Made by a program: the position numbers and the translations under genes
NCBI RefSeq assembly: GCF_003402535.2
Contig: NZ_AP025172.1
Coordinates: 1,550,001-1,614,000, forward strand
Reading direction: 5' to 3'
DNA: 64,000 nt
Source: Cupriavidus sp. P-10
GTDB taxonomy: Bacteria; Pseudomonadota; Gammaproteobacteria; Burkholderiales; Burkholderiaceae
The notes under the pieces: model-generated
Told to the model about the DNA's origin: nothing
Database searches by the model: none
What the model saw: the letters and a program-made list of their open reading frames with translations, nothing else
Part shown: positions 1 through 64,000 of the stretch, in pieces
Numbering within the stretch: the stretch's first letter is position 1
How the letters are laid out: every line of letters begins with the position of its first letter

Positions 1-1898
1 GTTTCGGCGGTCCGCAGGTGTACTTCGCGCTGGAGCGGCTGGTGCAACGGATCGCGGCGGAGCTGGGCCTGGATCCCCTCGACGTCTACCGGCGCAACTT
101 CGTTCCCGCCGATGCCTTTCCTTATCGCGCCGCGGCGGGCGCGCTACTCGACTCCGGCAACTACCAGCTGGCAATGTCGCGTGCGCTGGACGCGGGTGGC
201 TACGGCGAGCTGAAGCGCCGCCGCGACGCCGCGCGTGCCGAGGGCAGGCTGTACGGCATCGGCTTTGCGGCCATCGTCGAGCCCTCGGTGTCAAACATGG
301 GCTATATCACTACCGCCACGCCGGCCGACGCGCGCCGCAAGGCGGGTCCGAAGAACGGCGCCATCGCCAGCGCCACGGTCAGCGTGGACCTGCTCGGTGG
401 CGTGGTGGTGACCATCGCTTCCACGCCGGCGGGACAGGGACACATGACCGTGTCGGCGCAGGTCGTAGCCGACGTGCTCGGCATCGATCCGGCCGACGTC
501 GTGGTCAACGTCGAATTCGACACGCACAAGGATGCGTGGTCCGTGGCCGCCGGCAACTATTCCAGCCGCTTCGCGGGGGCCGTGGCCGGCACCGTGCACC
601 TGGCGGCCACCCGCGTACGCGACAAGCTGGCGCGCATCGTGGCCTCGCACGTGGGCTGCGACCCCGCCGAACTGGCCTTCGCGGATGGCCGCATCCAGCG
701 CCGGGGCGCGCCCGATACCGCCGTGCCCTTTGCACGCGCGGCCAGCAATGCGCCGCACTGGTCGCCGCAGCTGCTGCCGGCCGGCGAGGAACCCGGCCTG
801 CGCGAAACCGTGTTCTGGTCGCCCCCCAACCTCGACGCCCCGGACGAACAGGACCGCGTCAACACCTCCGCCTGCTACGGCTTTGCCTTCGACCTGTGCG
901 GCGTTGAGATCGACCGCGCTACCGGCCGCGTGCGCATCGACCGCTACGTGACCGCGCACGATGCCGGCAAGCTGCTCAACCCGGCGCTTGCCGACGGCCA
1001 GATCCGCGGCGCCTTCGCGCAGGGACTGGGCGCGGCGCTGATGGAGGAATTCCGCTACGGCCCGGACGGCAGCTTCCAGTCCGGCACGCTGGCGGACTAC
1101 CTGATCCCGACGACGTGCGAGGTGCCCGACCCGCTCATCGTCCATCTGGAGACGCCGAGCCCGTTCACGCCGCTCGGCGCCAAGGGGCTGGGCGAGGGCA
1201 ACAACATGAGCACGCCGCCATGCGTCGCCAACGCGGTGGCCGATGCGCTCGGCGTGCGTGACATCCGCCTGCCGCTCACGCCCGCCAGGGTAATGGCGAT
1301 GATCGGCTTCGACGACCCGCCGCCGTCGCGTCCCGAACTGGCCGAGGCAGCAAGTGCAGCCTCGGCGAGCGGCAGGGGTGGCGGCAAGAGCGGCAAGGCC
1401 CTGAGCGCGCGTGGCACGGTCGACCTGGACGCCACGCCCGAGGCCGTCTTCGCCGTCCTGCTCGACCCGCAGGCGCTGGCCAATGTCGTGCCGGGCTGCC
1501 ACGCGCTCGTGCCCATCGGCGACAACCGCTACCGCGCCGACGTGACCGTGGGCGTGGGCATGATCAAGGCCCGCTACGAAGCCGAGATTGCGCTGTCCGA
1601 CCTGGAGCCGCCGCACCGGCTGCGGCTGGCGGGCGCCGGCCTGTCGTCGCTTGGCAGCGCGCGGGGCGCGGGCCTGGTCGAGCTGGCCCCGCACGGCGCC
1701 GGCACCCGTCTCACGTACGACTACGAGGCCGAGGTGTCCGGCAAGGTCGCCGCGGTCGGCGGCCGCATGCTCGAAGGCGCGGCCAAGGTGGTGTTGCGCC
1801 AGTTGTTTGAATCGCTCGGCCGGCAGGCCGGGGGCAAGCCCGTGCGCAAGCCGGGCTGGATCGCGCGCCTGCTGGCGTTGCTGGGAGTCCGTCGATGA
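1..1898 (+). CDS. hmfA: 2-furoyl-CoA dehydrogenase, molybdenum-binding large subunit with C-terminal CoxG domain (5' partial)
   Basis: The gene enters from outside the window; the frame is open from base 3 and reads FGGPQVYFALERL, the conserved region before the Mo-cofactor domain of xanthine-dehydrogenase-type large subunits. The motif GAKGLGEGNN near base 1180 carries the glutamate expected at the Mo active site. After an Ala/Gly/Ser-rich linker (about bases 1340-1405) the last 150 residues form an SRPBCC domain like CoxG, normally a separate membrane-recruitment or cofactor-insertion protein. Its stop overlaps the start of the FAD subunit by four bases. The order Mo-FAD-FeS-CoA ligase-crotonase-MFS matches the furoate hmfABCDE cluster of Cupriavidus, in which furoyl-CoA is hydroxylated at C5. 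The subunit type is certain; the substrate rests on synteny. Other CoA-linked or CO-dehydrogenase-like hydroxylases are the alternative. Confidence 0.78.
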   Translation, partial: FGGPQVYFALERLVQRIAAELGLDPLDVYRRNFVPADAFPYRAAAGALLDSGNYQLAMSRALDAGGYGELKRRRDAARAEGRLYGIGFAAIVEPSVSNMGYITTATPADARRKAGPKNGAIASATVSVDLLGGVVVTIASTPAGQGHMTVSAQVVADVLGIDPADVVVNVEFDTHKDAWSVAAGNYSSRFAGAVAGTVHLAATRVRDKLARIVASHVGCDPAELAFADGRIQRRGAPDTAVPFARAASNAPHWSPQLLPAGEEPGLRETVFWSPPNLDAPDEQDRVNTSACYGFAFDLCGVEIDRATGRVRIDRYVTAHDAGKLLNPALADGQIRGAFAQGLGAALMEEFRYGPDGSFQSGTLADYLIPTTCEVPDPLIVHLETPSPFTPLGAKGLGEGNNMSTPPCVANAVADALGVRDIRLPLTPARVMAMIGFDDPPPSRPELAEAASAASASGRGGGKSGKALSARGTVDLDATPEAVFAVLLDPQALANVVPGCHALVPIGDNRYRADVTVGVGMIKARYEAEIALSDLEPPHRLRLAGAGLSSLGSARGAGLVELAPHGAGTRLTYDYEAEVSGKVAAVGGRMLEGAAKVVLRQLFESLGRQAGGKPVRKPGWIARLLALLGVRR

Positions 1899-2710
1899 AA
1901 CCCGCCGCCTTTGACTACCTGCGCGCCGAATCCGCGCAGCATGCGCTGGAAGCGCTGGCCCGTGCCGGCGAGGGTGCCCGCGTGCTGGCCGGCGGCCAGT
2001 CGCTGATGGCCGTGCTGAACATGCGGCTCGCACAGCCGCAATTGCTGGTCGACATCTCGCGCACCCGTGACCTGGATACCGTGCGCATCGAGGACGGCCA
2101 TCTGGTGGTGGCCGCCGCTGCCACCCAGGGCAGTGTGGAATGGCGCCCGTCATTGGCCCACGAGGTACCGCTGCTCGCGCTCGCCTTCCCGCACATCTCG
2201 CATTTCCAGATCCGCAACCGCGGCACCGTGTGCGGCTCCATCGCCCACGCCGACCCCAGCGCCGAACTGCCGCTGGTGCTGACCGCGCTCAGCGGCGAGG
2301 TGGTGCTGCGCTCGCTGCGCCGCCGCCGCGTGCTGCCGGCCGCCGAATTCTTCCGCGGCATGCTGATGACGGCGCGCGAGCCCGACGAACTGGTGGAAGC
2401 GGTGCGCTTCCCCCTGAGGCGGCCCGGCGCGCGCTACGGCTTTACGGAGTTCTCCGCCCGCCATGGCGACTTCGCGCTGGTGGCCTGCGCCGCCATCGTC
2501 ACGGACGACGCCATTGTGCTGGCCGTGGGCGGCGTGGCCGACCGGCCAATGCTTGAGACCTGGCCACGCCTGCAGGGCAAGGCGCTGGCCGAGGCGATCA
2601 ACGATTTCAGCTGGAAGCTGGGCGCGCAGGACGACGCCCATGTCAGCGCGCAGTACCGCCGCCACCTGGTGCGGCAACTGGGCATGCGCGCAATCGAGGA
2701 GGCAAGATGA
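1895..2710 (+). CDS. hmfB: 2-furoyl-CoA dehydrogenase, FAD-binding medium subunit
   Basis: A 271-residue CoxM/XdhB-type flavoprotein subunit. AGGQSL (residues 32-37) and the later RGTVCGSIAHADPSAELP segment are the two FAD-binding motifs of the family. It would pass electrons from the iron-sulfur subunit to the acceptor within the heterotrimeric hydroxylase. It overlaps the large-subunit gene by four bases (ATGA) and the small-subunit gene by four bases, so the three are translationally coupled. The length is close to the family norm of about 280 residues, and no key motif is missing. Confidence 0.82.
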   Translation: MKPAAFDYLRAESAQHALEALARAGEGARVLAGGQSLMAVLNMRLAQPQLLVDISRTRDLDTVRIEDGHLVVAAAATQGSVEWRPSLAHEVPLLALAFPHISHFQIRNRGTVCGSIAHADPSAELPLVLTALSGEVVLRSLRRRRVLPAAEFFRGMLMTAREPDELVEAVRFPLRRPGARYGFTEFSARHGDFALVACAAIVTDDAIVLAVGGVADRPMLETWPRLQGKALAEAINDFSWKLGAQDDAHVSAQYRRHLVRQLGMRAIEEAR

Positions 2711-3279
2711 GCAAGACCCCTAATGGCGCACCTTCGGGTGCGCCCCCGGTGATGCGGCGCGACGAGCGCCAGCGCGTCACCCTGACCCTGAACGGCACCG
2801 AACGCAGCGGCCTGTGCGCGCCGCGCGAGCTGCTGTCCGACTTCCTGCGCCATGAGCTCGGCGCCACCGGCACCCACGTCGGCTGCGAGCACGGCGTTTG
2901 CGGCGCGTGCACGGTACGGGTGGACGGCGTGGCCGCGCGTTCCTGCCTGATGCTGGCGGTGCAGGCCGATGGCGGCGCCATCGATACCGTCGAAGGACTC
3001 GCCCCGCGCGAAGGCCTGGGCGACCTGCAGGAAGCCTTCCGCCGCCACCATGCGCTGCAGTGCGGCTTCTGCACGGCCGGCATCCTGATGTCGTGCGCGG
3101 ACTACCTGGAGCGGGTGCCCGAGCCGACCGAGGCGCAGGTGCGCGACATGCTGTCCGGCCACCTGTGCCGCTGCACGGGCTACACGCCGATCGTCGCTGC
3201 CGTGCTCGACGTGGCTGCCAGCCGCGCGCGGACGCGCCGGCCCGCCGCCCCGGTTGCCGAGGAGCGCTGCCATGCTTGA
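2707..3279 (+). CDS. hmfC: 2-furoyl-CoA dehydrogenase, [2Fe-2S] small subunit
   Basis: A 190-residue CoxS/XdhC-type protein with two [2Fe-2S] clusters. The plant-ferredoxin-like cluster uses Cys60, Cys65, Cys68 and Cys80 (CEHGVCGAC...C). The helical-domain cluster uses Cys119, Cys122, Cys154 and Cys156 (CGFC...CRC). The N-terminal 20 residues are a low-complexity extension that family members often lack. It sits between the FAD subunit (four-base overlap upstream) and the CoA ligase, whose ATG lies inside its last codons. Both cluster motifs are complete. Confidence 0.85.
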   Translation: MSKTPNGAPSGAPPVMRRDERQRVTLTLNGTERSGLCAPRELLSDFLRHELGATGTHVGCEHGVCGACTVRVDGVAARSCLMLAVQADGGAIDTVEGLAPREGLGDLQEAFRRHHALQCGFCTAGILMSCADYLERVPEPTEAQVRDMLSGHLCRCTGYTPIVAAVLDVAASRARTRRPAAPVAEERCHA

Positions 3280-4825
3280 CCTCGGCCGCACCTTCCTGCA
3301 GAGCGTGGAGCGCAGCCCCCACGCCCCCGCCATCGTCGACGGTGACTTGCTGCTGACCTACGAGCAATGGCTCGCGCGCATCCGCAGCGTGGCCGCCGGC
3401 TTGCTCGACCTGGGCCTGCGGCCGGGCGACCGCGTGCTCGCCATCCTGCAGAACCGCTGGGAGATGGCCACCCTGCACTGGGCCTGCCAGTTCGCCGGCG
3501 TGGTCATCGTCCCACTGAACTGGCGCGCCAAGCCGGACGAGCTGGACTACTGCGTGCGCGACGCCGGCGTGAAAGTGCTGGTGTTCGAGCCCGTCAGCGC
3601 CGACGCCGTGCTGGACAGCCCCGCCGCGCAGGACATCCCCTGCATCGCGCTGGACGGCGCGCCCGGCGGCTCGCTCTCGTTCGACACCCTGCTCCACGCC
3701 ACGCCCCGCCGGGACAGCACGCAGGCCGAAGCCGGCGACATCTCGCTCATGCTGTACACCTCCGGCACCACCGGCAGGCCGAAAGGTGTGCCACGCCGCC
3801 ACCGGCAAGAACGCGCGGCCGCGCTTGCACATGTCGCGCAAAACCTGTACCGGCGCGGCGAGCGGACGCTGGGGGTGATGCCGCTGTACCACACCATGGG
3901 CGTGCGGTCCCTGCTGGCCATGGCCCTGGTGGATGGCCTGTTGGTCTGCGTGCGGCGCTGGAGCGCGTCGCAGGCGCTGCAGGCCATCGCCTGCCATCAC
4001 GTGAGCTGCCTCTATCTCGTGCCCACGCTCTACCATGACCTGCTGGCCGAGCCGGGTTTCGACAGCACGCACGTGCGCACCGTCACCAAGCTCGGCTTTG
4101 CCGGGGCCGCCATGAATGACGGGCTGCTCACCCGGCTCGAGCAGGCGTTCCGCCCGGAGCTGTTCGTCAACCACTACGGCTCGTCCGAGGTGTACACCTT
4201 CAGCGTCGACCAGCACGCGGCGCGCAAACCCGGCAGTGCGGGCCGCGCCGGCCTCAACACGCGGCTGCGCGTGGCGCGGCTTGACGCGGCCTCGCCGGAC
4301 GAACTGGCCGCGCCCGGCGAGGAAGGCCAGATCATCGCCGACCTGCGCGGCGACGAGGCCTTCGAGGGCTACTGGAACCGCGACGACGCCAATGCCAGGT
4401 CTCTGCGCGACGGCTGGTATTTCACCGGCGACATCGGCTACCTCGACGCCGACGGCGACCTGTTCGTCACCGGGCGGGTCGACGACATGATCATCAGCGG
4501 CGGCGAAAACATCTCGCCCGCCGATATCGAATCGGTGCTGTCCCTGCACCCCGCCGTGGACGAGGTGGCCGTGGCCGGCGTGCCCGACGCCCGCTGGGGC
4601 CAGAAGGTGGTGGCATTCGTCAAGCCGCGCGGCTGCGTCGACGCCGGGGCCCTGGACGATTACTGCCGCGGCTCCGACCTCGTCAACTTCAAACGCCCGC
4701 GCGACTACGTATTCGTCGCCGACATCCCGAAATCGCCGGTCGGCAAGATCCTGCGCCGCAAGCTGTCGGCGGGCGAATACAACGTGATTTCCTCTCTTCC
4801 CCAAAGCGAACCTATCAAGGAGTAG
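3272..4825 (+). CDS. hmfD: 2-furoyl-CoA synthetase (acyl-CoA ligase)
   Basis: A 517-residue ANL-superfamily ligase that activates an acid to the acyl-CoA through an acyl-AMP. Visible motifs are the P-loop-like MLYTSGTTGRPKG, the hinge region GWYFTGDIGYLDADGD, GGENISPADIE, and the C-terminal KSPVGKILRRKL with the catalytic lysine. The ATG at 3272 is preferred over an in-frame TTG at 3254 because GAGGAG lies just before it; it overlaps the iron-sulfur subunit stop by eight bases. Furoate as substrate is inferred from the neighbouring hydroxylase and hydrolase; the sequence alone would also fit benzoate-like or medium-chain acids. Confidence 0.75.
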   Translation: MLDLGRTFLQSVERSPHAPAIVDGDLLLTYEQWLARIRSVAAGLLDLGLRPGDRVLAILQNRWEMATLHWACQFAGVVIVPLNWRAKPDELDYCVRDAGVKVLVFEPVSADAVLDSPAAQDIPCIALDGAPGGSLSFDTLLHATPRRDSTQAEAGDISLMLYTSGTTGRPKGVPRRHRQERAAALAHVAQNLYRRGERTLGVMPLYHTMGVRSLLAMALVDGLLVCVRRWSASQALQAIACHHVSCLYLVPTLYHDLLAEPGFDSTHVRTVTKLGFAGAAMNDGLLTRLEQAFRPELFVNHYGSSEVYTFSVDQHAARKPGSAGRAGLNTRLRVARLDAASPDELAAPGEEGQIIADLRGDEAFEGYWNRDDANARSLRDGWYFTGDIGYLDADGDLFVTGRVDDMIISGGENISPADIESVLSLHPAVDEVAVAGVPDARWGQKVVAFVKPRGCVDAGALDDYCRGSDLVNFKRPRDYVFVADIPKSPVGKILRRKLSAGEYNVISSLPQSEPIKE

Positions 4826-4829
4826 CGAC

Positions 4830-5645
4830 ATGACCCAGCCCCTCGCATTGACCCATCCCGACCAGCAGCGCCTGCAGGATCTCGACGGCTTTTCCGTGGA
4901 GATTGATCCGGCCCGCGAGCGCGCGGACATCATCCTGCATCGCCCGCCCTACAACGTGATCTCGATGGCGGCCCGCGACCAGTTGCGCGCCGTGTTCGAG
5001 GCTCTGGACGCCGATGACCGCGTGCGCGTCATCGTGCTGCGCGCGCAGGGCAAGCATTTCTCCAGCGGCGGCGACATCCGCGGCTTCCTGGAGGCGTCGC
5101 CGGAGCATGTGTCGAACCTGGCGTGGAACGTGGCAGCGCCGGCGCGCTGCAGCAAGCCGGTGATCGCGGCCAACCGGGGCTACTGCTTCGGCGTGGGCTT
5201 CGAACTGTCGCTGGCGTGCGACTTCCGCATCGCCACCGCCACCACGGAATACGCGCTGCCCGAGCAGAAGCTCGGCCAGATTCCAGGCTCGGGCGGCTCG
5301 GCGCGGCTGCAGAAGATGGTGGGCGTGGGCCGCACCAAGGACATTGTCATGCGCTCGCGCCGCATCGCCGGCCGCCAGGCCTACGAGTGGGGCATCGCCG
5401 TGGACTGCGTGGCTGACGCCGAGCTGGAAGCCGCCACCGACGCACTGGCCGACGAACTCCGCGCCTTCTCCCCGCTGGCCCAGCGCACCGCCAAGAAGCT
5501 GCTCAACGACACCGAGGACGCACCGCTGTCGATCGCCATCGAACTCGAGGGGCACTGCTACAGCCGCCTGCGCAGCTCAGATGACTTCCGCGAGGGTGTG
5601 GAAGCGTTCCACGCGAAGCGCAACCCCGATTTCCGCGGCAGCTGA
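4830..5645 (+). CDS. hmfE: 2-oxoglutaroyl-CoA hydrolase (enoyl-CoA hydratase/isomerase family)
   Basis: A 271-residue crotonase-fold protein. The SSGGDIRGF motif and RGYCFGVGFELSLACDFRIA supply the two oxyanion-hole segments. AAGGAGTAGCGAC places a good ribosome site before the ATG, four bases after the ligase stop. In the furoate route the ring-opened 2-oxoglutaroyl-CoA is hydrolysed to 2-oxoglutarate and CoA by a member of this family, encoded last in the operon as here. By sequence alone it could be any hydratase, isomerase or hydrolase; the assignment depends on the operon. Confidence 0.72.
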   Translation: MTQPLALTHPDQQRLQDLDGFSVEIDPARERADIILHRPPYNVISMAARDQLRAVFEALDADDRVRVIVLRAQGKHFSSGGDIRGFLEASPEHVSNLAWNVAAPARCSKPVIAANRGYCFGVGFELSLACDFRIATATTEYALPEQKLGQIPGSGGSARLQKMVGVGRTKDIVMRSRRIAGRQAYEWGIAVDCVADAELEAATDALADELRAFSPLAQRTAKKLLNDTEDAPLSIAIELEGHCYSRLRSSDDFREGVEAFHAKRNPDFRGS

Positions 5646-5656
5646 CCGCGGGGGCG

Positions 5657-5722
5657 GGCGGGGCTGCCCCGCCTGCCGGGCCGGAGAGACGGACGCATCG
5701 ACGATGCCCCCGGCGGGCATCG
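5657..5722 (+). terminator. Two GC-rich stem-loops between hmfE and the MFS gene
   Basis: The first hairpin has arms GGCGGGG and CCCCGCC (5657-5673) with a 3-base loop. The second has arms CGATGCCC and GGGCATCG (5702-5722) with a 5-base loop. Neither is followed by a T tract, so they look like attenuating or mRNA-stabilising structures in a continuous operon rather than a full terminator. The MFS ribosome site AAGGAG follows about 27 bases later. Confidence 0.4.
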
Positions 5723-5759
5723 CCGGGAGCCGTTCATTCAAAATGACAAGGAGACAACG

Positions 5760-7109
5760 ATGGAAGTGCTGGCAAATGACAAGGTGCCGACCAGCGGCGC
5801 GCCCGTGGCCGCGAACAACCGGCAGGTGCTGGGCGCGGTGACCGCTTCGTGCATGGGATGGGCGCTCGACCTGTTTGACCTGTTTATCCTGCTGTTCGTG
5901 GCGCCGGTGATCGGCAAGCTGTTCTTTCCGTCCAGGCATGCGATGCTGTCGCTGGCGGCAGTGTATGCGTCGTTCGCGGTGACGCTGCTGATGCGGCCGC
6001 TCGGCTCGGCGATCTTCGGGGCCTACGCGGACCGGCACGGGCGCAAGGGTGCCATGGTGGTGGCCGTGACCGGCGTCGGCCTGTCGACGGCGGCGTTCGG
6101 ACTGCTGCCGACGGTTGCCCAGATCGGCCTCTTCGCGCCGGCGCTGTTCATCCTGCTGCGGCTGGTGCAGGGCGTATTCGTCGGCGGCGTGGTCGCTTCG
6201 ACGCATACAATCGGCACGGAATCGGTGCCGCCGTCGTGGCGCGGCGCGGTGTCCGGCCTGGTCGGCGGCGGCGGCGCGGGCATCGGCGCGCTGCTGGCGT
6301 CGATCACGTACATGGCGATGACGGCGCTGTTCCCCGGTGACGCCTTCGAGGTCTGGGGATGGCGCTGCATGTTCTTCGCCGGCATTGTCAGCTCGGTGCT
6401 GGGGCTGGTCATCTTCAACTCGCTGGAAGAGTCGCCGCTGTGGAAGCAGCTGCAGGCGGCAAAGGCCGCCAGCGGCCACGCCAAACCGCAAGCGCATCCG
6501 CTGCGCACGCTGTTCTCGCGCGAGTACCGTGGCATCCTGCTGGTCAACATCCTGCTGACCGTGGGCGCAGGCAGCGCCTACTACCTGACTTCCGGCTACC
6601 TTCCCACTTTCCTCAAGGTCGTGATCAAGGCGTCCCCCGGCGAGTCCTCGGCCATCCTGATGCTGAGCAGCCTCGGTGTGATCGTCGCGTCGGTGGCAGC
6701 GGGGCATTTCAGCACGCTGGTCGGCCGCAAGCGGGCCTTCCTGCTGATCGGCGCGGTCAGCCTGGTGCTGATGCCGTTGCTCTACCAATGGATGCCGGCC
6801 GCGCCAAGCGCCACCCTGCGCGGCGTCTACGCGGTGGCGCTCAGCATGCTCGGGTGCGCCGGATTCGCGCCGATCCTCATCTTCCTGAACGAGCGGTTTC
6901 CCACCAGCATCCGCGCCTCCGGCACGGGCTTGTCGTGGAACATCGGCTTCGCCATCGGCGGAATGATGCCGACGCTCGCCTCGCTCGCCGCAGGCACGCC
7001 CGCCGACCTGCCGTTTATCCTTGGTGTTTTCCTTGCAGTCGTCACGCTGGTCTATCTGGTGGGCGCCGCAATCGTGCCGGAGACACTGGGTCGTCTCGGC
7101 GAAAAGTAG
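5760..7109 (+). CDS. MFS transporter, probable furoate (aromatic acid) uptake
   Basis: A 449-residue major facilitator protein with about 12 hydrophobic segments and the loop 2-3 motif [11 protein letters not shown]. It has a long central cytoplasmic loop near residue 230. AAGGAGACAACG gives a strong ribosome site. It is the last gene of the hmf operon, 114 bases after hmfE, and is the likely importer of the acid degraded by hmfABCDE. The general class is certain; the substrate is inferred from position. The next gene is convergent. Confidence 0.8.
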
Positions 7110-7181
7110 ACATGCCACGCATGCAGTGCGAAGCACCACCGCATGCAAAACGAGGCTTTGTGTGACGGCCGCGTCGAGGAT

Positions 7182-7646
7182 TCAGCGCGAGACGATATCC
7201 TTTCTCATTGGCCCGAGTATGCCGAGCAATTCCTTCTGCTCCTGTGCCGGCACCTTGAACTTGTTGAGCGACTTCACCAGATCTTCCACCAGCGCGTCAA
7301 ACTCGCTGTTGGTGATCCCCATGCCGGCATGCGCGCTGCGCATGTCACGGCCCTGATAAGTGCATGGCCCACCTGTGCCCGCACAAATCTGCTCAACCAG
7401 CCTCATCTTCAGGCGTGGGATATTGGCATTGGCGAACTTTGCATTGATGCGCGTGTCGGCTGCGACATTGGCAACAAAGTCGTCCACGACCGCTGTGATC
7501 GACTGGCTGCCGCCAAGCCGTTCGTATAACGACTGCTTTGGCATATCCGAAGGCGCGGCCCGCTGCGGCCGATCCGGCATCGCGCAACTGCCGAGTCCCA
7601 TCAAACCCGCCATCAAGATGCCAAACAGAAAAGGTGACATGCGCAT
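7182..7646 (-). CDS. Lipoprotein with truncated (group I) haemoglobin domain
   Basis: A 154-residue protein that starts with a lipoprotein signal ending GLGSC, so Cys21 would be lipidated. The rest is a group I truncated globin: SLYERLGG opening, a B/E-helix region with [13 protein letters not shown], and SAHAGM containing the probable proximal haem histidine (His106). AGGAG lies five bases before the ATG. Truncated globins usually are cytoplasmic and handle NO or O2; a membrane-anchored, exported form is less usual. It is a single-gene unit, convergent with the hmf operon, with no visible partner. Confidence 0.82.
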
Positions 7647-7934
7647 GGTGACTCCTCTTGTGCGGTGGCGAACTTGAATGGAGGATCAGGGACGAATCCA
7701 ACTTAGTGCCAAACCAGGGCGAGTTCAAGCCGGCGCACGGCTGGCGCTCCTTGCGCATGTCCAGTCTGATGACAAAGGCCAGAGGGCAGACACGTGGCGG
7801 AAATTGCGGGTGCGCGGCGTCGCCCGCCGTCTCCGGGCGATCTACGGATGGATCGCGGCAGCCATCGGCGCGCAATTTCATCAATTCTGAGCAAGGAGCC
7901 TGCGCGCACCACCGTTTCAAGCACTCGGAGTTTG

Positions 7935-8495
7935 CTAGCGACCCCACCCGCAAAAACGCTCGAGTAATTCCGCCTCGGTTTCATGGACCTCGACCGGCAG
8001 GCTGCATGCGCCTGCAAACGCCAGATAACGGGCGCGATGCTGGCCGTTTCGAAAGGACACTACGCCTTCGCTGGCGATGCCAATCAGTCCGGATAACGTA
8101 CGGCAGCGCCGGGTTGTGAACGTTACATAGGGAACTTCCGGAATCCGTTCCTGGCCGGGCGCCAGGAACTCGCGAATGCCACGCACCTTGCCCGCATGCC
8201 AGTACTGCGCAGCCTGGAGGACATAGTCCGTCTTGTCGCGATCTGCGCAAGCGAGCAGCTTCGCCAGGTTGATCACGACCACCTTATGGCGCGAGTCGGG
8301 GGCGTCGAAACCGCATTTCATGCGGGTGAATGGGTAAGGACTGTGACCGGGGATAGGGACTATCCAGTTCCCGTCATGACCCCGTTGCACCTGATCTGTT
8401 GGCAAGGCGACTCCGTTTTCTTGTTCTCCGGAAGCTTCGTCGGGTCCGGATTCGATGCGGCGCGGCTTGAGCAGCCGCTGCGTTCTTATTCGCAT
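7935..8495 (-). CDS. Hypothetical protein with ParB-like motif (fertility-inhibition-factor-like)
   Basis: A 186-residue protein without signal peptide or membrane segment. Residues 149-157 (RNGQHRARY) resemble the ParB/sulfiredoxin nuclease-like signature NGxHR, and the middle of the protein (KVVVINLAKLL) looks like a beta-alpha unit. I associate this pattern with proteins labelled plasmid fertility inhibition factor, but that link is from memory and weak. The ATG has only a poor ribosome site. It stands alone between a globin gene and a permease gene; about 290 bases on its downstream side hold no other gene. Confidence 0.5.
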   Translation of the reverse strand: MRIRTQRLLKPRRIESGPDEASGEQENGVALPTDQVQRGHDGNWIVPIPGHSPYPFTRMKCGFDAPDSRHKVVVINLAKLLACADRDKTDYVLQAAQYWHAGKVRGIREFLAPGQERIPEVPYVTFTTRRCRTLSGLIGIASEGVVSFRNGQHRARYLAFAGACSLPVEVHETEAELLERFCGWGR

Positions 8496-8640
8496 GCCCA
8501 GGGATTATGCGTCAGCGCCAAGCCCTTGTGAACTCGCCCATCACGCGCGCGATGCTGCTGCCTCCTTTGCTGCGTGATGCACCGCGGTTAGCATATTGGC
8601 AACGCGCATCGTCCCGGATGCCGTGCCCAGGTGCCCTTCC

Positions 8641-9717
8641 ATGACCGATTTCCAAGCAGCCGTATGGGTACGCCGGACTCTTCTGGTATGCCTGCTCGGC
8701 GGGCTGCTCGCCCTTTCCTTCGTCATAGTGCGGCCGTTCCTTGTGCCTCTTGCCTGGGCCGCAATCCTCACCTATGTCACCTGGCCGCTCAATGCGTGGC
8801 TGCGCCGCGTGCTGCGCCAGCGGCGAACCTGGGCTGCGCTGGCCTCCACGCTGGTACTTGCCGCGATGCTGGGCGTACCGCTCATCGGGCTCACCATCCT
8901 CCTGCGTGCCGAGATGGTCGCCGCCTACCGTGAGGCGGCAGAGATTGTGAACGCGGGCGTCGAACTGCCGGATTCGCTCGCACGCCTGCCCTGGGTCGGC
9001 GAATGGTTGCAGGAATGGCTGTCAGTGCTGTTGGGTGACCGCGCAGCCCTGCGTGCCCAGGTCACGGCGCTGATCGAACGGTGGGGCGGCGCCCTTGCAA
9101 GGCTGGCCGGCGGTGTGGGACTCAACGCAGGGCTCATTGGCGTGACGCTGCTGACGGCATTCTTTTTCTTCCGCGACGGCGAGAAATTGCTCGCGCAGTT
9201 GCGCCTGGTCCTGCAAGGGATTCTCGGGCCCCGCGCGCACGGGTACTTCATTTCAGTGGGAGACACCGCGCGGGCCGTGGTGTTTGGCCTCTTCCTCGCC
9301 GCGGTCGCCCAGGGGTCGTTCGCCGGAATCGGCTACTGGGCGGCAGGTGTCGAAGCGCCGGTGTTCTGGGGCATTGCCACTGCCATCCTGGCACTGATTC
9401 CCTTTGGTGCGCTCGCGATCTGGGTCCCCATCGGCGCATGGCTGCTCATTACCGGCCACACGGTGGCGGGGATCGGGCTCCTGCTGTGGGGCGCTACGGC
9501 CGTGAGCTGGGTCGATAACGTCGTTCGTCCGCTGGTCATCAGTGGGGCCACCAAGATTCCGTTCCTGCTGGTGATGTTCGGCGTTTTGGGCGGACTCGCC
9601 GCATTCGGCCTGATAGGCCTGTTCATCGGGCCAGTGATCCTCGCGGTGCTGCTCGCCGTATGGCGCGAATGGCTGGAAAGCCAGGCGGAGCAGCCGCTGG
9701 GGCCACCGCCGGCGTAA
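8641..9717 (+). CDS. AI-2E family transporter (YdiK/PerM-like permease)
   Basis: A 358-residue integral membrane protein of the PerM/YdiK/TqsA family. It has paired hydrophobic segments near the N-terminus, a soluble stretch around residues 85-150, then a cluster of membrane helices ending GLFIGPVILAVLLAVWREW, the usual family C-terminus. ATG 8641 is preferred to an in-frame TTG at 8596 because the hydrophobic N-terminus starts soon after and AGGTG precedes it. Members have been linked to autoinducer-2 export, Na+/H+ exchange or generic efflux; nothing nearby favours one. Confidence 0.8.
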   Translation: MTDFQAAVWVRRTLLVCLLGGLLALSFVIVRPFLVPLAWAAILTYVTWPLNAWLRRVLRQRRTWAALASTLVLAAMLGVPLIGLTILLRAEMVAAYREAAEIVNAGVELPDSLARLPWVGEWLQEWLSVLLGDRAALRAQVTALIERWGGALARLAGGVGLNAGLIGVTLLTAFFFFRDGEKLLAQLRLVLQGILGPRAHGYFISVGDTARAVVFGLFLAAVAQGSFAGIGYWAAGVEAPVFWGIATAILALIPFGALAIWVPIGAWLLITGHTVAGIGLLLWGATAVSWVDNVVRPLVISGATKIPFLLVMFGVLGGLAAFGLIGLFIGPVILAVLLAVWREWLESQAEQPLGPPPA

Positions 9718-9806
9718 CGGGGGAGACACCTGTCGCTCATCCCATCGCCAGCTCAGGCATGTCCTGAGTCAGCCACGCTGGCACCGACGGCGCCGGCAGG
9801 TGCTGC

Positions 9807-11093
9807 ATGCAGCGCTGCAAGGGTGCCCGCGAGCGCGGCCTGAGCGATGCGCTGCGCTCGCCCTCGCCGCGCAAGCAGCGCCTGAGCGTTGCCGAGTTGG
9901 GCGAGATGCTGTACCTGTCGGCCGGCATCACGGCGCGGCGTGGTGGCCTGGCACTGCGCGCCTCGCCCTCTTCCGGCGCGCTGTTTCCCAGCGAACTCTA
10001 TGTCCTGGCGCACAAGGTCGAGGGCTTGCCGGCCGGGCTCTATCACTACGACCCGGAGCACAATCGGCTCGACGCGCTGGGCGCTGCACCGGCCGCGCTC
10101 GGCGCGCCTCAGGCAGATGGCGCCGACGCGGCCGTGGTGCTGACTGCGGTGTTCCGCCGCACCGGCTACAAGTACCGCGACCGGGCCTACCGCTATGCGG
10201 TCGCGGACGCTGGCCACTTGCTCGAGAATCTGCGGCTCGCGGGGCATCAGGCGGGAATGCAGGCGACGCTCGTCGCGCGCTTTGACGAGATGCTGGCCGC
10301 CAAGGCCATCGGTGTCGATGGCTTCGAGGAAGGCGTGCTTGCCATCATGGATCTGCGACCCGCAGCCAGCGGCGTGGTGTCCACCGGCGACGCTTCGCGC
10401 GCGCGCTTCGCAGCGCCGCCGGTTCCCGCCGGCGTGACAACCGGAGTGACAACCGGCGTGACAACCGGCGTGACAGGCATGGTGCACCTGGCCACGTCGC
10501 TGCAGCGGTTGCCCGACGAGGTGAGCGCCGGGCACATCGCGCTACCGCCGCCTGAGCCCACCGCCGCAGGCGTGACCGACACGATCGTCCAGCGGCGCAG
10601 CCAGCGGCGCTTCCTCGACGAGCCGGTGCCGCTCGCGACGCTGTCATCGATGCTGGCCGACATGGCGCTGCCGCCCCAGCTATCGGGCGCCATCCGCATC
10701 AATCTGGTCGTCAATCGTGTCGCGGGCCTCCGCCCGGGCGTGTATCGCTACCTGCCTCAGCACGCGCTGGTACGCGTGCGCGACAGCGATTCCGCCGCTG
10801 CGGCCCAGGCGGCCGCATTATCGCAGGACGTGATCGGCAACGCCGCAGTGGTGCTGGTGCTTTCCGCCGATCGCGCGCACATGCTGGCGGAAGGTGCGCG
10901 TGGTTATCGCCATGCCTTTCTCGAGGCGGGCATGCTGGGCGAGCGCTGGCTGCTCGGCGCGGTTGCCCGCGGCCTGGCGGCCTGTCCGGTGGGCGGGTTT
11001 TACGACGACGAAGCGGCGGCCCTGATCGATGTCGATGGGCAAAGCCAATGGGTGTTGCACTTCGCGGGTCTCGGCGTGTCGACTGGAACGTAG
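9807..11093 (+). CDS. SagB/ThcOx-type dehydrogenase with two nitroreductase domains
   Basis: A 428-residue protein with two nitroreductase-like FMN domains in tandem. The first (residues 25-190) contains SSGALFPSELYVLA and LPAGLYHYDPEHNRLD, typical of SagB oxidases. The second (about 250-425) starts RRSQRRFLDEPVPL and ends with GGFYDDEAAALIDVDG. The linker holds four near-perfect GVTT repeats encoded by a 12-bp direct repeat. A TGA at 9765 and no better start between fix ATG 9807, which leaves the first domain without its usual RRS-type opening, so the N-terminus may be eroded. Stand-alone copies of this type have unknown substrates; no azole-peptide precursor or YcaO gene is nearby. Confidence 0.72.
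   Translation: MQRCKGARERGLSDALRSPSPRKQRLSVAELGEMLYLSAGITARRGGLALRASPSSGALFPSELYVLAHKVEGLPAGLYHYDPEHNRLDALGAAPAALGAPQADGADAAVVLTAVFRRTGYKYRDRAYRYAVADAGHLLENLRLAGHQAGMQATLVARFDEMLAAKAIGVDGFEEGVLAIMDLRPAASGVVSTGDASRARFAAPPVPAGVTTGVTTGVTTGVTGMVHLATSLQRLPDEVSAGHIALPPPEPTAAGVTDTIVQRRSQRRFLDEPVPLATLSSMLADMALPPQLSGAIRINLVVNRVAGLRPGVYRYLPQHALVRVRDSDSAAAAQAAALSQDVIGNAAVVLVLSADRAHMLAEGARGYRHAFLEAGMLGERWLLGAVARGLAACPVGGFYDDEAAALIDVDGQSQWVLHFAGLGVSTGT
10434..10481 (+). repeat. 12-bp tandem repeat in the SagB linker
   Basis: About four copies of GGCGTGACAACC follow one another, with one G-to-A change in the second copy, encoding the GVTT repeats between the two nitroreductase domains. The unit is a multiple of three, so changes in copy number would only alter linker length. 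Confidence 0.8.
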
Positions 11094-11144
11094 AGCAAGG
11101 CCCGCACAAGCTGATGGCCACGAACTCTGCGAGAAAGGGCCCCG

Positions 11145-12008
11145 CTAGCTAGCCAACTCGGCAACCGCCCGATTGAACGCGCCTGGGTTGGCAATATTCA
11201 TGCCGTGAGAGGCTCCGGCAATTGTCTGACGCTTGGCTTGCACGATCCATTCGTGAAGCTTCTCGACCGTGCTACGGAACATGCGCGGACTCTTTTGCCC
11301 ATCGATCAGCAACGTTCGACACTGGATTTTACCGGCCGCTTCGCGAGTGTAGGCGGGCAAGGGGTCACGCAGCTGCTTCGGCAGTGTGAGCGCATTATCG
11401 AGCGCCATCCTGCGGAAGCTCTGGGAACTCTTGCTCCAAAAACCAGGCATGGTTACCGAGTCTACAAACAGATTCAGACCGGCATCGAATTCACCTTGCT
11501 CAATCAATGCCGCGGCCTTCTCTCTCAACGCATGAGTGGCCGGCGGCAATTTTCCGGCCCCTGCTTGCGGCGTTGCCTGAAGTGGGCCGCCTGGATCCGC
11601 GAGCGTGAGCGTGTTCACCAAGTGAGGGTATTTGCACGCCAGATGAAACGCAATGCAACCGCCACGCGAGTGGCCGACCAGATGGACCTGCCCCAGACTT
11701 AACGCATCGATGAACTCCGCAACTTCCGCGACGTGCGCCTCCCAACTGAAGTCGCCGCGTCCGAACGCACTGGCTTGCGGCCAATAGTGGCCCAGGCTCG
11801 GAGCGAAGCAGCGGAAGTCTTTCGACAGAGAAGCGATCTGCGGCTCCCAATAGCGGTAGTCGCACAGCGACCCGTGCACGAATACCATTGGGTCGCCGCT
11901 CCCGGCTTCCACATAGGGAACGGGGGTGCCGGAGGCAATGGAGACAAAAGAAGGTTGTGGCCAGGCACCGGCAAGAGCCAGCGTAGTCAGGGGCGCTCGT
12001 GCATTCAT
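11145..12008 (-). CDS. Alpha/beta hydrolase
   Basis: A 287-residue alpha/beta-hydrolase-fold enzyme. Visible motifs are the HG oxyanion motif in MVFVHGSL (41-48), the nucleophile elbow GHSRGG with Ser114, and the catalytic histidine in GASHGMN (His268). The ATG at 12008 is chosen over an upstream in-frame start because AAGGAGTT lies right before it. The first 25 residues are mildly hydrophobic but do not form a clear signal peptide. The order resembles esterases and chloroperoxidase-like hydrolases; the substrate is unknown. It is a single-gene unit, divergent from the toxin-antitoxin pair. Confidence 0.78.
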   Translation of the reverse strand: MNARAPLTTLALAGAWPQPSFVSIASGTPVPYVEAGSGDPMVFVHGSLCDYRYWEPQIASLSKDFRCFAPSLGHYWPQASAFGRGDFSWEAHVAEVAEFIDALSLGQVHLVGHSRGGCIAFHLACKYPHLVNTLTLADPGGPLQATPQAGAGKLPPATHALREKAAALIEQGEFDAGLNLFVDSVTMPGFWSKSSQSFRRMALDNALTLPKQLRDPLPAYTREAAGKIQCRTLLIDGQKSPRMFRSTVEKLHEWIVQAKRQTIAGASHGMNIANPGAFNRAVAELAS

Positions 12009-12187
12009 GTTTAACTCCTTGCCCAGACTTTGCTGCACCGCACTCAAAAAGAAAATCGAATAATATTGATGGAATCTTTCAGATTTTCTGATAGCTCCCT
12101 CGCCCTTGCGAAACCCGTTTCGGGCTTGTTAGCGGCTTCCGGCAACTGAATCCGAAACCGGCGAGCTCGGCCTGCATGGATGTGCTA

Positions 12188-12203
12188 GCATTGCTGTCAA
12201 TGC
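12188..12203 (+). promoter_or_regulatory. Dyad before the toxin-antitoxin operon (probable FitA-type operator)
   Basis: GCATTG-CTGT-CAATGC is a 6+6 inverted repeat ending 24 bases before the antitoxin ATG. Antitoxins of the ribbon-helix-helix class usually bind such a dyad over their own promoter. AGGAGG at 12217-12222 is the ribosome site. Confidence 0.5.
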
Positions 12204-12227
12204 AAGCATGCGGCTGAGGAGGCTGTC

Positions 12228-12473
12228 ATGGCAACGTTGACGATCCGCAACCTGGATGAAGAGGTGAAGGCACGGCTGCGGCTCCAGGCGGCCCAGCACG
12301 GGCGCTCCATGGAAGAGGAAGTGCGCGAGATTTTGCGGCGCGCGCTAAGCAAACCGTCTGGCCTTGGCGGCCTGGGCAGCCGTTTGCAACAGCGCTTTGC
12401 CACGCTGGCCGATCCGGGGCTGGACCTGCCCTCGCGCGCCGAGCAACCGCGGTCCGCGGATTTGCCCGAATGA
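12228..12473 (+). CDS. FitA-like ribbon-helix-helix antitoxin
   Basis: An 81-residue protein. The start ATLTIRNLDEEVKARLRLQA is a ribbon-helix-helix DNA-binding domain of the FitA/Arc class; the following GRSMEEEVREILRRAL completes the second helix. The C-terminal 35 residues are Pro/Arg rich and probably unfold to grip the toxin. It is joined to the toxin gene by a four-base ATGA overlap, and a dyad sits before it, as expected for autoregulated type II toxin-antitoxin operons. Confidence 0.88.
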   Translation: MATLTIRNLDEEVKARLRLQAAQHGRSMEEEVREILRRALSKPSGLGGLGSRLQQRFATLADPGLDLPSRAEQPRSADLPE

Positions 12474-12889
12474 TCGTGCTCGACACCAATGTCTTGTCGG
12501 AGTTGATGCGGGGCCAGCCTGAGCCCGCCGTCGTCGACTGGCTCGATCGACAGGCACAAGATTCCCTGGTCATCACCGCCGTGACGGTTGCCGAGTTGTT
12601 GCATAGCATTGCCCGTCTGCCCGACGGGCACCGCAAAACCGGGTTACAGGAAGCCGCGCTACAGATGCTCGACCAGGAATTCGAGGGCCGGGTACTGCCT
12701 TTCGACGAGGATGCCGCGGTGCACTACGCCGCGTTAGTGTCCCAGCGCGAACGCGCAGGCTGCCCGATCAGCATGGCGGACGCGCAGATTGCAGCCATCT
12801 GTCGGCACCACGCCGCCGCGTTGGCTACACGCAACGGCCAGGACTTCGAAGGGGTTGGCATTGTGTTGGCCAATCCCTGGCTGGATTGA
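12470..12889 (+). CDS. FitB/VapC-like PIN-domain ribonuclease toxin
   Basis: A 139-residue PIN-domain protein. The metal-binding acidic residues are visible in IVLDTNVLSEL (Asp5), VAELL (Glu42) and ISMADAQIAAI. C-terminal ATRNGQDFEGVG is the usual last strand of FitB/VapC toxins. These enzymes cleave RNA when freed from the antitoxin. It overlaps the antitoxin gene by four bases, and no other gene is attached to the operon. Length and motifs are complete, so it is likely intact. Confidence 0.9.
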   Translation: MIVLDTNVLSELMRGQPEPAVVDWLDRQAQDSLVITAVTVAELLHSIARLPDGHRKTGLQEAALQMLDQEFEGRVLPFDEDAAVHYAALVSQRERAGCPISMADAQIAAICRHHAAALATRNGQDFEGVGIVLANPWLD

Positions 12890-13014
12890 GCCGTGCAGGT
12901 CGTCAACAGGCAGTGGCAACGTCGTCAAAAGTGCCGGTCGGTGCCTTCGGCCCTCGACATCCTTCCGATCCGGCATAATGCCCGGCGCACCATGGCGCTA
13001 CGGGATTGAACTGG

Positions 13015-14676
13015 ATGATGCAAATGAAACCGGACAGCTTTCGCGAACAGACCTCACAAAGCACGGACGGGGGCGACGACTGCCCCTTGCGCTGGTTCGA
13101 CGCGGATCTTGGTGCATTCGAATCGCTCGAGCGATTGATCGCCGAGCATCCGGCGGATTTCTTTGCGGGCGAGCGTTTTGACCCGGTTGGCGCGTGCGCC
13201 ACACGCGAGGCGGTGTTCGCGTCGGTTGAGCTGCCCGAGAATCCGACATCGCCGCAAGCGCATGCCGATCATCTGCTCAACGAAGTGTTTAGGCACGTGA
13301 TGCCCGTGGCATCGCCCACTTTCGTCGGACACATGACGTCGTCACTGCCGTCGTTCATGCCCTCGCTGGCCAAGGTGGTGGCAGCGCTGAACCAGAACGT
13401 CGTGAAGCTCGAGACGTCGGGCGCGCTGACAGGGCTCGAGCGCCAGGTCATCGGCATGCTGCACAAGCTGGTGTTTGCCCAGGACAGCGCGTTCTATGCG
13501 AGATGGCTGCACGATGCCGATCACGCGCTCGGCGCGATCTGTTCTGGCGGCACGGTCGCCAACCTCACCGCGCTATGGGCGAGCCGCAACAACTTGCTGG
13601 GCGCGCGTGATGGCTTCGCCGGCATCCATCGGGCCGGACTGATGGCTGCGCTGCGCCATTACGGCCATGACGGGCTTGCAATCGTCGTCTCGGAGCGCGG
13701 GCACTACTCGTTGGGAAAGGCAGCCGATGTCCTTGGCATCGGACGCGACAATCTCGTGCCGGTCGGGGTCGATGCAGACGGTCGCATGCGCATCGACCTG
13801 CTGCGCGACACCATGCGTGACCTGCAGCAGCGCAACATCCGGCCGATGGCGATCGTCGGCATAGCGGGGACGACAGAGACGGGCGCGGTCGATCCGCTCG
13901 ACGCGATCGCGGATGTTGCACAGGAGGCCGGCTGCCATTTCCACGTGGATGCCGCATGGGGCGGCGCAACCCTGCTGTCGGAGCGCGAGCGCTGGCGCTT
14001 CGCGGGCATCGAGCGCGCCGATTCCGTCGTCATCGATGCGCACAAGCAGTTCTACGTGCCGATGGGTGCCGGCATGGTGCTATTCCGGAGCCCGGCGTGG
14101 ACGCAGGAAATCATCCAGCATGCGAACTACATCGTGCGCAAGGGCTCGGTGGACCTGGGGCGCCATACGCTCGAAGGATCGCGCGGCGCGGCGGCGGTCA
14201 TGCTCTATGCGAACTTTCATCTGCTTGGTCGCAAGGGGTTGGCGCAGTTGATCGATCGTAGCATCGATAACGCCCGCTACTTTGCATCGCTGATTGCGCA
14301 GCAGCCGGATTTCGAGCTCGACAGCCACCCGCAGCTTTGCATCCTGACCTATCGCCATGTGCCCGAGACCGTGCGTGCCGCGCTGGCAACGGCTTCGGCC
14401 GACAGGCGCGAGAAGATCCTGGACGCGCTGGATGCGCTGACCATCAGCATTCAGGAAATGCAGCGCGATGCCGGCCGCTCGTTCGTATCGCGCACGCAGT
14501 TGACGTCGACACAGTGGGGTGGCCGACCGATTGCCGTTTTCCGCATGGTGCTGGCCAACCCGGATACGACGCCTGCCATCCTGCAGGACATCCTCGACGA
14601 ACAGCGCGTGCTGGCGGCGGCCAGCCCGTGCATGGCGCCGCTGATGGCGCTGGTGGGGGCGCCGGACGCCGCGTGA
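13015..14676 (+). CDS. PLP-dependent decarboxylase, PanP-like (probable aspartate 1-decarboxylase)
   Basis: A 553-residue group II PLP decarboxylase. SGGTVANLTALWASRNN is the cofactor phosphate region, HVDAAWGG holds the Asp that binds the pyridine nitrogen, and DAHKQFYVPMG carries the Schiff-base lysine (Lys344). Length and the sequence LNQNVVKLETSGALTGLE resemble PanP proteins, which supply beta-alanine in bacteria without PanD; glutamate or diaminobutyrate decarboxylase are alternatives. The start lies among ATGs at 13015, 13018 and 13024; the ribosome site is weak. It is monocistronic and convergent with a BKACE gene. Confidence 0.7.
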   Translation: MMQMKPDSFREQTSQSTDGGDDCPLRWFDADLGAFESLERLIAEHPADFFAGERFDPVGACATREAVFASVELPENPTSPQAHADHLLNEVFRHVMPVASPTFVGHMTSSLPSFMPSLAKVVAALNQNVVKLETSGALTGLERQVIGMLHKLVFAQDSAFYARWLHDADHALGAICSGGTVANLTALWASRNNLLGARDGFAGIHRAGLMAALRHYGHDGLAIVVSERGHYSLGKAADVLGIGRDNLVPVGVDADGRMRIDLLRDTMRDLQQRNIRPMAIVGIAGTTETGAVDPLDAIADVAQEAGCHFHVDAAWGGATLLSERERWRFAGIERADSVVIDAHKQFYVPMGAGMVLFRSPAWTQEIIQHANYIVRKGSVDLGRHTLEGSRGAAAVMLYANFHLLGRKGLAQLIDRSIDNARYFASLIAQQPDFELDSHPQLCILTYRHVPETVRAALATASADRREKILDALDALTISIQEMQRDAGRSFVSRTQLTSTQWGGRPIAVFRMVLANPDTTPAILQDILDEQRVLAAASPCMAPLMALVGAPDAA

Positions 14677-14870
14677 GGCGGCCATGAGGAACGTGCCGAC
14701 GTGGTTGGCGCGAACAACCTTCTGGCGCGGGCATACCGCGTTGCACCCCCGGAAGTGGGGCCGTTGCCTTGCCAGAGGAGTCCGCGCGGATCACGCAATG
14801 CCCGACATTCGGGCTGCGTATGGCCGAACTGTAGTAACTGTCCGACCCCGGTCAATTCTCCGCAGAGGCT

Positions 14871-15929
14871 TTAGTCCGGCTTGCGCAGGAAGCCCTGGTT
14901 GCCACCGTTCCGGTTGGGCGCGAAGCCATTGGCCTGCAGCGTCTCCTCCGCCGTGTCGTAGAAAACGCCGATCTTGCAGATCTCTCGTGCCTGTTTCGCT
15001 GTCGCTATCGGGCGACCGAATTCGCCGGCGATACGTACCAATTGCTTGATCTGTTCCACGGAGCTCATCTTGCCCGTGCGAGTCTGGTTCCACAGCACAT
15101 CCTCGATGCCGCACCGCACGTGCAGGCCCAACGCCATGCCAATCATATTGATGGGCAGCACATTGAGCACCGAACTTTCCACTGTGACCACTGCACCATC
15201 GGGCACGGCCCGCAGCATGTTGGCCAGGTTGTAGATGTTCGCCTGATCCATGCCGCCGCTGATCGCCACCCAGTTCATCACCAGCGGCCCCTTGTAGACG
15301 CCGCGGCGAATCAGACGCTCAATCGTTTCAAAGCTGTTGATGTTGTAGACCTGGAACTCGCTTTGGATGCCGGCAGCCGTCAGGCGACGGATGTGCTCCT
15401 CGATAAAGCTGGGATTCGAGGGCACGATCATGTCCTTGTAGGTCCCGTAGAGGTGCGGGAATCCGCGCGATACCCCCTTGAAGTCATCGACGCCAGCGTG
15501 CTCCGTCACGTTCATCTGCGTGGTGTTGACGGTCACCGTCACCTGGTCGGGCTTCGGATCAAGTTCAGCCAGCATGTGTCGCGTGTCGTCGGAGAGCCAT
15601 TTTGCCTCCGCGCCGTCGCCCTCGGGAGCGAAGCTGATGGAGCCGCCAACTTGAATGATCATTTCCGGCACACGGGCGCGTACCCCGGCGATCAGTTCAT
15701 TGAACATGGACAAGCGCTTGCTGCCCTTGCCATCGGCTTCGCGCACATGGAGGTGCAGCACCGCGGCGCCTGCTTCGTAGCAGTCCACCGCTTTCTGGAT
15801 CTGCTCCTCCATTGTGATAGGGATATCTTCCGGGAAATCGGAAGGAATCCAGCCCGGCGCATAGGGAGCGGCCGTGATGATCAGAGGCTGCTGGTTCTCC
15901 GGGTACAGGTGGCCGTCAAGAAAGTTCAT
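14871..15929 (-). CDS. BKACE family beta-keto acid cleavage enzyme (DUF849)
   Basis: A 352-residue TIM-barrel enzyme of the 3-keto-5-aminohexanoate cleavage (Kce/BKACE) family. LHLHVREADGKG carries the two metal-binding histidines near the N-terminus; VTVESSVLNVLP and GIEDVLWNQTRTGK are later conserved barrel strands. The family splits a beta-keto acid with acetyl-CoA into acetoacetate and a new CoA ester. The length is longer than the classical 280-310 residues because of insertions around residues 100-130. It is an isolated gene with no visible pathway partners, so the substrate cannot be named. Confidence 0.82.
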   Translation of the reverse strand: MNFLDGHLYPENQQPLIITAAPYAPGWIPSDFPEDIPITMEEQIQKAVDCYEAGAAVLHLHVREADGKGSKRLSMFNELIAGVRARVPEMIIQVGGSISFAPEGDGAEAKWLSDDTRHMLAELDPKPDQVTVTVNTTQMNVTEHAGVDDFKGVSRGFPHLYGTYKDMIVPSNPSFIEEHIRRLTAAGIQSEFQVYNINSFETIERLIRRGVYKGPLVMNWVAISGGMDQANIYNLANMLRAVPDGAVVTVESSVLNVLPINMIGMALGLHVRCGIEDVLWNQTRTGKMSSVEQIKQLVRIAGEFGRPIATAKQAREICKIGVFYDTAEETLQANGFAPNRNGGNQGFLRKPD

Positions 15930-16375
15930 GATGTCGGATCTCTAGGTGGAAATGCGAATATCGAGCGCGTCGAACTAGATGAGAAGGCTTTAGACCCCCG
16001 GTTGCAGCACCATCGCAGGGACGATGTTGCGCGGGCTTTCCTAAGCAAGTCTCTCTAATCGGTGGATGTCGAAGTCTTGGGACAACGAGTGAATCATCCG
16101 ACCCCCCGCCACTTTCCGCTTTACGCTGGATGTCTCGCACTTAACCATTCATGACAACATCACGACCCAGTCCAATGAGCAACCGTCAAGGCACATACGC
16201 GCGTCATCTCGGAAGGCGCTGTACCCGAGCAGAATGATTGGGAACTCCCTCCCCTTCCCCCGTCGCCTTCTCTCCCCTCCGCCCCGAAATGCTAAAGCGC
16301 TCTGCATCGTTGACATTTCGGGGCAAGAGGGAAACTACGAGATCGCGCGAACAGGCGTGCGGATGGGCTAGCCGA
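15930..16375. other. Intergenic region between the BKACE gene and the hydroxylase-like gene
   Basis: About 446 bases without a convincing gene. It should hold the BKACE promoter next to 15930. Its far end holds a long inverted repeat (listed separately) that probably ends transcription of the hydroxylase-like gene. Nothing else was recognised. Confidence 0.5.
16281..16324 (-). terminator. 11-bp inverted repeat downstream of the hydroxylase-like gene
   Basis: Arms GCCCCGAAATG (16281-16291) and CATTTCGGGGC (16314-16324) are perfect complements with a 22-base spacer. It lies about 50 bases past the stop of the minus-strand gene, so a transcription end or 3' stabiliser is likely. There is no T tract, and an operator role is not excluded. 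Confidence 0.4.
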
Positions 16376-17182
16376 CTAGGCGGCCATTGCCCGCCGCTCC
16401 TCCTCATCGAGCATGGGGCCATCCAGGTTGACACGCGAATGGTCCGTGCGGAATTTCTGGATGATCGGCTTCAGCTCTTCCTTGACGTGCGCTTCGCTGT
16501 AGCCATTGAACAGATGACCGACCAGGCCCCGGCGCAGGTCCGAAGTGCCCATGATGTAGTCAGCGATCGGGAACGTGAGGTTCATGTTGTACTTCATCAT
16601 GATGCCCATGTTGTGATGCGCCGTGTGATGACGCCGGATCGTGTTGATGAAGGGCATGTTGCGCACGAACCAGTTGTCGTGCACATGGCAGCAATAGTGG
16701 AAGGTCTCATAGATCAGGTACTGCGCCACCATCGTGATAAAGACAAAATAGCCGGCGTTGGCATTGAAGATCAGCGATGCCAGGTAGCCCAGCCCGCCGC
16801 CGCCCACGCCAAGCGTTGCCAGCACGCGCCACGGGAAGAACACGATGCGGAATTCACGCGTGGTGTCGATGGTCGGCTCCTGGTCGGTGAAGTACTGGTG
16901 GTGCTGGCGCGTGTGCCGCTCATAGATGGCACGCAGCGCAAAGACGTTGATCCGGCGGTGCATGACATAGCTGTGCATGAACCATTCGACGAAGTTGCCG
17001 GCCAGGAATACCGGCAGGATCAGCGCCCACTCCCAGGTCACGTTGTGCAGCCGCTGGATTGACCACCAGAGCGCGCCAGCGCCGACGCCGTAGATCACGG
17101 CGATATGCAGCAACCCGTTGTAGAGCGGGCTGATATCGGCCTTGTACTGCTCCCTGAACTTGCGTTGACGTTCCGTCATCAT
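16376..17182 (-). CDS. Fatty acid hydroxylase / sterol desaturase superfamily membrane protein
   Basis: A 268-residue membrane protein with the histidine-box pattern of the non-haem di-iron hydroxylase/desaturase superfamily: HSYVMH, ERHTRQHHQ, ETFHYCCH and RRHHTAHH. Two to four hydrophobic segments flank the boxes. ATG 17182 is chosen because GGAG lies eight bases upstream; an in-frame start at 17203 is less likely. One copy of the regulon dyad lies 28 bases before the start, tying it to the malonate genes. Members hydroxylate or desaturate lipids, carotenoids or small hydrophobic molecules; the substrate is not predictable here. Confidence 0.8.
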   Translation of the reverse strand: MMTERQRKFREQYKADISPLYNGLLHIAVIYGVGAGALWWSIQRLHNVTWEWALILPVFLAGNFVEWFMHSYVMHRRINVFALRAIYERHTRQHHQYFTDQEPTIDTTREFRIVFFPWRVLATLGVGGGGLGYLASLIFNANAGYFVFITMVAQYLIYETFHYCCHVHDNWFVRNMPFINTIRRHHTAHHNMGIMMKYNMNLTFPIADYIMGTSDLRRGLVGHLFNGYSEAHVKEELKPIIQKFRTDHSRVNLDGPMLDEEERRAMAA

Positions 17183-17210
17183 GATTGCATCTCCGGAAAA
17201 CAACGCCGCA

Positions 17211-17222
17211 CTAACATATTAG
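17211..17222 (-). promoter_or_regulatory. Shared operator copy A (before the hydroxylase-like gene)
   Basis: CTAACATATTAG, followed by TTGGATA. It is one of four nearly identical 12-bp dyads, this one 28 bases before the hydroxylase-like ATG. The AT-rich core could overlap a -10 box, which fits repression. Confidence 0.65.
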
Positions 17223-17311
17223 TTGGATATAAAAGCGCGGCGACCCATAAAATGCCCCTGGTGGCCAGGGGCGCCAATGCAGGCGCGGCTGGTAGGCCGC
17301 GCGGCGAACCG

Positions 17312-18691
17312 TTATTGCGACACTTCTTCCAGCGCCTTGCCGCGGGTTTCGACGCCCAGCAGCAGTACTACCGCGGCGGCCACCGCAAAGGACAAGGCGC
17401 CGAGCGTGAACACACCGCCCTGCCCCGCCACCGGCAGCAGCACGCCGACCAGGTAGGGTCCGGCCAGCGAGCCGACGCGGCCGATCGACGAAGCAAAGCC
17501 GGAGCCTGTCGCGCGCGAGCGGGTGGGATACAACTCCGGCGTATAGGCGTAGAGCACGGACCACATGCCGAACAGGAAGAACTGCATGCACAAGCCGGCG
17601 GCGATCAGTTGTTCCACCGGCACCTTGTGCACGGCCGCCTGGCCATACGCATAAGCGGCCACGGCGCTGCCGATCAGCATGAGCGCGCAAGTCGGCTTGC
17701 GGCCCCACTTTTCCAGCAGCCATGCCGAGAAGATGAACCCGGGAATGCCGGCCAGGGAGATATAGACGGTGTAGAGCACGGACTTGGTCACGGCGTACCC
17801 GGCCTGCTGCAGCAGCGCGCCGAGCCACGTGGTCAGCCCGTAGTAGCCCAGCAGCGCAAAGAACCAGACCGACCACAGCATGATGGTGCGGCGCGCATAA
17901 GGGCCGCTCCACAGCTCCATGAAGCGGGCCTTGCGGCTGGGCGCCTGCGTGCCGCCAAACGTGGCGGATACCGCCGGCAGCGCGCGGCCCCAGGCGCGTT
18001 CCACGCGCTGCTCGATGCCGGCCATCACTGCATCGGCCTCTGACTTGCGGCCGACATCCTCCAGCCAGCGCGGCGACTCGGGCACCATGCGGCGCACCAC
18101 GAACACGAACACGGCCGGCACTGCCAGCGCGATGAAGATGCCGCGCCAGCCGATGACCGGCAACAGCAGGTAGGTCAGCGCGCCGGCCGCGATAAAGCCG
18201 ATCGGCCAGAACCCTTCCAGGATCGCGACATACTTGCCGCGGCTCTTGGCCGGCACCATCTCCGACACCATCGACAGTCCAATGGGAAACTCCATGCCCA
18301 TGCCAAACCCGAGCAGCACGCGATAAATCATCAGCGACGTCACGCTGTCCGCCAGTCCGCACATGAGGCTGCCTACGCCCCAGAAGATCATGCTGACCTG
18401 GAACACCGGCTTGCGGCCGAAGCGGTCGGCGAGCAGGCCAGCGATCGCGGCACCCAGGAACATGCCCAGGAAGCTGGAGCTGGCCAGCAGTCCGGCCTGC
18501 GCGGCGGTCAGGCCAAATTCCGCCTTGATCGAGCCAAGCACGAATGTCATCAGGCCCAGATCCATCGAATCGAAAAACCACGCCGTGGCGATGATGCCGA
18601 ACAGCGAGCGCTGGTAGCCGGTCATCGGCAATCGTTCCAGCCGCGCCGCAATACCCGCCTCCAGCTTGAGGGCGCCTGCAGACATATCCAT
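17312..18691 (-). CDS. MFS transporter (sugar/aromatic-acid type)
   Basis: A 459-residue major facilitator with 12 predicted helices. GLLADRFGRKPVF is the loop 2-3 signature, YRVLLGFGMGMEFPIG and RGKYVAILEGFWPIG belong to helices 4-5, and PESPRWL ends the first half, as in the aromatic-acid/sugar porter groups. AGGAGACAACC gives a strong ribosome site. A copy of the shared operator lies 46 bases upstream, so the gene is probably co-regulated with malonate decarboxylase and could import the precursor of the pathway. The substrate is unknown. Confidence 0.85.
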   Translation of the reverse strand: MDMSAGALKLEAGIAARLERLPMTGYQRSLFGIIATAWFFDSMDLGLMTFVLGSIKAEFGLTAAQAGLLASSSFLGMFLGAAIAGLLADRFGRKPVFQVSMIFWGVGSLMCGLADSVTSLMIYRVLLGFGMGMEFPIGLSMVSEMVPAKSRGKYVAILEGFWPIGFIAAGALTYLLLPVIGWRGIFIALAVPAVFVFVVRRMVPESPRWLEDVGRKSEADAVMAGIEQRVERAWGRALPAVSATFGGTQAPSRKARFMELWSGPYARRTIMLWSVWFFALLGYYGLTTWLGALLQQAGYAVTKSVLYTVYISLAGIPGFIFSAWLLEKWGRKPTCALMLIGSAVAAYAYGQAAVHKVPVEQLIAAGLCMQFFLFGMWSVLYAYTPELYPTRSRATGSGFASSIGRVGSLAGPYLVGVLLPVAGQGGVFTLGALSFAVAAAVVLLLGVETRGKALEEVSQ

Positions 18692-18737
18692 GGTTGTCTC
18701 CTGTGTAGATGAGACGCGCTCTGTGATGGCGCGCTTC

Positions 18738-18749
18738 GTAATATATTAG
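18738..18749 (-). promoter_or_regulatory. Shared operator copy B (before the MFS gene)
   Basis: GTAATATATTAG followed by TTGTA. On the minus strand TTGAAC lies about 17 bases before AATATA, a plausible -35/-10 pair with the dyad over the -10 element. It ends 46 bases before the MFS ATG. Confidence 0.65.
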
Positions 18750-18859
18750 TTGTACATCGCTGATGTTCAAGTAATGGTTTACCGCGAGTTCGGTCGGGCC
18801 GCTGGAGGAAATAATGCCGCCAAGTGCCGGGAAAGTACCCCCGGTAAGCGCTAGGCCAC

Positions 18860-20134
18860 CTAGACCACCTCGGGCTGCGGGGCCATGGCAAACGCATCAA
18901 CGGACAGCGTGCCCGCCCAGGCATTGCGGACAATGGCGGCGTAGCGGGCAGGCACGTCCGGCACGGGGAAAGCCTTGGCCAGCCGGGTTACACCCAACGC
19001 ATCGTTCACGAGCATATCGAGGTCGCCTTGCCCGATGCCGCACGCCTGGAGCGTGGTCGGAAGGCCGACCGCTCCCACCAGGTCGCGCACCACGCCAGGC
19101 ACGCGGGCCACCGCGGCATCGGGATCGCCTGCCGCAATGCCGAGCAGGCGGGCAACGGCCAGCAACTCCTCGCGGCGCACGTCGCCCAGCGCGTCGAGTA
19201 CATACGGCAGCATCACCGCATTGGTGGTGCCATGCGACAGGTGCGAGAGGCCCGCGACGGCGTAGGCGATGCCATGCACGGCGTTGAGTCCCGCGCTGCC
19301 GTATGACAGCGCCGCGTAGACGCTGGCGTAGCTCATGCCGATGCGCGCTTCGGTATCGCTCCCGTCCTGATAGCTGCGCAACAGGTATTGGCCGCACAAT
19401 CGGATCGATTCGTGCGCGAACAGCATCGTCAGCGCATTGCGCCCGCTGTAGCCCGGATCCGGTTCGCCCCCGCGGTCAAAGCTGGCGGAATCAAGCGTCA
19501 GGTAGGACTCGATCGCATGGGTCAGCGCATCGATGCCGGCATCCGCGGTGACCCGCGGCGGACACGTGTAGGTGAATTCAGGATCGACCAAGGCCACGGC
19601 GGGGCGCAGCCGGTTGTCCATGACCGCCACCTTGGTCGCGTTGTCCGGATCGACCAGGATCGCGCCTGGCGTCGCCTCCGAGCCGGTGCCGGCCGTGGTG
19701 GGCAGGGCGACCAGCGGCAGGATGGGGGTGCCGGCATCGATGCTGCCAAGGAAGGCGCGCACGGGCCTGCCGCCGGGCAGGGTCAGGCAGAGCGCCTTGG
19801 CCAGGTCGATATTGCTGCCGCCGCCAAGCGCGATGACATGGTCGACTGGCAGGCCGCCAAGCCGTTCGCGGACTGTCGTCGTGGCCGCGTCACACAGCGT
19901 GGTGGTGGGATCGGGTATGCCGCCGTCAAAGACCAGCAATTCCACGTCCTGCGCACGGGCGCCGGCGACGAGTTCTTCGACCCACGGCGTGGCACCGGTG
20001 AAGAACGTGTCCGTCACCACGAGTCCGCGACGATAGCCCAGCCGGCGCAGCAGCGCGGGCAACTGGGCGCGGCATCCGGCGCCCATGACCAGCCGCGCCG
20101 GCGCGCAGAAATATACGAGGTCTTCCACTCTCAT
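18860..20134 (-). CDS. Iron-containing alcohol dehydrogenase
   Basis: A 424-residue group III alcohol dehydrogenase. GGGSNIDLAKALCL is the nucleotide-binding region. Metal ligands come from DAGIDALTHAIESYL and from NAVHGIAYAVAGLSHLSHG. AGGAGACAGC precedes the ATG. It lies 54 bases after the hydrolase gene with no operator between, so the two form one transcript from the copy C operator. Relatives oxidise alcohols such as 1,3-propanediol, lactaldehyde or 4-hydroxybutyrate. In a malonate regulon, formation of an aldehyde or semialdehyde precursor of malonate is an attractive guess but unproven. Confidence 0.82.
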   Translation of the reverse strand: MRVEDLVYFCAPARLVMGAGCRAQLPALLRRLGYRRGLVVTDTFFTGATPWVEELVAGARAQDVELLVFDGGIPDPTTTLCDAATTTVRERLGGLPVDHVIALGGGSNIDLAKALCLTLPGGRPVRAFLGSIDAGTPILPLVALPTTAGTGSEATPGAILVDPDNATKVAVMDNRLRPAVALVDPEFTYTCPPRVTADAGIDALTHAIESYLTLDSASFDRGGEPDPGYSGRNALTMLFAHESIRLCGQYLLRSYQDGSDTEARIGMSYASVYAALSYGSAGLNAVHGIAYAVAGLSHLSHGTTNAVMLPYVLDALGDVRREELLAVARLLGIAAGDPDAAVARVPGVVRDLVGAVGLPTTLQACGIGQGDLDMLVNDALGVTRLAKAFPVPDVPARYAAIVRNAWAGTLSVDAFAMAPQPEVV

Positions 20135-20188
20135 GCTGTCTCCTGTGGGGTGATTTCGGCGGATCGGGGATGGCGGGGGATGGCGCGG

Positions 20189-20914
20189 CTATACCACCTG
20201 CGCAGGCCAGCGCTCACGCAGGTGACGGGCGATTTCCGGCGTGCATTGGGTCAGCACGCTATGGCCCGCACCGTGGAGCACGACCAGTTCGGCATCGGGG
20301 ATACCGTTGGCCAGCATCGCGCCATGCGTGAGCGGGCAATCGTCGTCCTCGCTGCCGTGGATGACGAGCGTCCGGCACCGCACCAGGCCGAGCCCTGGGC
20401 GCTGGTCTGTGTGGCGGATCGATTCCCAGGTCCAGGCCACGGTGCGATGGTCCGCTGCCTCGCGCAGCCCCAATCGCCTCTCGCGCATGGCAATCGCTTC
20501 CAGCAACGCCTTGGGTGCCGCAGGCTCAAACCATTGCACCGCGTTGAGCTGCGGCGTTCCGGACACCAGCAATAGCTCTGCCGGCAGCGGCTGGCCCGGC
20601 ATCTTGCGGTCATCGGCAAGATAGGCCAGCACGACAGACACGCCCATGCTCCATCCGGCCAGCACGAAAGGTCCGCGCACGTGGGTGGAAAGCGTGCGGC
20701 GAAGCACTTGCGCGTAGGCTTCGAGCGAGCACGCCTGCGCGGCGGCTGGGGGCATCGCTTCCCCTCGTCCCGGCAGGTTGGGCAGGACAAAAGTGCACCG
20801 GTCGGCCAGTTGCTCCGCCAGCGGCGACCACGCGCCGCGCGTGCCCTGGATGCCATGCACGGCGACCACCGTTACCGGACCCTGCCCCACGACCAATACG
20901 TCATCGTCCGTCAT
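20189..20914 (-). CDS. Alpha/beta hydrolase in the malonate regulon
   Basis: A 241-residue alpha/beta hydrolase. VAVHGIQGTRGAW holds the oxyanion HG motif, AGWSMGVSV contains the nucleophile serine, and LHGAGHSVL the catalytic histidine; the acid lies in HGSEDDDCPL. ATG 20914 has GGAGA eight bases upstream and is preferred to a GTG five codons earlier. It heads a two-gene unit with the iron alcohol dehydrogenase; the shared operator sits 17 bases before it. It may release an acid or alcohol from an ester or lactone, a fit for a route feeding malonate. Confidence 0.78.
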   Translation of the reverse strand: MTDDDVLVVGQGPVTVVAVHGIQGTRGAWSPLAEQLADRCTFVLPNLPGRGEAMPPAAAQACSLEAYAQVLRRTLSTHVRGPFVLAGWSMGVSVVLAYLADDRKMPGQPLPAELLLVSGTPQLNAVQWFEPAAPKALLEAIAMRERRLGLREAADHRTVAWTWESIRHTDQRPGLGLVRCRTLVIHGSEDDDCPLTHGAMLANGIPDAELVVLHGAGHSVLTQCTPEIARHLRERWPAQVV

Positions 20915-20931
20915 GCCGTCTCCGCACACAT

Positions 20932-20943
20932 CTAATATATTAG
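20932..20943. promoter_or_regulatory. Shared operator copy C (between hydrolase and GntR genes)
   Basis: CTAATATATTAG, a perfect 12-bp palindrome, followed by TCGGATA. It is 17 bases before the hydrolase ATG and 108 bases before the regulator ATG, so it could serve both divergent promoters and allow autoregulation. Confidence 0.7.
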
Positions 20944-21051
20944 TCGGATAGTAGCAGAAAACAGCGCGCAGGCAAGCATGGAATCCGCTGTGTACAAAAG
21001 ATGCGTACGGCTCATATACAATGGGCTTTCCATGTTCCCAGACAGTTGGCC

Positions 21052-21765
21052 ATGACCGCTAAAACCGCTACCCGCACACGCCCCGCGGCTGTACCAGAGA
21101 CTGAAGAGGCTGCCGGCCAGCGCGGCAAGCTGACCGACCTGGCCTATGAGCAGATCGAGGAAGCCATCGTGACGCTGCAACTGGCGCCAGGCAGTTCGGT
21201 ATCGGAACTGCAGCTGAGCGAAATGACCGGCATCGGACGCACGCCCATTCGCGAAGCGATCCAGCGGCTGGCGCGGGAACACCTGATCATGGTGCTGCCG
21301 CAGCGCGGCCTGCTGATCGCGCCGATCGACGTCGGCAAACAGCTGCGCCTGCTGGAGACTCGCCGCGAGGTAGAGCGCCTGATCTGCCGCAGCGCCGCCC
21401 GGCGCGCCACGCCCGAGCAACGCGACCATTTCAAGCGGGTGGCCAAGGAGTTCGAACAGTCGTCACGCAACGGCGACGACGTCGCGTTCGTACGTGCCGA
21501 CCGCGAATTCAACGAGCTCTGCCTGGTGGCTGCGCGCAATGAATTCGCCGATGGCGCCATGCGGCTGATGCACGGCCTGTCGCGCCGGTTCTGGTACCTG
21601 CACTACAAGGAAGCAGCGGACCTGCCCACGATGTCGAAGCTGCACGCCGCCGTGGCATCGGCGATTGCGCGCGGCGAGGTGGACGGCGCCGGCGATGCGC
21701 TCGACGCACTACTGGACAACATCGAAGAGTTCACGCGGGCCACGGTCCTGGGTGACTATCGTTAG
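21052..21765 (+). CDS. GntR-family (FadR/FCD subgroup) regulator, probable MdcY-like malonate regulator
   Basis: A 237-residue regulator. Residues 25-90 form a winged helix (LQLSEMTGIGRTPIREAIQRLAREH split over the HTH), and residues 100-230 an all-helical FCD ligand domain with Arg/His positions typical of small-acid binding. ATG 21052 is favoured over one at 21001 because alignment-like features start shortly after it, but neither has a good ribosome site. Its 3' end overlaps mdcH convergently by four bases. GntR proteins called MdcY repress malonate genes in other bacteria; with four shared dyads nearby it is the best candidate for the repressor of the whole block. Confidence 0.8.
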   Translation: MTAKTATRTRPAAVPETEEAAGQRGKLTDLAYEQIEEAIVTLQLAPGSSVSELQLSEMTGIGRTPIREAIQRLAREHLIMVLPQRGLLIAPIDVGKQLRLLETRREVERLICRSAARRATPEQRDHFKRVAKEFEQSSRNGDDVAFVRADREFNELCLVAARNEFADGAMRLMHGLSRRFWYLHYKEAADLPTMSKLHAAVASAIARGEVDGAGDALDALLDNIEEFTRATVLGDYR

Positions 21766-22676
21766 TCGGCAAGACGATTCCTCACCCATTCGGCCACGGC
21801 CTCGAGCGAGCGGAAGTCGGCTACCGAGCGTGCCACAAAGTGCCGCTCCGCGCTGTCGGCAAGCCGCGCCAGCGCACGCCCCGGGGCGAGTTCCAGCAGT
21901 ACGCCAGCCCCGCATTCCGCTATCTCGCGCTGGCAATCGCCCCACCGGATCGGCTGCGCAATAGCGCGCGGCAGTGCTTCCAGCAGGTCCGACGGACGCA
22001 GGCAGCGGCGCCCGTCAGTACCACGGATGACGGGCGCCGAAATTGGCCGCGGGCGTATCCGCTGCAGCCACGCCGCGAACTCGGATGAGGCAGCTTCCAG
22101 CAATGGCGTATGCGATGGAACGTGAACGTCCAGGCGACGAGTCCATGCGCCGTGGCTGGATAGCCGGTCCTGCGCGGCGACCATTTCGTCCACTCTTCCT
22201 CCCAGGACGACATGATCGTCGCTGTTGACGATGGCCAGGTGCAAGCCGCTGGCGTGAGAGAGCAAAACCGGTATGGGCAGCCCGCCGGCGGCCAGCATGC
22301 CGCAGTCCGGCGGCGCGTGTGCGGACATGATTGCCGCGCGGGCCTGCGCGGTGGTCGCGGCGTCCGCGTAGTCGATCGCACCCGCACAACTCCAGGCCGA
22401 TACCTCGCCAACGCTGTAGCCGGCAAACAGCGCCGGCGGCGGCACCCACGGCTCGAGCACTGCCCATGTGGCGCAGGCTAGTGCCACGAGCGCCGGCTGG
22501 GCATAGTCGTTGTCGAACAGCCGATCGCCCGCGCGGGCCCGGGCCACCAGGTCGCAGGCACCTGCGTCACTGAACGCCTCCAACACTTCTCGCCCGCGAG
22601 CATGCCCGATGACCAGATGGAACATGTCAGGCGACTGGCTGCCCTGCCCTGGACAAAGGATCGCTAGTTCCTGCAT
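21762..22676 (-). CDS. mdcH: Malonyl-CoA:ACP transacylase of malonate decarboxylase
   Basis: A 304-residue acyltransferase of the FabD fold. It opens ILCPGQGSQSP; GYSVGE carries the active-site serine (Ser88), and the histidine of the catalytic pair lies in the VHVPSHTPLL segment. MdcH primes the decarboxylase by moving malonyl from CoA to the special acyl carrier subunit. It is the last gene of the mdc operon, six bases after mdcB, and overlaps the 3' end of the regulator gene by four bases on the other strand. Length and motifs are as expected. Confidence 0.9.
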   Translation of the reverse strand: MQELAILCPGQGSQSPDMFHLVIGHARGREVLEAFSDAGACDLVARARAGDRLFDNDYAQPALVALACATWAVLEPWVPPPALFAGYSVGEVSAWSCAGAIDYADAATTAQARAAIMSAHAPPDCGMLAAGGLPIPVLLSHASGLHLAIVNSDDHVVLGGRVDEMVAAQDRLSSHGAWTRRLDVHVPSHTPLLEAASSEFAAWLQRIRPRPISAPVIRGTDGRRCLRPSDLLEALPRAIAQPIRWGDCQREIAECGAGVLLELAPGRALARLADSAERHFVARSVADFRSLEAVAEWVRNRLAD

Positions 22677-22682
22677 GCTCGT

Positions 22683-23525
22683 TCACCCTTCCATCGCATG
22701 GATAAACAGGCACACCGCCAGCAGGTCGGCACTGCCGCCGGGACTGAGCCACCGTTCGCGAAAGGCGTGGTGTATGCGGACGGCACAATCCTGCCAGCCT
22801 GGTGCCAGCACACCGCCGGCTTGCAGGAAACTGCGCGCGATTGCCCTTGCGAACGCGAGCCCCTGGGCGCCGCCACGGTGCAACAGGTTCGTGTCGTCCA
22901 GCGCACTCATCAAGGCAAAGAAGGCCTGCACCCTGGCGTGGTTGGGCGAGCCCGTGCGCGCCAGCGCGAAGCGATAGGCCGGCAACGCCAGCCGGTAGAC
23001 CGACGGAAAGCCCGCGGCCGCTTCCGCCGGCGCGCCGCCTACGCCGTATCGGTCGCTGGCGCGGTTGCCGTGGGCGTCGGCACGTCGGCCGTGCCGGGCG
23101 ATGTCTTCGCCCCAGCGGTGCCGGACCAGGCTTCCCAGCGGTTCCCGCCGCGTGGCGTCCCGCTGCTCGCGCCAGCCGGCAGCCGCGGCCAGCAAGCCAA
23201 TATGGAAGATCGCGCCGCGATGCGTGTTGATGCCGCCCGTCGCGCGAAGCATGCGCGCCTCCGCCTCGATCGCGATGTCCCGCAGCGTCCGGAATGCCTC
23301 GCCAGCAGCCCCGGCGCGCGCCATGTCGAAGAAATAGTGCCGTAGCGACAGCGTGCTGCGGACAAAGGTCGCGCTGTCCATGTCGGCATGGCTGCCGGTA
23401 TCGACGAGACTGACCAGACCGGGCTTCGGATAGGTGACCAGCTCGCCGAGCAGCGCGCGCACGGCGGCATTGCGGGCGGCGATCGCCGGGGAAGCCGGCG
23501 AAGCCAGCGCGGGCTGTTTCAGCAT
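22683..23525 (-). CDS. mdcB: Triphosphoribosyl-dephospho-CoA synthase
   Basis: A 280-residue protein of the CitG/MdcB family. GLVSLVDTGSHADMD and INTHRGAIFHIGLL are conserved family segments. It makes the precursor of the 2'-(5''-phosphoribosyl)-3'-dephospho-CoA prosthetic group of the MdcC carrier. ATG 23525 has GGGAGG just upstream, overlapping the mdcG stop by seven bases, and is preferred over a start four codons earlier. Its place next to mdcG, the transferase for the same cofactor, is normal for mdc operons. Confidence 0.9.
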   Translation of the reverse strand: MLKQPALASPASPAIAARNAAVRALLGELVTYPKPGLVSLVDTGSHADMDSATFVRSTLSLRHYFFDMARAGAAGEAFRTLRDIAIEAEARMLRATGGINTHRGAIFHIGLLAAAAGWREQRDATRREPLGSLVRHRWGEDIARHGRRADAHGNRASDRYGVGGAPAEAAAGFPSVYRLALPAYRFALARTGSPNHARVQAFFALMSALDDTNLLHRGGAQGLAFARAIARSFLQAGGVLAPGWQDCAVRIHHAFRERWLSPGGSADLLAVCLFIHAMEG

Positions 23526-24193
23526 GAAGCCTCCCACGATTCCAGGATTTCAGCGCGTGGCAGCAAGGCGTGGCCCCGGACCGTCTTCACCAGCAGCTTG
23601 CGACTCTTCCCGGCGAGTTCGCGCCACGAGACGCCACCCCCGGAAGGAAGCTCGATTTCGCCATCCATGCGCAGCGGCGCTGTAGCCTCGATCTTCTCAA
23701 GGTAGTCGAGCCATTCACTGGCCTGCGCGGCGCTAGCCGGACGAGCCAACAGATCGAGGTCGGACGTGTCGCGCCAATAGTTGCCGCCGCCGGCGTGCTG
23801 CCAGAAAGCCGAACCGTACACCCAAAGGGTCATGTCGATTTCGGCAGCTTGCGTCACCAGCGCCGCGGCGAAATGCCCAGCCTCTGCTGGCAGCGTGGGA
23901 AGCGCTTCGCTCAACGTCAGCGGCGGCTCGACGCGGGCCAGTACATGACGCGGCACGCCGCATGACAACCGGATGCGCTCACCGGCAGTGCGTGCCAAGG
24001 CCAGCCCGAGCGTTGGCCATCCCGGGCGGTCGTGGACGCCGGCGCTGCGGCCAACGAATGGCAGTCCCTGCCTCGCCCGCTCAATGATGGCGGCCGCGGC
24101 GCGCTCATCCCCGCCCACCGCCAGTTCGCGGGCTTCGACGTCCGGCTTCAGCCAGACCCGGCGGTGCCGCCATGGTCCATGGAGCTCCTGCAT
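23519..24193 (-). CDS. mdcG: Phosphoribosyl-dephospho-CoA transferase (holo-ACP synthase)
   Basis: A 224-residue nucleotidyltransferase-fold protein. WVYGSAFWQH with the following SDLDLL supplies the GS and DxD signature of the fold, here attaching the phosphoribosyl-dephospho-CoA group to a serine of MdcC. ATG 24193 has GGGAG seven bases before it; an in-frame ATG at 24214 inside the mdcE stop region is the alternative. The gene follows mdcE closely and overlaps mdcB by seven bases. Confidence 0.88.
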   Translation of the reverse strand: MQELHGPWRHRRVWLKPDVEARELAVGGDERAAAAIIERARQGLPFVGRSAGVHDRPGWPTLGLALARTAGERIRLSCGVPRHVLARVEPPLTLSEALPTLPAEAGHFAAALVTQAAEIDMTLWVYGSAFWQHAGGGNYWRDTSDLDLLARPASAAQASEWLDYLEKIEATAPLRMDGEIELPSGGGVSWRELAGKSRKLLVKTVRGHALLPRAEILESWEASC

Positions 24194-24206
24194 CACGCGG
24201 CTCCCG

Positions 24207-24920
24207 TCAACCATCTGCCAGGACTGCGGCGATGACGCGGTCCGCATGCGTGCGCCCGCCGCGCTCCATGCCCTGCCGTGCCCTGGCATCCGGGCCTGCC
24301 GGCTGTGCCAGCGCACGTTCCAGTTGGCTGGCCAGTTCGCCATCCGCGCTGTCCCATACCGCGTCGACGGCGCCGAGCCGCGCATAGTTTTCCACGCCCG
24401 GGCCGAAGATGGCCGAGGTCTGGCAAAGGCGTTCGAGATCCTCCAGTGGAATCTGCGTGATGCGCGACATCGCCGGCAAGGCCATCACCCGGATCTGCGC
24501 GGTCTTCATTGCATAGGTGCGATCGGCAATCATGCCAAGCGAGAGGAAGCCACCGCTGACCGCTTCGCCATAGACCAGGCTCAGGAGCCGGTGACCCTGC
24601 ACCCGCGCAAGCTGGAAACACTTTGCGAGATGCGCAAGGTAGCCGCCATTGCCGAGCAGTTCGTCGCGCCGGGCCAGCTTCTGTCCCTGCGTGTCGACGA
24701 GCATCAGGATGGCCCTGCCGGGGTGATGCGCGACGACGTTCAGCACCTCAGCCGCCAGTGCGAAAGCGAGGTCGACGCCGATTGCCGCGTGCCCCGCGGT
24801 GCCAACCACCGCGACAGGCATGTCCCCGCTCAGCCCGGTGCCGCGCACCAGTTCGCCATGCAACGCGACATCATGCCCTTGCGGGAAAAGCTGCTCGCAC
24901 AATGAGATCACGTCAGGCAT
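24207..24920 (-). CDS. mdcE: Malonate decarboxylase gamma subunit
   Basis: A 237-residue carboxyltransferase-fold subunit. GQKLARRDELLGNGGYLAHLAK and SLVYGEAVSGGFLSLGMIADR (in shorter parts) are recognisable MdcE segments. With MdcD it decarboxylates malonyl-S-ACP to acetyl-S-ACP and CO2. ATG 24920 lies within the last codons of mdcD (eight-base overlap) with GGGAG seven bases upstream. The C-terminus runs to the stop just before mdcG. No anomaly was seen. Confidence 0.9.
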   Translation of the reverse strand: MPDVISLCEQLFPQGHDVALHGELVRGTGLSGDMPVAVVGTAGHAAIGVDLAFALAAEVLNVVAHHPGRAILMLVDTQGQKLARRDELLGNGGYLAHLAKCFQLARVQGHRLLSLVYGEAVSGGFLSLGMIADRTYAMKTAQIRVMALPAMSRITQIPLEDLERLCQTSAIFGPGVENYARLGAVDAVWDSADGELASQLERALAQPAGPDARARQGMERGGRTHADRVIAAVLADG

Positions 24921-25836
24921 CGGCACGCTCCCGTACGGTGTTGGCCATGGCGACAAAGGCTTCCGTGTCCAGCATTGGCACGGCGGCCGGATCTTCAACA
25001 CCCAGTGCGCCCCAGATCTCCATGGCATCCTGCGTCGCGCCGAAGCGTTCCAGCCGACGCGCCAGCGCCCGGTGCTCGCGCAACACGGCATCCAGCGATA
25101 GCGGGACGGACTGGCCAAGCAGACCGCCGATCGCCCCGCGCAAGTCTTCCATCGTGTCGCGTGCGAATGTGCCGGCCTCACCGAGCAGGTAGCGGTGCTT
25201 GCCGCCCATGGTGCGCCAGACCAGCGCCCGGTCGCGCGCGTCGAACTCTTCCACGCCCTTCTGCGATTCGATGACCTCGGGACCGGACACGGAATGCCGC
25301 CCCTCCTCCGTCATGACAATGTGGTCGCAGCATCGCGCGACAATGCCGAGGCCGCCATAGCAGCCATTGGCACCGGCGCAGACGACAATGATGGGCACCC
25401 CTGCGGCACGGACTTCGAACACCGCCCGCTGGATTTCGGAAATCGAGATCAGTCCCGCATTGGCTTCATGCAACCTGACGCCGCCGGTGTCCCACAGCAG
25501 CACCACGGCGGCCGGCTTGTCGCGGGCGGCAAGCTTCAGCAGTCCGGTCAGCTTGGCGCCGTGGACCTCGCCGACCGATCCTCCCATGAAGCCCGGCTCC
25601 TCGGCAGCAAACAGCACGTCGCTCCCGTCCAGGCGGGCCCGGCCAATCATGACGCCGTCGTCGAAAGCAACTGGGATGCCCAGCGTCGGCAGGTGCGGAC
25701 TGACCACACGTTCCTGCGGCGGCAGGATTTCCCGGATCGAGCCGGCGTCGAACAACCCGGCCACACGCTGGCGTGCAGTGGCTTCATAGTAGCTGCGCGA
25801 CCCGTCAGCCCTGGCGGCAAGTGTCTGCGTTGTCAT
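24913..25836 (-). CDS. mdcD: Malonate decarboxylase beta subunit
   Basis: A 307-residue carboxyltransferase-fold subunit, somewhat longer than the usual 280-300. Conserved parts are SYYEATARQRV, FMGGSVGEVHGAKLTG, LWDTGGVRLHEANAGL and the GPEVIESQKG segment. It pairs with MdcE to form the decarboxylase active site. ATG 25836 overlaps the mdcC stop by four bases (ATGA), coupling carrier and catalytic subunit. Confidence 0.92.
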   Translation of the reverse strand: MTTQTLAARADGSRSYYEATARQRVAGLFDAGSIREILPPQERVVSPHLPTLGIPVAFDDGVMIGRARLDGSDVLFAAEEPGFMGGSVGEVHGAKLTGLLKLAARDKPAAVVLLWDTGGVRLHEANAGLISISEIQRAVFEVRAAGVPIIVVCAGANGCYGGLGIVARCCDHIVMTEEGRHSVSGPEVIESQKGVEEFDARDRALVWRTMGGKHRYLLGEAGTFARDTMEDLRGAIGGLLGQSVPLSLDAVLREHRALARRLERFGATQDAMEIWGALGVEDPAAVPMLDTEAFVAMANTVRERADA

Positions 25837-26144
25837 AAGCCCAACTCCTCGGCCGCCTGTGCCAGCCTCAGCGATACCACGGACGGCGTGGCGCCAGCGT
25901 CGTTGACAGTGATAATCAGGTTGCCCTTGCGATATCGGTCCGCGAAGTCGCGCAGCACCGCTTCCCACGTGGTGTCAAACCCGGCGATTGAGGTATCGAC
26001 CACGAAACGCATGCGGCCGCCCAGTTCTTTTGCTTCCACCAGTGCCTCCAGGTTGCCGGAGCCGACCACACCGACCAGCGTGGGTTGCGTCCCGCGGGAC
26101 TGGTACGGCGGGAACGGGCCGAATTCGTATTCAAGACGTTGCAT
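25833..26144 (-). CDS. mdcC: Malonate decarboxylase acyl carrier protein (delta subunit)
   Basis: A 103-residue carrier protein of the MdcC/CitD type. VGVVGSGNLE carries the serine (Ser29) expected to bear the phosphoribosyl-dephospho-CoA group. The carrier alternates between acetyl and malonyl loads on the complex. It lies 18 bases after mdcA and overlaps mdcD by four bases. The length matches the family. Confidence 0.92.
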   Translation of the reverse strand: MQRLEYEFGPFPPYQSRGTQPTLVGVVGSGNLEALVEAKELGGRMRFVVDTSIAGFDTTWEAVLRDFADRYRKGNLIITVNDAGATPSVVSLRLAQAAEELGL

Positions 26145-26162
26145 AGGATTTCCAATGTCCGC

Positions 26163-27827
26163 TCACCAGTGACGAAAACGCTTGGGCGGGTCATACAGGC
26201 CGCCGGACCAGCGCACGAGGTCCTTGACCGACCTGGCGGCCAGCAAGTCGCGGGTCGCCAGGCGCGGGTCGATGCCGAGGTCTTCCGGCCGCTGCACGAT
26301 GCCCTTGTCGCGCAGGTTTTCCACCTCGCGGCGGTCCCGTGCCAGGCCGACCGGCGTATATCCCGCCACGCCCCGGATGGCCTGCTCCCGCTCGCGCAAG
26401 GTCGCGCACCGGTGCAGGTGGGCGATGCCTTCCTCGGTCACGATATGCGTCACGTCGTCGCCGTAGACCATCACCGGCGGCAAGTCGAGGGCAAAGTCCT
26501 CCTGCAGTTGCCAGGCGTCGAGCCGCTCGACGAAGGTCGGCTGCATCTTCTCGCGGAAGGTCTCCACCAGTTGCACGACGAGCTTGCGCCCGCGCGGCAT
26601 GCGGGACAGTCCCGCCCGGCCCTCCGCCCCCGCCTTCAGCCATCCGGGACTGCTGTGCCGCCGCCCGCGCGACTCGCTGCCGAAGTTCGGCGCGCCGCCG
26701 AAGCCTGCAATGCGGTTAAGCGTTGCGGTGGATGAGTTGCCTTCCAGGTCGATCTGCAGCGTCGAGCCGATGAACAGGTCCGCGTAATGGCCGGCGAGCT
26801 GGCAAAACGCCCGGTTCGACCGCATCGAGCCGTCCGGCCCGGTGAAGAAGACATCGGACCGCTGCGCGACGTACCGCTCCATGCCCAGCTCCGACCCGGC
26901 ACAGTGGATGCCCTTGACGAAGCCCGACTCGATGGCGGGAATCAGTGTCGGGCACGGGTTCACGCTCATGTACTCGCAGATCTTGTCGCGCAGGCCGAGG
27001 GACTCGGCGTAGGTCGGCAGGATCAGCTCGATGGCCGCCGTATCAAAGCCGATACCGTGGTTGAGCCGGCGCACCTGATACGGCGCGTACAGCCCCTTGA
27101 CGACCATCATCGCCATCAGGACTTGCACCTCGCTGATCAGCGCCGGATCACGCGTGAATATCGGCTCAATGTAGTGCGGCTTCGGCGCCTTGACGACGAA
27201 CGACACCCAGTCCGATGGCACGTCGACGCGGGGCAAGACGTCGACGATCTCGTTGACCTGTGCGATCACGATGCCATTCTTGAAGGCGGTGCCTTCGACG
27301 ACTGCCGGCGTGTCCTCGGTGTTCGGCCCGGTATAGAGGTTCCCCTGTGCGTCGGCGCTCTGCGCGGCGACGAACGCCACCCGGGGCGTAAGGTCGACAA
27401 AGTAGCGGCTGTACAGTTCGAGGTAGGTGTGGATCGCGCCAACGCGGATGCGGCCTTCCTTGATCAGCCGGCCCATGCGCACGCCCTGGTCGCCGGAATA
27501 GCAGAAGTCGAGGTCGCGGGCGATGCCGCGCTCGAACACATCCAGGTGCGAGGCCAGCGCCAGGTTGGACTGCACGATATGGAGGTCGTGCACGCGCTGC
27601 GGGTCGGCCTTTGCCAGGCACGCGGACAGGAAATCGGCGTGCTTCTGGTTATTGCCTTCGATGCAGACGCGGTCGCCCGGGCGCAGGATGGTCTCGATCA
27701 GCGCGACGGCGTCAGCCGCATCGACGTGCTTGCCCCGTGCCAGGTGGGCGGCCAGGGCCAATCGGGAGGCCTTGTCGTCGGCCAGCGTGTTCCAGGCGCG
27801 CGGCGCGACCTGTGGTGTCGGATTCAT
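26163..27827 (-). CDS. mdcA: Malonate decarboxylase alpha subunit (acetyl-ACP:malonate carrier transferase)
   Basis: A 554-residue CoA-transferase-like protein. GDRVCIEGNNQKHADFLS, GNLYTGPNTEDTPAVVEG (in part) and ELGMERYVAQRSDVFFTGPDGS (in part) are typical MdcA segments. It exchanges acetyl for malonyl on the carrier MdcC. It starts 14 bases after the stop of the Bug receptor gene, so both share the copy D operator. The length agrees with other MdcA proteins (about 550). Confidence 0.93.
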   Translation of the reverse strand: MNPTPQVAPRAWNTLADDKASRLALAAHLARGKHVDAADAVALIETILRPGDRVCIEGNNQKHADFLSACLAKADPQRVHDLHIVQSNLALASHLDVFERGIARDLDFCYSGDQGVRMGRLIKEGRIRVGAIHTYLELYSRYFVDLTPRVAFVAAQSADAQGNLYTGPNTEDTPAVVEGTAFKNGIVIAQVNEIVDVLPRVDVPSDWVSFVVKAPKPHYIEPIFTRDPALISEVQVLMAMMVVKGLYAPYQVRRLNHGIGFDTAAIELILPTYAESLGLRDKICEYMSVNPCPTLIPAIESGFVKGIHCAGSELGMERYVAQRSDVFFTGPDGSMRSNRAFCQLAGHYADLFIGSTLQIDLEGNSSTATLNRIAGFGGAPNFGSESRGRRHSSPGWLKAGAEGRAGLSRMPRGRKLVVQLVETFREKMQPTFVERLDAWQLQEDFALDLPPVMVYGDDVTHIVTEEGIAHLHRCATLREREQAIRGVAGYTPVGLARDRREVENLRDKGIVQRPEDLGIDPRLATRDLLAARSVKDLVRWSGGLYDPPKRFRHW

Positions 27828-27841
27828 GGTCGGCCGCCTGG

Positions 27842-28828
27842 TCAGGAGTCTAGTGTGATGCCGGCTTCGCGGATGACGGTGCCCCACTTCTTCAGGTCGT
27901 CTCTCGTGAGTTGCGCGACTTCCGCTGGGGAACGTGCGCTGATCTCATCATTGCCCAGTTGCGCCAGCTCCTTGATCACCGCCGGGTCCGCCATGACTTT
28001 CTGTAGTTCGCCCTGTAGCCGGGTAGCCGCCTCCTTGGGCAAGCCCGCTGGCGCGACCATGCTGAAGCGCAACGTCGCCTCGTAGCCCGGCAGGCCGCGT
28101 TCGGCAAGCGTAGGGACCTCCGGCAAGGCAAGCGAGCGCTTTGCCGATGTCACGCCGAGTGCACGCACCTTGCCTGCCGCAATCATCGGCAACGCGGGCC
28201 CGATCGTGGCCATCATGACGGGCACCTGTCCGCCGATCAGGTCCGTCATGGCAGGGCCGGCGCCACGGTACGGAATGTGGTCGAGCGCGACGCCGGCCTT
28301 GCGCTTGAACAGTTCGCCGGCCAGATGGTGCACTGACCCAACCCCCGAGCTGGCGTAGCTGTACTCGCCCGGCTTCGCCTTCCTGAGCAGCGCCACAAGC
28401 TCTTCCACGCTGCTGGCGCGGACATTCGGATTGACGATCAGGGCGAGGCCCGTGGTGCAGACGTAGGACAGGTAGGTGAAGTCCTTGAGCGGGTCGTAGC
28501 CGAGCTTGCGCAGGTTGGGCATGATGCTCATCGGCCCCGAGTCGGTCAGCCCGAGGATGTAGCCATCCGGAGCGGATCGCGCGACGGATTCGGCACCGAT
28601 GGAAGCCCCCGCGCCGGGCTTGTAGTCGCAGACCACAGGCTGTTCCAGATACTGCTCCAGCCGACGGCAGATGATGCGCGCCGTCGCGTCAGTGGAGCCT
28701 CCGGTGGCATAGCCAAGCACGACTTTCAGCGGCTTGCTGGGCCAGGATCTGGCCTGCGCGTGAGGTAGCGCAAGCCATGTGGCCCCCGCCCCCAGAAAAC
28801 GCAACATGTTGCGACGCTCTGGCTTCAT
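27842..28828 (-). CDS. Tripartite tricarboxylate transporter receptor (Bug family), malonate operon
   Basis: A 328-residue periplasmic binding protein of the Bug family, abundant in beta-proteobacteria. The N-terminus has a twin-arginine-like ERRNMLRFLGAGATWL signal ending near AQA; WPSKPLKVVLGYATGGSTD and GAGASIGAESVARSAPDGY are the ligand-binding loops. GGGAGG gives a strong ribosome site. It heads the mdc operon, so malonate or a close dicarboxylate is the probable ligand. The membrane partners (TctA/TctB type) are not in this window. Confidence 0.85.
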   Translation of the reverse strand: MKPERRNMLRFLGAGATWLALPHAQARSWPSKPLKVVLGYATGGSTDATARIICRRLEQYLEQPVVCDYKPGAGASIGAESVARSAPDGYILGLTDSGPMSIMPNLRKLGYDPLKDFTYLSYVCTTGLALIVNPNVRASSVEELVALLRKAKPGEYSYASSGVGSVHHLAGELFKRKAGVALDHIPYRGAGPAMTDLIGGQVPVMMATIGPALPMIAAGKVRALGVTSAKRSLALPEVPTLAERGLPGYEATLRFSMVAPAGLPKEAATRLQGELQKVMADPAVIKELAQLGNDEISARSPAEVAQLTRDDLKKWGTVIREAGITLDS

Positions 28829-28865
28829 CGTCCGCCTCCCTATCTGACATCACTGTTGTCGACTC

Positions 28866-28877
28866 ATAATATATTAG
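28866..28877 (-). promoter_or_regulatory. Shared operator copy D (before the malonate operon)
   Basis: ATAATATATTAG followed by TTGTGTA, 37 bases before the Bug receptor ATG. It matches copies A-C in sequence and orientation and is the only dyad seen before the mdc genes. Confidence 0.68.
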
Positions 28878-29036
28878 TTGTGTATTTATGAATTGAGGGT
28901 CTTCCCTGAGACGATGGCGCCGAAAAAAGGGCGGAGGACGAAGGGCGGAGGACGGAGGGCGGCGGCTGGACGGAAGCCGGTCGTCAGGGCCCCTTCCAGG
29001 CGTACGATCGAACGCTTCCCAGAACCAGCATTGAAG

Positions 29037-29174
29037 GGAAGCGGAAGCGGGAGCGGAAGCGGAAGCGGAAGCGGAAGCGGAAGCGGAAGCGGAAGCGGAA
29101 GCGGAAGCGGAAGCGGAAGCGGAAGCGGAAGCGGAAGCGGAAGCGGAAGCGGAAGCGGAAGCGGAAGCGGGAGT
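29037..29174. repeat. Hexanucleotide (GGAAGC) tandem repeat, about 22 copies
   Basis: Twenty-two full units of GGAAGC run without a break from 29037 to 29168; the third has A changed to G, and a degenerate unit follows. One strand is purine-rich. The tract lies between two operons rather than inside a known gene. Confidence 0.92.
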
Positions 29175-29318
29175 GTCGCGCCATCTCGATCAGGCGCAAG
29201 AGCTGGTGAAGGCCGCCCCTCTCGACAAGTCTGAGGTTTTTAACGCTCCCCACCGGGTGCGGCGGACGATGCCGTCGGCATGGGCCCGCGTGTCCGCAAC
29301 CCGGCGGGTTGGTAGGCC

Positions 29319-30233
29319 TCAGGACGAACGCTGGTCCTTGGGCTTGTAGTTGTCGACCTGGTTGGCCGATTCGAAGCTGGCGCGGTTCAGGCTGAGGAAG
29401 GACTCCGCGGAAAACGGTGCCTGCAGTTCGCGCACCACGTCGGCACCGCCCGAGCGGAGGCGGTCCCAGGTGGTGTTGAGCTTGTTGTCGTGATGCACGC
29501 AGAAGTCGCCGCAGTCCTTGTGGTGGGACATGATGATGGCGGCCACCTGGGTCTTGGCGGCCGGCGTCGCCGCAGAGTTGGCCAGGTAGTCCTCGGCCCT
29601 GGCGGACTCAAGGAAGTGCTCGCGCACCTGGTTCTTGTAGTCGGTCACGCTGCTGCGGCATTGCTGCGACCAGGTCGAGCAGGCGCTCAGCAGCGCCTGG
29701 AGTTCGGCAACCTTGGTGTCGAAGATATCGAGGCGCCGCTCAGCCTGCGCGACCTTGAGGGCCAGGTCCAGCTTGCCGGCGCAGCGCGCGGTGCCGTTTT
29801 CCGTGCCCACGCGTCCGGTTGCGTTCCACGCGTCGCCGGCGATCTTCATCTCTTCCACCGAATGGGTCACCTTGAAACGGTAGCGGTCCATGTCGGCGAC
29901 GCTCGCTTCCTTGAGCGAGAACTTGACATGCTCCTCCACCGTGATCGGCCCTCCCCTGTTCAGCTTGCGGGTATGCAGGTAGCTGCGCAGCTTGCCTTCG
30001 ACAGCCGTCTCGGCCTGCGAGATCAGGCCGCCGATCACGGGGATTGGGATCAGGCTCAGCGAGGCCCGGCCGATCGCAGTCAGCCCGCCCAGCGCCTTGG
30101 AGGCAAAAGAACCCTTTGAGTTGATCGCGCTGCGCAGGCCATGGAAGCGAGACGAATGCCCGATCCGGGCCAGAACGCCTTTGTTGGAAACCTTCTCGGC
30201 TGCATAGACCCAGATGTCGCGAGTTGTCGGCAT
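29319..30233 (-). CDS. Hypothetical protein at the end of the T6SS operon
   Basis: A 304-residue protein that I do not recognise. It has no signal peptide. Residues 45-75 include a hydrophobic Ile/Pro/Gly stretch (SLIPIPVIGGLI) that might insert in a membrane. The middle (about 150-215) is helical and charged, and the C-terminal half has spaced cysteines (SACSTW...QQC and KDCGDFC). AAGGAC precedes the ATG. It lies 52 bases after tssA in the same direction, so it is probably transcribed with the secretion genes; an accessory protein or secreted effector are both possible. Confidence 0.6.
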   Translation of the reverse strand: MPTTRDIWVYAAEKVSNKGVLARIGHSSRFHGLRSAINSKGSFASKALGGLTAIGRASLSLIPIPVIGGLISQAETAVEGKLRSYLHTRKLNRGGPITVEEHVKFSLKEASVADMDRYRFKVTHSVEEMKIAGDAWNATGRVGTENGTARCAGKLDLALKVAQAERRLDIFDTKVAELQALLSACSTWSQQCRSSVTDYKNQVREHFLESARAEDYLANSAATPAAKTQVAAIIMSHHKDCGDFCVHHDNKLNTTWDRLRSGGADVVRELQAPFSAESFLSLNRASFESANQVDNYKPKDQRSS

Positions 30234-30285
30234 GGTTGTTGTCCTTAAGAAAAACGGTGTTTCCGCATGGATTCGACGGTTCCGG

Positions 30286-31437
30286 CTATTGCTGTTCCAG
30301 CAACGCCAGGTAGCGATGGACGTCGCCGTCCTCGCGCAGGATGTCGCGCATCAGCTCCGCAAGCGGCATCTGGCCCCAGCTCACCGCGCGCCTGAGCAGG
30401 TAGGGCGTGGGGCTGTGCGGCTCGTGCTGCGCCAGGAAATCCGCGACTTCCTCGAGCAGCCGGTAGGCATGGGCCCGGTTCGCAATGCCGTTCGCCGGGT
30501 GGCCGGCGGCCAACCCGGCGCCAGCCCCCGGGACCGCGGGCAAGGGTTGGGCCGCAGCCCGTATCGGCTCCTGCCATTCATTCATGCTGGCCTCCGTTGC
30601 AATGTCCGCCGCGGCATCCATGACGGCCGGCGCGCCGGCGTCCGGCGCCTGTGCCTGCGGCACCTCGTCATACCCCTGCAGCAACGCGGCGACAGCACGC
30701 TGCAGGCGCTGCAGCGCTTCCGGCACGCGCCGCAGGCTGGGGGCATCGCCGCCAAGCCGGGCATCGATGGCGAGATCGAACTCGTGCCAACGCTGCATGG
30801 CATCCTCGAGCTGGCGCCGCATTGCCACCAGCGCAGCCTGGTTGCGCCCCTCGCCGGCGCGCCGCACCAGGTTGTCGCGGCTCAGCCCCTCCTCGCCGCC
30901 CGTGGCCGTCCGTTCCCAGCGCTCCAGAGAGACCGCCGGCACATCCAGGTCGGGCAAGGTCAGCAGCGGCACGTGCAGCGTCAGCACCAGCGGCAGCATT
31001 TCGTTGAGCCAGGCGAAGGGCGCGCAGCGCGCGTCGCTGTCGCCATCCTCGATGGCGGGATGGGCGTCGTCCCAGTAGTGCTGCGCCAGCGCGCTGAGCG
31101 CGCGCGTGCCGGCCACAAACCCGGCCACGCCGTGCATGTGGGTCCAGGCCTCGCACAGCCAGGCGGCCAGCTGGAAGTCCTTGCTGCGCCCGACCAGCGC
31201 CTCGCTGCACAGCGCGGCCACACGGCCCCAGTCGGCCTTGGCCAGCGGGCGCTCCCACTCGCCCATGGGCAGGGTGGCGTCATCCTGGTGCCGCGCGGCG
31301 CGGATTGCCGGATAGAGCGGGTCGTAGCGCAGCGAGATGCCGGCAGGCGCGTCGCCCGGGACCGGGCTGATCAGGGTTTCAAGGTCCAGCGGCGGCATGC
31401 CCGCGGCCTCGGCAAGATTCGGCGGTCTCATGGTCAT
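30286..31437 (-). CDS. tssA: T6SS protein TssA
   Basis: A 383-residue protein whose first 200 residues match the ImpA N-terminal domain: PLDLETLISPVPGDAPAG at the start and LAAWLCEAWTHMHGVAGF in the helical core. TssA caps the growing sheath and links it to the baseplate and membrane complex. The linker after residue 230 is Ala/Pro/Gly rich, and the last 70 residues form the short C-terminal domain ending with DVHRYLALLEQQ. It follows tssM by seven bases. The short C-terminal domain suggests the class without a VasJ extension. Confidence 0.88.
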   Translation of the reverse strand: MTMRPPNLAEAAGMPPLDLETLISPVPGDAPAGISLRYDPLYPAIRAARHQDDATLPMGEWERPLAKADWGRVAALCSEALVGRSKDFQLAAWLCEAWTHMHGVAGFVAGTRALSALAQHYWDDAHPAIEDGDSDARCAPFAWLNEMLPLVLTLHVPLLTLPDLDVPAVSLERWERTATGGEEGLSRDNLVRRAGEGRNQAALVAMRRQLEDAMQRWHEFDLAIDARLGGDAPSLRRVPEALQRLQRAVAALLQGYDEVPQAQAPDAGAPAVMDAAADIATEASMNEWQEPIRAAAQPLPAVPGAGAGLAAGHPANGIANRAHAYRLLEEVADFLAQHEPHSPTPYLLRRAVSWGQMPLAELMRDILREDGDVHRYLALLEQQ

Positions 31438-31444
31438 AGCGATC

Positions 31445-34400
31445 TCACAGCGGGGTCCAGTCGGGAGCTTTGGTCGGGAAGCTGCGCGGCCACGGCAGCG
31501 GCGTCTTCTTGCCGGCCGGGGTCAGTGCCATGCGCAGGAACACGCGGCCCTGCCCCTGCTTCGGCACGGCGCTCAGATCTGCCGGCGTGGCCGACGCCAG
31601 CGGGAAATCGAAGCGCAGCAGCGACGCGGCACCCTCGGCGCGCAGCGAAGGATCCGCCACGCGCTGGCGCCCGATAAACGAAATAAGCGCCCAGGGATCG
31701 GCAAAGCGCCAGGTCATCGACCTGCCGTCGGTGGACAGCGCGCGCTGGCGCGGGTCCGCCGTGGCCTGCAGCGGCGAATCCTTGGCGAAGCGCAGTGTCA
31801 GCATCACCGGCATGCCGTACTCCCAGCGCAGAGAGCGCGGTGCCTCCTGCTGAGACAGGCTCTGCGCGCCGATGCTCAGGCTCCAGTCGATGATCTGGTT
31901 GCCGGCCAGTTCGGCACCGCGATTGACACGGAAGTCGACGTTGACGTCGTAGCCGCCGGGCGTGCTGTCATCCACCGGATACAGCGGTGAAAGCAGCGTC
32001 CTGACCTGCTCGAAGTTGTCGATGAACTGGTGCACTGGCATGCCTGCGGACACGCCCTTGAGCGGCCCGTCGCCGCGTGGCTCGCGATAGACCGCCGAGA
32101 CCTGCTCGTAGCGCTTGAGCACGCGACCGAGCTCGCCGTAGTCCGCCATGGTTTGCTCGGCCGGGCTGGCCCCGCCCTGCACGGCCGCGCCAAAGGGCGC
32201 GTGCCCCGCCACGCGTTCGTTGAAGGTCGCGGAGAAGCCGTCCCACTGGCGCTGCAGCTCGGCGAAGTACCCCTGCGCGCAGCGCGCCAGCAAGCCCTCG
32301 TAGACGCGAGCCTGGAGCGTGGCGAAGTAGTCGTCGGCACCGCGCGGCAGGCGGCTGGCGAAGCGGGCAAAGCAGCCCCCGCGGCCGCCATCGGCGGCCA
32401 TTCCCTGGATGAACTGCTCAAGCATCAGCAGATGGCTGTTCGGGTTCTTCAGCCGGTAGCGCTCGAGGTCGCGCGTGATAGCCAGCCAGCGCTGCGCCAG
32501 CGGCGAAGCGGCATCGCCCGAGTTGAGCACGCCCAGGTAGACCGAGGCCTCGCGCCCCAGCGCCAGTGCGCGCCCCGACTGCTGGTCCAGGTAGGGGCCG
32601 AGCCCGGCCGCGTCGCTCAGGCCGAATGCCGCCAGCATCGGCGACCGGCCGCGGGCATCGCCGCCGGACTGGCGGATTGCATAGAGCTCGGACTGTTGCA
32701 GTGCCTCGTCGACCGCGCGCAGGTGCGCCAGCGCATCGCGCGAGACCAGCGAATCGAGATCCTCCACGCGCGCCGTGGCGTGCATCTCGGCCAGCGCGGC
32801 CTTGATCTTCGCCAGCCGGCCCAGCGCGGCCTCGAAGGCGGCGCTGTCGCTGCCAGTGCTGCCAGTGCTGCCCCCGGCGCCGGCCGGCGCGACCACCGCG
32901 GCGGCCGCTACCTGGTCCATCACCAGCCGGGCGAACTGCGCGTCGATGGTGCGGGCCACCGTATCGCGCGAGGCGCCCGGCAGGTCGGCCAGGCCCTCGC
33001 CCACGAAGCGCTTGCGGGTCTCGGCCAGGGCCATCGCCTGGTCGAGCTGCTGGCGGTCCCAGTTCACCACCGTGCCCGCGCTGAGCGCGGGCAGCGGCAG
33101 GTCGCGCGGCGCGGCCATGAAGGGCTGGTTGACCAGCGCGGCCAGGCGGTCGCGCAGCGCCAGCCGTTCGGGCGCCACCGTGTAGCGGCCCTCCTTGTCC
33201 TGCCAGACGATGCCCGGCTCGGGGCCGCTGAAGCGCTGCGCCAGTTCCTCGCGCAGCGCCGCGAAGCCGTCCCGCGCGCGCTCGCGCTGGCGCGCCACCA
33301 GGTCCTCGCCCAGCAGGCGGCTGCGCGCGGCCTGTGCCAGCAGGCGTTCGTAGGCCTGGCCGGGCGCGAACTGCGGCTGGCGCAGCCAGCCGGCCTTGCC
33401 GCCCGCGAGCAGCTCCTGTTGCGTGCCGATGCCCGCCACGATCTCGCGATAGTCGGCCAGCACATGGCTGAAGTCCGTGCCGGCGCCGCCCAGCGCCTCC
33501 AGGCCGCCCCGGACCGATCGTTCTGCCACCAGCAGCGCGTTGTCGCTGAACAGGCGCGCCTCGAGCTGGCGCGCGCCCTTGTCGTAGCTGCAGCGCAGCG
33601 GCTGCAGCACCTGCGCCGGGCCTACCGCGGGCGCGCTGCCGGTCATGGCCTGCGCGCCGCGCCCGGCGCCGCCGTCGGTGCGGAAATATGACAAGGTGCC
33701 GGAGACGTCCCCATGCAGCTCCGCGCCCAGCGCATAGCGCACCACCGTGCGCAGCGCCTCGCTGCGCCCTTCACCGCCGCGTTCCAGACGCTGCAGCGCC
33801 GACAGCGCGGCTTCGAACTGGTCGACCGCCGCCACATACTGCTGCAGCGCGCGCATCTCGGTCAGGTCTTCGATCGCCAGGCTGCGCGGACGGCCCGCGC
33901 CACCCGCGCCACTGCCCGCATCACCGCGCGCGCCCGCGGGCGCCGCGCAGTCGTCGCCGATCACCAGCTCGCCGGTGCTGGGGTCGCGCGCGACACCGGT
34001 GAGCTGGCTGACGCGCGCCAGCAGCTCGCGGTGGATCGTGGGCAGTGCCACCTTGCCGAAGTCGCGCTGGAAGTGCTCGCGCACGCGCCCGTCCAGATCG
34101 TCGAACAGGCTCCAGGAACCCGGCATGAATACGGACCAGGTCGACTGCGCCAGCAGGCGCTGGTTCATGTCGATCAGGCCGAGCGTCTGGCGCCGGTACC
34201 ACTCGGGCGGGAGGTCCTGGCCGGCCTGCGCCGCCTGCGCGCGCTGCTGGCCGGCAGTGCGCAGCCCATCCAGCGCTGCCAGCAGTTCCGCCTTGCGTTG
34301 CCCGAGCTGCCAGGCGTCCACCGCCAGGCCGACACCCCATACCCCCACCAGCGCCACGCCGCCCCAGCGCAGCGCGCGGTGCACCAGCGGACGGGCCAGG

Positions 34401-35620
34401 TGCTGCGAGCGCGAAGGCCGGGTCAGGCCGTATTCCAGGAAGATCTTCTTGTCGAACAGGTCGCGCAGGAAGGCCGGCTGCAGCATCAGCTCGGTCAGGC
34501 GCGTGCCGCCGGCGTTGCCGACAACGCTGTCGCCGGCATCCAGCACCGGCTCGATGCGCTCCGGCAGGCTCCCGCTGTCTTCGCGTTCCGGCGCCGGCTC
34601 ACTCCGCGGCGCATCGCTCAGGCCCTGCGCCGCCAGCTCGCCGCTGTCGCCGGTCAGGTAGACGCCGCGGAAGAAGAACGGCTCGTGATAGGCGCTCGGG
34701 CGCAGCAACTCGTCGATATAGCGCTGCAGCTGCGCGCGCATCGCCTCGATGCGGGCCGGCAACAGCAGCAGCTGGCGCGCGTCGAGGTCGGGCGGCGCCG
34801 CTGCCAGCAGCTCGGCGGTGCTGTCGGACACGCTGCGCACGATCGCCGACATGGCAGCCTCGACCCAGTCCGAATGGTAGGTGGCGGACAGGTCGTAAGG
34901 CGAGGACCAGCCCAGCATGCTGGCTCGCATCGGCTCGGGCAGGTCCCGCGCGAACTGGGCGAAGCCCGGCAGCGCTTCGGCGCCGGTCACCACCACGTAG
35001 ACGGCGAAGCGCACCGCGAAGCGGTTCTGCGCCAGCCACAGGCGCCGGTGCACGAGCTTGGCGCGCCGCACCAGTTCGAGCTGGGCGTCGGTGTCATCCG
35101 CCAGCAGCTTCGCCACCGGCACCGTCACCACCACGCTGTCGAAGGGACGCTGCGGACGGTAGTTGCGGCACAGCCCGAGGAACTCGTCCCAGGGCTTTTC
35201 ATCGCCATCGTCATCGGGCGAACCGAGGTAGCCGGCGTTGATGTCGATCACCACGCCCCGGTCGAAGAAGTGCCACGAGATGCCCTGGGTGGCGGCCGCG
35301 TTGGCGGCGTCGGTGCCAAGCGCGCTGGACACGCCCGATTGGGCGATCGGCAGCGGCCGGGCGTCGTCGCCCTCGTTGAGCACCATGATCCAGGGGATGT
35401 TGTAGCGCTCCGCGCGCGAGGCGAGATTCCCCTCGATCAGCTCGATCGCCTGGCGAAACGCCGCGCGCAGCGTATCGGTGCGCAACCGCACGATCTTGCG
35501 CTCGCCGGCGGGCTTGGCGCGCCCGCCCTGTGCCGCGTAGTACAGCACCAGGCCGAGCACGGCGAATGCGACCAGCGTCAGCACGCCGATCGAGAGCAGG
35601 AAGAGATTGCTGGTCAGCAT
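31445..35620 (-). CDS. tssM: T6SS inner-membrane protein TssM (IcmF)
   Basis: A 1391-residue protein, longer than the common 1150-1300. Residues 5-28 are a membrane helix and a second lies near residues 415-435. The large periplasmic part ends with the TssM beta domain. TssM spans the envelope with TssL and binds the TssJ lipoprotein. In place of a canonical Walker A loop (GPPGSGKT-like) the sequence has IPWIMVLNEGDDARPLPI, so ATP binding seems lost. GGGAG precedes the ATG. The gene lies 37 bases after tssL in the usual tssJKLM order. Confidence 0.9.
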   Translation of the reverse strand: MLTSNLFLLSIGVLTLVAFAVLGLVLYYAAQGGRAKPAGERKIVRLRTDTLRAAFRQAIELIEGNLASRAERYNIPWIMVLNEGDDARPLPIAQSGVSSALGTDAANAAATQGISWHFFDRGVVIDINAGYLGSPDDDGDEKPWDEFLGLCRNYRPQRPFDSVVVTVPVAKLLADDTDAQLELVRRAKLVHRRLWLAQNRFAVRFAVYVVVTGAEALPGFAQFARDLPEPMRASMLGWSSPYDLSATYHSDWVEAAMSAIVRSVSDSTAELLAAAPPDLDARQLLLLPARIEAMRAQLQRYIDELLRPSAYHEPFFFRGVYLTGDSGELAAQGLSDAPRSEPAPEREDSGSLPERIEPVLDAGDSVVGNAGGTRLTELMLQPAFLRDLFDKKIFLEYGLTRPSRSQHLARPLVHRALRWGGVALVGVWGVGLAVDAWQLGQRKAELLAALDGLRTAGQQRAQAAQAGQDLPPEWYRRQTLGLIDMNQRLLAQSTWSVFMPGSWSLFDDLDGRVREHFQRDFGKVALPTIHRELLARVSQLTGVARDPSTGELVIGDDCAAPAGARGDAGSGAGGAGRPRSLAIEDLTEMRALQQYVAAVDQFEAALSALQRLERGGEGRSEALRTVVRYALGAELHGDVSGTLSYFRTDGGAGRGAQAMTGSAPAVGPAQVLQPLRCSYDKGARQLEARLFSDNALLVAERSVRGGLEALGGAGTDFSHVLADYREIVAGIGTQQELLAGGKAGWLRQPQFAPGQAYERLLAQAARSRLLGEDLVARQRERARDGFAALREELAQRFSGPEPGIVWQDKEGRYTVAPERLALRDRLAALVNQPFMAAPRDLPLPALSAGTVVNWDRQQLDQAMALAETRKRFVGEGLADLPGASRDTVARTIDAQFARLVMDQVAAAAVVAPAGAGGSTGSTGSDSAAFEAALGRLAKIKAALAEMHATARVEDLDSLVSRDALAHLRAVDEALQQSELYAIRQSGGDARGRSPMLAAFGLSDAAGLGPYLDQQSGRALALGREASVYLGVLNSGDAASPLAQRWLAITRDLERYRLKNPNSHLLMLEQFIQGMAADGGRGGCFARFASRLPRGADDYFATLQARVYEGLLARCAQGYFAELQRQWDGFSATFNERVAGHAPFGAAVQGGASPAEQTMADYGELGRVLKRYEQVSAVYREPRGDGPLKGVSAGMPVHQFIDNFEQVRTLLSPLYPVDDSTPGGYDVNVDFRVNRGAELAGNQIIDWSLSIGAQSLSQQEAPRSLRWEYGMPVMLTLRFAKDSPLQATADPRQRALSTDGRSMTWRFADPWALISFIGRQRVADPSLRAEGAASLLRFDFPLASATPADLSAVPKQGQGRVFLRMALTPAGKKTPLPWPRSFPTKAPDWTPL

Positions 35621-35657
35621 GCCATGGCTCCCTTGCCAGCTTCTGCTTGGATGCGGC

Positions 35658-36410
35658 TCATGGATTGGCTCCCACCACCGTATCGGCGCGCAACGCCTGG
35701 CGCAGCGGCCACGACTGCCACAGCCACAGCACCTCGGACAGGGCCAGCACGCTGACCAGGCTGAGTGCGAACACCACGGTCCAGCGGGTCATGGTGGGCA
35801 GCTTGCGCGGCGCGATATGCGACAGCGTGTGCGCGTACGCCGCCTCGCTGACCACGCGGTCGCGCCCGCTCATGTCGGGACGGCGCTGGTAGACAAACTC
35901 ATACAGCTCCTCGCGCAGGCTGCGCAGGCGCGCGTCGGCATCGGCGCCGCGAAAGCGCCCCTGGAAGCCCAGCGCCAGCGCAAACAGGTACAGCCGGGCA
36001 AGTTTCCGGCGCGATGGCTCGCGATCCAGCAGCAATTGCTCGATGCGGCGGAACACTTCGTCGCCGGCGATATTGGTGCGGAACAGCGTGGATTCCAGCA
36101 GGTGGGCATGCCACTGCGCCTGTCCCGCCCACTCGGTGTTGAGCAGGATCTCGTCGGCCAGCACCGCCTTCAGGTAGCGGGCGTCGGCGACGTCCTCCAT
36201 CTCGAAGCGCGTGCTGTCGCGGCGCGACTGCAGGGTCTGCAGCTCCAGCAGGTTCAGCAGGTGGCGGCTCATGCCCTGCGCCACCGCCTCGGGCGTGGCA
36301 TCGGCGCTCTCGGACAAGCGCACCTGGGCATTGACCAGTTCGTCCAGGAAGGCGCGGAACTGCTCGCCGGCGAGGTCGTCGTCCTCGGCTTCGGGTCGAT
36401 AGCGTGCCAT
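35658..36410 (-). CDS. tssL: T6SS inner-membrane protein TssL (DotU)
   Basis: A 250-residue DotU-type protein. The cytoplasmic hook domain spans residues 1-190, with FRAFLDELVNAQ and DEILLNTEWAGQAQWHAHLLES as recognisable segments. A single membrane helix lies near the C-terminus (WTVVFALSLVSVLALSEVLWL). There is no OmpA-like peptidoglycan-binding extension, so wall anchoring must come from another subunit. It lies 25 bases after tssK. Confidence 0.9.
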   Translation of the reverse strand: MARYRPEAEDDDLAGEQFRAFLDELVNAQVRLSESADATPEAVAQGMSRHLLNLLELQTLQSRRDSTRFEMEDVADARYLKAVLADEILLNTEWAGQAQWHAHLLESTLFRTNIAGDEVFRRIEQLLLDREPSRRKLARLYLFALALGFQGRFRGADADARLRSLREELYEFVYQRRPDMSGRDRVVSEAAYAHTLSHIAPRKLPTMTRWTVVFALSLVSVLALSEVLWLWQSWPLRQALRADTVVGANP

Positions 36411-36435
36411 GTTCAGATTGCGTTCATGTGGTCTG

Positions 36436-37764
36436 TCATCCCTTGACGAACAGCAGGACTTCCTGCGGCCGCTGCGCGCTGGCGCCCTCGTTCGGATTGC
36501 CGATCACCATGGCCTCGTTGCCGTGGATCAGCGCCGGATCGGCCTCGATCTCGAACAACACATAGCCGGAGCCGGCGCGCACGCCGAGCTCGTCGGCATG
36601 CTCGACGACGCGGCGCGCGGCGCCGAGCACGCGGTGCGCGCGCAGCGACGGGTAGGCCGACTGCGAGCCCACCATGGCGCCATCCATCCATGCGCGCAGA
36701 TCGCGCTCGGACTGCCCGCGCAGCCCCACCACCAGGTGTTCGCCGATCCAGTCCGGTTGCAGCGCGATCTCGAAGGCGCCGTGGCGGAACTCGAACTTGT
36801 GCTCGCGGTAGGCCTCGCTGACCTCTGCCAGCGACTCGCGCACCGCGCGCAGCAGCGGCGCGAACGCGCTCATCGGGTCGGCGTGGTCGTAATCGTGCGG
36901 CACCGGCGGCAGCGCGCCCGGGCGCAGCATGCTGAGCGACCCCAGCAGCGAGGCCAGCGCCAGGTACAGGGCCAGCGGATGCAGGTGGGGCGTGCGCAGC
37001 ACCGCCTCGACCAGCGGCAGGTCGGTCAGCAGGCAGCGCAGCCGGTCCCTGAGCTCGAGCTGGGTCAGGCGGTCGTCGGCCTTGGAGGATGGCACCGCGG
37101 TCTGCTTGGCGACGAATGCGGCCTTGCTGCGCAACTGCCCGAGCATCGACGCCACCGCCGTCCACAGCGGGGTGTCGCGACCCACCTCGAGCAGCGGCGG
37201 CAGGCGCTCGCCCAGCCGCACCACTTCGTTGTCCTTGTAGGCCGTGCCCAGGCACAGCGACACATAGAGCGAGGATGGCTGCGCGCCGGCACTGAGGGCA
37301 AGGTTGGGCACCAGCCGTGCGATGTCCGCCGGCGGTGCCTGCGACACCTCGTCCTCGACCGGGGCCCCGAGCACCGAGCGGAAGCGCCGGACCTGCGCAT
37401 CGCGCCGCATGGTCCCCGCCACCGGCAGCACCAGGTGGATATCGACCGTGCCGGCGGCGAGCTGTTCGGCAAACGGTGCCAGCGACAGCTCCAGCGGCCC
37501 CAGCCGCTCATCGTCGCCGCTGTAGGAGACCGCGGTGCCGTCCGGCATCACCGCGTCGAGCTGCAGCACGCGCACGATGCCCACCGGCAGCAGGCCGGTG
37601 TCGAACACCAGGCGCCGGACCCCCCAGCTGAACGGGGCCGCTGCCAGCGTCTGCCAGGCCACCAGCGAATCGAGGCGTGCCCCCAGCAACTGGAAATGCT
37701 GCGGTGCCAGCAGCATGCCTTCGTGCCATTCGACACGGTCAACCAGTGTCAGGTTGTCACGCAT
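36436..37764 (-). CDS. tssK: T6SS baseplate protein TssK
   Basis: A 442-residue TssK. It starts VDRVEWHEGMLLAPQHFQ, the invariant family opening, followed by the shoulder domain and a C-terminal domain that contacts TssL. TssK connects the baseplate (TssE, TssF, TssG) to the membrane complex. GGAG lies six bases before the ATG. It follows tssJ by 75 bases. No motif is missing. Confidence 0.93.
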   Translation of the reverse strand: MRDNLTLVDRVEWHEGMLLAPQHFQLLGARLDSLVAWQTLAAAPFSWGVRRLVFDTGLLPVGIVRVLQLDAVMPDGTAVSYSGDDERLGPLELSLAPFAEQLAAGTVDIHLVLPVAGTMRRDAQVRRFRSVLGAPVEDEVSQAPPADIARLVPNLALSAGAQPSSLYVSLCLGTAYKDNEVVRLGERLPPLLEVGRDTPLWTAVASMLGQLRSKAAFVAKQTAVPSSKADDRLTQLELRDRLRCLLTDLPLVEAVLRTPHLHPLALYLALASLLGSLSMLRPGALPPVPHDYDHADPMSAFAPLLRAVRESLAEVSEAYREHKFEFRHGAFEIALQPDWIGEHLVVGLRGQSERDLRAWMDGAMVGSQSAYPSLRAHRVLGAARRVVEHADELGVRAGSGYVLFEIEADPALIHGNEAMVIGNPNEGASAQRPQEVLLFVKG

Positions 37765-37839
37765 GGATGGCTCCAGCGGCTGTCAGGGCTGCCACGGCCG
37801 CGGCGCGATGCCGGCCCCGGGAAGAAGATTGCAGAACAC

Positions 37840-38352
37840 TCATTTGCTTGTCGAGACGCTGACGGCACTGCTGCTGAGCTGGACTGCCAGCGTGCCGCTG
37901 AATTGATCGATCCGGACGCGATGCGCGCCCGGTTCCGGGTAGTTGGCAAACACGAAGACGGCCGTCACGCGCGGGCCTTCGAATTCCTGAGGCGGGACTT
38001 CCAGGCGCTGTCCCGGCACCAGTTCCCAGCTACGGAAGCGCAGGCTTCCAGGATAGGTATTGCTGAGGTCGGTCCGGCCCGCGAACCATTTAGAGGCGGG
38101 CAGTTCGACCAGCCGGCCCTGCAGCGCCTCGTCGCTGACCAGCACCACGTCGACCGCCACCGGGCTGTTGCCGTTGGCGTCGTCGGCAGCATTCAGGACG
38201 ACCTGCTTCCACTTGACGCGGTCGCCCTTGAAACCCAGGAACGACGGCGCCGAGCAGCCACCCAGCAGCACTGTCGAAGCCGCCAGCGTGCCTGCCAGCA
38301 GCAGCGCACCGGCCCGACCCGCGCTGCCACGCCAGATCGACACTACCTTCAT
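37840..38352 (-). CDS. tssJ: T6SS outer-membrane lipoprotein TssJ
   Basis: A 170-residue lipoprotein. The signal peptide ends LLGGC, giving lipidated Cys33. The mature part is a transthyretin-like beta sandwich with VAVDVVLVSDEALQGRL and VTAVFVFANYPEPG. TssJ anchors the TssM periplasmic domain at the outer membrane. It starts 31 bases after the symporter of the embedded cassette, which places the cassette directly before the membrane-complex genes. Confidence 0.88.
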   Translation of the reverse strand: MKVVSIWRGSAGRAGALLLAGTLAASTVLLGGCSAPSFLGFKGDRVKWKQVVLNAADDANGNSPVAVDVVLVSDEALQGRLVELPASKWFAGRTDLSNTYPGSLRFRSWELVPGQRLEVPPQEFEGPRVTAVFVFANYPEPGAHRVRIDQFSGTLAVQLSSSAVSVSTSK

Positions 38353-38383
38353 TGCATGTCTCCAGACTGTCGGCGGACGGCCA

Positions 38384-39817
38384 TCATTTGGCGCCCACCC
38401 CGATTCCCATCAGCACGATCAGCGCCGCCGCGGCCAGCCCGCAGGCGCCGAGCAGCATCATTTGCGCGCGCGTAAACACCAGCCGCAGCACCACACCGCC
38501 GCGCTCCTCCATCTGCACCGACTGCGGCGCCGGGCGTTCGCTGGGCAGGCCCACCGACACCAGCGCCACGACTGCGCAGGTCCAGATCAGGCTGAGCGCG
38601 TTGCGCGGACCGTCGCAGATCGGGTCCACCGCCAGCAGCAGCACGCCGGCGGCTTCCATCGGCAATTGCAGGCCGGACAGCACCACACCGGAGTACGCCA
38701 CCGTGCCGACGCCGTTCTGCCCGGCCGACAGGCAGGCCGCGACGGTGGCGGCGCCGGCAATCCAGGCCAGTTCGCCGGCACCGACCGGGCGCCCGTACAG
38801 GTTGGCCACGAACACCGCCACCAGCCCGAAATACAGCGCCGAGCCGGCGCGCAGGAAGACCGAGCCGAACGGCATCGTCAGTTCCACCAGCCCGCGCGGA
38901 AAGCCCAGGCGCGTGCTCATCACCTCGATCGCATGCGGGATCGGCGCCGTCGCGCTGCCCGAAGCCAGGCCGACCATCATCGGCCCCTTCAGCTCGGTCA
39001 TCACCTGCGCCAGCGGCAGCCGCGCGCAGCGCGCGATGGCCAGCGCCGCGGCCACGCTCAGCAGCAGGCACAGCGCCGTAAAGCTGGACAGCACCCCTGC
39101 CATCGCCTGTACCGTGGCGGAATCGGTGTGCATGGCCAGGTGCGCAGCCAGCCCGAACGCCAATACCGGCAGCAGCAGGTTGGCGTGGGCGATGATGCTT
39201 TCAAAAGTGCGGTAGATGCCCTCGAACACGTTGCTGAGCATGCTGGTCTGCTCGCGCGACAGGGCCGCGAACGCCAGGCCGAACAGGATGGTGCCGGTCA
39301 GGATGCCGAGCGTGTGGCCCTGCGCCAGCGCGCGATAGAAGTTGTCGGGCACGATGTCTTCCAGCTCCGCCACCGGCACCCCCGCAATGGCTGCCGTGCT
39401 GTCGTCCGCGCCCCGCCCGGCCAGGTCCATGCGGACCTCGCCGCCGTCGGCCACGCGCTTCAGGATCAGCTGGCCCAGTTCGCCCCCGGCGCTTTGCGTC
39501 AGCCCGGCACCGGGCGCCATCAGCACGCCGGCCAGCGTGCCTGCCACCGCGCACAGGGCCAGCAGCGCCACGCCAACCCCGAGCAGGGTGCCGGTGCGCA
39601 GGCCCGGCCGCGGCAGCGTCAGCACCTGGCGCAGGCCAAAGAACGTGGCCACCACCAGCAGCGGCACCGACGCCATGTTGACCACCGACAGGTAGAGCTG
39701 CCCGAACAGCCATGCCAGCGTGCCGAGTGGAGGCATCACCATGCCCGCGCCAGCGCCGGCCACCAGGCACAGCAGCAGGCCCGGAAAGGAGTTGGAGAGC
39801 CAGCGCAGGGCTTTCAT
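38384..39817 (-). CDS. Dicarboxylate/amino acid:cation symporter (first copy), in the T6SS cluster
   Basis: A 477-residue DAACS/SLC1-type symporter. It has eight or more membrane helices, SVVNMASVPLLVVATFFGL in the first half, and the C-terminal transport region with SGSATAPIPHAIEVM, GSALYFGLVAVFVANLYG and AVDPICDGPRNALSL, the last carrying the substrate- and cation-binding Asp/Asn pattern. The ATG overlaps the racemase stop by four bases (ATGA). Relatives import aspartate, glutamate or C4-dicarboxylates with Na+ or H+. Together with the racemase and a second symporter it forms a cassette inside the secretion operon. Confidence 0.85.
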   Translation of the reverse strand: MKALRWLSNSFPGLLLCLVAGAGAGMVMPPLGTLAWLFGQLYLSVVNMASVPLLVVATFFGLRQVLTLPRPGLRTGTLLGVGVALLALCAVAGTLAGVLMAPGAGLTQSAGGELGQLILKRVADGGEVRMDLAGRGADDSTAAIAGVPVAELEDIVPDNFYRALAQGHTLGILTGTILFGLAFAALSREQTSMLSNVFEGIYRTFESIIAHANLLLPVLAFGLAAHLAMHTDSATVQAMAGVLSSFTALCLLLSVAAALAIARCARLPLAQVMTELKGPMMVGLASGSATAPIPHAIEVMSTRLGFPRGLVELTMPFGSVFLRAGSALYFGLVAVFVANLYGRPVGAGELAWIAGAATVAACLSAGQNGVGTVAYSGVVLSGLQLPMEAAGVLLLAVDPICDGPRNALSLIWTCAVVALVSVGLPSERPAPQSVQMEERGGVVLRLVFTRAQMMLLGACGLAAAALIVLMGIGVGAK

Positions 39818-40515
39818 TGGGCCTTGTTCCAGCCGCGCTCCATGGCGAAGGCCACGGTGGCGCGCGCCAGTTCGAGGGTGCTGTCGATCATCGTCAGCGG
39901 CGCCAGGCCGAGCTGGCGCAGCGCTACCGGGATTTCGGTGCAACCCATGATGGCCACGTCAATATTGCGCGCGGCAAGGGGCGCCAGCGCAGCCTGCAGG
40001 GCTTCGCCGGCGGCCTCGAGCGCGCCGGCCTTGACCGCGCGGATGCAGGTGTCGACCTGGGCCTGCACGGCTTCGTCCGGCACCACCGGCTGGATGTCGC
40101 GCTCGGCCAGCGCGTCCTGGTAGATGCGCGAAGCCAGCGCGCCGCGCGTGGCCAGCACCGCCACGCGGCGGGTGCCGTGCGGCAGCGCCGCCACGCAGGT
40201 GCTGGCGATATGCAGGATCGGCGCGCTGCTGCGCTCGCGCAACTGGCGGTACCAGTGATGCGAGGAATTGCACGGAATCACCACCAGCCCGACCTGGTTG
40301 CGGTTGAGCAGGTCGATTCCCGCCAGCAGGTGCGGCAGCGGCGCCCCGTCGCCAGCCAGGATCGATCGCGAGCGATCCGGCGTGTGCGGCAGGTGCGCCA
40401 CCACCATGGGCAGGTGCTCCTGGTCGCAGGAGGCATCCGTCAGCCGGACCACACGGTCCATGAAATCCACCGTCGCCAGCGGCCCCATGCCGCCCAGAAT
40501 GCCGATCATCGCCAT
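39814..40515 (-). CDS. Aspartate/glutamate racemase family protein
   Basis: A 233-residue Asp/Glu racemase. IGILGGMGPLATVDF is the family opening. The two catalytic cysteines are visible in VIPCNSSHHW (Cys82) and MGCTEIP (Cys192). It would interconvert L- and D-aspartate or glutamate without a cofactor. There is no signal peptide, so it acts in the cytoplasm unless exported by another route, the T6SS being one possibility. It overlaps the downstream symporter gene by four bases and lies 16 bases after the other symporter gene. Confidence 0.88.
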   Translation of the reverse strand: MAMIGILGGMGPLATVDFMDRVVRLTDASCDQEHLPMVVAHLPHTPDRSRSILAGDGAPLPHLLAGIDLLNRNQVGLVVIPCNSSHHWYRQLRERSSAPILHIASTCVAALPHGTRRVAVLATRGALASRIYQDALAERDIQPVVPDEAVQAQVDTCIRAVKAGALEAAGEALQAALAPLAARNIDVAIMGCTEIPVALRQLGLAPLTMIDSTLELARATVAFAMERGWNKAQ

Positions 40516-40531
40516 GACGCGCCGCTTGCTG

Positions 40532-41806
40532 TTAGATTTTGAGAGGACGCGGGCAGATCACCGAGACTGCGGCGGCGTTGCCGATCACCAGGATCAGCGT
40601 GCGCAGCATGTCGCAGACGGGATCGACCGCCAGGAACAGAATGAAGGCCGCCTCGAACGGCAGGCCGAGGTAGGCGCAGGTCATGCCGACCAGCGACACC
40701 GTGACCAGGCCCGTCATGCCAGCCGAGGCAAAGCCCGCCAGCACCGAGGCCATCACCACCGTGGCGATCTCGACCGGGCCGAGTGCGCGCCCGTAGAGCT
40801 GGGCGATGAACAGCGTGGCGCACACGTAGTAGACCATCGGGCCCACGCGCAGCAGCGACACCGCCAGCGGCACCAGCAGTTCCACGCGCGCGCGCGCAAA
40901 CCCCAGCCTGTCGACCAGGCTTTCGATCATGCTAGGCATGCAGGCAGCGCTGTTGCGCGTGGCCAGGGCCAGCGCAAATGGCGCGCGCAGCGCGTTCAGG
41001 GTCTCGCTCAGGCTCTGGTTGGAACGCTTCCAGATGATGGCCACCGCCAGCGCCAGCAGCAGCACCGAGGCCACGAAGAAGGCAATGACGAACTGCAGCA
41101 TAGCCTGCAGCGGCTCGAAGCCGGACTTGCCGAGCTGGGCCGCGCTCATGCAGAACAGGATCACCGGCAGGGGGTAGCTGAGCCAGTGCATCAGCTTCTG
41201 GCAGGCGTGATAGATCGTCTCCAGCGACAGGCTCAGGCCAATAGAAATGCGTTCCGGCACGCGTCCCACCGCCAGCCCGAACAGCAGCGCGAACACCAGC
41301 GCCTTGAGCGCGTCACCGTTGGCCAGCGCGGCGAAGATATTGGTCGGGATCAGGCTGGTCAGCACATCGGAAAACCGCAGCGACTTCTCCGGGATGTCGG
41401 CACCGTACAGGTTCATGACGGTATCGCTGGAATTGCTGTCATGGCCGACCATGGCGCCAAACGTCTGCATGGTGGCGGCGGACAGGTTGGTGCCCGGGCT
41501 CAGCAGCATCAGCACCACCGCGGCCACCAGCGCCACCAGCACCGAGGCGCCGACGAACACCGTCACCACCCGGATCAGCAGGCGCGAAGCGCCGCCGTCG
41601 CGGAACAGGCGCTGCAGGCTGAAGATCACCGCCGACACCATGAAAGGCAGCGTGGTCATCTTGAGCAGATCCACATAGAGATCACCCACCACGCCGAGCG
41701 GCTGCGCCATCGCGGGCCACATGAGGCCCATGGCACCGCCCAGCGTCAGGCTCCCGATCACGACCCACGGGTTGAGGGCAAAGGCATATAGCTTGGTCGC
41801 GTTCAT
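40532..41806 (-). CDS. Dicarboxylate/amino acid:cation symporter (second copy), in the T6SS cluster
   Basis: A 424-residue DAACS/SLC1-type symporter, clearly different from the first copy in the cassette but with the same pattern: LKMTTLPFMVSAVIFSL, ATRNSAACMPSMIESL, and LAVDPVCDMLRTLILVIGN near the C-terminus. It lacks part of the canonical serine-rich hairpin, having RNSAA instead. It lies between the binding-protein gene (20 bases upstream) and the racemase gene (16 bases downstream), so it is part of the same transcript. Confidence 0.85.
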   Translation of the reverse strand: MNATKLYAFALNPWVVIGSLTLGGAMGLMWPAMAQPLGVVGDLYVDLLKMTTLPFMVSAVIFSLQRLFRDGGASRLLIRVVTVFVGASVLVALVAAVVLMLLSPGTNLSAATMQTFGAMVGHDSNSSDTVMNLYGADIPEKSLRFSDVLTSLIPTNIFAALANGDALKALVFALLFGLAVGRVPERISIGLSLSLETIYHACQKLMHWLSYPLPVILFCMSAAQLGKSGFEPLQAMLQFVIAFFVASVLLLALAVAIIWKRSNQSLSETLNALRAPFALALATRNSAACMPSMIESLVDRLGFARARVELLVPLAVSLLRVGPMVYYVCATLFIAQLYGRALGPVEIATVVMASVLAGFASAGMTGLVTVSLVGMTCAYLGLPFEAAFILFLAVDPVCDMLRTLILVIGNAAAVSVICPRPLKI

Positions 41807-41826
41807 CTTGGTTTTTCTCCTGGTGC

Positions 41827-42858
41827 TTACTGAGCGGCGGCTGCCAGCACATCAGCCACTTCGAGGTGCTTGGGCCGCTCCGCCAGGAACTGGTTGACAA
41901 AGGCCAGCAGCGCCGGCGCAGACACGTTAACGGCAATGCCGAGGGTGTCCTCGAGGTCGTGCAGGGTCACCACGCGCAGGCGCAGCGCCGCGGTCGGGTC
42001 GGCCTTGAGCACGCGCTTGACCTCGAACTCGTCGCGGTAGACCGCGGTCACCTGGCCGGCGTCGAGCGCCTTGAGCGCGCTGTCCCAGGTCGGGTAACGG
42101 GTGACATAGGCCTTGGGAAAATTGCTCATCACGTACTCGGAGTAGGAGGAATTGCCGACTACGCCGATCGAGCTGTCATAGGCGCGGATGACGTCGGGCA
42201 CCGGCCGGCCGCGCGCCAGCTGGGCGAATTTGACGCGGTTGAGCAGCAGTGCGCGGTTCAGGCGCAGATAGGGCGAACTGAAGCTGATGATCTGGGTGCG
42301 TGGCAGCGTGCGCGACAGCTTGCTGACGGCCATATCGGCCTTGCCCTGCGCCAGCAGGCTGACCACACCGTCGAACGTGGTGGCATCGCGGTTAAAGCGC
42401 AGCCGGACGTTCAGCTTCTGGGCCAGTTCACGGGCCAGGTCGATATCGAGCCCGACCAGCTGGCCGTTGCGCTCCTGGAAGAAGGGCGGCTGGTCGACCT
42501 TGAGCACCGCCACCACCAGTTCGCCACGCTCGTAGATGCGGGCGAACTCCGGCGCCAGCAGGCGGCCGTCAGGCATCTGCACCAGGCCGGTGGAGGTCAC
42601 CACCGGCGACGCGGCGGGGGCCGGCGTGGTGGCCGACGCGCTGGCCGACGCGCTGGCCGGCAGCGCACGGGCGGCACCCGGCGTGCCGGCTGCCCCGACC
42701 GCTACCGGCAGGCCGACCGCCACTGCGGCCAGCATGCAGGCCAGCGGGGCGCGCAGCCTCGCGGCGGCGCGGCTCAGGCGGGAAGAGACTGCGCCTGACA
42801 AGCTCGGCGCAACGGGAAAGTCAGCAAATGACATGGGGCGAAATCCGTTCGGTTTCAT
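41827..42858 (-). CDS. ABC-type amino acid substrate-binding protein (family 3), in the T6SS cluster
   Basis: A 343-residue protein. A long N-terminus holds an Arg-rich patch and a hydrophobic segment (LACMLAAVAVGLPVAVGAAG), then an Ala/Ser/Pro-rich linker encoded partly by a 12-bp repeat, then a family 3 binding domain. GELVVAVLKVDQPPFF and LVGLDIDLARELAQKLNV are the ligand-binding loops. ATG 42858 overlaps the preceding small membrane-protein gene by four bases. No ABC permease or ATPase lies nearby; it may deliver or sense acidic amino acids for the two symporters, or be anchored in the membrane. Confidence 0.8.
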   Translation of the reverse strand: MKPNGFRPMSFADFPVAPSLSGAVSSRLSRAAARLRAPLACMLAAVAVGLPVAVGAAGTPGAARALPASASASASATTPAPAASPVVTSTGLVQMPDGRLLAPEFARIYERGELVVAVLKVDQPPFFQERNGQLVGLDIDLARELAQKLNVRLRFNRDATTFDGVVSLLAQGKADMAVSKLSRTLPRTQIISFSSPYLRLNRALLLNRVKFAQLARGRPVPDVIRAYDSSIGVVGNSSYSEYVMSNFPKAYVTRYPTWDSALKALDAGQVTAVYRDEFEVKRVLKADPTAALRLRVVTLHDLEDTLGIAVNVSAPALLAFVNQFLAERPKHLEVADVLAAAAQ

Positions 42859-43133
42859 TGAATCTTGGGGGGGCTGGCAATAGCTGCCACATCGGTCGGC
42901 ACTTCGGTCGCCACCTCGGCGACGGCCCCGGGCGCGGCGGGCTGAGCCTGCACGGGCATCTGGCCTGGCTCCGGCGCCGGTGTCTGCCCCGGCATCAGCA
43001 CGGGGCCGGCGGCCGGATGCGCCAGGCGGGCGCCGATCTCGATACCCATCAGGAACAACAGCACGCACAGCACCACCGCGCAGCTCACGGCGATGGCTAC
43101 CATCCGCGAAGTCATGGAAAAGACGTAGGTCAT
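42855..43133 (-). CDS. Small membrane protein with Pro/Ala-rich tail
   Basis: A 92-residue protein that I do not recognise. One membrane helix spans about residues 11-33 (VAIAVSCAVVLCVLLFLMGI). The rest is a Pro/Ala/Gln/Val-rich, probably unfolded tail exposed to the periplasm. It lies 7 bases after the PAAR-like gene and overlaps the binding-protein gene by four bases, so it is co-transcribed. Position suggests a link between the secretion spike genes and the amino-acid cassette; function unknown. Confidence 0.65.
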   Translation of the reverse strand: MTYVFSMTSRMVAIAVSCAVVLCVLLFLMGIEIGARLAHPAAGPVLMPGQTPAPEPGQMPVQAQPAAPGAVAEVATEVPTDVAAIASPPKIQ

Positions 43134-43140
43134 ATTGGTT

Positions 43141-43527
43141 TCAGGCAGTCATCACGGTGGTCTGGCCCGGCGCCACGATCTGGATCACGCCCCCCCAGGC
43201 ACACATCAGCTTGGATGTGTTCTGCAGGGCAGGCATGCCGCCGATCAGCACGGTGGGCGAGCCCGGAATCCAGGGTGCGGTGGTCACCGGCACGCAGGGC
43301 ATCGGCGTGAGCGCGCCCAACGCTGCCGCGGTGGCTGCCGCCACCACGGGATTGGCCATCGAGTTGCAGCTGCCGAATGGCGGAATATTGACGATCGGCT
43401 TGTTGTCCATCACGTTGGCCGCCGGCGCGCCGGCCATGACGCGATTGACCGGCAGCACGCACAACGTCGACGGCGCCGCGCCAAAGCTGCACTGCATGGT
43501 GGTGCCGGTATTGACCTGGATGCCCAT
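43141..43527 (-). CDS. DUF4280-family PAAR-like protein
   Basis: A 128-residue protein. MQCSFGAAPSTLCVLP, VMAGAPAANVMDNKP, TPMPCVPVTTAPWIPGSPT and the closing LMCAWGGVIQIVAPGQ fit DUF4280, a PAAR-like family that sharpens VgrG spikes or carries effectors. Several cysteines may bind metal. It lies between the MORN-like gene (4 bases) and the small membrane protein (7 bases). The start at 43527 is supported by the conserved GIQVNTGTTMQCSFG opening. Confidence 0.82.
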   Translation of the reverse strand: MGIQVNTGTTMQCSFGAAPSTLCVLPVNRVMAGAPAANVMDNKPIVNIPPFGSCNSMANPVVAAATAAALGALTPMPCVPVTTAPWIPGSPTVLIGGMPALQNTSKLMCAWGGVIQIVAPGQTTVMTA

Positions 43528-43531
43528 CGTT

Positions 43532-44248
43532 TCAGCCCCTGACCCAGCGCTCGAGGCGCCGGGAAAAACTCGGCGCGGCGGCGCCGTTGTCGGTCGCGGC
43601 CGCAGCGCGCCATTCGCCGCGCGGCTTGCCTTCCATGTAGTCGCGCTGCCAGCTGACACGGCCGGCCTCGTCGAAGCGGCGTGCGGTGCCATGCAGCAGG
43701 TCGGCGCGAAAGGGCTCGGACAGCGTCAGGGTCCCGTCCGCCGCATAGCTGCGGGTCTCGCCGTCCAGCTTGCCGGCACGGAAGCGGCTGCGCCGCACCA
43801 CCACGCCTTCGTGCAGCCAGATCGCTTCGCCTTCGAGCAGGCCCTGGCGAAACACTGCCTGCGCCACCAGCTCGCCCGCAGGCCCATAGCAGTTGCGCTC
43901 GCCTTCGAGCACGCCGTTCACGTAGTGCTCGCGGCAAGCCAGGCGGCCCTGCTGGTAGCTTTGGCTGGGACCGTGGCGCAGGCCGCCGGCATAGTGCGAA
44001 GCCAGCACCGGCTCGCCGGCGGCGTCATAGCTGCGCAGCCAGCCCGACAGCTTGCCTGCCACATAGTCCGCCTCCAGCAACAGCGTACCGTGCGGGGCGA
44101 AGCGCTCCATGCGGCCTTGCGGCAGCCCGCCGGCCAGGCCACAGCGCGACAGCAGCCGGCCCGCGGCGTCGCGTTCCTCGACGACTTGCGTGTCGGTGGG
44201 CGCGGCGTTGGCGTTAGCGGCAGTGTCCAGGGGGGCGGTGGCGTGCAT
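43532..44248 (-). CDS. MORN-repeat-like protein next to vgrG
   Basis: A 238-residue soluble protein made of about seven repeats with the pattern Y..G.L.G....Y...G (for example VAGKLSGWLRSYDAAGEP and RAGKLDGETRSYAADGTL). This is the MORN/YwqK-like repeat found beside contact-dependent toxins and T6SS spikes. It lies 8 bases after vgrG and 4 bases before the PAAR-like gene, so it is probably an adaptor, chaperone or immunity-like protein for spike cargo. Function not proven. Confidence 0.7.
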   Translation of the reverse strand: MHATAPLDTAANANAAPTDTQVVEERDAAGRLLSRCGLAGGLPQGRMERFAPHGTLLLEADYVAGKLSGWLRSYDAAGEPVLASHYAGGLRHGPSQSYQQGRLACREHYVNGVLEGERNCYGPAGELVAQAVFRQGLLEGEAIWLHEGVVVRRSRFRAGKLDGETRSYAADGTLTLSEPFRADLLHGTARRFDEAGRVSWQRDYMEGKPRGEWRAAAATDNGAAAPSFSRRLERWVRG

Positions 44249-44256
44249 CGGCGGCT

Positions 44257-46185
44257 TCAGTTCAGTTTCACCATGGCGCCCTTGAGCTCGAGCATGCCGC
44301 CGCTTTCCACCGTGTGCGAGGCCGATGCCTTCTGCTGCACGGTCATGCCCTCGCCGCTCAGCGTGGTACCCGCCTTGTTTGCCAGGGTGGTGCCCGCCTT
44401 GTTGCTCAGCGAGGTGCCGGCCTCGAGCGCCACCGAGCCTGCCGACTTGATGGTGATGGCGCCCGTCACATCGATCACCAGGTCGCCCGACACCTTGAGC
44501 GTGTAGGTTCCGCTGACCTCCTGGGTGAAGGCGGCGCCGTTCGTGCGGGTCTCATCACCGCCTACCTCAAGACTGCGGGTGCCGCTCACCTTGTGGGTTT
44601 CGTTGCCCGACTGCACCTCGACCAGCCGGTCGCCCTTCTGTACAACATGGGACTCGCCGGCGCCGACCACGGTGGTGGACAGCTTGTTTTCCACCGCCAC
44701 GTTCATGTCGCGCTGCGCGTGCAGGTAGAGCTCCTCGGCGCCGGCCTTGTCCTCCATGCGCAGCTCGTTGCCGGCGCTGCCGTTCTTGGAGGTGCGCGAG
44801 CGGATCACGCTCTGGGTCTGCATCGAGGGCAACGTCACCGGCGGCGTCACCTGGCCGTTGTAGACGCTGCCCGTCACCAGCGGCCGGTCGGGGTCGCCGT
44901 CGACGTAGCTGACCACCACCTCCTGTCCCACGCGTGGCAGGAACAGTTGGCCCCAGCCATGGCCGGCCATGCCCTGCGCCACCCGGACCCAGCACGAGCT
45001 GTCCTGGTCGGCGCCGGGAGCCTGGTCCCAGTGGAACTTGAGCTTGATGCGGCCGTGCTGGTCCGTCCAGATTTCCTCGCCCTGCGAGCCGACCACGGTT
45101 GCGGTATGGGTGCCGGCCACCAGCGGACGCGGCGTCACCAACGGCGCGCGGAATGGCACCGCCAGCGGGAACACCGTGAAGCTGTTGGCATAGTGGCTGC
45201 CGGCCACCGAGTGCTCGACCGCACGCACCACGTACTCGGCGTTCAGCGCCGCGTTGACGTGGCCGCCAAGGGTAAAGGTGCCGCCCGCGGCAAGGCCGTG
45301 GCAGTTGCTCTCGCCGCTGCCGCAGCGGGCCTCGACCTGCTGTGCGGCCACCCGTACCGCCGCCTTGCGCGCGGCGTCCGAGGCATCCTTGTGCCGCCCC
45401 GGGAAAATGTACTGGCGCGCGCCGGGTGCGCTCGAGGCCGGCTGCGCGCTGCCCTGGCTGGTCTGCGCCTGCACGTAGTCGTAGTCGGCCAGCACGTGGC
45501 TGGCCGGGCCGAGTCCCTGTTCCATGCGAAAGGCCGCCAGCATCGGCAGGCCCGCCGCCTGCTCGCCCGGCTGCCCGCCCCACAGCTCGGCCTCGTGGGG
45601 CAGCGCGGCGTGGGCCGAGGGACTGTCGCCCAGCACCATCGTGTGTGCGCCGTCGGCGAAGGTGAAGTAGTAGAAGATGCCCTCTTCCTCCATCAGCCGC
45701 GCGATGAACTGCAGGGGACTTTCGTCGTACTGCACGCAGTACTCGCGCACCGGGTAGCGCGAAGCGGTGACGCGCGCGTCGAACGCTACCTCGAACTCGC
45801 CCAGCACGCTGCGGATGATGTCGAGCGCGCTCTGGTTCTGGAAGATCCTGCGGTCGCGCGCCAGCGTCAGCAGCCATAGGCGCGGCGCCAGCTCGGCGCT
45901 GTAGAACGCATGGCTGGGGTCGGCGCCGGTATGGGCGAAGCGCGTCACGATGCCGTTGAAACAGCGCAAGAAGCCGCCCGGCCGCTGCAGCCTGACAGTG
46001 ACCTTCTGGCCAACGATGCGGCTGCCATCGAGCGCCTTGTCCGCCGAGCGCATGCGCAGCTGGAAGGAAAACGGCTCGGAAAGCGCCTCGCGCCCGGCAA
46101 ACCCGTCGAGCAGCAACACGTTGTCGCCAAACGGCGTGGTGACTGTGGCGAAGCTGTCGGACTGGGTGGAGGTCGCCGGAATCAT
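44257..46185 (-). CDS. vgrG: T6SS spike protein VgrG
   Basis: A 642-residue VgrG/TssI. The N-terminal gp27-like part contains FGDNVLLLDGFAG and YCVQYDESPLQFIARLMEEEG; the gp5-like OB fold has VGSQGEEIWTDQHGRIKLKF and the GQEVVVSYVDGDPDRP region; the C-terminal beta-needle ends with repeated KSAGSVALEAG-like strands. There is no extra C-terminal domain, so effectors would ride on the PAAR-like protein or Hcp. It lies 4 bases after clpV. GGAGG about 12 bases upstream overlaps the end of clpV. Confidence 0.93.
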   Translation of the reverse strand: MIPATSTQSDSFATVTTPFGDNVLLLDGFAGREALSEPFSFQLRMRSADKALDGSRIVGQKVTVRLQRPGGFLRCFNGIVTRFAHTGADPSHAFYSAELAPRLWLLTLARDRRIFQNQSALDIIRSVLGEFEVAFDARVTASRYPVREYCVQYDESPLQFIARLMEEEGIFYYFTFADGAHTMVLGDSPSAHAALPHEAELWGGQPGEQAAGLPMLAAFRMEQGLGPASHVLADYDYVQAQTSQGSAQPASSAPGARQYIFPGRHKDASDAARKAAVRVAAQQVEARCGSGESNCHGLAAGGTFTLGGHVNAALNAEYVVRAVEHSVAGSHYANSFTVFPLAVPFRAPLVTPRPLVAGTHTATVVGSQGEEIWTDQHGRIKLKFHWDQAPGADQDSSCWVRVAQGMAGHGWGQLFLPRVGQEVVVSYVDGDPDRPLVTGSVYNGQVTPPVTLPSMQTQSVIRSRTSKNGSAGNELRMEDKAGAEELYLHAQRDMNVAVENKLSTTVVGAGESHVVQKGDRLVEVQSGNETHKVSGTRSLEVGGDETRTNGAAFTQEVSGTYTLKVSGDLVIDVTGAITIKSAGSVALEAGTSLSNKAGTTLANKAGTTLSGEGMTVQQKASASHTVESGGMLELKGAMVKLN

Positions 46186-46189
46186 GGCC

Positions 46190-48871
46190 TCAGGCCTCCG
46201 CCGGCGGCAGGAAACGGAAGTCCAGGCCGCCCTGCGCGTCAAGCGAGAGATGCACGCCGCCGAACGGCTCGGCGATCGACATGCGCTCCAGCACCTGATG
46301 CGCGAGTTCCGGCAGCACCGACTGGGTCAGGATATGGTCGACATTGCGCGCGCCGCTGTCGACCTCGCTGCAGCGCTGCACGATGGCGCGCGCCAACGCA
46401 TCGTCCCAGGTCAGGCGGGCGTTGTGGTTGCGCTCGAAGCGCTGCGCCATCCGGCCCAGCTTGAGGTCGACGATGGCGGTGATCTGCGCATCGCCCAGGT
46501 GGTAGTACGGCACCAGCACCATGCGCGCCAGGAAGGCCGGGCTGAAGCGCTGCAGCAGCGCCGGGCGCAGGCGCTCGACCAGTTCTTCCGGGGGCGGGCG
46601 CCGGCCGCCGTGCGAGGCTTCGGTGATGACGTCCTGGGCCGCGTTCGAGGTCAGCAGGATGACCGTGTTGCGGAAGTCGATCGGCACCCCTTCGCCGTCT
46701 TCCATCATGCCCTTGTCGAACACCTGGAAGAACAACTCCAGCACGTCGGGGTGCGCCTTCTCCATTTCGTCGAGCAGCACCACGCTATAGGGGCGCCGCC
46801 GTACCGCTTCGGTCAGCACGCCGCCACGCCCGTAGCCGACATAGCCCGGCGGCGCGCCCTTGAGCCCCGACACGCTGTGCGCCTCCTGGAATTCCGACAT
46901 GTTGACGGTAATCATGTTGCGCTCGCCGCCGTACAGCAGGTCGGCCAGCGCGCAGGCGGTCTCGGTCTTGCCAACGCCGCTCGGGCCAACCAGCAGGAAC
47001 ACGCCCACCGGCTTGCCGGGGTCGTCTAGGTCGGCGCGGAAGGTGCGGATGCGCCGCGCGATCGCGTCGAGCGCCTCGTCCTGGCCGACCACCCGCTCGG
47101 CCAGCTTGTCGTGCAGGTGGAGCACGGTGTGGAGCTCGTCGGCCAGCATGCGGCCCACCGGGATGCCGGTCCAGCTCGAGATGACCTCGGCCACCGCCGC
47201 CGAACTGACGCACACCGGCACCATCGGCTCGTCGCACTGCACCGCCTCCAGGCCCTTTTCAAGCCGCGTCAGGTTGGCGCTTAGCGATTCGGCGCTGTCG
47301 TCGCTGTCCTCCGCATCCGCGCCGGCTTCGCTATCCACCTGGCCGGCCAGGTAAGCGGCAATCCTGCGCCGCCACGCCAGGATCTCGTCGACTACGCGCT
47401 TTTCCACCACCAGCTTGTCGGACAGGCGCGCATGCTGGCTGCGCGCCTCCTCGAGCTGTCGCGTGGCGGCGGCGATCTCGTCGGCGCGGCTGGCGCCGGT
47501 GGCCGCCTCGTGACGCAGGATGCGCAACTGGTTCTCGGTGTTTTCGATGGTGCGCCCAAGCGATTCAATCTCTGCCGGCACGCCGTTCTGCGCGATCGCC
47601 ACGCGCGCGCAGGCGGTATCGAGCACGCTGATCGCCTTGTCCGGCAGCTGGCGTCCTGACACATAGCGGTGCGACAGCTTGACCGCATCGCGCACGGCAT
47701 CGTCGAGGATCTCCACGCCATGGTGCGCTTCCAGCTTCTTCACCATGCCGCGCAGCATCTCCACAGCCACCGGCTCGCTAGGCTCCTCCACCTTCACGAT
47801 CTGGAAGCGGCGCGCCAGTGCCGGGTCGCGCTCGATGTACTTCTTGTACTCGGCCCAGGTGGTTGCGGCGATGGTGCGCAGCTCGCCGCGTGCCAGCGCC
47901 GGCTTGAGCAGGTTGGCGGCATCGCCCTGCCCTTCGCTGCCCCCCGCGCCGATCAGCTGGTGGGCCTCGTCGATGAACAGGATCACCGGCACCGGCGAGG
48001 CTGCGACCTCGGCGATCACCGACTTGAGCCGGTTCTCGAACTCGCCCTTGACGCCGGCGCCGGCCTGCAGCAGGGCCAGATCGAGCGAGCGCACCGAGAC
48101 ATTGCGCAGCGCCGGTGGCACGTCGCCGGCCACGATGCGCTGGGCAAAGCCTTCCACCACCGCGGTCTTGCCGACGCCGGCCTCGCCGGTCAGGATGGGG
48201 TTGTTCTGGCGGCGGCGCAGCAGTACGTCCACAAGCTGGCGGATTTCGCCGTCGCGCCCGCGCACCGGGTCGATCGCGCCTTCACGCGCCAGCGCCGTCA
48301 GGTCGATCGTGAATTGGTTCAGCGCGGACTTCTGTGCGCCGCCGGCGCTGGCCTGCGGCATCGCCGGCATGGCGCGTCCGGGGCCATCGGCCGGCACGCC
48401 GGCGCCGGCACCGAGCAGCGCGGGCAGCGCCTCGCGCAGCGCCGCGCGTGGGATTTTCAGCAGGGCCGGCGCCGATTCCAGCAGCAAGCCGCGCAGGCTT
48501 TCCACTTCAAGCAGCGCCAGCACCAGCGTGCCGGTGCGCACCTGCTGCTCGCCCAGCAGCATCGAGCTGAGCAGCCAGGCCTCCTGGAACAGCGGCGAGA
48601 AGTTAGGCGACAGCGCCGGGGTGCGGCCATTGCCGCGCTTGAAGCCGTCGATGGCCTTGTGCAGCTGCGCCAGCAGCGTCTCGCGCCCAATGCCGAAGTG
48701 CTCGAGGATGACGTGCAGGTCGCGCGCTTCGGCCTCCAGCAGTTGCACCAAGAGGTGCTCGACATCGACGTTGTAGTGGGTGTGGCGCACGCAGAGCTGC
48801 GCCGCGGCCTCCATCGCCTGGCGGCATTCCGGATTGAGCCGGCTCAGCAGTGTGCGGATATCGATGTCCAT
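46190..48871 (-). CDS. clpV: T6SS ATPase ClpV (TssH)
   Basis: An 893-residue AAA+ ATPase. The N-domain starts IDIRTLLSRLNPECRQAME. The first ATPase domain has Walker A GEAGVGKT and Walker B VILFIDEAHQLIG; a coiled-coil middle domain follows; the second ATPase domain has GPSGVGKTETA and VVLLDEMEKAHPDV. ClpV disassembles the contracted TssB/TssC sheath. It follows tssG by 12 bases. All motifs are present. Confidence 0.95.
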   Translation of the reverse strand: MDIDIRTLLSRLNPECRQAMEAAAQLCVRHTHYNVDVEHLLVQLLEAEARDLHVILEHFGIGRETLLAQLHKAIDGFKRGNGRTPALSPNFSPLFQEAWLLSSMLLGEQQVRTGTLVLALLEVESLRGLLLESAPALLKIPRAALREALPALLGAGAGVPADGPGRAMPAMPQASAGGAQKSALNQFTIDLTALAREGAIDPVRGRDGEIRQLVDVLLRRRQNNPILTGEAGVGKTAVVEGFAQRIVAGDVPPALRNVSVRSLDLALLQAGAGVKGEFENRLKSVIAEVAASPVPVILFIDEAHQLIGAGGSEGQGDAANLLKPALARGELRTIAATTWAEYKKYIERDPALARRFQIVKVEEPSEPVAVEMLRGMVKKLEAHHGVEILDDAVRDAVKLSHRYVSGRQLPDKAISVLDTACARVAIAQNGVPAEIESLGRTIENTENQLRILRHEAATGASRADEIAAATRQLEEARSQHARLSDKLVVEKRVVDEILAWRRRIAAYLAGQVDSEAGADAEDSDDSAESLSANLTRLEKGLEAVQCDEPMVPVCVSSAAVAEVISSWTGIPVGRMLADELHTVLHLHDKLAERVVGQDEALDAIARRIRTFRADLDDPGKPVGVFLLVGPSGVGKTETACALADLLYGGERNMITVNMSEFQEAHSVSGLKGAPPGYVGYGRGGVLTEAVRRRPYSVVLLDEMEKAHPDVLELFFQVFDKGMMEDGEGVPIDFRNTVILLTSNAAQDVITEASHGGRRPPPEELVERLRPALLQRFSPAFLARMVLVPYYHLGDAQITAIVDLKLGRMAQRFERNHNARLTWDDALARAIVQRCSEVDSGARNVDHILTQSVLPELAHQVLERMSIAEPFGGVHLSLDAQGGLDFRFLPPAEA

Positions 48872-48883
48872 GCTTGTCTCGGA

Positions 48884-49972
48884 TCATGAAAGCGCGCTGG
48901 CGCCGGCAGCATCGGCGCAGGCACGCAGCGACAGCCGCACCGGTGCGGGCTGCGCGGCAGCACCACCGGCCAGCCACGCAGTCCAGCCCAAGCGGGCGCC
49001 GCCGCCCAGGCGCGTGGCTGGCTGCTCGGCAACCTGCAGCGCGAGCTGCACGTCGAATGGTTGCGGCGCATGGCTGCGCACCAGCCATGCCACCAGGTCG
49101 TGATCGGGACCGCCGGGCAGCAGCGCTTCCAGCCGCCGCGCGTCCGGCACCTGCAGGTCCAGGCCAATGCCTGCGGCCTGGTCCCAGCACCGCCGGCCCA
49201 GCACCGCGCCGCCGCCCAGCTGCGTTCCCGGCGTGCCACGCCCGGCCAGGCGGACCGAGTCGGTGCGCTCCACCGCCAGCCAGCCGCCGACGAACTGGCG
49301 GCCGCGCACCCGCAGCCCCAGCCGGTCGCCCAGCAGGGCCAGCAGCCCTTCCATCGAGCGCGGCGCGGCGCCCAGCAGGCCGGCGTGGCGCAGCCAGGGC
49401 GCTGCGCCGGCCGGACCGCGCAGGCCGGCACGCAGGCCCAGGTTGCTGAGCGCATCGAGGCAAGTGGCCAGCGTCGTGGTGGCAGGCGCCTGCGCGCCCA
49501 GCCCCGGCGCGTGCTTGGCGCGACCGCGATAGAGGAAGGACAGGAAGCGGTGATTGAAAATGTCGAGCAGCTCTGCCATGGCATGGTCGCGCGCCGCGCG
49601 CCGCTCCAGCAGCAGCTCGGTGTAAGGCAGCGGCAGCGGCCCATTCGCCCCCGCCAGCGACAGGGCCGGCGTGGTCAGCGTGTAGGGCGGCTGGCCGGCC
49701 CCGGGGGGCAGCGCATGGTCGGCATGGTCGCCATCGTGCGGTGCGCCGGCAGCCACCGATGCCACGTCGCGCGGCTGGAAGGCCAGCGAGACCAGCCCGC
49801 GCAGGCGCACGGCCTCGCCGCTGCCGTCGCCGTGGCCGAGCGGACGCGCACCGGGCGTGGCCCGCTCCAGCAGGCCGATGGCCTGGAACAGGTTGAACGC
49901 GGCGGGGTTGGCGGCGAGACGGTCGATCACAGCAGCGTCTGGCAGCCGGTCATCGGCTCCCATTGCTTCCAT
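48884..49972 (-). CDS. tssG: T6SS baseplate protein TssG
   Basis: A 362-residue TssG. FNLFQAIGLLER near residue 25 and the LLDIFNHRFLSFLYRGRAKH segment are hallmarks of the family. TssG bridges two TssF copies in the baseplate wedge. ATG 49972 has GGAGA seven bases upstream, giving a 46-base overlap with tssF; a second in-frame ATG at 49963 is possible. The Arg- and Pro-rich C-terminus is usual for high-GC relatives. Confidence 0.9.
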   Translation of the reverse strand: MEAMGADDRLPDAAVIDRLAANPAAFNLFQAIGLLERATPGARPLGHGDGSGEAVRLRGLVSLAFQPRDVASVAAGAPHDGDHADHALPPGAGQPPYTLTTPALSLAGANGPLPLPYTELLLERRAARDHAMAELLDIFNHRFLSFLYRGRAKHAPGLGAQAPATTTLATCLDALSNLGLRAGLRGPAGAAPWLRHAGLLGAAPRSMEGLLALLGDRLGLRVRGRQFVGGWLAVERTDSVRLAGRGTPGTQLGGGAVLGRRCWDQAAGIGLDLQVPDARRLEALLPGGPDHDLVAWLVRSHAPQPFDVQLALQVAEQPATRLGGGARLGWTAWLAGGAAAQPAPVRLSLRACADAAGASALS

Positions 49973-51687
49973 ATCTCGTCTCCGCGGCGCACCACCAGCC
50001 GCACAAAGGAATTGACCGAGGTGTACAACGCGAAGAAGCGCGCCAGCACGGCGCCCATCAACAGCGGCGATCCCCCGGCGAAGGCGTCGGCATCGAACTC
50101 GATGCCGATCTCGGTGCCGCGGCAGAAGCCGCGCCAGGCATCGCCGCCGATATGCGCGGTGACACCGCGCGACTGCACGCTGCGTATGCCACGGATCTGT
50201 TCCAGTTCGCGGCTGCCGTCGGCGGCGAACAGGCGCAGCATCTGCTGCACCTCGTGGCGGCCGGTGGCACCGCTGGACAGCGTGCCGTGATGCAGCGTCA
50301 GCAGCGACACCAGTCGCCACAGCGATTCGCCGCCCAGCGGAGGATTGCGCTGAACCGTCGGCTCGTACAGGCAGCGCACGCGCGCGTTCTGCGAGACGTT
50401 CTCCACCAGCATGCGCGCCCCCACCGGCACCTGCTCGGCCAGGCGCCGGTTGGTGCACAGCACGTTGGCGTAGGCGACCGGCGCTGCCGGCTGGCCGGAG
50501 GCCTTGCCCGCATCGACAAAGGTCAGGTAGGTGTCGGTGCCGGACAGGCCGGGCCGCAGGGTCGCCTCGCGGCGGGTCCACCAGTACACCCCGTCGGCGG
50601 CCGCGTCGCCGCTGGCCGCGGCAACCGGTGGCACCGCCTGGGTGCGATCGCTGGCCGGGTCGGACAGCACCACCGAGCTGACCGAATGGATCTCGGTGGC
50701 GGCCTCGCGCCGCTGGTCCGCCACCAGCCGGTACTCGTAGTGACGCTGGTCGAGCACGATCGGCTCACTGGTCTGCGAGAACAGGTTGATGGCCGGCACG
50801 CAGCCGAGGCGGAAATTGCCGGCGCCGATGCGCGCCATGCCGCGCGGCATGCGCGCCAGGCGCAGCACGATATCGCAGCGCGTGCCGCGCCCAAGCCGGC
50901 CCGCGGGCAGCGCCAGGTCGAAGAAGTGGAACTTGCGCGGAAAGGCGAAGTACTCCTGCATCAACCCATAAGCCGGTTGCGCATTGGGCGGCTGCGGCAG
51001 CACCGCCTCGTCCGCACCGTAGCCGACCTCGCGCCAGGCCGAAGCCGGCAGCAGCGAGGCCTCACCGTCGCACGGCTCGATGCGCACGCTGGCCACCCCG
51101 CTCACCAGCAGTTCGTAGAGCGGCATCGTCACCATCCAGTCGCCGTGCAGGTGCAGGCGCAGCGTGGTGAGCTCCAGCTCGGAGAAGTCGACGCCGTCGG
51201 CACAGGCCAGCGTCAGGCGCAGGGTATGGTCCTGGTCGAGCCGGGCCTGCTCGACCGTCAGCGGCCACAGCGTGGTTTCCCAGCTGGTGCGGAAGCGGCA
51301 GGTCTCACCGTCCTCGGTACGGGCCTGCAGCCCGGTATGGCGCGGTACCCGGTAGCCCGCGGTGACCTTGCCCTGGCTGGGGTCGAGCGCGAACTGCACC
51401 ACGGTCATCGAGGGCAGCGGCTGCACCAGAGCCGGGCAGACGTTCTCCAGCAGGGACGATGCGACCTGCGGAAAGGACTGGTCGAGATCGCGGTGCACGC
51501 GCGCGGCCAGGAAGGCCGTCGCCTCGATCAGGCGTTCGGTATGCGGATCCAGCGATTCGGTGCCGTGCAGCGCCAGGCGCGACGCCACCTTGGGATAGCG
51601 TTCGGCGAAGGCCGCGCCCTGCGTGCGCAGATAGGACAGCTCCTGCTTGTAGTAGTGCAGGATGTCGCCTTCGCCCGGCTCAGCCAT
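49927..51687 (-). CDS. tssF: T6SS baseplate protein TssF
   Basis: A 586-residue TssF. It starts LHYYKQELSYLRTQGAAFAE, the standard opening, followed by RLIEATAFLAARVHRDLDQ. TssF with TssG and TssE forms the baseplate wedge. ATG 51687 overlaps the tssE stop by eight bases, and the 3' end overlaps tssG. The length is within the family range of about 580-630. Confidence 0.92.
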   Translation of the reverse strand: MAEPGEGDILHYYKQELSYLRTQGAAFAERYPKVASRLALHGTESLDPHTERLIEATAFLAARVHRDLDQSFPQVASSLLENVCPALVQPLPSMTVVQFALDPSQGKVTAGYRVPRHTGLQARTEDGETCRFRTSWETTLWPLTVEQARLDQDHTLRLTLACADGVDFSELELTTLRLHLHGDWMVTMPLYELLVSGVASVRIEPCDGEASLLPASAWREVGYGADEAVLPQPPNAQPAYGLMQEYFAFPRKFHFFDLALPAGRLGRGTRCDIVLRLARMPRGMARIGAGNFRLGCVPAINLFSQTSEPIVLDQRHYEYRLVADQRREAATEIHSVSSVVLSDPASDRTQAVPPVAAASGDAAADGVYWWTRREATLRPGLSGTDTYLTFVDAGKASGQPAAPVAYANVLCTNRRLAEQVPVGARMLVENVSQNARVRCLYEPTVQRNPPLGGESLWRLVSLLTLHHGTLSSGATGRHEVQQMLRLFAADGSRELEQIRGIRSVQSRGVTAHIGGDAWRGFCRGTEIGIEFDADAFAGGSPLLMGAVLARFFALYTSVNSFVRLVVRRGDEIWKQWEPMTGCQTLL

Positions 51688-52147
51688 GATCGGTCCCGCG
51701 CAGCGTGGCCGTCTCGTCGCCTGCGGCCAGCTCGAACGAAACCCGCTCGGGCGCCTGGCCAAGACAAAGCTCACCGTCGATCAGCAGGACCGGCTGGGTC
51801 AACGCGGAGTTCAAAGGGGTACCCACAAACTCTACATTCACGTTGCGCAGCCGCGGCTCGAACAAGGTCACGGCATGCCGCACCAGCGCGGCGATCAATG
51901 CGCGGTCCGGGCCAGACTGCAGGGAACGCGAAGAGCAGTCGGGCAGGCCGTAGTCAAGCACCGTGCCCTCGCTGGCGAGGAAAGCCTCGGCAGACAGGCG
52001 CGAGCGCGTATTGAGCAGGCGTCCCAGTTCGCGCGCCACCGATTGGCGCAACTGTGCCCCGTCGAGCAGGTGCGCCGACGGCTCGGTGCCGCCGGACGCC
52101 AGCCGCTCGAACAGGGGCACGGGTGCGCCGCTGATGATCGTCGCCAT
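51680..52147 (-). CDS. tssE: T6SS baseplate protein TssE (gp25-like)
   Basis: A 155-residue gp25-like protein. LFERLASGG, ELGRLLNTRSRLSAE, VLDYGLPDCSSRS and IAALVRHAVTLFEPRL are the typical order of family motifs; the last segment carries the EPRL signature that contacts the sheath. It follows hcp by 41 bases and overlaps tssF by eight bases. Confidence 0.92.
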   Translation of the reverse strand: MATIISGAPVPLFERLASGGTEPSAHLLDGAQLRQSVARELGRLLNTRSRLSAEAFLASEGTVLDYGLPDCSSRSLQSGPDRALIAALVRHAVTLFEPRLRNVNVEFVGTPLNSALTQPVLLIDGELCLGQAPERVSFELAAGDETATLRGTDHG

Positions 52148-52188
52148 GGGATCGCCTCGGGCTCAGGTCCGCCAGGCAGGCCTGCCGC

Positions 52189-52671
52189 TCAGGAAACGGC
52201 CTTGTTGGTGGCCAGGTCCCAGCCGAAAGCGGCCGTGCCCTGCTTCTTCGAGTCCGAACCCTGCTTGGTGTACTCGACCTTGATCTCGGTGAAGTCCAGG
52301 CAGAAGGTGTCCACCGCATCGCTGCCGCCACCGCCGGTGTTGATGTTGCTGACCATGGTGTTCTTCAGCGTGTAGGTCATCAGCGGCATGAACGTGTCGC
52401 CCTCGTTGCGGCCCATCAGCAGCTTGACCACGCCAAGGTCCTTGCCGCCGGCGCAGGCGCCATACAGGCCCGGGGTGGCCTGGTCGGTCATCTTGCTGAG
52501 GGTGATGTTCTGGAAGTCCGGGCGACCCATGGTGCGCTCGGAATTGGCGACATCCCGGTTCATGTGCATCGACACACCGTTGCTGAAAGACATGATCTGG
52601 ATCTTGTCTTCGTGGCCGGTGATCTTGGTGTTGCCCTTGATATCAGTGATCTCGAGGATGATGGTGTCCAT
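52189..52671 (-). CDS. hcp: T6SS tube protein Hcp (TssD)
   Basis: A 160-residue Hcp. Family features are the opening DTIILEITDIKGNTK..., the central VKLLMGRNEGD, and the C-terminal FTEIKVEYTKQ strand. Hexameric rings of Hcp stack into the secreted inner tube. It lies between tssC (100 bases) and tssE, the usual place. No extended effector domain is present. Confidence 0.93.
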   Translation of the reverse strand: MDTIILEITDIKGNTKITGHEDKIQIMSFSNGVSMHMNRDVANSERTMGRPDFQNITLSKMTDQATPGLYGACAGGKDLGVVKLLMGRNEGDTFMPLMTYTLKNTMVSNINTGGGGSDAVDTFCLDFTEIKVEYTKQGSDSKKQGTAAFGWDLATNKAVS

Positions 52672-52771
52672 GGCTTGTTTGGCTCCGGAGAAACTCGGGT
52701 AGGTTCAGCAGGCTGGCTGCGGTGCAAGGCGGCGGCAGCGCCGCCAGCCTTGCACCGCGCGGCGGTGTCGA

Positions 52772-54277
52772 TCAGGCGGCTGCGGCCGGCAATTCGGCCA
52801 CCAGGCGCATCGATGCGGTCAGCTCTTCCATCTGGAAGTGCGGCTTCAGGAAGCAGGTCGCACGATAGGCGCCCGGCTTGCCGGGCACTTCCGTCACATC
52901 GACCCGCGCCTCGCTCAGCGGGAAGCGCGCCTTGGCCTCCTGCGACGCGGACGGGTTGATCAGCACGTAGTCGGCGATCCAGTTGTTGAGGAAGTTCTCC
53001 ACGTCGGCGCGGTTCTGGAAACTGCCCACCTTGTCGCGCATGATCACCTTCAGGTAATGCGCGAAGCGCGAGGCCGCCAGCACGTACGGCAGGCGTGCCG
53101 ACAGCTGCGCGTTGGCATTGGCCGTGTCCTTGTTGTAGACCTTGGGCTTGTTGGCGGTCTGGCTGCCGAAGAAGGTGGCGCTGTTGGAGCCCTTGGCGTT
53201 GACGATGGCGATGAAGCCGAGGTCGTTGAGCTCCTTCTCGCGACGGTCGGTGATGGTCACCTCGGTCGGGCACTTGAGCACCACGTCGCCTTCGTCGGTC
53301 TTGTAGGCGTGGGCGACCAGGCCGTCCACCTTGCCGCCGCCTTCCACGCCGCGGATCGCGGTGGCCCAGCCATAGCGCGCGAAGGCGCCGGTGATGCGCA
53401 GGCCGAGCTGGTAGGCCGAGTTGGCCCACAGGTACTTGCCGTGATCGGTGCCGTCGACGTCTTCCTCGAAGTTGAAGCTCTCGACCGGGTTGGTGCTGGC
53501 GCCGTACGGCAGGCGTGCCGCGTAGGACGGCAGCACCAGCGACACATAGCGCGAATCCTCCGACTCGCGGAAGGAGCGCCAGGCGGCCAGCTCGGCGCTC
53601 TCGAAGATCTTCGAGAGGTCGCGCGCCACGCCCAGGTCGGTGAAGGTCTTGAGGTCGAACAGGCTCGGCGCGGCCGAGGCGATGAAGGGCGCGTGGGCGG
53701 CTGCGGCCACCTTCGACACACGCTCCAGCAGCGCCAGGTCCTGCGGATGGCGGCCAAAGCTGTAGTCGCCGATCAGCACCGTGTAGGGATAGCCGCCGAA
53801 GGTTCCGTACTCCTCTTCGTAAACCTTCTTGAACAGCACGCTCATGTCGTGGTCGACCGCCGACTCCAGGTCCTTCAGCAAGTCACGCTTGCTGACGTTG
53901 AGCAGGCGCAGCTTCAGGTTCTGGCCGGTCTCGGTGCCGTACACCATGTCATGCAGGCCGGTCCACGACGCTTCCAGCGCCTGGAAGTCCGGGTCGTGCA
54001 TGATCGCGTTGAGCTGGTCGGAGATCAGCTGGTCGATCTCGGCCACGCGCTCGTTGATGGTCGCCACCAGGCTCTTGTCGGGGCTGGTGCGCATGCCTTC
54101 GTCGAGAATCTGCGAGGCCAGCTGGCCGATCAGCTTCTTCGCGTAGACGCTCTGCGACGGCTCCACGGCCATGTTGCCTTCCTGAACGATACGCTCGAGC
54201 AGGGTCAGTTCGGTTGCGCCGGCGGCGGCGGCCGCCTTCGATTCGGTCGCCGCTTCGGCGATAGGATTGCTTGCCAT
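52772..54277 (-). CDS. tssC: T6SS sheath protein TssC
   Basis: A 501-residue large sheath subunit. TWTGLHDMV-like sequence (SWTGLHDMVYGTETG), LIGDYSFGRHPQDLALL and WRSFRESEDSRYVSLVLP are classic TssC motifs, and the C-terminus keeps the KPHFQMEEL strand that pairs with TssB. ATG 54277 is preferred over a GTG three codons upstream. It follows tssB by 43 bases. Confidence 0.95.
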   Translation of the reverse strand: MASNPIAEAATESKAAAAAGATELTLLERIVQEGNMAVEPSQSVYAKKLIGQLASQILDEGMRTSPDKSLVATINERVAEIDQLISDQLNAIMHDPDFQALEASWTGLHDMVYGTETGQNLKLRLLNVSKRDLLKDLESAVDHDMSVLFKKVYEEEYGTFGGYPYTVLIGDYSFGRHPQDLALLERVSKVAAAAHAPFIASAAPSLFDLKTFTDLGVARDLSKIFESAELAAWRSFRESEDSRYVSLVLPSYAARLPYGASTNPVESFNFEEDVDGTDHGKYLWANSAYQLGLRITGAFARYGWATAIRGVEGGGKVDGLVAHAYKTDEGDVVLKCPTEVTITDRREKELNDLGFIAIVNAKGSNSATFFGSQTANKPKVYNKDTANANAQLSARLPYVLAASRFAHYLKVIMRDKVGSFQNRADVENFLNNWIADYVLINPSASQEAKARFPLSEARVDVTEVPGKPGAYRATCFLKPHFQMEELTASMRLVAELPAAAA

Positions 54278-54320
54278 CTGGATCACCCTCAGGGAATTCG
54301 TTGCTTCCTATGCTTCGGAC

Positions 54321-54869
54321 TTAGCTGGCGTCGGCCGGCGTTTGAGCGGCTTCCTCACTCGCTGCGGCCGGCTGGCCGGCGTCGGCTTCGCTGCGCACCT
54401 GCTTCAGCTCATCGGCATCGCGCACGATGCGTTCGAGCAGCGAGTCGAGCTCGTCGTTGCCGTCGAGCTTGCCCAGCAGGTCGCGCAGTTGCTGGCGCGC
54501 CTCGAGCAGCTTGGCCAGGCGCGGGATCTGCCCCACCAGGCTTTCCGGATGGAAGTCGCTGAACTTCTCGAAGTTCAGTTCGACCTTCAGGTTGGACTGC
54601 CCGTCCTTCATGGTGTCGGGCACCGACAGTTCCAGGCGCGGCGCGATCTTGCCCATGATCTCGTCGAAGTTGTCGCGATCGACCTCGACGAAGCGGCGCT
54701 CTTTCAGCTTGGGCAGCGGCTCAGCGGGATGGCCCGACAGGTCGGCCAGGAGGCCGACCACCATGGGCAATTCACGCTTCTCGATGGCATCACCAACTTC
54801 GACGTCATACGAGATCTGGACACGGGGCGGGCGATTGCGCCCGACCCACTTCTGCAGGCTATTGGACAT
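54321..54869 (-). CDS. tssB: T6SS sheath protein TssB
   Basis: A 182-residue small sheath subunit, first gene of the T6SS operon. SLQKWVGRNRPPRVQISYDVE at the start (in part) and LADLSGHPAEPL, KERRFVEVDRDNFDEIM are family hallmarks. GGAGAG lies just before the ATG. The last 25 residues are an Ala/Glu-rich tail. Its promoter must lie in the 569-base gap that it shares with the divergent regulator gene. Confidence 0.95.
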   Translation of the reverse strand: MSNSLQKWVGRNRPPRVQISYDVEVGDAIEKRELPMVVGLLADLSGHPAEPLPKLKERRFVEVDRDNFDEIMGKIAPRLELSVPDTMKDGQSNLKVELNFEKFSDFHPESLVGQIPRLAKLLEARQQLRDLLGKLDGNDELDSLLERIVRDADELKQVRSEADAGQPAAASEEAAQTPADAS

Positions 54870-55264
54870 GGAACTCTCCGGAAGGACTTGAATGCGTCCG
54901 AACAATCATCGAATTCGCACAAATATCGTGCGCACGGCAAAGCCCCCCGGCGAAGACGAAATAATCGTCCCACTGCCGAGGTCGAAGACGGCCTACGCCG
55001 CATCAGCCGCAAGGCAAGCCTTTTTTGGCAATCTCTGTGTTTTAGCTACCCGTTCCTATCGGGACTTCGTGCACAGGCAGCGGGCGCTGCCAGCTCGTTC
55101 GCCCCGTCAGGCTCTCTTTTTGTCCCGGAACGTGTTGTGTCAGAAACAACACGACACACCCGGGAAAACCCCTACTTCCGCGCTTTTGACCCCTAAATCT
55201 TTGTGTTTCTGTTGGTTGCGCAACGGAAGTCAGGCGAAATTTACGCTGTGCCACTTGGACACGA

Positions 55265-55284
55265 CAATACCTGTAATCCGGTAT
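55265..55284. promoter_or_regulatory. NarL-type dyad 1 in the T6SS control region
   Basis: AATACC-N8-GGTATT, 20 bases long. Read as heptamers it is TACCTGT-AA-TCCGGTA, an imperfect 7-2-7 inverted pair like the sites used by NarL-class regulators. It starts 72 bases before the start of dyad 2. Confidence 0.5.
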
Positions 55285-55336
55285 TTTCAGTCGATCGCGC
55301 AAAGTTGCCGGGAACGTGGCAGGTTGATGACATCCA

Positions 55337-55356
55337 AATACCCAATTTTGGGTATT
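55337..55356. promoter_or_regulatory. NarL-type dyad 2 in the T6SS control region
   Basis: AATACCCAATTTTGGGTATT: two perfect 9-base arms around TT. The core TACCCAA-TT-TTGGGTA is an exact 7-2-7 inverted pair of heptamers. It ends 82 bases before the regulator ATG. Confidence 0.6.
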
Positions 55357-55438
55357 CTAAGAGCGATGCAACTGTGTCAATTTGCTGGCCGCGGCGTGGA
55401 CAGCAAAGTATGGTTCGCCCGGTAACCCTCATTTCCAC

Positions 55439-56146
55439 ATGAATCCAACGATTGCCAACAAGAAGCCTGCACTGTCGGGAAGCCTCTTGCTGGTCGGCCA
55501 CGAAAAACGCATGCGCGCCCGCCTCTGCGCGATCCTCTCGGATCTCGCCTACACGGCAGACGCACTCGCCTGCACCAGTTGCCCCGACGAAGTTAATGCC
55601 CTGCTGGTCGAGCGCCCGTTCGACATGGCCCTGGTCGACAGCAGCATGTCCACGGTTAATGGCATAGACCTGATCCGTGCGATGCATGCGCGCGATCCGC
55701 GCCTGCCGATCGTGGTGATTTCCGATCCGGCCGCCGAAGCCGACGTAATCGGCGCCTTGCGCGCCGGGGCCAGCGGCTACCTGCTCAAGGAGAGCGACGA
55801 CACTGAACTTTCGGTTTGCCTGCGCAGTGCCCTGCGCGGCGGCATGCCGATCGATCCCTTTATCGCCAGGCTTGTGCTGCAGTCGCTGGTAGCTGCCGAG
55901 CCGCAAGCCGCCTGCAGCCCGCCGACCGGCCGCACCCGCGCCGCAGCCAGCGGGCCGCTGAGCGCCCGCGAGCTTGATATCTTGCGCTGCATCGACCGCG
56001 GCGCGACCAACCGCGAAATCGCCGCCGCGCTGTCGCTGTCCAAGTTGACCATCGAGTCGCACGTCAAGAACATCCACAAGAAGCTGGGCGTCAAGACGCG
56101 CACGCAGGCCACCTTTGAGGCGCGCCGGTATGGGCTGCTGAACTGA
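55439..56146 (+). CDS. NarL/LuxR-family response regulator next to the T6SS
   Basis: A 235-residue regulator. Residues 13-135 form a receiver domain with the phospho-accepting aspartate in ALVDSSM (Asp67), Ser95 and Lys117 (LLKESD). The N-terminal acidic pair is reduced to one glutamate (GHEKR), so phosphorylation chemistry may be weak. Residues 165-230 form a LuxR-type HTH (LSARELDILRCIDRGATNREI followed by SKLTIESHVKNIHKKLGV). ATG 55439 is the first convincing start. It is divergent from tssB with two matching dyads between, which suggests control of the T6SS and of itself. No histidine kinase gene is adjacent. Confidence 0.85.
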   Translation: MNPTIANKKPALSGSLLLVGHEKRMRARLCAILSDLAYTADALACTSCPDEVNALLVERPFDMALVDSSMSTVNGIDLIRAMHARDPRLPIVVISDPAAEADVIGALRAGASGYLLKESDDTELSVCLRSALRGGMPIDPFIARLVLQSLVAAEPQAACSPPTGRTRAAASGPLSARELDILRCIDRGATNREIAAALSLSKLTIESHVKNIHKKLGVKTRTQATFEARRYGLLN

Positions 56147-56165
56147 GAGCCCATTTGAAAATCCC

Positions 56166-56200
56166 TCTTCCGCTGCCTTGCAGCTTGCCGTAGCGGAAGA
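56166..56200 (+). terminator. Stem-loop after the response-regulator gene
   Basis: Arms TCTTCCGCT (56166-56174) and AGCGGAAGA (56192-56200) pair perfectly over a 17-base loop. It begins 20 bases after the stop codon and lies before the end of the convergent broken gene. There is no strong T tract. Confidence 0.45.
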
Positions 56201-56215
56201 AGCGCGCTGGGACGC

Positions 56216-56698
56216 CTAGCCAGCGCCTCCTGTCGCCGGTGCGGGCACGATCCTGAACTTCGGCAGCGTGACCGTCTCCGTGACATCGTCAAACTCGACC
56301 GCGACGCGCTGCCCGATACGGACTTCCCCCGGGTCGTTGCAGACGATGTTGGTCATCATCCTTGCTCCCTCATCGAGCTGGACGATGGCTACCACATACG
56401 GCGTCATATCCTTGAACGCGGGGCCGCCGGCCGCCGCGCGACGGTATAGGTATGGATCTCTCCCAAGCCGGTGGCCTCGCTCCATTCGACCTCAATCGAA
56501 TGGCAATGCGGACAGATCACGCGCGGGTAAAAGTGGTGGCGCGCGCAGCTCAGGCAACGCTTGAGCAGCAATTTCCGGCCGCGCAGCGCTTCCCAGTAGA
56601 CGGCATCGACCCTCAACGCCGGGCGTGCGGGATTGCTGCAGTTGCTCCGGGACAGCGTACATCGCTATGCCGTGCAATTCGATTTTTGACAGTGTCAT
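56216..56698 (-). pseudogene. Frameshifted DUF35 (zinc ribbon + OB-fold) acyl-CoA-associated protein
   Basis: Parts of one DUF35 protein lie in different frames. A short N-terminal stretch from ATG 56698 runs to about 56625 in one frame. It continues in a second frame with VYWEALRGRKLLLKRCLSC and the zinc ribbon CLSC...CPHC, ending in HTYTVARR. The OB-fold half (GPAFKDMTPYVVAIVQLDEG through FDDVTETVTLPKFRIVP) lies in a third frame to 56216. Two single-base changes (near 56625 and 56430) would restore one protein of about 150 residues. Intact relatives work with thiolases or hydratases in acyl-CoA degradation, and no such partner is nearby. A sequencing error is the alternative. Confidence 0.65.
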
Positions 56699-56811
56699 GC
56701 CAGTGGTCACAGAAGGCCTGGCGGACTGGCGTCGGATGTGCGCAAAGCCTGGTTCGAGCATGGCAAGACGCTTATAGGTCAGCTCAACTGACTGCTTCCC
56801 CTCCGCTGAGC

Positions 56812-56839
56812 AAAAAAAAAAGCACCGCGCTAACGGTGC
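56812..56839 (-). terminator. Rho-independent terminator, minus strand
   Basis: On the minus strand the stem GCACCG/CGGTGC with a 6-base loop is followed by ten T residues. It lies about 100 bases past the stop of the orphan gene at 56942-57850. A second weaker stem (AAAACTGA/TCAGTTTT, 56900-56927) lies between. Confidence 0.85.
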
Positions 56840-56941
56840 CTCCAATGGGAAATTCAAATGAATGAAGTGCGGGAATTGTGTCAAATAGATTGACTCGAGA
56901 AAACTGAAATTTTTTTACATCAGTTTTTTCCTGGTGTAGCC

Positions 56942-57850
56942 CTAGGCAAAGGTTTCGCAATTGCCCGCCCGCGCTTCCCCCGTACGACATCCAACTGCCT
57001 CGGCAGGCAGCCTCATCTGGTATGGCTCCGGCAAGCGCTCTGGCCGCGCCGGCGGTGTGTGTTCGACGGCATCGAGATCGACACAGTGCTGGAAGTCGCT
57101 CTCTGCCAGGCACGTACCCAGAAACTTTCCGAACGCATCGAGTTGAACCTGCGACGTCATTCCGGCGCTACCGCCGATGGCCGGGCAGATGATCCACGTC
57201 GTGCCGTCCTTGGTGAAAAGGCGCAGGCGCCTTACCTGGTCTGCAGGCTGGAGTGCATACTCTTCGCTGGCCAGCCCGCCTAGCGAGAATGCTTCGATGT
57301 ATTCGTCGGTATGGCGATGGCTCAGGCAAATGACCGCCTTCGGGCGCCAGCGGGCGCGAGTCTTGCCGAGGAACCGGAAGCGCTCCCCATCTCGGCACAG
57401 ATTCAGGTAGCGCGACTGTGGGATAAGTTCAGGCTGGCCGCGGAACGCCTTGGACCACGTCGTTCGCCCGTCGACATGGGCAGGCAGTGGAAACAGGCTG
57501 AGCCTGAACTCGGCACCCCGTGGCGAGTAGAGATGGCGCCAGTAGTATTGTTCCCAGTCGTTGTCCCCGAGCCGGACGCGCAGCGCTTCGGCGCGCGCTG
57601 CGGCCATGATGCGTGCCACGCACTGATGGCCGAACCACTTGCCCATGTCTTCCCGGTGCTGGTGGCGGAACACGGCGTCCCAGGCGGGTGGTGCCATACG
57701 CGGCTCCAGCGGTGCCACGAGTGCCTCCGACCACGCAGGGCTTCGGTCGCATATCCAGACGGGAGCCCTTGGATTGCCTCCTTCCATGCCAACGTAGGAG
57801 GCAAAATAACGGTCCAGTTCCTGGCGCGCGAACACCTGTGAATGCTGCAT
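56942..57850 (-). CDS. Orphan protein, paralogue of the 61807-62628 gene
   Basis: A 302-residue soluble protein with no family that I can name. Shared blocks with its paralogue are YFASYVGMEGGNP, GAEFRLSLFPLP, WSKAFRGQPELIP, RYLNLCRDG, PKAVICLSHRHTDEYIEAF, LQPADQ and DGTTWIICP. The order (GGNP..VWICD at the start, a central PKAVICL strand, a late DGTTW..CP) resembles uracil-DNA-glycosylase-like folds, but this is only an impression. ATG 57850 has AAGGGA upstream. A strong terminator follows. The C-terminal 45 residues are Pro/Arg-rich and absent from the paralogue. Confidence 0.7.
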   Translation of the reverse strand: MQHSQVFARQELDRYFASYVGMEGGNPRAPVWICDRSPAWSEALVAPLEPRMAPPAWDAVFRHQHREDMGKWFGHQCVARIMAAARAEALRVRLGDNDWEQYYWRHLYSPRGAEFRLSLFPLPAHVDGRTTWSKAFRGQPELIPQSRYLNLCRDGERFRFLGKTRARWRPKAVICLSHRHTDEYIEAFSLGGLASEEYALQPADQVRRLRLFTKDGTTWIICPAIGGSAGMTSQVQLDAFGKFLGTCLAESDFQHCVDLDAVEHTPPARPERLPEPYQMRLPAEAVGCRTGEARAGNCETFA

Positions 57851-58149
57851 ATTATCCCTTGCTGCTTGGTGGGACCCCCGATAATCAATGCCACGGCATG
57901 CCGTCGCCTCGGGGGCGAACGTGCTGCTGTGGTCTTTCACAAGTCTTTATTGCGCAGGCAGGGTGCGAAGGATTCAATGCGCCACCAGGGCGGCATCCAT
58001 GCGCCGATCGGGTCTTTTCAAATGCCCGGAACTGCCCGCTTGAATGACGGGGCTAGACTCGTACTCGCATGCGGCCCCGCCTGACATGAAAATCCAGTCA
58101 TGGCGCGGCGGAGTACAACCAAGACGCGAGAGGAAACTGCGAGCCGGCG

Positions 58150-58169
58150 TTATCCTGTAATCAGGATAA
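58150..58169. promoter_or_regulatory. 20-bp dyad in the AT-rich gap
   Basis: TTATCCTG-TAAT-CAGGATAA has two perfect 8-base arms. On the plus strand it is followed by TTCTTTCCCTT, so a weak terminator is possible; an operator is the other option. It is 300 bases before the orphan gene start. Confidence 0.4.
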
Positions 58170-58428
58170 TTCTTTCCCTTATTTGAACTTTGCCATGGAA
58201 AAAACCGCCTTCCTTGGCATTGCACGCTCAGCGACGATTGCCGCTAACGATGAAGTTAATATTCATCCAAACGTGCAGATCCGCGACTTTCATTCCACTA
58301 ATATAACTACCTATATCTTTTTTCGATTGAATTAATTCTAACCAAATCTTCCTGATTTAGGAATTTCAATCTTCTAAGGTCTGACATAAGTGGTCTTGCT
58401 GCGATGCAATATTTTGGGGAATTTCTGT

Positions 58429-58458
58429 TTTCGATCCCCTCACCAGAGGGGATCGAAA
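58429..58458 (-). terminator. 12-bp hairpin downstream of the beta-barrel gene
   Basis: Arms TTTCGATCCCCT (58429-58440) and AGGGGATCGAAA (58447-58458) are fully complementary around CACCAG. It lies about 64 bases past the beta-barrel stop and is the probable transcript end of that operon, although no long T run follows. Confidence 0.6.
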
Positions 58459-58521
58459 TGTGCCCACAGGCCCTGGGGCGCAAGCTGCATCAGTGCTGCA
58501 AAGACCTTCAGGATCTCAAAT

Positions 58522-59643
58522 TCAGAACCCGGAGAAGCGGATGCCGATCGAGCCATAGCCGTAGTTCCGATCCAGCTTGCCTGCGGTCGTCGCGTTATAG
58601 AGGAATGGGATAGTGCCGACGAAGTTGTACATCGACGCCTGGCCGCGCAGGAACACCTCCACGTTCTTCACTACCGCATACGATAGTTCCAGGCCCAGCG
58701 TATGGTTGGAGCGGATCGGCGAGTTGCCATAGGTTTGCGTGCGGCTATCGACATTGCTGCGCAGCAGGTACTGGAACTGGTATCCAAGCCGCGCCGAAAA
58801 TCGCTCGTACCTCCAGCGCCATGAGCCGCCCAGGTTCAGATAGCCGGCCGTGTAGTTGAAATCGTCGTTGAAATTCAGCCCGAACTGGCTGGCGTCGACC
58901 GCGAAGGACGCCGACTGCAGGGTAGCGTTGCCCACGTTGCACGGCGCGGCCAGTTGGCCATTGGCGAGATTGTCGGAGCCGATGGCAACATTGAAATTGC
59001 AATTGCCTCGCTGCAGGCGCGTATTGATGCTGCCGATCGTCACGCGGCTGATGCCGAGCCCGATAAAGCCGGTGAGCTGGTTGCGCTCGGTCAACTCGCC
59101 GGAGAAGATGACGTCCGCCTGGGCCTGGACATCATTCGCGTTATTCACAGTGAGGCTGTTGAACGTCGTATTGCGAACCAGCACTGGCGACGAGCGGTTC
59201 AGGCTGCCGGAGTGGTCGCCCCATAGCGAGAAGCGCAGCATGATGCGATCGCGAGCACCGGGCTCGGCCAGCGGGTCGTAGTGCATCGCCAGCATCCAGG
59301 TATCGATCTGGTTGTGGTCTTGCCCGTAGTCGATGCCACGGCGCCAGTAGGTGGCCGACCCCGACCAGTGCGGCGAGAATTTATAGCCCAGCATCAGTTT
59401 GCCACCGCGATAATCGCCGGCGTTCTCCGACACAGGCCCCTGCCGCCCGCGCAGGTTGAAGACATCTACCGTGCGATCGACCATGTCGTAGCTGGCCTCC
59501 ACCCGCACCGAGGTGAATTCGCCGGTGGTGGGCTCGGCTTGCATGAACACATCGTCCGGGGCCGCACTGGCCGCACCCGCGCACGACAGGCCCAGCACGA
59601 GGGCGCAGGCGTGGTCAAACCGGCGCTTGCGTATCAGCTGCAT
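58522..59643 (-). CDS. Outer-membrane beta-barrel protein, unknown family
   Basis: A 373-residue protein with a signal peptide ending near GAASAAP. The mature part shows many alternating amphipathic strands (for example FTSVRVEASYDMV, KLMLGYKFSPHWSGSATYWR) and ends YGSIGIRFSGF, with the terminal phenylalanine used for barrel assembly. GGAG lies eight bases before ATG 59643. One internal loop has a Cys pair (GNCNFN...APCNVG). It follows the large lipoprotein gene by 179 bases in the same direction. It probably is a porin-like or transport barrel; the substrate is unknown. Confidence 0.7.
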   Translation of the reverse strand: MQLIRKRRFDHACALVLGLSCAGAASAAPDDVFMQAEPTTGEFTSVRVEASYDMVDRTVDVFNLRGRQGPVSENAGDYRGGKLMLGYKFSPHWSGSATYWRRGIDYGQDHNQIDTWMLAMHYDPLAEPGARDRIMLRFSLWGDHSGSLNRSSPVLVRNTTFNSLTVNNANDVQAQADVIFSGELTERNQLTGFIGLGISRVTIGSINTRLQRGNCNFNVAIGSDNLANGQLAAPCNVGNATLQSASFAVDASQFGLNFNDDFNYTAGYLNLGGSWRWRYERFSARLGYQFQYLLRSNVDSRTQTYGNSPIRSNHTLGLELSYAVVKNVEVFLRGQASMYNFVGTIPFLYNATTAGKLDRNYGYGSIGIRFSGF

Positions 59644-59822
59644 AGGAAACTCCGAGGCCACTGGGCAAGCCTCATGCGTGGCGCGCTCCGCGGAGGCGCT
59701 CGACGCAGACACAAAAGGAACCCGGTCACCCGCGGCACGGCCTTGAGACACGTGTTCGGATGCCCGGGGGCCGGGCCCTTCCCCATCCGGGCGGAAGGCA
59801 CCCCGGCGCCACTACTCGCCGG

Positions 59823-61526
59823 TCACGGGTTGAGCGTAACCGTCGTCTTGAGGCCGTCGCCGACCACCATCTCGGAGTCAGTCTTCACCAACGCCGTCTT
59901 GGCGAACTCCACGCCGCCGTTGACCAGCATGCCCAGCCTCACATCCCTGCCGTTGACACCGGCAGTTGTCGCAAACGTCACGGGGAACGTGCTGACCGCC
60001 TTTGGCGTGAGCGCGTCAACCTGCGCCTGGCTCAGCGCGCCAGCAGACCGGAGCTTGCCGAGGAACACCGTGAACGGCAGGTTCAGCGAGCCGCCGTTGG
60101 CGCTGGAGAACAGATTGTCGGCGACGCTATTGGTCAGGCTTGCCGCGGCCGACAGGTTGCCGCTGATCCGGAACGAATACGCGGTGTTGGCCGGCACCAC
60201 CGCATCCACCAGTTGCGACCCGTTAAACGTCAGCGTCACGTTCTCGATGATGACATCGACCTGATTGCCGCCGTAGGTATAGCTAAGCCCGGCGCGCACT
60301 TGCGACGGGCCGCCGTTGAACGCATCACCATTCTGCGTCAGCGCGACCTGGATCGCGCCCAGCGTGCCACCCGTGGCCGAGATCGTGTCGGTGATCGGGT
60401 AAGCCACGCCGTTGATCGTCAGGTTTGACAGCAGCAGGGAGTTGTTCAGCCTGACAGCATTTGCCACGTTGTTGATTGCGCCGACACTCACCGCGCTGCC
60501 CAGGCCCACGGCCGCCTGCTGGATCTCGGCGGTATTGCCGGTCGACACGGCATCGCCGAGTTCAGCCAGCCTGGTCGTGTTAGATGCATCCGTCAGCCCG
60601 TCAGTCGTCACTGCCTGGACCAGCGCCGTGGTCGTCGTCGACTGGGCGCTTGTGCTCACGATATTGAGCGATCCGCTCTCCGTCAGGGCCGACAACGTCT
60701 CGGCGGGGCTGCTGCTCAGATCGACGGCCTCCAGCGCCGTGCTCACGCTTGTTACCTGGCTCGTGATCACCGGGGCGGCCAGTGCGGCCACATTGGCTGC
60801 CACGGCGCCAATGTCCGACTGCAGGCTGGCGGGCAGGCCGGATTGGGCGTTTTGTACAGCGCTGGACACCACGTTCGTAACTAACGCGCTACTGGTCAGA
60901 TCAGCTGTGCCCGACGCGCTGGCCACGGCGCCGGCGACCGCCTTGGAGGCCGCTGCGGCCGTATCCGCGGGAGTAAGCGTTCCGCCAGTGCCCAGACCCG
61001 TCAGTGTCTTGGCGACGTGGTCGACCAGTTGCTGAACCACGACCGCCGCCCGCAGCGCGGTGGCGTCCTGCATCGGGTCGAGCGTAGCCAGATCCTTGCC
61101 TGCCAGGCCGAGCCCCGTCGCGAGCGGTACGGCCTGGCCCGAGCCGAGTTGGACCGCCAGCGTGGTCAGCGGCGAGACCACCTGAATCACGCCCTCCCTA
61201 TAATCCAGCGCTTGTGCCTGCAGCACCCCGGTGAACGGCTGGTTGGTACCGATATCGGTGCCGCCGGTCACTCTCAGCGCGCTCTTGGTGCAACCTGCCG
61301 GGAAGGTAAAGTCTCCGGTTGCATTCGTGGCCACGGTCTTGTTGTCGCAATCGAGGAAGGTGACAGTCGAGCCGGACAGGTAGAAGTCCACGGCCTTGCC
61401 ACTCACGGTCGCAGAAGGCTGGGAAGGGGGAGGCGGATCGTCACCGCCGCCACCGCATGCAACCAGCGTTGCTGCGGCGCCTGCCATGATGCCAAGGATG
61501 AAGATGTTCCGGGTTTTGGTTTGCAC
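59823..61526 (-). CDS. Large surface lipoprotein, unknown family
   Basis: A 567-residue protein starting at GTG 61526, chosen because AGGAG lies six bases upstream. Its signal ends TLVACGGGG, so the cysteine would be lipidated, followed by a Gly/Asp/Pro-rich spacer. Next come a small beta domain (ATVSGKAVDFYLSGSTVTFLDC), a long Ala/Ser/Thr/Val-rich helical part with PLTTLAVQLG, and a C-terminal beta domain. I do not recognise the family. Its neighbour downstream is the beta-barrel gene; together they may form an outer-membrane transport or surface-layer pair. Confidence 0.68.
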   Translation of the reverse strand: MQTKTRNIFILGIMAGAAATLVACGGGGDDPPPPSQPSATVSGKAVDFYLSGSTVTFLDCDNKTVATNATGDFTFPAGCTKSALRVTGGTDIGTNQPFTGVLQAQALDYREGVIQVVSPLTTLAVQLGSGQAVPLATGLGLAGKDLATLDPMQDATALRAAVVVQQLVDHVAKTLTGLGTGGTLTPADTAAAASKAVAGAVASASGTADLTSSALVTNVVSSAVQNAQSGLPASLQSDIGAVAANVAALAAPVITSQVTSVSTALEAVDLSSSPAETLSALTESGSLNIVSTSAQSTTTTALVQAVTTDGLTDASNTTRLAELGDAVSTGNTAEIQQAAVGLGSAVSVGAINNVANAVRLNNSLLLSNLTINGVAYPITDTISATGGTLGAIQVALTQNGDAFNGGPSQVRAGLSYTYGGNQVDVIIENVTLTFNGSQLVDAVVPANTAYSFRISGNLSAAASLTNSVADNLFSSANGGSLNLPFTVFLGKLRSAGALSQAQVDALTPKAVSTFPVTFATTAGVNGRDVRLGMLVNGGVEFAKTALVKTDSEMVVGDGLKTTVTLNP

Positions 61527-61806
61527 GCTGCTCTCCTGAGATCGATACTTCGATACAACGAAACATGGTGGGGAATCCTGTGACGGGATACTCCCGCGCA
61601 CAGCCTCCAGCGACCTACGCTGCCTCTGGTGCCACGCACGAATTTGTGAGCGGATCCTGCAGCAGCCGCTTGCAAATCGCGGCAGCACGCAGATAAACGC
61701 ATCCACCAAACCGTGTCACCCCTACTTGGCGGGGGAAAGCCAATCCGTTGCCGGCGCAGATCCCGCTGACAGGCCGGCGCGATCAACGACCCACGCTCGC
61801 CATGAC

Positions 61807-62628
61807 TCATGACGGCCTCGCTACCGGTTCGACTTCGCCAGTGGAGCGCCCGGGAAAATCGTCCGGCAGCAGCCAGCGCGTGATGTACTGCCCCATCGCG
61901 TCAAGCAACACATCGGACATCAGTCCCGCTGCGCCTGCCAGGGGCGGACAGATGAGCCATGTGGTGCCGTCTCGCTCAAGCACGCGCAAGGTCTTGGGCT
62001 GATCGGCGGGCTGCAGCACGTGGTCGGTCGCGCGCGCCTTCGCAAGGGCGAACGCCTGCACGAAGTCGTCGGCGTGCCGCTCGCCCAGGCAAATCACCAC
62101 CTTTGGCTTCCAGCGTCGGCGCATCGCATCGATGAAGGCGAAGCGCCGACCATCGCGGCAGAGGTCAAGGTAACGCTGCCTGGGCAAGAGCTCCGGCTGG
62201 CCGCGAAACGCCTTCGACCACGACGTCTGGTTGATCAGGCGCGTGGGCAGCGGAAACAGACTGAGCTTGAACTCGGCGCCGTGCGGCGCGTACAGATGAT
62301 GATCGAAGTAATGCCTCCAGTCCTGCTCGCCTATGGTCTTCTTGAAGACCTGTGCGCGCGCTGCCGACATGATCCTGGCAATCTTCTGGTGTGATTGCCA
62401 GCGCTCCATGTGATGGCGATACTTGTAGCGGTATGCAGCATCCCACGCGCCAGGGTGAGCATGCGGAACCAACGGGGCCAATAGCGACGGCCCGCTTTGA
62501 TGCGGGGCGCTATCGCAGAACCACACTGCAGCGCCCGGGTTCCCGCCTTCCATCCCTACGTACGACGCGAAATAAGAATCCAGCTGCTCCCGCGTGAATA
62601 CCGTATGTGGCACTGTCTTCTTTCTCAT
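61807..62628 (-). CDS. Orphan protein, paralogue of the 56942-57850 gene
   Basis: A 273-residue soluble protein with the same blocks as its paralogue: YFASYVGMEGGNP, GAEFKLSLFPLP, WSKAFRGQPELLP, RYLDLCRDG, PKVVICLGERHADDFVQAF, LQPADQ and DGTTWLICP. Conservation of the aromatic, Asp, His and Cys positions suggests an enzyme rather than a structural protein; a uracil-DNA-glycosylase-like fold is possible. The pair flanks the beta-barrel and lipoprotein genes on the same strand. No signal peptide or membrane helix is present. Confidence 0.7.
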   Translation of the reverse strand: MRKKTVPHTVFTREQLDSYFASYVGMEGGNPGAAVWFCDSAPHQSGPSLLAPLVPHAHPGAWDAAYRYKYRHHMERWQSHQKIARIMSAARAQVFKKTIGEQDWRHYFDHHLYAPHGAEFKLSLFPLPTRLINQTSWSKAFRGQPELLPRQRYLDLCRDGRRFAFIDAMRRRWKPKVVICLGERHADDFVQAFALAKARATDHVLQPADQPKTLRVLERDGTTWLICPPLAGAAGLMSDVLLDAMGQYITRWLLPDDFPGRSTGEVEPVARPS

Positions 62629-63264
62629 TTCTTTACCGCGGTTGAGTGAAGGATGCCCGGATGCCGAGCCGCATCAACTTGCCATGCGCATCCCACGAAC
62701 GTCGGCGGTCCCGAATCTGCTCGCGAACTTTTTTATTCTCACCCCCAGTGCGAGGGGTGCGCTGCCCTCTCGCTTCCCTCCTTGAGCGGGGTAACGCTCA
62801 AGTCAGTTGCACGGCATCTTCGCGCGCGAAAATCGACGAGGGCCATCGCGAATGGCAGGGGACAGCTTCAACCCAAAGGCAACCCGACCAAGCCCGCGCT
62901 TTCCCTTCTGACGAAGGGTACCGACGCATTTCGCTGCACCGCACTATTCGCTCCTGAAAACACGGAGCACGCCGGGGCCATCAGCGCACCGGCAGTAAGA
63001 GAGCGTTGCAATTCCATGGACGGCCCTCAAGGATGCGGCCAGTGGCCGGTCAGCAGCTGACCGCTGCCACGCCATGGAACCGGCTGCCGCGAAGCAGTCC
63101 CGCACGACTCTGCTCTGTTCACACCATGAGCATGCGCAACGACGATGCATGCCAACGTGACGAGCCTGGCCGCCACGATGCGCGGACTGCAAGTTCGGAG
63201 GAGACAACAAGGGCATGGGCACTCGCTTGAGCGCCCATTACTCGAACGCTTCTGGGGGAAGCAA
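62629..63264. other. Upstream region of the exopolysaccharide locus
   Basis: A gap of about 636 bases between the orphan gene and the sugar-phosphate transferase gene, with no supported gene. It holds one dyad at 62781 (listed) and probably the promoter of the rightward locus. A long leader of this kind is common before exopolysaccharide operons. Confidence 0.55.
62781..62802. promoter_or_regulatory. Dyad in the exopolysaccharide control region
   Basis: CTTGAGCG-GGGTAA-CGCTCAAG: two perfect 8-base arms with a 6-base centre, about 460 bases before the transferase start. It could be an operator or an attenuating hairpin. Confidence 0.4.
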
Positions 63265-64000
63265 TTGGGTATCTATCGCGATATGTTTGCCAGGCACCAC
63301 GATCAGCTCGCGCTGATGGCTCGCCTGCTCGACGCCGGCGCCATCTGGCTTGCGGCAATCCTGGCCAGTGAAGTGCGGTTTGCCACTGCGCACGCGCCGA
63401 TCCACCAGTTCATCCAGTACTTTGGCTGTGCGATCGCCTTCATCGTGCTGCCCGGGTTCGACGTCTACACGTCCTGGCGTGGCCGCAGCCTGATCTCGCT
63501 CGCTGCGCGCCTGCTGTCTGCATGGAGCCTGGTCTGGCTGGTGAGCCTGCTGCTGACCTACCTGCTTCACCAGGCCGATTCCCTGTCCCGCTTGTGGATG
63601 GTGTACTGGTACGCGTTCTCGCTGGCCGGCCTGCTGGGCTTGCGTGTCGTCAGCCGTGCCGTGCTCAACCTGCTGCGCGTTGCCGGTGCCAACAACAAGC
63701 GTGTGATCATCGTGGGTTTCGGCCGTACCGGTCAGGAGATGTACCGCCGCGCGACCGCCAGCCACACCACCGGATTCAAGATCAGCGGCATCTATGCCCC
63801 GGAAGGCGAATCCACGCCAGAAGGACGGCACCGCATCACCGACAGCGCCCACATCGCCGATTTCGCGCGCGAGCGCGGGATTGCCGAGATCTGGCTCACC
63901 CTGCCGATGAGTGAGTATCGCCTGATGCAGGAAATCGCCTTCTCGTTGCGCAACGACTTCATCGACATCAAGTGGATGCCGAGCGTGCTCGACTTTGACC
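63265..64000 (+). CDS. Undecaprenyl-phosphate sugar-phosphate transferase, N-terminal part (3' partial)
   Basis: The gene runs off the window. The visible 245 residues have four or five N-terminal membrane helices (for example LMARLLDAGAIWLAAILAS) and then a nucleotide-binding-like CoA_binding_3 domain starting VIIVGFGRTGQEMYRRA. This is the layout of WcaJ/EpsB-type polyprenyl glycosylphosphotransferases that start exopolysaccharide repeat units; the catalytic C-terminal domain lies outside. TTG 63265 has GGGGGA just upstream and is preferred; ATG 63283 in the same frame is the alternative. Confidence 0.78.
   Translation, partial: MGIYRDMFARHHDQLALMARLLDAGAIWLAAILASEVRFATAHAPIHQFIQYFGCAIAFIVLPGFDVYTSWRGRSLISLAARLLSAWSLVWLVSLLLTYLLHQADSLSRLWMVYWYAFSLAGLLGLRVVSRAVLNLLRVAGANNKRVIIVGFGRTGQEMYRRATASHTTGFKISGIYAPEGESTPEGRHRITDSAHIADFARERGIAEIWLTLPMSEYRLMQEIAFSLRNDFIDIKWMPSVLDFD

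Follow-up and report, generated by a model that had tools for sequence, protein, structure and literature searches.

A putative binding protein-fed transport and racemisation cassette with arginine-type SDF transporters, conserved in a T6SS-b operon of Cupriavidus sp. P-10

Main finding

In the 64,000-nucleotide stretch of Cupriavidus sp. P-10 DNA analysed here (the window; contig NZ_AP025172.1, positions 1,550,001 to 1,614,000), a T6SS operon encloses genes for a solute-binding protein (SBP), two SDF-fold transporters (SDF2 and SDF1), and an Asp/Glu-family racemase (RAC), and both transporters carry arginine within the loop that forms part of the Na+ sites of canonical members. We give about even chances to the explanation that the cassette transports and racemises an acidic amino acid, fed by its binding protein and without Na+ coupling, and that SDF1 ties it to the T6SS. 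The gene list has already been published for the T6SS-b cluster of P. phymatum, where its function was untested (excerpts of PMC8356804). The conservation of the cassette in T6SS loci, its copies outside them, the arginine in place of the NMD loop, and the match between an SDF1 helix and a small T6SS protein are new here.

Organization of the cassette

All genes described lie on the minus strand. In the direction of reading, the cassette comprises the family 3 solute-binding protein SBP (41827-42858; PF00497, E 4.5e-20), the transporter SDF2 (40532-41806; PF00375, E 4.8e-58), RAC (39814-40515; PF01177, E 1.1e-40; TIGR00035), and SDF1 (38384-39817; PF00375, E 1.2e-42), a second SDF-fold protein with an added C-terminal helix. 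For SBP and SDF1, the ATG start within the longest ORF was used, as in the first-pass annotation, whose positions, strand, and gaps of 20, 16, -4, and 31 bases from SBP through to tssJ were exact. Ahead of the cassette lie sTM, a 92-aa single-helix protein of the T6SS operon recognised by a motif in the PAAR-SBP intervals (42855..43133), a PAAR-like DUF4280 protein (43141..43527; PF14107, start taken as the ATG at 43527), a MORN/YwqK-type protein (43532..44248; PF07661 under the cut-off, with the YwqK name from PMC8356804), and VgrG (TssI; 44257..46185; TIGR03361). Behind it lie the lipoprotein gene tssJ (37840..38352), which was named from sequence and place and had no match among Pfam or NCBIfam profiles, and TssK (36436..37764; PF05936), the marker of this T6SS type. 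The T6SS genes around the cassette (TssA, M, L, K, ClpV, G, F, Hcp, VgrG, TssC, and TssB) stand on both sides, and its location inside a T6SS operon, as given in the first-pass annotation, is confirmed. Among the operon genes scanned, no ABC permease or ATPase partner for SBP was found.

The core genes and their order are those of the P. phymatum STM815 T6SS-b cluster (Bphy_5978-5997, PMC8356804; analysed here as L125), from which source the i4a label (assigned with SecReT6) is also taken, and the cassette genes are likewise the same and in the same order. They are named there YwqK, PAAR-like, HP, amino acid ABC transporter, symporter, racemase, and symporter, and a Janthinobacterium copy of the cluster lacks the racemase (PMC8356804). 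Loss of the NMD loop, the SBP-SDF pairing, the T6SS-free copies, and the shared helix are absent from the available excerpts of that account.

The first-pass annotation also held that the cassette shares the T6SS transcript. The gaps stand, and a common transcript would be plausible: consensus matching in 37500-44400 gave no sigma-70-like site, where 0.5 were expected, but nine terminator-like matches (consensus matches only; seven on the minus strand) against 2.6 (sd 1.6) in shuffles. The orthologous P. phymatum cluster is predicted to be a single operon (excerpts of PMC8356804).

Distribution with and without the T6SS

The cassette is not a chance insertion, because SDF2 and SDF1 are present in 29 of the 30 genomes carrying this TssK among the 398 family genomes searched; the absence from close relatives that the first-pass annotation had weighed against its own reading is thus not observed, and its tentative mention of T6SS-linked racemases in related bacteria was right (excerpts of PMC8356804). 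Of 7998 candidates scored in the protein search, 1056 were matches, and the best 120 of these were 78-100% identical. Gene order holds without exception in 48 non-redundant T6SS-linked loci, of which 39 contain all eight marker genes, five are clipped by contig or locus ends, and four lack the racemase only, keeping SBP and both transporters. SBP-SDF2-RAC was also found in 12 loci without T6SS genes in the 6-10 kb on each side, and SBP adjoins SDF2 in all 60 loci (48 T6SS-linked, 12 not).

SDF1 follows a different pattern. It occurs in 47 of the 48 T6SS-linked loci, the single miss falling at a contig end, and in none of the 12 T6SS-free SBP-SDF2-RAC loci; used alone as a query against the 398 family genomes, it found proteins of at least 44% identity in 29, all with this TssK. 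SDF1 is the T6SS-specific part of the cassette, and the racemase is its dispensable part in T6SS loci (present in 44 of 48). Escape of SBP-SDF2-RAC from T6SS loci is likely rather than proven: the Burkholderia clade falls in an open fork of the SDF2 tree, and the racemase tree has long outgroup branches. A candidate SBP-SDF2 fusion in L019 was rejected, its upstream portion being out of frame.

Ion-site residues of SDF2 and SDF1

By domain (PF00375) and fold, both transporters belong to the SDF/DAACS family, as first annotated, while the accompanying term symporter is doubtful, since the Na+-binding NMD loop is missing from both. In GltPh numbering, the Met311 position is arginine in all 61 SDF2 rows and in all 50 SDF1 rows with letters (Arg323 in SDF1 of the window). 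The loop of SDF2 reads Leu319-Arg320-Val321, with the Arg320 codon at 40847..40849 on the minus strand (register from alignment to PDB chains), and in the predicted structure (mean pLDDT 79.1) TM7 is broken at 319-320. Neither N310 and D312 nor D405 is retained in any of the 61 SDF2 or 50 SDF1 rows; in SDF2, T92 is lost in 60 of 61, D405 has become N in 60, and S93 is kept in 55. The side-chain ligands taken to define a Na+-coupled symporter (T/S92, S/T93, N310, D312, D405) are therefore incomplete in both. R397 is invariant in both sets, and D394 is D or E in 60/61 SDF2 and 44/50 SDF1 rows, so SDF1 may still transport. At position 401, where N is a substrate contact, SDF2 never has N (L 56, I 4, T 1 of 61) and SDF1 seldom does (S 30, T 16, N 2, A 1, G 1 of 50), and the substrate may therefore differ. 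For the P. phymatum T6SS-b symporters, a substrate other than that of DctA has been considered likely (PMC8356804).

The H+-coupled signature consists of T92 changed to a hydrophobic residue, M311L, and D405N (excerpts of PMC12668577). Two of these three changes occur in SDF2, the third position being Arg in 61/61 rows, and SDF1 has Arg at 311 without D405N; SDF2 may nevertheless be coupled to H+ through other residues. With complete Na+ and H+ signatures both absent, the two proteins show the signature of an uncoupled exchanger. In CaiT and LaINDY, positively charged residues take the place of Na+ (PMC6472337, PMC11782487), and in GltTk a change of the methionine alone left Na+ stoichiometry unaltered (PMC8431971).

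Sequence search and Foldseek both placed AncInt first (PDB 9bgz/9bh0/9bgy), described by its authors as a cation-independent aspartate exchanger, and uncoupled SDF members adjoin amino acid enzymes (PMC12668577), as the transporters of the cassette do. VIA-align disagrees with Foldseek on the nearest structure and did not place the ancestral exchanger ahead of ASCT2, GltTk, EAAT3, or GltPh. AncInt keeps the NMD loop and belongs to a Firmicutes tree, whereas SDF2 and SDF1 have L-R-x and a dedicated SBP.

These residues bear on a salvage function, rather unlikely in our judgement, in which H+-driven uptake recovers acidic amino acids released by T6SS attack, RAC converts their D forms, and SDF1 is an unlinked second importer. 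In its favour, SDF2 shares D405N and the loss of T92 with H+-coupled members (PMC12668577), the cassette lies within a T6SS operon, and lower competitive fitness has been reported for P. phymatum with mutated T6SSs (two systems, with a tssI insertion as the T6SS-b mutation). However, Met311 is replaced by Arg and not Leu, N310 and D312 have been lost whereas N-x-D survives in all five of the remaining SDF proteins encoded in the genome, and neither the T6SS-only pattern of SDF1 nor its sTM-like tail is accounted for.

An arginine-type branch paired with binding proteins

Arg at position 311 occurs in none of the 34 best-scoring SDF proteins of the phylum, a set biased to canonical members, and in seven of 20 lower-scoring ones (profile-search rows without a locus; split rows and a stop-bearing row excluded), so the idea that it is unique to the cassette transporters was dropped. 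Four of the seven (L175, L178, L179, L180), from other families of the phylum and 28-36% identical to SDF2, form a clade with SDF1 and SDF2 (support 100), and each is adjoined by a PF00497 protein. L180 also adjoins a racemase (L191), giving an SBP-SDF-racemase trio in a distant lineage. No T6SS genes were found in the fetched loci of these four. The remaining three (L167-L169) do not belong to the clade and lack a neighbouring SBP of this kind, and the same profiles found SBP or RAC at none of the 34 canonical SDF loci (mostly 1.5 kb flanks). A sister relationship of SDF1 and SDF2 is weakened, as L180 joins both in an open fork. The distant pairing with SBPs and the SDF1-only search together raise the transport and racemisation explanation and lower salvage. 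The TRAP and TTT transporters, which have other membrane folds, are secondary transporters that receive their substrate from a binding protein; we know of no SDF transporter fed by an SBP.

Binding protein and racemase

SBP has a signal-like helix at its N-terminus followed by an Ala/Pro-rich linker, and its predicted structure (mean pLDDT 73.9, residues 1-80 poor) resembles amino acid SBPs in fold. Arg187 and Asp276 are conserved in 61/61 rows, a pair that we take to mark the alpha-amino-acid type. Such a binding protein, together with a racemase that requires an amino acid, argues against a quite unlikely role in which the transporters report plant dicarboxylates and turn T6SS-b on in symbiosis, an idea from PMC8356804. 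A T6SS-b reporter peaks on citrate and DctA offers a co-sensor precedent (PMC8307970), but T6SS-b is low on succinate and fumarate (excerpts of PMC8356804).

In RAC, the catalytic Cys82 and Cys192 are conserved in 68/68 and 67/67 rows with letters, as the first-pass annotation's report of both cysteines implied, and with PF01177 they place RAC in the Asp/Glu racemase family and support a probably intact racemase. The name cysteate racemase (CuyB) was not adopted: RAC scores 217.8 bits against NF052483 (cut-off 190), and this profile does not discriminate, because all eight other racemases scanned score 201-240.

The conserved cysteines, and an uncoupled exchanger able to run outward, are what would be expected if RAC made D-Asp or D-Glu for export to neighbours by the SDF proteins, as offence or signal. 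We consider this very unlikely, given that SBP captures from outside, that four of 48 T6SS loci do without RAC while retaining SBP and both transporters, and that SBP-SDF2-RAC persists without a T6SS; the 12 T6SS-free loci and the distant trio favour a function of its own over a purely offensive one. The original interpretation, which offered export or salvage, is partly supported overall. RacK (D-Lys) of Acinetobacter reportedly edits the wall of its own cell against T6SS effectors. A similar self-protection by RAC is hardly credible, as its family suits acidic substrates, the racemase is dispensable, and SBP and the transporters would be left unexplained.

The SDF1 tail and the proposed role

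By sequence comparison, the C-terminal extension of SDF1 (38384..38484, minus strand) carries a helix matching sTM, the small membrane protein encoded ahead of SBP in this T6SS operon: the score is 51.5, against maxima of 29.7 in 500 permutations and 20.2 in 74 other windows. The sTM motif is found in 44 of 45 PAAR-SBP intervals and also in the cassette-less loci L133 and L134. An hhalign E-value of 8.6e-28 for the same pair was set aside as unusable, because scores of permuted profiles reach 140, compared with 165.8 for the real pair. The match, one short helix, is consistent with docking of SDF1 to the T6SS. In E. coli, DctA, likewise an SDF protein, binds its signalling partner DcuS through the C-terminal helix 8b (excerpts of PMC8307970); SDF1, in contrast, would have a T6SS component as partner and a transmembrane helix as contact.

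In the proposed explanation, SBP, SDF2, and RAC would act as a single metabolic unit. The periplasmic SBP would capture Asp, Glu, or cysteate, an acidic alpha-amino acid in either the D or the L form, and pass it to SDF2. Most likely an exchanger or facilitator, SDF2 would transport it without Na+ coupling, because Arg occupies the NMD loop of the Na+ site. RAC would interconvert the L and D forms inside the cell, maintaining a gradient or supplying L-for-D exchange; GltTk transports D-Asp like L-Asp (PMC6482001). The related SDF1 would have been added beside tssJ in the i4a-type (T6SS-b) operon and most likely sits among the T6SS membrane parts, since its helix resembles the T6SS-resident sTM, sensing or gating rather than carrying bulk flux. 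A bolder version, which we regard as unlikely, sees an unnamed SDF branch with Arg for the Na+ sites and a dedicated SBP, in which SDF1 is built into the T6SS membrane complex through its sTM-type helix, so that acidic amino acids released from lysed neighbours would control T6SS activity and would be consumed or racemised by SBP-SDF2-RAC.

If the explanation is true, a weapon operon would come with a dedicated sensor or feeder for amino acids, and the cue for T6SS firing would become testable by single deletions. An SBP-fed SDF transporter would constitute a new transporter layout, and the branch with Arg in place of NMD would offer a natural test of the loss of ion coupling in the glutamate transporter fold.

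Gene organization and published precedent

As the first-pass annotation described, the cassette lies inside the T6SS operon; its genes were confirmed, and the intergenic distances given there are exact to the base. In this 9.08-Mb genome of five contigs, the transcription order on the minus strand is vgrG, MORN/YwqK, a DUF4280 PAAR-like gene, sTM (92-aa single-helix protein, 42855–43133), SBP (family 3 binding protein, 41827–42858), SDF2 (40532–41806), RAC (racemase, 39814–40515), SDF1 (38384–39817), tssJ, tssK (36436–37764), tssL, tssM, and tssA, with a 4-base overlap between the SBP and sTM genes. The listed PAAR-like ORF (43141–43692) runs into the MORN gene; translation more likely begins at the ATG at 43527, four bases past the MORN stop codon. 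The TssG ORF (48884–50581) extends far into tssF, and its true start is placed later because the Pfam match begins only at residue 225. Beyond tssA, a 304-aa ORF with no match in the Pfam scan (29319–30233) ends the T6SS run, and a TctC-type tricarboxylate binding protein (27842–28828) lies directly outside it. Elsewhere in the genome, tandem Asp/Glu-family racemases (L002 and L004; contig C2, 737879–739288) share 37% and 25% identity with RAC.

The gene list of the cassette is already known. According to the P. phymatum study, T6SS-b of that species has the identical gene set, an i4a assignment, and a predicted single operon; the cluster also occurs in other soil bacteria and, without the racemase, in a Janthinobacterium; two symporters within a T6SS were previously unreported; and dicarboxylate sensing was suggested (PMC8356804). 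No later work on the cassette was found in the largely open-access literature searched.

Distribution and evolutionary history

A RAC-based scan of genome contigs yielded 42 loci, 36 of them (L008–L043; 52–96% identity) from Burkholderiales or proteobacterial assemblies, including C. pinatubonensis HN-2 (L008, 96%). Sought independently of RAC and with the own genome counted, SDF2 was present in 5/399 genomes of the order and 40/398 of the family. TssK of this T6SS type (E ≤ 1e-40) was found in 30 of the 398 family genomes, 29 of which carry SDF2 (exception, G473), and SDF1, sought alone, matched at ≥44% identity in the same 29; five further genomes matched the SDF1 query via SDF2 only (30–32% identity). 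TssK and SDF2 lie 3–5 kb apart on one contig in 28 of these 29 genomes and on separate contigs in G756. A chance insertion, which the first-pass annotation expected to show as absence from relatives' T6SS loci, is not borne out by this co-occurrence, and the cassette is no chance insert. The remaining 11 genomes with SDF2 lack this TssK and all belong to one genus (g30).

After duplicates were merged, 71 loci remained. Of these, 48 are T6SS-linked with SDF2, 12 have SDF2 and no match to TssJ, TssK, or ClpV in the stretch examined, and the other 11 lack SDF2: three are T6SS-linked and truncated at a contig end, two are lone racemases, and six carry distant racemases. SBP, SDF1, and RAC were present in 48, 47, and 44 of the 48 T6SS-linked loci; the 12 non-T6SS loci, 11 recovered through SDF2 alone and L032 through RAC, all have SBP and RAC and none has SDF1. 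At the non-T6SS locus L016 the cassette adjoins ahpC, with a LysR gene farther along, and at L032 it adjoins a cytochrome c gene downstream of an apparent rplQ, judged by eye. The lone racemases (L014, 10001–10696; L029, 10001–10711) have no SBP, transporter, or tss match nearby.

The racemase tree comprises 60 rows, with seven near-copies and the truncated L043 omitted. Its 14 non-T6SS rows (a Burkholderia clade, L014, L029, and L032) nest within T6SS-linked rows, requiring four changes. Gene order is largely unchanged in the cassette-less sister T6SS loci L134 and L136, and largely the same in L135, which has no MORN or ClpV match. Another locus, L133, retains sTM, lacks SBP, SDF, and RAC, and clusters with the cassette-bearing L110 in a tree of 33 chosen rows; therefore, the cassette can be lost. 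Since its TssK (9263–10584) is split over two reading frames, the T6SS of L133 may be decaying.

The sTM motif occurs in 44/45 PAAR-to-SBP intervals (missing at L084) and in the cassette-less L133 and L134; in L135 and L136, where the gap is short, it was not found. The sTM profile (37 rows) scored 51.5 against the SDF1 C-terminal tail (38384–38484), versus maxima of 29.7 for 500 hydrophobic-column permutations and 20.2 for 74 other transporter windows. SDF1 may thus dock to the T6SS through this shared helix.

Transporter ion sites and the wider arrangement

In GltPh-type members, Na+ is liganded by N310-M311-D312 of TM7, TM3 residues, and D405 (PMC8431971, PMC12668577). SDF2 has Leu at N310 and Arg at M311 in 61/61 rows, SDF1 has Arg at M311 in 50/50 rows with letters, and neither retains N310 or D312 in any row. 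The SDF2 AlphaFold model (29 rows; mean pLDDT 79.1) has TM7 interrupted at 319–320, the position of the NMD loop break in GltPh. The top Foldseek structure was an ancestral uncoupled aspartate transporter, and VIA-align placed it with ASCT2, GltTk, EAAT3, and GltPh, all within about 2.5 Z; such comparisons of a predicted model indicate family fit and are not proof of mechanism.

Among the 34 best-scoring SDF proteins (five encoded in this genome and 29 drawn from a phylum-wide sample of 60 genomes), N310 and D312 were each kept in 33 and Arg occurred in none. Among 20 lower-scoring SDF proteins, N was kept in 11, D in two, and Arg occurred in seven, which rules out Arg as peculiar to the cassette. 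Four of these seven Arg-type proteins (L175, L178, L179, and L180) group with SDF1 and SDF2 in a 56-row tree (support 100), L180 being nearest at an open fork (support 95); the remaining three (L167–L169), a second Arg-type group, fall outside this clade, and no SBP of the kinds listed below was found in their neighborhoods. L178 and L179 each adjoin an SBP of the cassette's own family (hmmsearch 1.1e-81 and 1.4e-62), L175 and L179 adjoin a remoter PF00497 protein (L189, 3506–4357, E 6.4e-7; L190, 5163–5963, E 3.5e-4, below the cut-off), and L180 lies in an SBP-SDF-racemase run (L191; SBP 1.4e-76; RAC 1.4e-72; PF01177 3e-38). Arg-type SDF plus family 3 binding protein thus occurs in other families of the phylum (L189, 3506–8043; L190, 5163–8120; L191, 5197–8254, with the racemase), and T6SS matches sought in L186–L191 were not found. 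The SBP or RAC profile matched at 0/34 canonical SDF loci, mostly over 1.5-kb flanks and with a profile that may miss remote SBPs.

An Arg/Asp pair, which in SBPs usually holds alpha-amino acids, is conserved in 61/61 SBP rows. The SBP model resembles arginine-, glutamate-, tryptophan-, and cystine-binding proteins, a match that leaves the ligand unsettled. We consider it an even call that the cassette is a binding-protein-fed, Na+-uncoupled unit for acidic amino acid transport and racemization, with SDF1 as its T6SS-tied member. Since SBPs stand beside the four Arg-type SDFs that group with SDF1 and SDF2 and none matched at the 34 canonical loci, SBP plus Arg-type SDF, apparently unnamed so far, is a wider arrangement recruited by this T6SS.
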